Both the position numbers and the translations under genes were made by a program. From the IMG/VR virus record IMGVR_UViG_3300036851_000320, positions 1 through 22,278 of that record: a stretch of 22,278 bases of DNA; one strand, written 5' to 3'. This DNA comes from a virus. Shown here in pieces: positions 1 through 22,278 of this stretch. A model generated the notes under the pieces. That model was not told where the DNA came from and made no database searches. It saw only the letters and a list, made by a program, of their open reading frames with translations. Numbering within the stretch: position 1 is the stretch's first letter; each line of letters opens with the position of its first letter.

Positions 1-129
1 GAACGCCAACTCACAACCGACGACGAACTCGAAGACTTCGCCACCTGGATCAACCGCCAGCCCCGCCACCCGTTCAAACCCGACTGGACACCCGACGACC
101 GTGAGCAGCAGGAGGAAGAAGCAGCGTGA
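1..129 (+). CDS. Unrecognised protein, C-terminal fragment
   Basis: An open frame runs from the first base of the window to a TGA at 127-129, giving 42 residues that begin ERQLTTDDELEDFATW and end in a Glu/Gln-rich tail. The start lies outside the window. The stop overlaps the GTG of the next gene (GTGA, 126-129), which is the translational coupling used through most of this window and supports its being a real coding end. The fragment is acidic and probably helical. I do not recognise the family. Confidence 0.6.
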   Translation, partial: ERQLTTDDELEDFATWINRQPRHPFKPDWTPDDREQQEEEAA

Positions 130-569
130 GCATGTCGAAACGCGAGATCCTCGTCGAGATGCTGAAACGCTGGGACGACGCCCAAAACACCCTCATCAAA
201 TCCGGCGACGGCTCAAACGGCTGGCCCCAACTGATGCCACCAACCTGGAACGACAGCTACCGGCAACTCGAACAAGCCCTCCGCACCCTCCGCACCACCC
301 ACCCCGAGCCCTACCGCCACTTGCACGCCCGCTACATCAATCCCTGGCGCATGCGACTCGAAGCCCGCGTCAAAAACGGCCGGGCCATCGTCCCGCCACG
401 ATGCGAACTCGCAGCAGGCGCAGTCACCGCCGGCTCAAAGACCGCAAGCATCATCGTCACCTGCTGGGACACCTGGGTCGACACGATCCTCGTCAACGCC
501 GCGCTAGACAGCCTCGAGACGCTATATCCTGGCGAGCCCTACATGCCAAAGGAATTCATCGCCGCATGA
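126..569 (+). CDS. Hypothetical phage protein
   Basis: A 147-residue protein from a GTG that overlaps the preceding stop; an in-frame ATG two codons later (132) is an equally possible start. The N-terminal two thirds is helical and rich in Arg, Trp and Tyr, with a positively charged middle (around residues 80-95). It is followed by a hydrophobic stretch (AGSKTASIIVTCWDTWVD) and a C-terminal segment with LETLYPGEPYMP. No signal peptide or clear catalytic motif is visible. Codons end strongly in C, as in its neighbours, unlike the alternative frame over the same bases. The stop overlaps the next ATG (ATGA). I do not recognise the family; a DNA-associated role ahead of the packaging genes is only a guess from position and charge. 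Confidence 0.7.
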   Translation: MSMSKREILVEMLKRWDDAQNTLIKSGDGSNGWPQLMPPTWNDSYRQLEQALRTLRTTHPEPYRHLHARYINPWRMRLEARVKNGRAIVPPRCELAAGAVTAGSKTASIIVTCWDTWVDTILVNAALDSLETLYPGEPYMPKEFIAA

Positions 570-796
570 CCAACGACGGCCTCCCAGAAAGCTGGCAGCA
601 GAAGTCCGGACAAGCACGAGGCGCAGCAACAAAACGACTCCGCACTGCCCACCAAGACGAATACGACCGCTATCTCGCAGAAGAACGCAAAGCCCGCGGG
701 CTGCCCCCAGAGACAGGCAGCACAGCCGAAACCAGACTCCGCGGCCGAGTCGCAGAACTCGAAGCACAACTCCGCGCCGCCGGCATCAACGCTTGA
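566..796 (+). CDS. Small charged hypothetical protein with C-terminal coiled coil
   Basis: A 76-residue protein. The start is placed at the ATG of an ATGA overlap with the previous stop; the frame stays open further upstream, but there it only shadows the previous gene with Arg/His/Pro-rich nonsense. The first half is rich in Gln, Lys and Arg (SWQQKSGQARGAATKRLRTA). The last 25 residues form a heptad-like helix (RLRGRVAELEAQLRAAG), suggesting oligomerisation. An AAAGGA lies upstream at about 549 but rather far off, so coupling to the upstream gene is more likely. No family recognised. It may be a small DNA-binding or packaging accessory protein, an inference from composition and location only. 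Confidence 0.65.
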   Translation: MTNDGLPESWQQKSGQARGAATKRLRTAHQDEYDRYLAEERKARGLPPETGSTAETRLRGRVAELEAQLRAAGINA

Positions 797-929
797 CGAC
801 AGCCGACAACCACGCTACCCTCACGCCCGAGTCCTGACCAGTGCGCCCAAAAACAAGGGCAAGCACGACAGGCAACATTGCTAGCCGTCGTCCACACAAC
901 GCACTGACGGCAACCGAAGGGGAATGAAC

Positions 930-1277
930 ATGAGCGTCAAGGACTACCGTGAGCGCTGGCAAAACGACGCCGACAGGCTCTACCCGCTCATGATCGCCAG
1001 CCTCGAGGAAGCACTCAGCTCCGAAACAGAGAAACGCGGCAAATGCCCCAAGTGCAACCTCGACGTCTACGTCAACTTCCCCGACACCCGCAGCCGACTC
1101 GACGCCGTCACGAAACTCTCCGAACTCGGCCACGGACGCCCAGCCACGCAGCAACTCCCCGACGGCGTCCACATAGACCTCGACGCCGACCTCACCAGCA
1201 AGCCCCAAGCAGAGCGCGACCTACTCCGGAGAGCCCTCCAACGCTCGCTGAAGCGCGCTATGTCGTCAGCGGCCTAA
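930..1277 (+). CDS. Hypothetical protein with a CxxC pair, possibly small-terminase-like
   Basis: Two in-frame ATGs exist, at 924 and 930. The GAAGGGGA SD-like tract ends right against 924, so 930 is the better start, giving 115 residues (MSVKDYRERW). Residues 1-35 are helical and acidic. C39 and C42 form a single CPKC, one half of a zinc knuckle; the second pair is missing, so metal would need dimerisation or other ligands. Residues 51-72 (PDTRSRLDAVTKLSELGHGR) resemble the short helical 'R..A...L...G.GRP' segment seen in small-terminase-like phage proteins. The C-terminus is a basic helix. Its position two genes before the large terminase allows a small-terminase role, but a helix-turn-helix is not evident and I hold this weakly. 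Confidence 0.65.
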   Translation: MSVKDYRERWQNDADRLYPLMIASLEEALSSETEKRGKCPKCNLDVYVNFPDTRSRLDAVTKLSELGHGRPATQQLPDGVHIDLDADLTSKPQAERDLLRRALQRSLKRAMSSAA

Positions 1278-1336
1278 CGGGCGCGCACAGGTACGGGCGA
1301 ACAAGATCAGCCGGCCCTAGCCCCCCACGAAGGCTT

Positions 1337-1350
1337 CGAACTACGGTTCG
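1337..1350 (+). promoter_or_regulatory. Hairpin with UACG tetraloop
   Basis: CGAAC (1337-1341), loop TACG (1342-1345), GTTCG (1346-1350). As RNA this is C(UACG)G, a member of the very stable UNCG tetraloop class closed by C-G. No U-run follows, so it does not look like a terminator. Confidence 0.5.
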
Positions 1351-1359
1351 GCCCTAACA

Positions 1360-1383
1360 CGTACACCGAAACCGTGGTGTATG
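1360..1383 (+). promoter_or_regulatory. 8-bp inverted repeat, possible operator or RNA hairpin
   Basis: CGTACACC (1360-1367) pairs with GGTGTATG (1376-1383) through eight positions, one of them G-U, around an 8-nt loop. It lies ten bases after the UACG hairpin. It could be a protein-binding dyad or part of a folded leader RNA. Confidence 0.4.
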
Positions 1384-1542
1384 CAGGGGTTTTCCGGTTA
1401 GCCCACTCCGGCGAGGGCATGTGGCCGAGCTTGTGACACCGCAAGAGCTGCTCAAACAGCCTGACTCTGCCGACCGGTAGGCCACCCCCACCCCCCCGCG
1501 AGCTCGACACGTCGTGGGTCCCCCTCTCCGGCCCCTCGTCGT

Positions 1543-1557
1543 AGGACTGTGAGTCCT
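1543..1557 (+). promoter_or_regulatory. Hairpin abutting the ribosome-binding site of the next gene
   Basis: AGGACT (1543-1548), GTG loop, AGTCCT (1552-1557): a perfect 6-bp stem directly followed by GGAGG (1558-1562) and ATG at 1568. Its placement could tune access of ribosomes to the first gene of the packaging block. Confidence 0.45.
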
Positions 1558-1567
1558 GGAGGTTCTG

Positions 1568-1795
1568 ATGGCGAAGAATCGGCGGCCCCATTTGACGGTC
1601 AAGAGGGTTCGCGAGTTCTTGGAGCGGCCGGTAGAGGACGAGGCGGCGTGGGCGCGAGGGTTCGGCGATGGTGGGCGGATGATGGACCTCGGTGCCTGGA
1701 GGAGGGGTCGTGATGTTGTGCCGCGGCCGTCGGAGGAGTTGCGGGTGCTTGGTCGGGCTGCTCGGGTGCGGGAGCTTCAGAGGAGGGGGTTCTGA
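1568..1795 (+). CDS. Small basic hypothetical protein
   Basis: A 75-residue Arg-rich protein starting at an ATG six bases after a good GGAGG. It begins MAKNRRPHLTVKRVREFLER, continues through an acidic/aromatic stretch (EDEAAWARGFGDGGRMM), and ends with a basic helix (AARVRELQRRGF). The stop and the next start overlap as TGATG (1793-1797). Third codon positions are dominated by G, in sharp contrast to genes before 1278. No family recognised. The high positive charge suggests nucleic-acid contact, and it heads the packaging block, so a packaging accessory role is plausible but unproven. Confidence 0.65.
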   Translation: MAKNRRPHLTVKRVREFLERPVEDEAAWARGFGDGGRMMDLGAWRRGRDVVPRPSEELRVLGRAARVRELQRRGF

Positions 1796-2232
1796 TGCCG
1801 TACGTTCTTCCTGGGGGTGATTCGCCTGCTGCTGCTCGTCAGAGGCTTGCTGCGTCGTTGGCGCAGTTGCAGCGGCAGTATGGGGGTGCGGGGGTGCCTC
1901 TTGGTGGGCGGGGTACGGGTCCTCCGGTGGGTGGGCTGGTGCCAGGGGCGAAGGTGCCGTTGCCTGCGGTGCCGCCTGGTCTTCCTCCGGGGACGTTCGC
2001 GCCGACTCCGGAGCAGCTGGCTGCTGCAGTGGCTCCTGCTGCGGCGCCGCAGTATCACGGTCATCTCGACCCGAACTATGTGGGGTGGGGGACGCCGGGG
2101 CTGGAGTGGTATGGGCCGACGCCGCCTCCTACGGGGGGGCCGTGGAAGCAGGATAAGGGGGTGGCGGGGCAAGTGGTTTGGCGGTCGGATTGGGATCCTG
2201 CTCGGCCGGGGTTCCTGATGGGTGAGGCGTAG
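1795..2232 (+). CDS. Pro/Gly-rich hypothetical protein
   Basis: A 145-residue low-complexity protein. Residues 1-28 form a short helix rich in Ala, Gln and Arg (AARQRLAASLAQLQRQYGG). Residues 30-115 are mostly Gly, Pro, Val and Ala with PxxG patterns and are probably disordered. The C-terminus has several Trp and Gly residues (WRSDWDPARPGFL). It starts in a TGATG overlap and ends 11 bases inside the terminase frame, so it is translationally linked to both neighbours. Codon use is G/T-ending like the following terminase start. No family recognised. The competing + frame at 1817-2218 is Arg/Leu nonsense and I treat it as a shadow. Confidence 0.6.
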   Translation: MPYVLPGGDSPAAARQRLAASLAQLQRQYGGAGVPLGGRGTGPPVGGLVPGAKVPLPAVPPGLPPGTFAPTPEQLAAAVAPAAAPQYHGHLDPNYVGWGTPGLEWYGPTPPPTGGPWKQDKGVAGQVVWRSDWDPARPGFLMGEA

Positions 2233-4033
2233 TCGGCTGGTGCTTAGTCTTGAGGAGATTGAGGAGGCGCTAGCTGATCCTGAGCGGCGTCCTTATGCGG
2301 AGGCGTATGCGCGGGCGTTGATTTACGAGCTCGTTTTGCTTGATGAGGTGGATGTGTGCAAGTTGCATCCAGCTTATTTGATTGACCGGATGGTTGGTCA
2401 GGATGAGAGAACTGGTGAGGCTTTCCATTTCGACGTGTTAACGCCTGAGGAAAGATTGCGGGCGAATTATTCGGCGATTGACTCGTACGGGCCCGATGAG
2501 GTGGATTGGCCGGTGTCGGTGGGGTGGCGGGCGAAGGATGGATCATGGTTTTGGCAGCGTGAGTTGTTGGATGAGTGGGAGGCGTCGCAGCGTCATATTG
2601 ATTTGAAGGCGCGGCAGCTTGGTGCTACCTGGCTTGCTTGCGGCAAGACACTTCATACGGCGCTCTACTTGCCGGGGTCGTTGAGCCTGATGTATCGGCA
2701 GAAGCAGGAGGAGGCGTTCGAGAATGTGGGGCGGGTGTGGACGTTGTTGCATTCGCTGCCGGAGCATTTGTGGAATGGGGGGGTGGCGACGAAGCCGTCG
2801 AAGGGGGCGCCGGCGTCGGAGGAGATCCGGCTCGAGTTTGCTGATAAGCGGTCGAAGCGTAAGCAGGTTTCGCGGGTGTTGGGGATGACGTCCGCCAGCG
2901 CGTCGGGGCACGGTAAGACGGCGGCGTTGGCTGTGCTGGACGAGTTCTCGCGGATTGACCGGGCTGGGGAGATCATGAAGGCGGTGCAGCCGGCGGTGGG
3001 CCGGCACGGGAAGCTACTCGTCATCAGCACCGCGAATGGGGTGTCGAACCCGGAGACGGGGGAGGGCAACCAGTTCCACTGGCTGTGGGCTCATGCGGAG
3101 GAGTCAGGGTTCGAGAAGCGGTTTTTGCCGTGGTCTTTGCATCCGGAGCGGGATCAGGCGTGGTACGACCATGACCCGGAGGTCAGGGGTCTGAAGGCGC
3201 ATGAGCGGGCGGAGCAGTATCCGGCTGATGAGTTTGAGGCTTTTACGCTTACGAACCGGGTGTTTTTCGACCCGGAGGACTTGCTGTTCTACGGGAAGAA
3301 CGTGAGGCAGCCGCTCTACCGGATGGATTTCGAGTTGGTGGATGCGCGCCATGCGAAGCCCAGGAAGCATGACAGGGGGATGGTCCGTGTCTACACCGAG
3401 CCCATAGTCGATCGGAGGTACGCTGTCGGCGCCGACGTTGCGACCGGGCGTGGAGTCGATTACTCAGCTGCCTACGTCGTCGATCTTTCAGACATGTCCC
3501 TCGTGGCGGAGTTTCACGGCCGCCTCGACGCCGACCTCTACGCTGCTCAGCTCCACTACCTCGCCCGCTGGTACAACACGGCGCTCCTAGCCGTCGAGAC
3601 CGCAGGAGGCTACGGGGAGGCTGTCATCATTCCGTTGCGGGATGGTCGCGCCGGCCGTCCCGCCTACCCATCCCTGTACCGGCACGTGCTGAGCTCGAGG
3701 CCGGATTTGCCGATCTCGAAGCCGTACGGGTTCCCGACGAACGTCAAGACCCGGCCGCTGGTCATCAACCAACTCGACAAGGCGCTCAGGGAGCGCCAGC
3801 TCCCCTACGTGACGAGCAGCCTGCTGTCGGAGATGCAGACGTTCGTGTACCGGGATCACGGGCCGTCCCCGGCCGCCCAGGAGGGCGCTAGGGATGACTG
3901 TGTGATGGCGGCGGCGATCACGCTGGAGATGTACCGGTTGAAGGGCGAACACCCAGACCGTCAGCGGAAGAAGCCGCGGAAGCCGAAGACGAGTTACCCG
4001 TGGCAGCGTGAGCGCAAGCGCGCCGCCGCCTAA
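2222..4033 (+). CDS. terL: Terminase large subunit (ATPase plus nuclease)
   Basis: A 603-residue packaging motor that uses ATP to pump DNA through the portal and cuts concatemers. Residues 129-136 (KARQLGAT) are the Walker A-like loop in the deviant RQxG form common in terminases. Residues 234-241 end the Walker B strand with D240-E241, and ISTANG at 268-273 fits the coupling motif. The RNase H-like nuclease domain shows D405 (VGADVATG), E459 (AVETAGG) and D558/D559 (ARDDCVMA) as likely metal ligands. The C-terminus is a basic tail (QRKKPRKPKT). The GTG start overlaps the previous gene by 11 bases; GTG at 2240 is an alternative. Codon usage flips from G-ending to C-ending near base 3390, at the start of the nuclease domain. 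Confidence 0.93.
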   Translation: MRRSRLVLSLEEIEEALADPERRPYAEAYARALIYELVLLDEVDVCKLHPAYLIDRMVGQDERTGEAFHFDVLTPEERLRANYSAIDSYGPDEVDWPVSVGWRAKDGSWFWQRELLDEWEASQRHIDLKARQLGATWLACGKTLHTALYLPGSLSLMYRQKQEEAFENVGRVWTLLHSLPEHLWNGGVATKPSKGAPASEEIRLEFADKRSKRKQVSRVLGMTSASASGHGKTAALAVLDEFSRIDRAGEIMKAVQPAVGRHGKLLVISTANGVSNPETGEGNQFHWLWAHAEESGFEKRFLPWSLHPERDQAWYDHDPEVRGLKAHERAEQYPADEFEAFTLTNRVFFDPEDLLFYGKNVRQPLYRMDFELVDARHAKPRKHDRGMVRVYTEPIVDRRYAVGADVATGRGVDYSAAYVVDLSDMSLVAEFHGRLDADLYAAQLHYLARWYNTALLAVETAGGYGEAVIIPLRDGRAGRPAYPSLYRHVLSSRPDLPISKPYGFPTNVKTRPLVINQLDKALRERQLPYVTSSLLSEMQTFVYRDHGPSPAAQEGARDDCVMAAAITLEMYRLKGEHPDRQRKKPRKPKTSYPWQRERKRAAA

Positions 4034-4048
4034 GAGAGGAGCCCTGCT

Positions 4049-4321
4049 GTGTCGATGATGCTGCCCGAGCAGTCGATGATGGGTGGACCGCCGATGATGG
4101 GCTCGCCGCCTGAGGAGCCGGCCGCGGCGCCTGCGGACATCATCCGGGAGATGCTTGAGCTTGCCGACTCGTATCGGCGGGTTGAGCAGGACGACGAGGA
4201 CCTCTTGGCGATGGAGCAGGCGCGCACGCTGCTGCAGAAGCTCCTGGCCGCGCAGCAACGGCAGTTGGACGGGTTGCAGCAGGGGAAGGCGGAGCCGGCG
4301 GCGCTCCGGCGGTTCGGCTAG
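4049..4321 (+). CDS. Small helical protein between terminase and portal
   Basis: A 90-residue protein starting at GTG 4049, eight bases after GAGAGGA. Residues 1-30 are Met/Pro-rich and low complexity (MSMMLPEQSMMGGPPMMG). Residues 30-80 are a strongly helical, acidic then Gln-rich stretch (LLAMEQARTLLQKLLAAQQR), likely a coiled coil. The stop is immediately followed by the portal GTG, so the two are co-translated. Small genes between terminase and portal are common in phages with podovirus-type portals; no function can be assigned. Two longer frames over the same bases are Arg/Ser-rich shadows. Confidence 0.7.
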   Translation: MSMMLPEQSMMGGPPMMGSPPEEPAAAPADIIREMLELADSYRRVEQDDEDLLAMEQARTLLQKLLAAQQRQLDGLQQGKAEPAALRRFG

Positions 4322-6202
4322 GTGGCCCAGGTCTCGAAGATCGTCCAGAAGGCCGTCAAGGACTTCGACACCGACTGCGCCGACCACCACGACCAGTTCG
4401 CCCGCACCTGCGAACGGCGCTACCGCTCCTACCGGGGGGTGCTGGAGCGCCGGTCGGAGGCGGCGTCGTGGACGAACAAGCTGCACCCCGCCTACGCGTT
4501 GCAGATCGTCGAGACGATGATCAGCGCGCTTCTCGACCCCAGGCCACGGTGGAAGCCCTCGGCGAGGCCACGGATGGACGCTCCGGTCGACGCTGACGCG
4601 TTGCAGGCGGGCACCCGGGCGATGCGGACCCTGCTCAACTATCAGTTGGACGCGGCACGGTTCCCGCAGTCCCGCCGCCCCCACCGCTTGCAAGGCTTGG
4701 TATGCGGGCTGACGGTCGACAAGACGTTCTGGAACAGCATTGAGACACCGGTGAAAAGGCAGCGGGAACGCCTGCAGCCGGTGTTCGGCGAATACGGGTA
4801 CGCCGGGTCGATCCCCGTGCTCGAGGACACGGAGGAGGTCGAGGTCGTCGCCGACGACCCGGGCTCCGAGACCGTTGATGTCCGCCACTTCGTGTGGCCT
4901 CGGAACGCGGTCTCGTTGGAGCGGGCGTCCCGGGTGACGCACCGGATCTTCTACTCCTTCGATGAGCTGAAACGCCTTGAGGACCAGGGGTTGTTCGAGA
5001 ACGTCGACGAGTTGAAAGAGTCACGTGATCTCGCCACGGTTCACCGCAACCAGGACGACAGTCTGTACGGCACGGTCCCGGCTGAAGACGACATCGAAGT
5101 GTTGGAGCAGTGGCGGCGGGAACGCGACGGCACCGTTCGCGTCGTCTGTGTCGGCAACCGCAAGGTGCAGCTCAGGGACGAGTCGTCGCCGTACTGGCAT
5201 GGCCGGTTCCCGTTCGTCGTCTGCTCAGGGATGCCGTACCCGTTCCAGATCCCCGGCACCAGCGAGATCGAGCTGCTGGAGCAGCTACAGGAGATGCTGT
5301 GGACGTTGCAGAATTCCCAGCTCGATAACCTCCAGCTTTTGAACAATGCGATCGTGTTGATCGCCGACGACACGGATGATCCGGAGGCGTTCGAGTTCGC
5401 GCCGGGCGAGATGTGGATGGTTCCACGTCCGGTTGAGGAGACGGTGAAGTTGTGGACGCCGAACCCGATCACGGCTGAGCTTGCGGTCGGCACGATCGAA
5501 CGGTTGAAAGCGGACTTGCAAGCCCTGTCCGGTGGGATGCCGTGGCTGCAAGGAGATAACCGGCAGTCCGGCTCTGACACTGCTACTGAGGCGAGTATTT
5601 TGACGAATCTGGCGCAGCGCAGGGTGGCGGCGAAACGCGGGTTCTTCACCACCGCCGACGCCGAGGTGGGCGACCATTTCGTGAAGCTGAACCAGCAGTT
5701 CCTCCGCGAGAAGCGGTATGTGCAGATCGTCGGTGCTGACGCCGCCGAGGGGCTGGATCTGATCGACCCGGCTTCGTTCCGTGACCTCGATTTCAAGATG
5801 GATCTGGAGATGATGGACGAGTCGCTGATGCGGCAGGAGCGTCGCGCGGAGGCGACCGCCCGGTTGCAGGTGGCGCAGAACTTGGCGCCGGTGATGCTCG
5901 GCCTGTCGCAGGCGCCGAACTCGACGACGCGGGCGTTGAACATGGAGGCGTTCGTGGACGACTGGAACGAGTCCTATGACGTCGCCAACAAGGAGCGGTA
6001 TTACGCGGAGCAGCCGCCGCAGACGCAGCTTCAGCCGGGGCAGCCTGGGATGAACGGACAGGCACAGCCAGGCCAGGAGCCGGGGGCGACGGCGCCGCAG
6101 GCGGTCGACATGAACAGCCCTGCGAACGCGTTCTCGCAGTCGCCGGTGGCGGCGCTGCAACGGCTTGGTGCGATGGCGGGCGGGCCGGCGAATGCCGGTT
6201 AA
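4322..6202 (+). CDS. Portal protein
   Basis: A 626-residue protein expected to form the dodecameric ring at the capsid vertex through which DNA is packaged and ejected. The evidence is its place directly after the terminase and before scaffold and capsid, its size, and portal-like features: an N-terminal helical region with HPAYALQIVETMISALLD (55-72), a central beta-rich wing, the motif MPYPFQIPGTSEIELLEQLQ (304-323), a long helix (324-345), and the stem/crown segment SDTATEASILTNLAQRR (418-434). Residues 565-595 form a Gln/Pro/Gly-rich flexible tail. It starts at GTG 4322 directly behind the previous TAG. Codons shift from C-ending at the 5' end to G-ending towards the 3' end. Confidence 0.88.
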   Translation: MAQVSKIVQKAVKDFDTDCADHHDQFARTCERRYRSYRGVLERRSEAASWTNKLHPAYALQIVETMISALLDPRPRWKPSARPRMDAPVDADALQAGTRAMRTLLNYQLDAARFPQSRRPHRLQGLVCGLTVDKTFWNSIETPVKRQRERLQPVFGEYGYAGSIPVLEDTEEVEVVADDPGSETVDVRHFVWPRNAVSLERASRVTHRIFYSFDELKRLEDQGLFENVDELKESRDLATVHRNQDDSLYGTVPAEDDIEVLEQWRRERDGTVRVVCVGNRKVQLRDESSPYWHGRFPFVVCSGMPYPFQIPGTSEIELLEQLQEMLWTLQNSQLDNLQLLNNAIVLIADDTDDPEAFEFAPGEMWMVPRPVEETVKLWTPNPITAELAVGTIERLKADLQALSGGMPWLQGDNRQSGSDTATEASILTNLAQRRVAAKRGFFTTADAEVGDHFVKLNQQFLREKRYVQIVGADAAEGLDLIDPASFRDLDFKMDLEMMDESLMRQERRAEATARLQVAQNLAPVMLGLSQAPNSTTRALNMEAFVDDWNESYDVANKERYYAEQPPQTQLQPGQPGMNGQAQPGQEPGATAPQAVDMNSPANAFSQSPVAALQRLGAMAGGPANAG

Positions 6203-6491
6203 CCCCGAACGCGTCAAGACACTCGCTGACGATGCCCACCTGCTCCGGCAGCTCGCCGACCAGGCCGGCTGGAAGCTGCTCGAACAGATTTTCGCCAGCA
6301 AGCGCGAGACGGTGCTCCGGCAGCTACTCGCCCGCGACCACCCTGATGTTCGCTCCTTGGATTACAACCGTGGGCTCGCGAACGGGATCGCCTGGGTGCT
6401 CGAGACACCCGGGAAGGCCGAGGACCGGCTGGAAGCGGCGAAGAAGCAGGCGGAACGGCTCACGACCCTACAGGAGCAGGTGATCGAGTGA
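6192..6491 (+). CDS. Small helical hypothetical protein between portal and scaffold
   Basis: A 99-residue protein. I take ATG 6192 (MPVNPERVKTLADDAHLL), which overlaps the portal stop by 11 bases; the frame continues upstream to a TTG at 6165, but those residues only mirror portal sequence. The protein is almost entirely helical, with Leu and charged residues (WKLLEQIFASKRETVLRQLL) and a C-terminal coiled-coil-like segment (AKKQAERLTTLQEQ). Its stop forms a GTGA overlap with the scaffold gene. Small alpha-helical proteins here often accompany scaffolds, but no function is established from sequence. Confidence 0.72.
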   Translation: MPVNPERVKTLADDAHLLRQLADQAGWKLLEQIFASKRETVLRQLLARDHPDVRSLDYNRGLANGIAWVLETPGKAEDRLEAAKKQAERLTTLQEQVIE

Positions 6492-7447
6492 CCGACCTGA
6501 TCGACGAACAGCAGCCCGACGTCGAGGAGGCAACCGAGCCGGAGCAACTGCCGGTCGGCTTCGAGGAGTCGCTGCAGCAGCGGTTCGGCCAGCCCGCCGA
6601 CGAAGAGGAGCCTGCGCCCGAGGAAGAACCCGAGGGCGAGGAGCCGGAAGGGCCACCGCCCGCTGCCGCCGAGGCAGAGGCGACAGAGGAGCGGCCCGAC
6701 TGGCTCCCCGACAACTTCAAGAACGTCAAGGAGTTCCTCCGCTCGCAAGAGGAGCTACAGCAACTCCTGGATCGGCAAGGGCAAGAGCTCGGCGAGTTGC
6801 GACCGCTCAAGGAGCAGATGGAGCGGTTGGAGCAGCTCAGCCAGCCGCGGTACGACCAAGACGAGCTGGAAGTCTGGTTCGACGAGAACCCCACCCAGAT
6901 CCCCTACATCGCCGAAGAAGCCCGGCAGAAACAGGACGGCGCCCTCTACGAGCAGGCGATGGAAGCCTGGCACGCCCACAACCCACGGCAGGCAGCCGCC
7001 TACGAACGCCGCCTCGAGCTCACCTACATGCAGCAGCAGTTCGACGAGCGGCTGAACCAGGTCGCCGCCCCCGTCCAGGAGCAGGAGGGCGTCCGCGAGT
7101 TCGCCCGCGTCCTCGCCGAGGTCGAGGCCGAGCACCCCGACATCCAGAACTTCGGCGACGCCATCCTCGAAGCAGCGCAGACAACCCCCGAAGTCGTCAG
7201 CATCCTCCAGCGAGGCACCTACGACTCGAAGAAACGGGTCGTGGAAAGCCTGTACTGGATGGCCCGCGGCCGGCAGGCGGACACCCTCAGAGAGGCCGCC
7301 GAGACCGTCGCCCGCGAACAGCAGGACAAGACCCGCCGGCAGAAAGCCAAAGCCGGCGGCGCCACCGCTTCCACGAGCCCGGCGGCCGTGGACAAAAGCG
7401 CGATCGACCGTTTCAAACAGTCGATCCTCGACGCGCCGACCATCTAG
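6488..7447 (+). CDS. Putative capsid scaffolding protein
   Basis: A 319-residue acidic, mostly helical protein directly upstream of the major capsid gene, the usual scaffold position. Residues 1-66 are Glu/Pro-rich and disordered (DEEEPAPEEEPEGEEPEGPP). Residues 70-125 give a coiled coil (FLRSQEELQQLLDRQGQEL). The middle is helical with Gln and Tyr. The C-terminus is basic (KTRRQKAKAGG) followed by a short final helix (SAIDRFKQSILD), matching the known design of scaffolds whose C-terminal basic helix docks on the capsid protein. No protease motif (e.g. Ser-His catalytic pair) is evident, so it is not obviously a fused maturation protease. It starts in a GTGA overlap with AGGAG 11 bases upstream. 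Confidence 0.78.
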   Translation: MTDLIDEQQPDVEEATEPEQLPVGFEESLQQRFGQPADEEEPAPEEEPEGEEPEGPPPAAAEAEATEERPDWLPDNFKNVKEFLRSQEELQQLLDRQGQELGELRPLKEQMERLEQLSQPRYDQDELEVWFDENPTQIPYIAEEARQKQDGALYEQAMEAWHAHNPRQAAAYERRLELTYMQQQFDERLNQVAAPVQEQEGVREFARVLAEVEAEHPDIQNFGDAILEAAQTTPEVVSILQRGTYDSKKRVVESLYWMARGRQADTLREAAETVAREQQDKTRRQKAKAGGATASTSPAAVDKSAIDRFKQSILDAPTI

Positions 7448-7554
7448 AACCACATCCGTAGGGCCGCCGCAAGGACGGCGGGCAACCCCGGAGGTTCCAC
7501 CCGTCCCATCCCCCCATGCGGGGAGTGGGCTAACGCGACCTCTGGAGACCAGTC
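7448..7554 (+). promoter_or_regulatory. Structured leader between scaffold and capsid genes
   Basis: Three inverted repeats follow each other. CCGCCG/CGGCGG (7464-7469 with 7476-7481) has a 6-nt loop. AACC/GGTT (7484-7487 with 7493-7496) comes next. A CCCATCCCC/GGGGAGTGGG stem (7505-7513 with 7520-7529) has one bulge. No T-run follows any of them, so they look more like a leader, processing or partial-termination element than a standard intrinsic terminator. The capsid SD GGAGA is at 7544-7548. Confidence 0.55.
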
Positions 7555-8715
7555 ATGCCAGTCACCATCAACGCCGACCTCGTCGACGACTCAGACATCC
7601 TCGCAAACGAACGCGTCATCGACATGGACAACGAGATCTCCATGCTCGAGCCGGAATTCACCCAGTTCACGACGATTCTGAACCGGGTCAGCTCGAAGCC
7701 GGCGACCTCGTCGAAGGTCGAATGGCTCGAAGACCAGCTGTTCCCAAGGTTGTCGGCGCTCTCCGCGTCGATCACCGCCGCCTCGGCAACGATGCCTGTC
7801 ACGACGGGTGAGGGGCCGTACTTCCGGCTCGGCGACGTCGTCCGCATCCCCGTCTCCGGTGAAGCCGTCGCAGTGTCGGCCGCGCCGGCAACGGACGTGG
7901 TCGGGATCACCCGGTCGATCGGGTCCGTCGCAGCCGCCACCGCCGCCTCACTGGCGGAGCTCGTGATCATCGGCAACGCAGCCGCGCAGGGCGCCAGCCT
8001 CGGCGTCCGCAAGGTGACGGAACGCGTTGCCGCCTACAACTACACACAGATCTTCCGGCATCCGTACGGGTTCACCCGGACGCTGACGCAGTCGAAGCTG
8101 TACGGCGGCTCGGAGCCGATGAAGGAACGGAAGAAAAAGGCGATCGAGCACAAGCGCGCGCTCGAATCGGCGAACTTCTTCGGCCCTCGTGACCTCGACA
8201 CCGGCGGCACGGAGCCGAAGGGGTATATGGGCGGCCTGATCGAGTACATCTCGACGCTGATCAAGGACCCGTCCGGGGCGATGGACAAGGCGGAGTTCGA
8301 GACGTTCATGACCGCCTGGCTGCACCGGGCGAAGACGCCGCTACTGTTCGTCAGCCCCACCGTGGCGTCGATCATCAGCGGGTACGCCCGCGACAACTGG
8401 GTGCGGTCGAAGCAGCCCGATACCACGTGGGGGAACGTCATCGACGCCTACGTGTCCGGCGCGTTCGGGTTCGAGGTCCCGGTCGTCGTGAAGCGGGAGT
8501 GGCACGAGTTCGCCACGACCTCGTCGCAGTACGGGTCGATCGCGTTCGGCGTCGACATGGCGCACGTTCAGGCCAGGCCGATGCAAACGACCCAGCTGCT
8601 GCTGAACCGGCAGGGGAACTCCGAGGACCAGGTCGTCGAGGAGTACCTGACCGAGACCACGTTGCAGGTGGAGCAGGAGAAGCACCATCTGTACATCGAG
8701 AACGCGACCTCGTAA
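7555..8715 (+). CDS. Major capsid protein, SU10-like (HK97 fold)
   Basis: A 386-residue protein that should form the icosahedral shell. It matches the SU10/DUF5309 type of major capsid protein as I know it: an N-terminal arm with a KVEWLEDQL-like segment (about 59-67), a long central region, YNYTQIFRHPYGFTRTLTQS (about 161-180), a helix with KERKKKAIEHKRALESANFFG, the 'FVSPTVASIISGYARDN' region, and a beta-rich end before VVEEYLTETTLQVEQEKHH. No signal or membrane segment. The ATG has GGAGA six bases upstream and is set apart from the scaffold by a structured leader. A terminator candidate follows, fitting high separate expression. Full-length compared with its family; no delta-domain protease cleavage site can be assigned by eye. 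Confidence 0.88.
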   Translation: MPVTINADLVDDSDILANERVIDMDNEISMLEPEFTQFTTILNRVSSKPATSSKVEWLEDQLFPRLSALSASITAASATMPVTTGEGPYFRLGDVVRIPVSGEAVAVSAAPATDVVGITRSIGSVAAATAASLAELVIIGNAAAQGASLGVRKVTERVAAYNYTQIFRHPYGFTRTLTQSKLYGGSEPMKERKKKAIEHKRALESANFFGPRDLDTGGTEPKGYMGGLIEYISTLIKDPSGAMDKAEFETFMTAWLHRAKTPLLFVSPTVASIISGYARDNWVRSKQPDTTWGNVIDAYVSGAFGFEVPVVVKREWHEFATTSSQYGSIAFGVDMAHVQARPMQTTQLLLNRQGNSEDQVVEEYLTETTLQVEQEKHHLYIENATS

Positions 8716-8736
8716 GGGTTGCGCAAGTCCGTAAGG

Positions 8737-8764
8737 CCAGCGCATGCGCGGTTCCCAGCGCTGG
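8737..8764 (+). promoter_or_regulatory. 7-bp hairpin after the capsid gene
   Basis: CCAGCGC (8737-8743) pairs with GCGCTGG (8758-8764) across a 14-nt loop, 21 bases after the capsid stop. It may protect the 3' end of capsid mRNA. Confidence 0.45.
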
Positions 8765-8826
8765 CGCCTCGGAAGCCTGACGCGAAACAAGTGGCCGTCA
8801 GGACGAGATGGGGCGGGTCGACCGCG

Positions 8827-8864
8827 GGGGGCGGCGTGCCACTTGACTGCCGCCCCCACCTTTT
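8827..8864 (+). terminator. Rho-independent terminator after the capsid gene
   Basis: GGGGGCGGC (8827-8835) pairs perfectly with GCCGCCCCC (8849-8857) as a 9-bp GC stem with a 13-nt loop, followed by ACCTTTT (8858-8864). The T-run is short but the stem is very strong. It lies 111 bases after the capsid stop and just ahead of the next gene's SD, so it could be a partial terminator setting capsid above downstream expression. Confidence 0.72.
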
Positions 8865-8867
8865 AGA

Positions 8868-8885
8868 AAGGGAGTGATTCCAATT
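8868..8885 (+). promoter_or_regulatory. SD tract that absorbs the apparent GTG start
   Basis: AAAGGGAGTGAT reads as an extended SD (consensus AAGGAGGTGAT), and the first in-frame GTG (8874) is inside it with no spacing. The next possible initiation codon at normal spacing is ATT at 8883. Either GTG is used with an unusual arrangement or this gene starts at AUU. Confidence 0.35.
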
Positions 8886-9446
8886 CCTCGTTTCATCGCC
8901 AAGGCCCGCGAGTTCAGCGTCACCTGTTGGCGCACCGTCGACCGGGAGACATCGTTCCAGACCGGACTAGACGTCCAGGTCGGATTCATCGCCGACTTCC
9001 GCCACGACGGCAGCCTCTCCCCGTGGGAGAAAGAGGCTGCACTGAAGACGTTCAACTTCGGGGCTGTCGGCCACGACGAGGACGTGACGCACCGGCTGTC
9101 GGTGTTCGACACCGACCATGAGGCGATGGTACGGAAGTGGACGCCGGAGTTCAAGCAGCGGGTCGAGGACGCGCTGCGCCAGGGGAGGAATCTCGGCCGC
9201 AGCTACCTCGAGGTGGATCAGCCCAGGAGGCCGGCGCCGTGGCCCGCGTATGACAAGCTAGTGGCGCAGGGCCGCCGGACTTCGGAGATGGTGGCGGAGC
9301 GGATCGCCGCGACGGTGACCGAGAACGGCTACGACGCCGGCGAGGTGCTCTCGTATGAGCGGGAGAACCATGACCGGCCCGAAGTGATCGCCGCGCTCGA
9401 GGCGCTTGGGGTGGCGGAGCCGGAAGAGGAACTCGTCAGCGCATGA
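8874..9446 (+). CDS. Hypothetical protein downstream of capsid
   Basis: A 190-residue soluble protein, mixed alpha/beta at first (FSVTCWRTVDRETSF, LDVQVGFIADFRHDGSL) and then mostly helical with acidic character, ending in ALGVAEPEEELVSA. The start is uncertain: GTG 8874 touches the SD, while ATT 8883 has better spacing. No catalytic motif, zinc site, signal peptide or membrane segment is visible. The stop overlaps the next ATG (ATGA, 9443-9446). Its position behind the capsid gene would suit a decoration or head-completion protein, but I do not recognise it and the adaptor-type gene lies elsewhere (20313). Confidence 0.7.
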   Translation: MIPIPRFIAKAREFSVTCWRTVDRETSFQTGLDVQVGFIADFRHDGSLSPWEKEAALKTFNFGAVGHDEDVTHRLSVFDTDHEAMVRKWTPEFKQRVEDALRQGRNLGRSYLEVDQPRRPAPWPAYDKLVAQGRRTSEMVAERIAATVTENGYDAGEVLSYERENHDRPEVIAALEALGVAEPEEELVSA

Positions 9447-10024
9447 GTCCTGTCACGATCATACGGGGTTCGGACGAGGATCTTCCGAGTTCGCCCATTG
9501 AGACAGTCGGCTTTGCGGCGGCAATCAGAGGCCGGGAGAAGGAATTTCCGTATCTCGCGCGGGCCGTGAAGAACATCGAGCCCGCTGACCGTCCGATGAT
9601 CTCATGGGCGGACGGGCGCGGCAAGAACTTCTGCCAGATCAACCGGAATCCGTTCGGGGTCACGCATGCGGGACTCGTGACCCGTTTGTACAGCGGGCGC
9701 GATACGTGGGAAGACGCGCGTGCAGCCGCGCTCACCGAGCACTTGCAAAGTGTTGAGCAGACCATCGAACACGGTGTGCCCGAGCGCCGGATCGAGTTGT
9801 ACTTGGAGCTCGACGAAGACGGTGAGTGGTACGTGGCAGAGCGCGTCCGCCAGTTCGCTGGCGGCTTCCGGCACTACCTCAAGCGTGATCTACGACGTGG
9901 AGACACGATCCGACTGCGACCTCTGCAGGATCTGACGTTTCTCGATAACCGACAGGAACCGGACATGGACGTGCGGGAGGCGGAATGGCTGTCGGAGTTC
10001 TCGCTCGAGGTCACACCACACTGA
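9443..10024 (+). CDS. Hypothetical protein
   Basis: A 193-residue protein from an ATGA overlap. It contains DRPMISWADGRGKNFCQINR around residues 49-68, a helical stretch with many Ala/Glu (DARAAALTEHLQSVEQTIEH), and a C-terminal half of beta strands with Trp and Asp/Glu (LYLELDEDGEWYVAERVRQF). The end is RLRPLQDLTFLDN followed by an acidic tail. Composition is soluble and cytoplasmic. I recognise no family. It is followed by a strong SD for the next gene, so it may end a translation unit. Confidence 0.7.
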   Translation: MSPVTIIRGSDEDLPSSPIETVGFAAAIRGREKEFPYLARAVKNIEPADRPMISWADGRGKNFCQINRNPFGVTHAGLVTRLYSGRDTWEDARAAALTEHLQSVEQTIEHGVPERRIELYLELDEDGEWYVAERVRQFAGGFRHYLKRDLRRGDTIRLRPLQDLTFLDNRQEPDMDVREAEWLSEFSLEVTPH

Positions 10025-10040
10025 TCCAGGAGGAAAAGAG

Positions 10041-10235
10041 ATGCCTGTGACAGAACGAGATGACCGGCCGGGTCGGTTCAAGCGGAAGGGGTTTCCGCCG
10101 CCGGAGCGGGAGATCACCGAGGAGGAGGCTGCGCGGCTGGAGGTGAAGCAGAAGGCGATCGCGTCCGGGAAGTTCGACGTCGATCCTGGTGACGATGATC
10201 TGCCAGGCCGGTGGGCGCGTGCGCAGCCGAAGTAG
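10041..10235 (+). CDS. Small charged hypothetical protein
   Basis: A 64-residue protein with one of the best ribosome sites in the window (AGGAGGA at 10028-10034, seven bases before the ATG). It is almost all charged or Pro residues: GRFKRKGFPPPEREITEEEA, then a helical Glu/Lys segment, then DVDPGDDDLPGRWARAQPK. It is likely disordered. The TAG stop is directly followed by the GTG of a methyltransferase. No family recognised; it resembles the short charged linker proteins often seen near phage structural genes. Confidence 0.65.
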   Translation: MPVTERDDRPGRFKRKGFPPPEREITEEEAARLEVKQKAIASGKFDVDPGDDDLPGRWARAQPK

Positions 10236-10757
10236 GTGATTTTCGCGCAGGAGATCGGCAGCGCTGTCCACCTCGGCGAGCTTGAACGGATGGCCGCCGA
10301 AGCTGAGGGGAAAGTGTGTTTGGAGGTCGGGTCGTTCTTCGGCCGTTCGAGCATCGCGATAGCAAGCGTGGCCGAGGTGCTGCACTGCATTGACTGGCAC
10401 CGCGGCGAGTCTGCGAGCGACAAGGACACGGGACTGACGGACTCGCTGCCCGAATGGTGGGCGAACATCCGCCGATACGGGTTCGCCGACAAGACGGTGA
10501 TGCACGTCGGCACCACTGCGCAGGTGTGCCCGTTCATGGCGTCGCAACGGTTCGCGTTCTGCTTCATCGACGCCGACCACACCTATGAGGGTGTGAAAGA
10601 CGACATCGTGAACATGCTGCCGCTAATGCGACCTGACGCGACGCTCCTCTTCCACGATTACACCTGGACGGAGCTAGGCGTCCAGCAGGCAGTGGATGAG
10701 TTCTTTCCCGCCGTGGAGGTCGTCGACACGTCTGCGCTAGTCCGATTGGAGAGCTGA
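10236..10757 (+). CDS. SAM-dependent methyltransferase (Methyltransf_24-like)
   Basis: A 173-residue class I methyltransferase that should transfer a methyl group from S-adenosylmethionine. Motif I is EVGSFFGRSS (30-39). The acidic residue after strand 2 lies in CIDWH (51-55). The strand 4 region is FCFIDADHTYEGVKDDI (108-124). The HDY at 140-142 is typical of the Methyltransf_24 group found in sugar-modification and phage clusters. The length is close to the minimal fold with no target-recognition domain, so a small molecule or glycan substrate is likelier than DNA. The GTG start abuts the preceding stop. Nearby glycosyltransferases suggest that it methylates a sugar, as an inference from context. 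Confidence 0.82.
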   Translation: MIFAQEIGSAVHLGELERMAAEAEGKVCLEVGSFFGRSSIAIASVAEVLHCIDWHRGESASDKDTGLTDSLPEWWANIRRYGFADKTVMHVGTTAQVCPFMASQRFAFCFIDADHTYEGVKDDIVNMLPLMRPDATLLFHDYTWTELGVQQAVDEFFPAVEVVDTSALVRLES

Positions 10758-10760
10758 GAG

Positions 10761-10889
10761 ATGCCGGGGAAGAAGTACAGATCGTTGAAGAAGCCGCACG
10801 TCTATGAGGCGCTGCGCAGCGAGGGCATGTCGAAGGAGCGTGCGGCGAAGATCTCGAACGCGCAGGCGCGGAAGAAGCGCAAACGTTAA
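10761..10889 (+). CDS. 42-residue basic conserved-type protein
   Basis: A short gene from ATG 10761 (GAGAG just upstream) to TAA 10887-10889. The protein starts MPGKKYRSLKKPHVYEALRS, continues EGMSKERAAKISNAQ and ends in a run of Lys/Arg. I recognise the pattern 'LKKPxVYEALRxxGMSKERAAxISN' as a very common tiny protein of bacteria and phages with no agreed function. The basic tail suggests nucleic-acid or polyanion binding. It lies four bases after the methyltransferase and four before the glycosyltransferase, so it belongs to the same transcript. Confidence 0.75.
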   Translation: MPGKKYRSLKKPHVYEALRSEGMSKERAAKISNAQARKKRKR

Positions 10890-10892
10890 CCG

Positions 10893-12467
10893 GTGCCCGC
10901 TGTCACGGTGGTCATCCCGTTCCTCAACGGGGGGAACGAGGCATGGCTGCGCGAGGCGATCGGCTCGCTACCGATCGGCACCCCCTACCTCGTCGCCCAC
11001 AACGACGGCGAGCTCGCCGAGGCGCTGAACCAGGCGCTCCGCCAAGTAGAGACGGAGTTCGTGCTCCGGCTGGACGCCGACAACCGTCTACACCGTGACG
11101 CCATCCCGTTCCTGCTCGACCTCGCCTGGGACACAGACGTCACCTACCCATCACTGCTACTGACCGATGAGGAGCTGCGGCCGGTCGAGTTCCTGAAGGC
11201 ACCCGCGTTTTGCCCGAACCGGCTATTGGAGAAGAACTACATCGACGGCGGCGCCCTCTTCCGCCCAGAGAAAGCACTGGCGGTTGGCGGCTACCGTGAC
11301 CTGCCGATCCTGGAGGACTGGGACCTGTGGGTGAGGATGCACCGTGCCGGGGCGACGTTCAAAGCGGTGCCGGAGGCGATCCTCTATTACCGCCAGCATC
11401 CGGGCTCGCGGAATAAGAGCGTCGATCCGGTCGGGACGCACGAACGGTTGCGCGCCCAGATCGTCGGCAGCACACCCGACCTGAAAGCGAGCTTCTACTA
11501 CCAGCAGACGTATGCGACGACGTACTGGCGGTGCCTGCTGCCCGCCCGCCATTTGCCGGGGCAGGCGGTTGACCATCCGCCGTTCAAGCCAGCCCGCGAG
11601 CACGACGATGGGACACTCGACTTGGCGTTCCCGGAGCATCGGGGGGCGGCGGTGTGGCAGTTCCCAGGGGACGCCGTCCGTGCCGTGTTGATGTCAGAGC
11701 AGCAGGAGCAAGGCACTCGCGTACTCGTCGAGACTGACGACAACTATTTTGACGCGTCGCCGCTCGGCAACCCCGGCTGGACGAAGACGATCCAGAAGGG
11801 CCGCGGCCACTCGCTCGAGGCGCACCGCCGGATCATCCCGTGGGTGGACGGGGTGATCGTGACCACCGCGCAGCTCGCGAACCGGTACCGGAAGCACAAC
11901 CCGAACGTGTACGTGTGCCCGAACCAGTTGGATCCGGCGGACTGGCCTGAGCCGGACGCCTCGAACGGGAGGTTCCGGGTCGGCTGGTTCGCGAGCCCGT
12001 CCCATGCCGGCGACGCGAAGCTCGTTCACCGAGCGTTGGAGTGGGCGTCACGGCAGGACGATGTTGAGGTCTACACGATGGGTTTCGACCCGGGCTGGTC
12101 GTTCCGGCGCTGGCATTTCCCGTGGTCGAACGACCTCGGCGTCTACCGGAAGCTGCTCGGCACGCTGGACGTCGGGTTGGCGCCAGTGGTGGAGACACCG
12201 TGGTCGGTGTGTCGATCCGATTTGAAAGCGCTCGAGCTCAGCGCCGCCCAGGCAGCCCCGGTTCTCTCGGACGCGACCCCATACCGCACGTATGAGGGTC
12301 CGTGCTTGCGCGCCACGTCGGCGAAGGACTTCCTGCACCACGTCAAGCACCTCGTCACCCATCGCGACGAGGCCCGGCAGTTGGGCCGGGAGGCGAGGGG
12401 GTACGTGATGCGCGAAAGGACGATGCCACGGCATATCGGCGACTGGCAGGAGGCAGTCGGTGGCTAG
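10893..12467 (+). CDS. Two-domain glycosyltransferase (GT2-like plus GT4-like)
   Basis: A 524-residue protein joining two glycosyltransferase folds. Residues 1-175 are a GT-A/GT2 domain: VTVVIPFLNGG (4-14), a DxD-type DAD at 61-63 for metal and sugar nucleotide, and GGYRDLPILEDWDLWVRM (132-149) with the ED acceptor motif. Residues 250-524 are a GT-B/GT4-like region: CPNQLDPADW (342-351), FRVGWFASPSHAGD (361-374), and SDLKALELSAAQAAPVLSD (442-460), the donor-phosphate binding area. It could add two successive sugars, or one domain may be structural. The GTG start lies three bases after the previous stop and has only a weak SD. No membrane helices or signal peptide, so it acts in the cytoplasm. 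Confidence 0.85.
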   Translation: MPAVTVVIPFLNGGNEAWLREAIGSLPIGTPYLVAHNDGELAEALNQALRQVETEFVLRLDADNRLHRDAIPFLLDLAWDTDVTYPSLLLTDEELRPVEFLKAPAFCPNRLLEKNYIDGGALFRPEKALAVGGYRDLPILEDWDLWVRMHRAGATFKAVPEAILYYRQHPGSRNKSVDPVGTHERLRAQIVGSTPDLKASFYYQQTYATTYWRCLLPARHLPGQAVDHPPFKPAREHDDGTLDLAFPEHRGAAVWQFPGDAVRAVLMSEQQEQGTRVLVETDDNYFDASPLGNPGWTKTIQKGRGHSLEAHRRIIPWVDGVIVTTAQLANRYRKHNPNVYVCPNQLDPADWPEPDASNGRFRVGWFASPSHAGDAKLVHRALEWASRQDDVEVYTMGFDPGWSFRRWHFPWSNDLGVYRKLLGTLDVGLAPVVETPWSVCRSDLKALELSAAQAAPVLSDATPYRTYEGPCLRATSAKDFLHHVKHLVTHRDEARQLGREARGYVMRERTMPRHIGDWQEAVGG

Positions 12468-12774
12468 CGGCTTGCGCGTCCAGGTTGGCGCCGAGAAGGC
12501 GTTCGACCACGGTGCCGTCACCGTCGGCACCACTGCCGTTGCCCTGGCGAGTGCGTACACGCTGCTGAACCGGGGCGTCCAGATCAAGGCTGCCGCCGCG
12601 AACACAGGCCAGGTGTACGTCGGCAACTCCGATGTCACGAACGGCAGCGCGGACGCCACCGACGGGTTCGAGCTCTCTGCCCGCGACGGCCTGTTCGTGC
12701 CGGCGCAGGACTTGCAGGGCGTCTACGTGATCGGGTCGGCGGCCGGACAGAAAGTGTTCTGGCTGACGCTATGA
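12460..12774 (+). CDS. Small beta-rich virion-type protein
   Basis: A 104-residue protein from GTG 12460, preceded by AGGAGG at 12448-12453. It consists of short beta strands and Gly/Asn turns: an N-terminal VTVGTTAVALASAYTLLNRG segment, a central QVYVGNSDVTNGSADATDG and a closing LQGVYVIGSAAGQKVFWLTL. The 'VYVG..DVT..GF.L...D.LF.P...L..VYVIGSAAGQ' pattern is familiar from small phage structural proteins and fibre domains. It overlaps the glycosyltransferase stop and ends in an ATGA overlap with the repeat fibre gene, so it is probably a fibre-associated or decoration protein. The function is inferred. Confidence 0.7.
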   Translation: MASGLRVQVGAEKAFDHGAVTVGTTAVALASAYTLLNRGVQIKAAAANTGQVYVGNSDVTNGSADATDGFELSARDGLFVPAQDLQGVYVIGSAAGQKVFWLTL

Positions 12775-14768
12775 GCGGCGGCCTCTACAACGCAGGCGGA
12801 GGCGGGGGCGGAGCCGGTGGCGGCGTCAACCTGGCCGCCTCCAACACCACGTACACGTCCGGCACCGTCGTCATCTCGGGCAGCACGAACATCACCGTGC
12901 TGACAAACGGGCAGACGATCCTGCTGTCCGCGAACGACCCGGCCGCCGCCGCGGGCGTATCAGCGCTCCAGGCGTCGAACACCACGTACACGTCGGGAAA
13001 GGTGATCCTGACCGGCGTCGGCGGTGGCGTCACCGTCTCGAGCAACACCGGCCAGCGCATCGACATTTCGGTAGCCGCACCGGTCGCAGAGACCCAGGTC
13101 GCGATCAGCGGCGTGTCTGCGTCTGACGCGCTCTACACGTCAGGGACCGTGAGGATCACGGGGGTTGGTGGCGGGATCACGGTGTCGAGCAACACGGGGC
13201 AGCGGATCGACCTCTCCGTCGCAGCCCCGGTAGCGCAGACAGCCGAGACCGCCATCTCCGGGGTATCGGCGTCGGACACGCTGTACACGTCCGGCACCGT
13301 ACGGATCACCGGCGTCGGCGGGGGTATCACCGTCAGCTCGAACACTGGCCAGCGGATCGACCTGTCCGTGGCCGCCCCGGTCGCCCAGACCGCGCAGACG
13401 GGGATCTCGGGGATCGCGAACTCGCAGACCACCTACACCTCGGGCACCGTGAGTCTGTCGGAGCTTGGCGCGATCACTGTCCGCTCGACAACCGGCAACC
13501 AGTACCAATTCTCAGTTAACTCGCAGACCGTCCAGACGCAGAACCTCCACAACGTCACCCTGTCGGGGAACACCGCGGGGGCGCTGGCGCACATCTCGTC
13601 GGGCACGCTGACGCTGGCGGGCGGGAACAACATCACACTCTCGCAGGCCGGGAACGCCGTCACGATCAGCGGTGGCGCCGGGGGCGCCGAGACCCAGACG
13701 GCGATCTCGGGTATCCGCGCGTCGGACACGACCTATACGTCAGGCAGCGTGACGATCACCGGTGTCGGTGGCGGCGTGACGGTAAATTCGAACACGGGGC
13801 AGCGCGTCGATATCAGCGTCGCAGCGCCCGTCGCCCAGACTGGCACACAGTTCAGCGCGGGCCTTTCCAACATCGGCAACACGGCTGGCGATACCGGCAC
13901 CGTTGCAGGCCGGGTTGTCCTCGCCGGTGGTAACAACATCACCCTGTCCGGCAGCACGAACGGCGTATCGGAGACGATCACGATTTCGGGGGCCGCCGGT
14001 GGCGGGGCGGGTTTCACAGCCGGGATGTCGAACCTCGGCAACACAGCTGGTACGTCAGGTGTCGTAACGGGCCAGGTCGTACTCGTCGGCACCCACGACG
14101 TCACCCTCTCCCAGTCCGTAAACGGCGGGTCGGCGACCATCTCGATCATCCCCGGCCCGCAGATGAGCCGATTCCGGTATCCGCAAGATGTCACCCCGGT
14201 GACCGCCGGTGGCTTGCAGGGGAACTCCTCTCTGTACTTCGTCCCGATCTTCGTACCCGGCTATCTGACCGCGCACAACGTTGGCCAGCTCTACTCGATC
14301 AGCGGCGCCACCGGGTCGACGGCTGCGGCGTCCCACTGGTTCGGGGTTTACACCAAGAACGGCTCGACTCTGTCGACGGCGACGACACACTCACAGTCAT
14401 CGTCGTGGACGTCGGGCTCGATTGCGTCGAACGACTGGGGTGGCCTGATCGGCTACCGCTGGCGGATGATGAGCGGACAGACGTTCAACTTCACGCCCGG
14501 CGACTACTGGATCGGGATGATCAACCGGTCCACCAACGCAGGCTCGTGGTCGCTGCTGGGGCTTTCGCAGATCGCAAACGCCTGGTCCGGCCATGTCGGC
14601 TCCTTGTCGAACACCAGCCGGCTGATGGACGTCGGCCTCGGCTGCTACACCGCCCAAACCTCGGCGTTCCCGGCCACCGTCGCGTTCAGCCAGATCGGCA
14701 GCCTCGTCGGCAACAACCTCCGCATCCCAGCCTTCCTCATGCACCACAGCGATGTCAGTTCGGGATGA
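12771..14768 (+). CDS. Repeat-built tail fibre protein
   Basis: A 665-residue protein. Residues 8-19 are almost all Gly. Residues 23-357 hold copies of a roughly 50-residue repeat (YTSGTVRITGVGGGITVSSN type), with the marker Tyr at 28, 73, 122, 172, 222 and 322 and a degenerate copy around 272. Residues 361-457 hold a second repeat pair (SNIGNTAG / SNLGNTAG). Residues 465-665 form a Trp/Ser/Gly-rich globular end (MSRFRYPQDVTPV to HHSDVSSG), the likely receptor-binding tip. The repeats, rich in Thr, Ser and Val, suggest a trimeric beta shaft. No signal peptide and no chaperone domain. Neighbouring glycosyltransferases make the many Thr/Ser residues possible glycosylation targets, a hypothesis only. 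Confidence 0.8.
   Translation: MSGGLYNAGGGGGGAGGGVNLAASNTTYTSGTVVISGSTNITVLTNGQTILLSANDPAAAAGVSALQASNTTYTSGKVILTGVGGGVTVSSNTGQRIDISVAAPVAETQVAISGVSASDALYTSGTVRITGVGGGITVSSNTGQRIDLSVAAPVAQTAETAISGVSASDTLYTSGTVRITGVGGGITVSSNTGQRIDLSVAAPVAQTAQTGISGIANSQTTYTSGTVSLSELGAITVRSTTGNQYQFSVNSQTVQTQNLHNVTLSGNTAGALAHISSGTLTLAGGNNITLSQAGNAVTISGGAGGAETQTAISGIRASDTTYTSGSVTITGVGGGVTVNSNTGQRVDISVAAPVAQTGTQFSAGLSNIGNTAGDTGTVAGRVVLAGGNNITLSGSTNGVSETITISGAAGGGAGFTAGMSNLGNTAGTSGVVTGQVVLVGTHDVTLSQSVNGGSATISIIPGPQMSRFRYPQDVTPVTAGGLQGNSSLYFVPIFVPGYLTAHNVGQLYSISGATGSTAAASHWFGVYTKNGSTLSTATTHSQSSSWTSGSIASNDWGGLIGYRWRMMSGQTFNFTPGDYWIGMINRSTNAGSWSLLGLSQIANAWSGHVGSLSNTSRLMDVGLGCYTAQTSAFPATVAFSQIGSLVGNNLRIPAFLMHHSDVSSG
12837..13841 (+). 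repeat. Protein-level tandem repeats, about 150-bp unit
   Basis: Copies encode YTSG-(V/T)-x-ITGVGGG(V/I)TV-x-SNTGQR(I/V)D(I/L)SVAAPVA. The Tyr spacing is 45, 49, 50, 50 and 100 residues. Copies at 13131-13244 and 13281-13394 encode the same 38 residues, yet I count 24 codons changed synonymously. Confidence 0.85.
13851..14141 (+). repeat. Second repeat type in the fibre shaft
   Basis: Two related units start FSAGLSNIGNTAGDTG and FTAGMSNLGNTAGTSG, about 54 residues apart. Each leads into VVL-G-x-(N/D)-(I/V)TLS and ends in a T-I-(T)-I strand. Confidence 0.65.
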
Positions 14769-15484
14769 CCGAACCGCAGATCATCGTCGGCGGCGGCAAT
14801 GGCTACCACAACACCGACCCGCAGACAATCCAGCGGCTCACCAAAGGCCGCACCTACCAGGACCTCTCCACCATCTGCGTCGTCCCTACCCGCGGCATGA
14901 TCCCCGCCCGCGTCGTCGAGTCATGGATGGGCTTGATGAGCGCGATGAATCAGAAGTTCACGCGCGTGTTCGTCGCCGGCATGGAAGTCGGGGACGCCTA
15001 CAACGCAGCGATCGAACTGATCCTCAACCACCCCGAACTCTCCACCTGGAAGTACGTGCTCACATTGGAGGAGGACAACCTGCCACCTCCGGACGGCCTT
15101 TTGAAACTCTACGAATCGATAGAGGACTACGCGGCGGTCGGCGGGTTGTACTGGACGAAGGGCGAGGGCGGCCAGCCGATGATCTACGGCGACCCGCACG
15201 GCATCCTGAACTTCGTCCCGCAGATGCCGCGACCGGACACGGTGCAGGAGTGCAACGGCCTCGGGATGGGCTTCACGCTGTTCAGGATGGAGATGTTCCG
15301 CGACGAGAAGATCCCGCGTCCGTGGTTCAAGACGCTCCAGGAGTGGGACCCGAACGTGGGTGTCCGCTCCTACACGCAAGACCTCCACTTTTTCGAGCGG
15401 GCACGGCAGGCCGGCCACCGAGTCGCCTGCGACACGCGCGTCAAGGTAGGGCATCTGTCTGTCGAAGACGACTTCGTGTGGTGA
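14765..15484 (+). CDS. GT-A type glycosyltransferase
   Basis: A 239-residue protein. The start is the ATG in the ATGA overlap with the fibre stop; the frame is open further upstream, but that part is a shadow of the fibre gene. The fold is GT2-like: STICVVPTRGMIPARVVESW (35-54) opens the Rossmann-like sheet, LTLEEDNLPPP (99-109) supplies the acidic metal/donor motif, GGLYW follows, ECNGLGMGFTLFRMEMF (162-178) fits the acceptor region, and TQDLHFFERARQAGH (204-218) plus H230 fit the C-terminal catalytic and metal area. No membrane anchor. Placed between the fibre and a methyltransferase, it probably works with the 10893 enzyme on the same glycan. The target (virion protein, phage DNA or host envelope) cannot be read from sequence. 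Confidence 0.8.
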   Translation: MTEPQIIVGGGNGYHNTDPQTIQRLTKGRTYQDLSTICVVPTRGMIPARVVESWMGLMSAMNQKFTRVFVAGMEVGDAYNAAIELILNHPELSTWKYVLTLEEDNLPPPDGLLKLYESIEDYAAVGGLYWTKGEGGQPMIYGDPHGILNFVPQMPRPDTVQECNGLGMGFTLFRMEMFRDEKIPRPWFKTLQEWDPNVGVRSYTQDLHFFERARQAGHRVACDTRVKVGHLSVEDDFVW

Positions 15485-15496
15485 AAGGACGATCAG

Positions 15497-15757
15497 ATGG
15501 CAATCCGTGCGTTCGTACCAAGCGTCCCGGCTTTCACTGTCGCTGACGCCCCGGATGGCCGGTGGGAGTTCACTGCGCTTTTGGTCGACGACACCGCCGG
15601 ACAGATTCTGGGCCAGATCGCCGACGAGGTAGTCGTCCCGTGGGGGTCCCCGATCAGGACCCTAATCGCCGACCAGATCGTCGCTCGCGCCGACTCTGAC
15701 TACAGCAAGACGCTCCTGGTCACCGACATACTGATGCACGACTTGATGGCGCCGTGA
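15497..15757 (+). CDS. Small hypothetical protein
   Basis: An 86-residue protein with AAAGGA (15484-15489) seven bases before the ATG. It alternates beta strands and a central acidic segment (EFTALLVDDTAGQILGQIAD), then VVVPWGSPIRTLIADQIVAR, then a Leu-rich end (SKTLLVTDILMHDLM). No motif recognised. Its TGA overlaps the next GTG, so it is coupled to the methyltransferase. Confidence 0.7.
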   Translation: MAIRAFVPSVPAFTVADAPDGRWEFTALLVDDTAGQILGQIADEVVVPWGSPIRTLIADQIVARADSDYSKTLLVTDILMHDLMAP

Positions 15758-16344
15758 CAGCCATCGCGGCTAAGCCAGCCAAGCGGAAGCCTCGTGTCCC
15801 AAAGACACGGTCGTACCGGCTCGACCTCGGCTGTGGCCAGGCGAAACAGGAAGGATTCACCGGGGTCGACATCGCCGGTGACGCCGACGTCATCCACGAC
15901 CTGTTCTCGTTCCCGTGGCCGTTCCCCGACTCGAGCGTGGAGGAGATCCACGCGTCGCATTTCGTCGAGCACATCCCGCACTACCGGCCCGATTGGGACC
16001 GTGACGGCTGGTGGATGTTCTTCAACGAGTGCTACCGGATCTGCAAACCCGATGCGAAGCTGACGTTCGTTCACCCCTATGTGAAGTGTGACCGGGCGTT
16101 CTGGGATCCGACGCACACCCGCTACATCCACGAGACGACCTGGTACTACGGCGATCGGCAGTGGCGTGAGCAGCAACGGCTCGACCACTATCCGGCCGAC
16201 TGCGATTTTGAGGTGACGTTGATCCAGGGGACGGGTGTAGACCAGGACGTCGCGGCCCGCCATCACGAGTTCCAGGCGGTCGCTCGGCACCGATATTGGA
16301 ACGTGATCCCAGATCTGATCGTCGAGTTGAAGGCCCGCAAATAG
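15754..16344 (+). CDS. SAM-dependent methyltransferase (class I)
   Basis: A 196-residue protein. After a basic leader (KPAKRKPRVPKTRS) comes LDLGCGQ (23-29), the SAM-binding motif I, with D39 in GFTGVDI as the ribose-binding acidic residue. HASHFVEHIPHY (66-77) is the motif IV region common in Methyltransf_11-like enzymes. Later residues CYRICKPDAKLTFVHPY follow the usual 'L.PGG.l.i..P' strand. It is a different subfamily from the 10236 enzyme, so the cluster carries two non-homologous or distantly related methyltransferases. The start is GTG in an overlap with the previous stop. A sugar or small-molecule substrate is inferred from the neighbouring glycosyltransferases. Confidence 0.82.
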   Translation: MTAIAAKPAKRKPRVPKTRSYRLDLGCGQAKQEGFTGVDIAGDADVIHDLFSFPWPFPDSSVEEIHASHFVEHIPHYRPDWDRDGWWMFFNECYRICKPDAKLTFVHPYVKCDRAFWDPTHTRYIHETTWYYGDRQWREQQRLDHYPADCDFEVTLIQGTGVDQDVAARHHEFQAVARHRYWNVIPDLIVELKARK

Positions 16345-16353
16345 GAGGGAAGC

Positions 16354-16659
16354 ATGGCTACGTTGGAGAAGATCGACGAGTTGCGCGCCGACAACGCGCA
16401 GCTCGCGAAACGCGCATCGGACCTGAGCGCCGACCTGACCCGTGCCCGCCGCGAATTGAAGGGCGTGCAGACGGCGGAGGAGAAAGCCGCGCAGGCCGAG
16501 GAGCGCGCGGAGACAGCGGAGACGGAGAACAAGGCGCTGAAGGCTGAGCTCGCCCGCGCACGGGCGGAGGTCGACACGCTGCACAAGCAGATCGCCGCCG
16601 ACCGACATTTCGTCAACGCCGCGACCAAGCTGCGGGAAGGGTTCCGGGCGCTCGGATGA
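16354..16659 (+). CDS. Coiled-coil protein
   Basis: A 101-residue protein with a strong AGGAGG (16343-16348). Residues 3-85 are one long heptad-patterned helix (LEKIDELRADNAQLAKRASD, ETENKALKAELARARAEVDT), ending in a basic segment (ATKLREGFRALG). Such proteins usually form dimers or trimers and may act as a fibre shaft, chaperone or spacer. It is tied by an ATGA overlap to the zinc-ribbon gene, suggesting a paired role. No family assigned. Confidence 0.75.
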   Translation: MATLEKIDELRADNAQLAKRASDLSADLTRARRELKGVQTAEEKAAQAEERAETAETENKALKAELARARAEVDTLHKQIAADRHFVNAATKLREGFRALG

Positions 16660-17075
16660 CCGAACGGTGGCGGCGCCCGTTGAAGCCGTTGGCGATCGAG
16701 GAGGATGCCGGCGCGGTCAGCTATGACGGGGTGAAGCTGATGCGCGGTCTCGACATCACCTACACCCCCGATGACTTCCAGCGGCTCCGGGAAGGGTACG
16801 CCTGCCTGAACTGCCAGGAGCCGTTCGAGCAGCCGTTCCCCGAACGGTGTGCGGTGTGCGGGTACGCCGTCCGCGAGTTGCAGACCGCGGATATCGCCCG
16901 CGAGTTCCGGGGGCACAAGCACTTGGGGTCGACGGTGAAGATCGCGGACGAGTTGGAGCGGTTGGAGGAGTGGGCGCAACGGCAGGAGCACGTCCCGGAG
17001 CATCACGTTCTCGTCCCGGACGGTGGCGCGTTCGCGCAGGGCGCCGGCTTGTGGACGCCTGAGAGCCTGAACTGA
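16656..17075 (+). CDS. Zinc-ribbon protein
   Basis: A 139-residue protein with CLNC at 50-53 and CAVC at 65-68, a complete Cys4 zinc-ribbon spacing (CxxC-11-CxxC). The N-terminal part is beta-like with Arg/Lys and acidic patches (KPLAIEEDAGAVSYDGVKLM), and the C-terminal part is helical (KIADELERLEEWAQRQEH) then Gly-rich. Zinc ribbons in phages serve in DNA/RNA contact or virion assembly. Here it sits between glycan and tail genes, so a structural or regulatory task cannot be separated. It overlaps the coiled-coil gene by ATGA and leaves 36 bases before the tailspike. Confidence 0.72.
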   Translation: MTERWRRPLKPLAIEEDAGAVSYDGVKLMRGLDITYTPDDFQRLREGYACLNCQEPFEQPFPERCAVCGYAVRELQTADIAREFRGHKHLGSTVKIADELERLEEWAQRQEHVPEHHVLVPDGGAFAQGAGLWTPESLN

Positions 17076-17111
17076 TGCCAGTCCTGTCGGAGGTCTAACC
17101 GGAAGGGGCTC

Positions 17112-19277
17112 ATGTCGTTGCCGCTCACTCCCCTCACGCTGGGGTCGCTCACCCTGGACCCGGTCACACCGCTGCCGGAAGACTGGATCGACGTGTCTTC
17201 CTACGCTGTCGGAGACGGCATCGCCAATGACACGACTGCGTTTGAAGACGCGTTGGCTGCTGACAACGCGACTGCGCTTCTGTATTCGCCGCCAGGTAAG
17301 ACGTATCTCATAACCGGCAACCTGACGATTGCGACACAGCGGACGATCGACTTCAGCGGGTCGACGATCAAGTTCGCGACGCCGGGGAAGGTCTATGTTA
17401 CCGCCGCCGGAGCGGGCACGTATATTCGCAATCTCGTCGTCGACGCCAACCTTCAGGTTGGGGGAGGCGGGGTCTCGACGGACGCTGTTGGCGTCACGCG
17501 CTGCTTTAACGTCGAGACGCTGAATTCAAAGGGCGGCTCCGGGTTCGCCTGCACTGGAGCGGGCGTCATCTTGGAGCTGAACGGGCGCTGCCACTCCCAC
17601 CATCACCAGCGCAACGCTGGCTCTCACGGCAACGGCGCCTACGCGCTCAACGGTGCCATTCTTCGCACGGGGCCGGAGTTCCTTGCTGAATATTGCCAGG
17701 GCCACGGGGTCTTGATCGACACGGATGCGGGCGAGGGATGCGTCATAAGGGGGAGGGCGTACCGTTGCGGCGATCCGGCGGGGGCCGGCTCAAACGGTGC
17801 CTACTTGCGTTCACCGAACGGGATAGTCGACTTCGTCACGGAGGAGTGCGATAGCTTCGGCGTCGAGATCACCGGGGATAAGTGGCGCGGCTTCGCCGAG
17901 GCGTTACGAACGGGTGTCGGGTTCACAGCCCCCACCTACACCGTGGCTCCTGATGACGCCTGCGCTGGCATACGGATCTTCGCGGCCGATAACTGCAAGG
18001 TATACGCTCGCGATCTTCGTTCAGGGGGGTACGGCGTTGCCATTGTCGGCGGCAGTAATCATAACGACATCACCGTCGACGTCGATTATACTGGTGGTTC
18101 GGACCGTGACCCCGGTATCAATCTGTCGGGTGGTTCTTCCTTCAACGTCATCCGGGGAGAAATCCGTGGCGCTACTGTCGGGCTGAGCATGGCCGAAGCG
18201 ACAGGGCTGAACAACGACAACGACATCGTGCTTGCGATGTTCGATTGTGACTTTAGCGCCCTTCGTATGGACTACGGCAAGAATAATGCCATCACCATCT
18301 TTTCAAGAAACAATCGGGACTTTGATGATGGTGTCAACCTCGGGCTCGTTAACCTTCTTGGTGGCGCTAACGTAACTGGCAACCGCATCGTTCTCTATGA
18401 CCACCGCGAGACTACTGGTGGTGCTGCCGCCTCTACCTGCCCACGCTACCTTGTTCGCTGCCTCGCCGGTACTGCCGACAACGAGATCATCGTCCACCGG
18501 GCACGCGACTGCCGCATTCTCTCCTACGACCTCGGCACGAACAACAAGATCACCGTCGCGAAGGCGCTTAAGCAGACGGCAATCGCGACGTTCGACTCGG
18601 GGGAGGCCTGGTCGGCGGGAACGAACAACGCGACCGCCGGGCAGTGGGTAGAAGGGGATGGAGGCAAGCGATTCCTGGGTGGAGTGGGCAGCTACACCTC
18701 CTATACCCGCACGCTAGGGGCGGCCATAGACCTCAGTGCGATGGGGAACGAGGAGTGGTTCCGGGTCTGGTGCTTCTACGAGAACGCAGCCGATCACTTG
18801 ACTACTGGTAGTGGCCCGGTGCTGTTTCGACTCCGCACCGACTCCTCTAATTATTTCGACACCCCGTTTGGCAATCCGCTCGTGCCGGGGGACGGCGGTT
18901 TCTACATCTACCTCCGCAAGGTGGACTTCTCAGCCGTTGGCACGCCCAACTGGAACAACATCACTTCGATCGCCGTTCTAGTCCATTCTGCTGGCGCCGG
19001 TACGTTCGCGGTCACGATGGATGACTTCTGCCGCGTCTACTCCCAGCGGTTTGAGGGGCCGAGCGACCGGGCCGGTGGAAGCGTGAGCGTCGCCGACGGG
19101 GGGAAGATCGCTCATGGCCTGCTTGTTGCTCCAACTCGCGTGACGGTCGTACCTTCTGTCTCGGGTGAGTTCGCATCCGTAACCGCAATTGACGCATCCA
19201 GCTTCACCGTGGCTCTAAAGAAGCATGACAACACGGCGGGTACAACACAATCGGTCTACTGGACGGCGGAGCGGTAA
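17112..19277 (+). CDS. Tailspike with beta-helix domain
   Basis: A 721-residue protein preceded by GGAAGG (17101-17106). After a short leader, DVSSYAVGDGIANDTTAF (27-44) is the N-terminal signature of Pectate_lyase_3-type right-handed beta-helices in phage tailspikes, and NNDI/NVIRG/GNRI turns follow to about residue 490. Residues about 493-650 look like a jelly-roll carbohydrate-binding domain (WFRVWCFYENAADH). The last 65 residues (VADGGKIAHGLLVAPTRVTV to VYWTAER) match a small C-terminal fibre domain seen in tail proteins. It likely binds and may cleave host polysaccharide; catalytic Asp/Glu residues cannot be fixed by eye. A His cluster (HSHHHQ, 161-166) is unusual. Third positions carry more T than neighbours, suggesting acquisition from another genome. 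Confidence 0.83.
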   Translation: MSLPLTPLTLGSLTLDPVTPLPEDWIDVSSYAVGDGIANDTTAFEDALAADNATALLYSPPGKTYLITGNLTIATQRTIDFSGSTIKFATPGKVYVTAAGAGTYIRNLVVDANLQVGGGGVSTDAVGVTRCFNVETLNSKGGSGFACTGAGVILELNGRCHSHHHQRNAGSHGNGAYALNGAILRTGPEFLAEYCQGHGVLIDTDAGEGCVIRGRAYRCGDPAGAGSNGAYLRSPNGIVDFVTEECDSFGVEITGDKWRGFAEALRTGVGFTAPTYTVAPDDACAGIRIFAADNCKVYARDLRSGGYGVAIVGGSNHNDITVDVDYTGGSDRDPGINLSGGSSFNVIRGEIRGATVGLSMAEATGLNNDNDIVLAMFDCDFSALRMDYGKNNAITIFSRNNRDFDDGVNLGLVNLLGGANVTGNRIVLYDHRETTGGAAASTCPRYLVRCLAGTADNEIIVHRARDCRILSYDLGTNNKITVAKALKQTAIATFDSGEAWSAGTNNATAGQWVEGDGGKRFLGGVGSYTSYTRTLGAAIDLSAMGNEEWFRVWCFYENAADHLTTGSGPVLFRLRTDSSNYFDTPFGNPLVPGDGGFYIYLRKVDFSAVGTPNWNNITSIAVLVHSAGAGTFAVTMDDFCRVYSQRFEGPSDRAGGSVSVADGGKIAHGLLVAPTRVTVVPSVSGEFASVTAIDASSFTVALKKHDNTAGTTQSVYWTAER

Positions 19278-20035
19278 TGGCTTATGTCGATGAGGTTCTC
19301 GCGGATAGCCCTGCCGGATACTGGCGGATGGGCGAGGCGCTCGATAGCAGCCCCGCGAATGACGAGACGGCGAACAACAACGACGGCGTCTACACGAACG
19401 TTACGGGCACTACACCGGGGCAGGCGGGAATCTCCGGTGACGGCAACACGGCGGTCCGGTTCACGAAGGCGTCGCTCGGCTACGTCGCGGTGCCGGACGC
19501 CGCCTCTCTTGATCTGGGAGGAAACTTGCTCACGCTCGAAGCGTGGGTGAAGCTTGCCGCCGTTGGGGCCGCGCAGCTTAAGTCGATTTGCAGCAAGGGC
19601 GCGAACGGTTATCAGATGCGCGTCAACACGGCCGACAAGATCGAGCTGTTGAAGGATCGCGTCGGCGTTCTCGCCACATCGGTGTTGGCGATCACGGATA
19701 CCAACTGGCATCACATCGTGGGAACGAAGAATGGTGCCACACGAGCGATCTACATTGATGGGGCCGAATCGACCTCTCTGGGTGTCGACGCGGTCGTCGC
19801 GGCCACCGACAATTCGCTCTACATCGCCGTCGCGAACGGCGCGGGCGCAGGCGTGACCGTGCCCGAGGCGACAACCTACATGGACGGGACGCTTGACGAG
19901 ATCGCGGTGTACCCGACCGCGCTGAGCGCCGCGCGGGTGCTCGCCCATTTCCAGGCCGCCGTGGTCCCATCCGAAAGTGGTGCCAACGCAGGAGCTTTCG
20001 TCCCCGCCATCCTCCAACTCCTCGGAAAGAGGTGA
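19277..20035 (+). CDS. LamG-type lectin-like virion protein
   Basis: A 252-residue protein starting in a TAATG overlap with the tailspike stop. It shows the concanavalin-like LamG pattern: 'SPAGYWRMGE' (11-20), a FTK-x-YVAVPDAASLDLG strand pair, LLTLEAWVKL, then DTNWHHIVGTKNGATRAIYI and GTLDEIAVYPTALSAARVLA near the end. This jelly roll binds sugars and is frequent in phage adhesion proteins. No signal peptide, so it is a virion rather than a secreted protein. Its tail after about residue 230 is Ala/Pro-rich. It follows the tailspike, so it probably gives a second glycan-binding arm; the exact sugar cannot be predicted. Confidence 0.8.
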   Translation: MAYVDEVLADSPAGYWRMGEALDSSPANDETANNNDGVYTNVTGTTPGQAGISGDGNTAVRFTKASLGYVAVPDAASLDLGGNLLTLEAWVKLAAVGAAQLKSICSKGANGYQMRVNTADKIELLKDRVGVLATSVLAITDTNWHHIVGTKNGATRAIYIDGAESTSLGVDAVVAATDNSLYIAVANGAGAGVTVPEATTYMDGTLDEIAVYPTALSAARVLAHFQAAVVPSESGANAGAFVPAILQLLGKR

Positions 20036-20036
20036 C

Positions 20037-20306
20037 ATGTATCAAACCTCGGAAATCCGGACGGTCACCTCGAAGATCGTGGTCCCGGACACCGCGGGAC
20101 AGTCGTCCATCATCGTCGCGAACGTCTACACCGGCGCGACCGGGGCCATCCTGAAAATCTACGACGGCACATCTGCCGGAGGAACGCTGATCGCCACGAT
20201 CGACGCGAGCTCCAAGAGCAGCCACCTGATCATGCGGAAATGCGAAACCGGGATCTTCCTGGACCTGTCCGTGGCCGCCGCTGACTGCGCGATCACCTAC
20301 CAGTAA
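20037..20306 (+). CDS. Small beta-rich virion-type protein
   Basis: An 89-residue protein. ATG 20037 is chosen because AAGAGGTG lies just before it; the frame is open upstream to 19977, but those residues only mirror the lectin gene end. The sequence is a beta sandwich-like chain: TVTSKIVVPDTAGQSSIIVA, ANVYTGATGAILKIYDGTSA, GTLIATIDASSKSSHLIM, and a final AAADCAITYQ. The style resembles small decoration or fibre-tip proteins. It has the same general architecture as the 12460 gene, but I cannot show homology by eye. Confidence 0.68.
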   Translation: MYQTSEIRTVTSKIVVPDTAGQSSIIVANVYTGATGAILKIYDGTSAGGTLIATIDASSKSSHLIMRKCETGIFLDLSVAAADCAITYQ

Positions 20307-20312
20307 CACCCG

Positions 20313-20993
20313 ATGGCTACCCTCGCCCAATTCCGCAGCCGCGTCCAAGCCAAAATCGGCCTCGACGCCACCGCTAGCGGCACCGACGAAGTCCTGCTGG
20401 ACTCATGGATCAACGAGGGCGTCACCGACTTCCTCCTCCAAACCCAGTGCAAAGTCATCTCCGCAACGATGACCATGATCGTCGGCACCTCGGATTACAC
20501 CCTCGACACGGCGATCCTGGTGATCAAGGATGTGTACATAACGTCGGGCTCTGACTTGACGGGGCTCGAGCAGTGGTCGCCGTATGAGTTGCTCGCCCGT
20601 CGGCGGGCGAACACAACCCAGTCGAGTCCGGCGACCGCGTACGCGGTGATGGGCGGCAATCTGTTCCTCGTCTACCCGACCCCGTCGGCGGCTGACGTGA
20701 TCACCCTGTACTACGTGCCCAGGCCGGTGACGTTGTCGGCGGGTGGGGATACGCCGTCGGAGATCCCGGTGGAGTTCCACAAGGCGGTGGAGTATTACGC
20801 GTTGGCGCAGGCGGCCGACTATGACGATGACGCATCGTCGGCGCAGGGATTGCGTTACCGCGACCTTTACTTGTCGGAGGTGGGGAAGGCTCGGAAGTAC
20901 TTGAACGTGAAGGGGAACGCGCGGTTGCCGCGTGCAGTGGTGGGGCGTCGCCGTCTGGTGTCACCACGTAACGACGTCTACCCGGAGTGGTAG
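20313..20993 (+). CDS. Head-tail adaptor protein, SU10-like
   Basis: A 226-residue protein matching the phage adaptor pattern: N-terminal helices (LAQFRSRVQAKIGLD, ELLLDS-like 'EVLLDSWINEGVTDFLLQTQ' at 26-45), a beta insert ending in TSDYTLDTAILVIKDVYI, the segment QWSPYELLARRR (87-98), NLFLVYPTPSAADVITLYYV (116-135), then EIPVEFHKAVEYYALAQAAD and a basic C-terminus. It bridges portal and tail. It fits the SU10-type adaptor and agrees with the SU10-like capsid. No SD precedes it, so it may rely on coupling from the upstream stop seven bases away. Codon use flips from C-ending to G-ending near base 20520. Confidence 0.8.
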   Translation: MATLAQFRSRVQAKIGLDATASGTDEVLLDSWINEGVTDFLLQTQCKVISATMTMIVGTSDYTLDTAILVIKDVYITSGSDLTGLEQWSPYELLARRRANTTQSSPATAYAVMGGNLFLVYPTPSAADVITLYYVPRPVTLSAGGDTPSEIPVEFHKAVEYYALAQAADYDDDASSAQGLRYRDLYLSEVGKARKYLNVKGNARLPRAVVGRRRLVSPRNDVYPEW

Positions 20994-22278
20994 TGGCGAA
21001 GCTGGTTGAGTTGCAGTCGTCGTTTGACCGGGGGGTTGTGCGGGATACGCCTCGGAACGAGCTGCCCAGGGATGCGGTGTATGGGTGTTTGAACATGCTG
21101 CCAGATATCGGGGCGCCGCTCAGGAGACGGGGGGCATGGGAGTATGCGTCGCCGGACATTGATCCGACGGCCGACTCTGACCTGGCGCAAGGAGGGATTT
21201 ACGCGCAGTTCGAGGCGGGCGCGCTGAACCTCGCCTGCATGCTCAAGATCCTCGGCGCCGACAAGCTCGTGAGCTTCACGGCCAGCACCGTTACGTCGAT
21301 CGGCGACATCTTCCCGATGGCGCAAAACCCAGTCATGCACCGTGACCTCGTCATCTTCCCGGCGGCTGACGGCGCTACAACCCCGAAATCGTATGACCGG
21401 ACGACACTCGGGAACCTCGCAGGCTCGCCGCCGCAGGCGATCTACGCGACCGTCCACAAGGACTTCACCGTCCTGGCGAACACGGACGCAGAACCGCAGC
21501 GCATCTACTTCAGCGCCGCGGGCAACCCTGCATCATGGACGACCGCCAGCAGATACGTGGATTCGACGCTCCCGATCACCGGTGGGATACGCAGCCTGCG
21601 CGGCAACATTTTGATCTTCTCGTCCGGGCTGACCGAGCGGTTGCGGGGGAGTACGCCGCCGCCGGGTGGGGACATGATCCTTGAGCCGCTGGCGAACGTC
21701 GGCTGTGTCGATGCGCGCTCGATCGTGTCATGGGGCGAGTTCGTGGTCTGGGCGGACACCGCAGGCATCTACATCACGAACGGGTCGACGTGGGATGATC
21801 TGAGCGCGTTGTGTGGCATGAAGTCGTGGTGGCTCGCGAATGCGTCGGTGGTGACGACGGCGCGCACATTCAGTGCTGGCATGATCGGCAACTACTACCT
21901 GATAACCGTGTCCGAGGGCAAAGACGCCGACCTCACCGAGAATTTCACGGTGATGATTGACCTGCGAAAGCGGACATGGTGGCCGATGAGCGGATTCCCG
22001 GCGAAGGCGTATTGGAATGCGCCGAGCGTGTCCGACGCCACATCCGAAGAGATGTACATGGCCGTTGGGACGCTCAACAACGCGCGTATCGGAAGTCTCT
22101 CGAACATCCTCACTCCCGGCGGCGCCACCTACACGGATCCGAACAGCTCGAACACGATCACCTGGAACGTCGAAACCCCGTACCTCATGGGCCGTCCGGG
22201 CAAGAAGACGTGGAAGGCGATCTACCCGGCTTACGACCCCCGGAACGCATCGGGCGGCGGGACCGATGACACGATGGC
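20993..22278 (+). CDS. Large tail/nozzle-type structural protein, 3' end outside the window
   Basis: An open frame from GTG 20993 (sharing its G with the previous TAG) runs 428 codons to the end of the window without a stop. It begins MAKLVELQSSFDRGVVRDTP and has repeated Trp/Gly beta-strand units such as FVVWADTAGIYITNGSTW and FTVMIDLRKRTWWPMSGF, in the style of propeller-like phage proteins. A gene of this kind directly after the adaptor is, in podoviruses, commonly the tail nozzle or a P22 gp10-like head-closure protein. The propeller reading is mine; the nozzle call is inference. The first 70 codons are G-ending and the rest C-ending. Confidence 0.72.
   Translation, partial: MAKLVELQSSFDRGVVRDTPRNELPRDAVYGCLNMLPDIGAPLRRRGAWEYASPDIDPTADSDLAQGGIYAQFEAGALNLACMLKILGADKLVSFTASTVTSIGDIFPMAQNPVMHRDLVIFPAADGATTPKSYDRTTLGNLAGSPPQAIYATVHKDFTVLANTDAEPQRIYFSAAGNPASWTTASRYVDSTLPITGGIRSLRGNILIFSSGLTERLRGSTPPPGGDMILEPLANVGCVDARSIVSWGEFVVWADTAGIYITNGSTWDDLSALCGMKSWWLANASVVTTARTFSAGMIGNYYLITVSEGKDADLTENFTVMIDLRKRTWWPMSGFPAKAYWNAPSVSDATSEEMYMAVGTLNNARIGSLSNILTPGGATYTDPNSSNTITWNVETPYLMGRPGKKTWKAIYPAYDPRNASGGGTDDTM

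What the first reader, a model, noticed from the sequence alone, without database searches (positions are those of the whole stretch)
10236..16344. Glycosyltransferase and methyltransferase cassette wrapped around the repeat fibre
Two methyltransferases of different types, one two-domain glycosyltransferase and one GT-A enzyme lie within 6 kb, tightly coupled to a fibre with a Thr/Ser-rich repeat shaft (e.g. NTTYTSGTV). Glycosylated virion proteins with phage-encoded glycosyltransferases are known in some mycobacteriophages. A cassette that builds and methyl-caps a glycan on the fibre or capsid would be an undescribed decoration system here.
Basis: partly seen in the sequence, partly recalled or inferred. 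Interest (0 to 1): 0.7.

Follow-up and report, generated by a model that had tools for sequence, protein, structure and literature searches.

The report
Portable fibre-linked sugar and methyl cassette
Next to its tail-fibre gene this virus carries a sugar-transfer enzyme and a methyl-transfer enzyme that travel as a set through many unrelated phages and into the genomes of tiny uncultured bacteria (Patescibacteria), so phages and bacteria may share an uncharacterised way of decorating surface fibres, although no chemistry has been shown.

Summary
In detail: window 10236-16344 encodes a Methyltransf_24 enzyme, a two-domain glycosyltransferase, a Ser/Thr-rich fibre with six YTSG repeats, a GT-A glycosyltransferase and a second class I methyltransferase (MT11), tightly packed.

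(1) Fibre + GT-A + MT11 is a portable module. In 129 dereplicated GT-A loci, MT11 lies just downstream in 105 of 107 with room, and the fibre's jelly-roll C-terminal domain lies upstream in 64 of 105. Seeding on MT11 or on the fibre recovers the same set. Loci are in podo-, sipho- and myovirus-like phages; 23 of 25 bacterial-genome hits are Patescibacteria, some in cellular contexts. (2) The two-domain GT belongs to the podovirus backbone: relatives L043 and L044 have it without fibre, GT-A or MT11, and the gene that follows the module in the window there abuts the GT.

GT-A folds like STIV A197, a proposed coat-protein glycosyltransferase. Two loci carry NDP-sugar genes between GT-A and MT11.

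Best reading: GT-A adds a sugar to the co-expressed fibre and MT11 methylates it. Linkage and predicted folds are shown; activity, acceptor and order are inferred. New variant of phage virion glycosylation.

The parts
10236..10757 (+). MT24: Methyltransf_24-type class I methyltransferase; linkage to the module not conserved
   Evidence: Pfam PF13578 6.7e-18; only weak homologues near other GT-A loci
10761..10889 (+). 42-aa DUF7218 protein, function unknown
   Evidence: Pfam PF23855 5.6e-16
10893..12467 (+). two-domain GT2+GT4 glycosyltransferase, part of the podovirus backbone
   Evidence: homologues in L043/L044 without the fibre module
12460..12774 (+). small ORF (104 aa), first gene of the inserted segment
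   Evidence: no family match
12771..14768 (+). fibre with YTSG-repeat shaft and C-terminal jelly-roll domain (residues about 456-665); proposed acceptor
14136..14765 (+). fibre C-terminal domain (CTD) shared with other GT-A loci
   Evidence: CTD HMM in 86 of 115 GT-A loci; fold like mycobacteriophage central fibre
14765..15484 (+). GT-A glycosyltransferase, A197-like fold
15497..15757 (+). small ORF (86 aa) between GT-A and MT11
   Evidence: no family match
15754..16344 (+). MT11: class I SAM methyltransferase paired with GT-A
12460..16659 (+). segment absent from backbone relatives L043 and L044 (fibre, GT-A, MT11 and small ORFs)
   Evidence: tblastn order in L043/L044: two-domain GT directly followed by the 16656-17075 homologue

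Best explanation
Fibre, GT-A and MT11 form a portable, co-expressed fibre-modification module. After the fibre is made in the infected cell, the soluble GT-A enzyme transfers a sugar from a nucleotide sugar (host-made, or in some phages partly phage-made) to the fibre, most likely on its Ser/Thr/Asn-rich shaft or jelly-roll tip, and MT11 methylates that sugar. The upstream two-domain GT, perhaps with MT24, is a separate, backbone-resident glycan-making unit. Shown: gene content, near-universal GT-A/MT11 pairing, repeated fibre linkage, predicted GT-A fold with conserved metal-site and catalytic-type residues, spread across phage types and into Patescibacteria. Inferred: catalytic activity, sugar identity, acceptor, order of steps, and benefit (adhesion, shielding or stability).
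For: GT-A/MT11 pairing: 107 of 115 loci, and 105 of 107 dereplicated loci with room downstream. MT11-seeded scan: 66 of 73 loci have GT-A. Fibre-seeded scan: all 7 testable loci have GT-A and MT11, four of them contigs not found before. CTD fibre within 6 kb upstream in 64 of 105; several of the rest look like diverged forms. GT-A and MT11 distances correlate (Mantel r 0.47, 0 of 1000 permutations). Segment absent from L043/L044. Different backbones: HK97-type portal L010, siphovirus tail protein L056, baseplate-like protein L114, podovirus-like head protein L002. NDP-sugar dehydratase/epimerase genes sit between GT-A and MT11 in L013 and L084, with a cytidylyltransferase-like gene in L013. 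GT-A fold nearest STIV A197, then collagen glycosyltransferases. No membrane-spanning partner in the module.
Against: No member of this family has a known donor or acceptor. Fibre-CTD and GT-A distances correlate only weakly (r 0.09, 17 of 1000 permutations as high), so there is no sign of tight enzyme-acceptor co-evolution. CTD was not detected in about a third of GT-A loci, and L195 has a CTD fibre with no GT-A in the 1.2 kb left. Seven MT11 loci lack GT-A.
Confidence: 0.58

Rival explanations
1. The GT-A and MT11 glycosylate and methylate another virion protein (head, decoration or tail protein) and are next to the fibre only because it is a late operon that is easily exchanged.
For: Known virion glycosylation in mycobacteriophages is on capsid and tail-tube subunits (cited in PMC12619734) and STIV's glycoprotein is its coat protein (PMC10551542); fibre CTD and GT-A hardly co-vary.
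Against: Head proteins differ completely between the phages that share GT-A/MT11, whereas the fibre CTD recurs; Patescibacteria copies keep the fibre next to the enzymes without head genes in the loci read.
Confidence: 0.17
2. The enzymes modify a host surface glycan, hiding the receptor from superinfecting phages or keeping released virions from sticking to debris.
For: Fibre-adjacent enzymes acting on the receptor are an established theme in seroconverting phages (general knowledge); the GT-A fold is also near polysaccharide and teichoic-acid glycosyltransferases such as TarP.
Against: No flippase or membrane-spanning partner in the module; in the Patescibacteria loci read, the same trio occurs with an exported-looking fibre.
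Confidence: 0.15
3. All four enzymes of the window act on one glycan: the two-domain GT and MT24 extend or trim what GT-A starts.
For: They are in one gene run; ctKR88 also has several glycosyltransferases between head genes and the fibre module.
Against: The two-domain GT is kept in relatives without the fibre module and GT-A/MT11 are kept in 115 loci without the two-domain GT.
Confidence: 0.08
4. DNA hypermodification: the enzymes glycosylate or methylate phage DNA.
For: MT24 matches PHROG families labelled DNA methyltransferase; phage glycosyltransferases are known to modify DNA (cited in PMC12619734).
Against: No DNA-methylase motifs; Pfam family is Methyltransf_24; constant company is a fibre and not DNA metabolism genes.
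Confidence: 0.02

Closest known systems
STIV A197 glycosyltransferase (PDB 2c0n)
   Same: Best fold match by a margin (Foldseek E 9.9e-13; Z 20.9, rmsd 2.1 over 168 residues); only PDB profile hit (E 1.2e-3); viral, minimal GT-A, essential for the virus, whose coat protein is glycosylated (PMC10551542).
   Different: Archaeal icosahedral virus; about 20% identity; no paired methyltransferase or fibre described there; its own donor and acceptor are unknown.
Mycobacteriophage virion glycosylation (Freeman 2023, as cited in PMC12619734)
   Same: Phage-encoded glycosyltransferases modify virion proteins, at C-termini of capsid and tail-tube subunits.
   Different: GT-A found no mycobacteriophage relative in 50,697 phage records; here a fibre-linked GT-A/MT11 pair, chemically unproven.
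ctKR88 (MW202524), metagenomic podovirus from Manatee Spring
   Same: Same order: head genes, several glycosyltransferases, fibre with the CTD, methyltransferase, GT-A (44%), MT11.
   Different: Different enzymes upstream and an extra MT11-like gene before GT-A; annotated only as 'has synthase' and 'methyltransferase'.
Collagen glycosyltransferases LH3 and COLGALT1
   Same: Among the next-best folds to GT-A (Z 17.2 and 14.8); act on a fibrous protein.
   Different: Human multi-domain enzymes acting on hydroxylysine; about 14% identity; no methylation partner.

Membership tests
GT-A fold glycosyltransferases (A197-like) | GT-A fold | tested here: met
   Model pLDDT 88.7; A197 Z 20.9
GT-A fold glycosyltransferases (A197-like) | DxD-type metal site and downstream acidic residue | tested here: met
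   E102-x-D104 and Q205-D206-L207 invariant over 37 members; an ExD variant of DxD
GT-A fold glycosyltransferases (A197-like) | sugar transfer from a nucleotide sugar | not testable with these tools
   Needs biochemistry
Phage virion glycosylation of the mycobacteriophage type | glycosyltransferase homologous to enzymes of mycobacteriophages | tested here: not met
   tblastn of GT-A against 50,697 phage records found only ctKR88 copies and a Methanobacteriales virus
Phage virion glycosylation of the mycobacteriophage type | glycan demonstrated on a virion protein | not testable with these tools
   No virions or spectra
Seroconversion (gtr) clusters | membrane flippase and polytopic glycosyltransferase | tested here: not met
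   No hydrophobic span above cut-off in any protein of the region
DNA-modifying phage methyltransferases | DNA methylase motifs (DPPY-like or PC) | tested here: not met
   None in MT24 or MT11
Class I SAM methyltransferases | recognised methyltransferase domain with glycine-rich SAM motif | tested here: met
   MT24 PF13578 6.7e-18; MT11 family PF08241 in 16 of 26 members, LDLGCG motif
Class I SAM methyltransferases | sugar as methyl acceptor | not testable with these tools
   Inferred from pairing with GT-A and NDP-sugar genes

The most novel reading that the evidence does not exclude
A portable fibre-maturation cassette (jelly-roll fibre tip, A197-like GT-A, methyltransferase) is shared between podo-, sipho- and myovirus-like phages and the surface fibres of Patescibacteria themselves, so that these tiny bacteria and phages use the same methylated-sugar fibre decoration, exchanged several times.
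Probability: 0.4. Interest if true: 0.82.

Novelty: new variant of a known kind. Interest (0 to 1): 0.66.

Why it matters
Phage virion glycosylation is documented mainly in mycobacteriophages, on capsid and tail-tube proteins. Here is a compact, recurrent gene set that points to fibres as the target, adds a methylation step, and offers a direct two-enzyme test. A single scan confirmed 239 IMG/VR matches to the GT-A family, yet the collection of 50,697 phage records holds almost none, so it could easily have been overlooked. Its presence in Patescibacteria genomes would connect phage fibres with the surface of bacteria many of which are thought to live attached to other cells.

Tried and rejected
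A YTSG-like motif as a marker for the fibre across loci failed (10 of 115); the shared element is the C-terminal domain, not the repeat. Alignments of all MT11 (A3) and CTD (A2, A7) sequences were too diverse for the DNA-pattern scan, so a subset (A5) and single proteins were used. A single-CTD scan gave one locus. L197 looked like a fibre without the enzymes but is cut by the contig end inside the fibre. The host of the window was not determined: megablast found no phage record and terminase relatives are distant. Most Patescibacteria lack the GT-A (2 of 380 sampled genomes, one the known G001 and one a weak match), so it is accessory there. Paper searches found no description of this module in the held library; Freeman 2023 itself is not held.

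Full report
What is in the window. The 22,278-base window is an entire virus record. Its genes read as a short-tailed phage: terminase 2222-4033, portal 4322-6202, major head protein 7555-8715, and tail/structural proteins from 20313. The finding's genes are all real. MT24 is Pfam Methyltransf_24 (E 6.7e-18). The 524-aa enzyme joins a GT2-type and a GT4-type half. The 665-aa fibre has six YTSG units and 27.5% Ser+Thr in its shaft. The 239-aa GT-A and the 196-aa MT11 follow. The genes are packed with overlaps of a few bases, and the region shows no promoter-like site and only chance-level terminator-like sites.

Is it one cassette? No, two units. A scan of IMG/VR with GT-A found 39 loci; in nearly all a homologue of MT11 follows it, and fibre homologues often precede it. 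The window's terminase, portal, head protein and two-domain GT were not found with them, and MT24 only as weak hits in L108/L109 (the terminase position can lie beyond the 10 kb flank). The two-domain GT led to two backbone relatives, L043 and L044, which share terminase, portal, head protein and more with the window at 26-50% identity but show no fibre, GT-A or MT11. In both, the homologue of window gene 16656-17075 directly follows the two-domain GT. So window 12460-16659 reads as a segment inserted into a podovirus backbone that already had a glycosyltransferase. L044 carries next to that GT a sugar-type C-methyltransferase (Methyltransf_13/14) and another GT2-like gene, so this backbone site is itself variable in glycan genes.

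How strong is the module? A profile scan raised the count to 239 confirmed IMG/VR matches, 80 kept. Over 115 loci MT11 lies downstream on the same strand in 107, most often overlapping or within 40 bases. After dereplication at 85% identity it is 105 of 107 loci with at least 3 kb downstream. Of the two misses, L007 has an MT11 match that ORF calling obscured and L003 is a remote archaeal-virus relative. A domain of about 210 residues, nearly always at the very C-terminus of the fibre, was found in 86 of 115 loci and within 6 kb upstream in 64 of 105 dereplicated loci with room. Reverse tests: seeding on MT11 gave GT-A in 66 of 73 loci, and seeding on the window fibre gave GT-A and MT11 in all seven testable loci. 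The MT11 seed alignment was itself taken from GT-A loci, which is a mild bias. GT-A and MT11 distances correlate (Mantel r 0.47); GT-A and CTD barely do (r 0.09).

Where it occurs. Neighbouring proteins include an HK97-type portal, a siphovirus major tail protein, a baseplate-wedge-like protein and a podovirus-like head protein, so the module crosses phage types. Among 84,980 bacterial and archaeal species it matched 25 records: 23 are Patescibacteria MAGs, one is unnamed, and one is labelled Acidobacteria but its locus gives the same length, GC and matches as a Patescibacteria record. Two Saccharibacteria copies lie in contigs of 1.16 and 0.65 Mb among genes such as an ABC-type ATPase that reads like UvrA, TatC, serine hydroxymethyltransferase and pilin-like proteins. 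In several Parcubacteria-type loci the fibre has a signal-peptide-like start, and a membrane-anchored protein (Beta-lactamase2 in L118) sits between GT-A and MT11. These may be cellular surface fibres or domesticated prophage pieces; I did not settle which. A quick maximum-likelihood tree of 130 GT-A sequences intersperses the genome copies with viral ones (at least 6 label changes on well-supported branches); the window sits in an all-viral set of 12. The family is rare among Patescibacteria: 2 of 380 sampled genomes.

Mechanism. The GT-A model (pLDDT 88.7) matches STIV A197 best (Z 20.9), then LH3, Mnn9, Mimivirus R699 and COLGALT1. A197 is essential to its virus and is thought to glycosylate the coat protein, though its acceptor is unproven (PMC10551542). 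The ExD and QDL residues are invariant over 37 members. The fibre-domain model (pLDDT 77) resembles parts of the tail-tip fibres of mycobacteriophages Douge and Bxb1 (Z about 12.5) and a capsid chain of cyanophage A4 (Z 11.6). In L013 and L084 nucleotide-sugar genes lie between GT-A and MT11, which points to real sugar chemistry. The simplest reading is sugar transfer to the fibre followed by methylation. Nothing here shows the reaction, the acceptor residue or its benefit. Many relatives end in [NS]xT[FYVL], an attractive acceptor-like tail, but the window fibre ends LMHHSDVSSG, so this is only an idea.

Verdict. In the held literature I found no description of the module, but subscription papers are largely missing from it.

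Noticed in passing
L112 6160-11351, L113 6973-11323, L118 8344-12221, L100 6930-12826: Patescibacteria contigs carry fibre CTD + GT-A + MT11 among cellular-type genes; some fibres begin with a signal-peptide-like stretch.
   Followed up: partly
L095, L098, L100, L103, L104, L107, L110, L118 between GT-A and MT11: A similar membrane-anchored protein (Beta-lactamase2 by Pfam in L118) recurs between GT-A and MT11 in Patescibacteria copies.
   Followed up: partly
fibre C-termini in alignment A2: Many CTDs end in [NS]xT[FYVL]-COOH (NGTF, SGTY, NATY, NLTV); the window fibre does not.
   Followed up: no
L013 10734-12106, L084 10748-11761: Cytidylyltransferase-like (L013) and NDP-sugar dehydratase/epimerase genes inserted between GT-A and MT11.
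   Followed up: yes
L044 7751-9615: C-methyltransferase (Methyltransf_13/14) and GT2-like gene beside the two-domain GT of the backbone relative.
   Followed up: yes
L096 5972-9925; L108 9935-11373; L093 14803-17219: Local duplications: three successive CTD fibres in L096, two GT-A copies in L108/L109, extra MT11 copies on the other strand in L093.
   Followed up: no
L114 and L115: A contig labelled Acidobacteria and one labelled Patescibacteria gave the same length, GC and matches at this locus; one is probably mis-binned, or both hold the same phage.
   Followed up: no
window 7130-7219 (-): ARAGORN calls a tRNA-Pro on the minus strand inside the scaffold-like gene; probably a chance hit.
   Followed up: no
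window 17112-20035: A pectate-lyase-like spike and a LamG lectin-like protein follow the module, so the phage has several candidate receptor-binding proteins.
   Followed up: no
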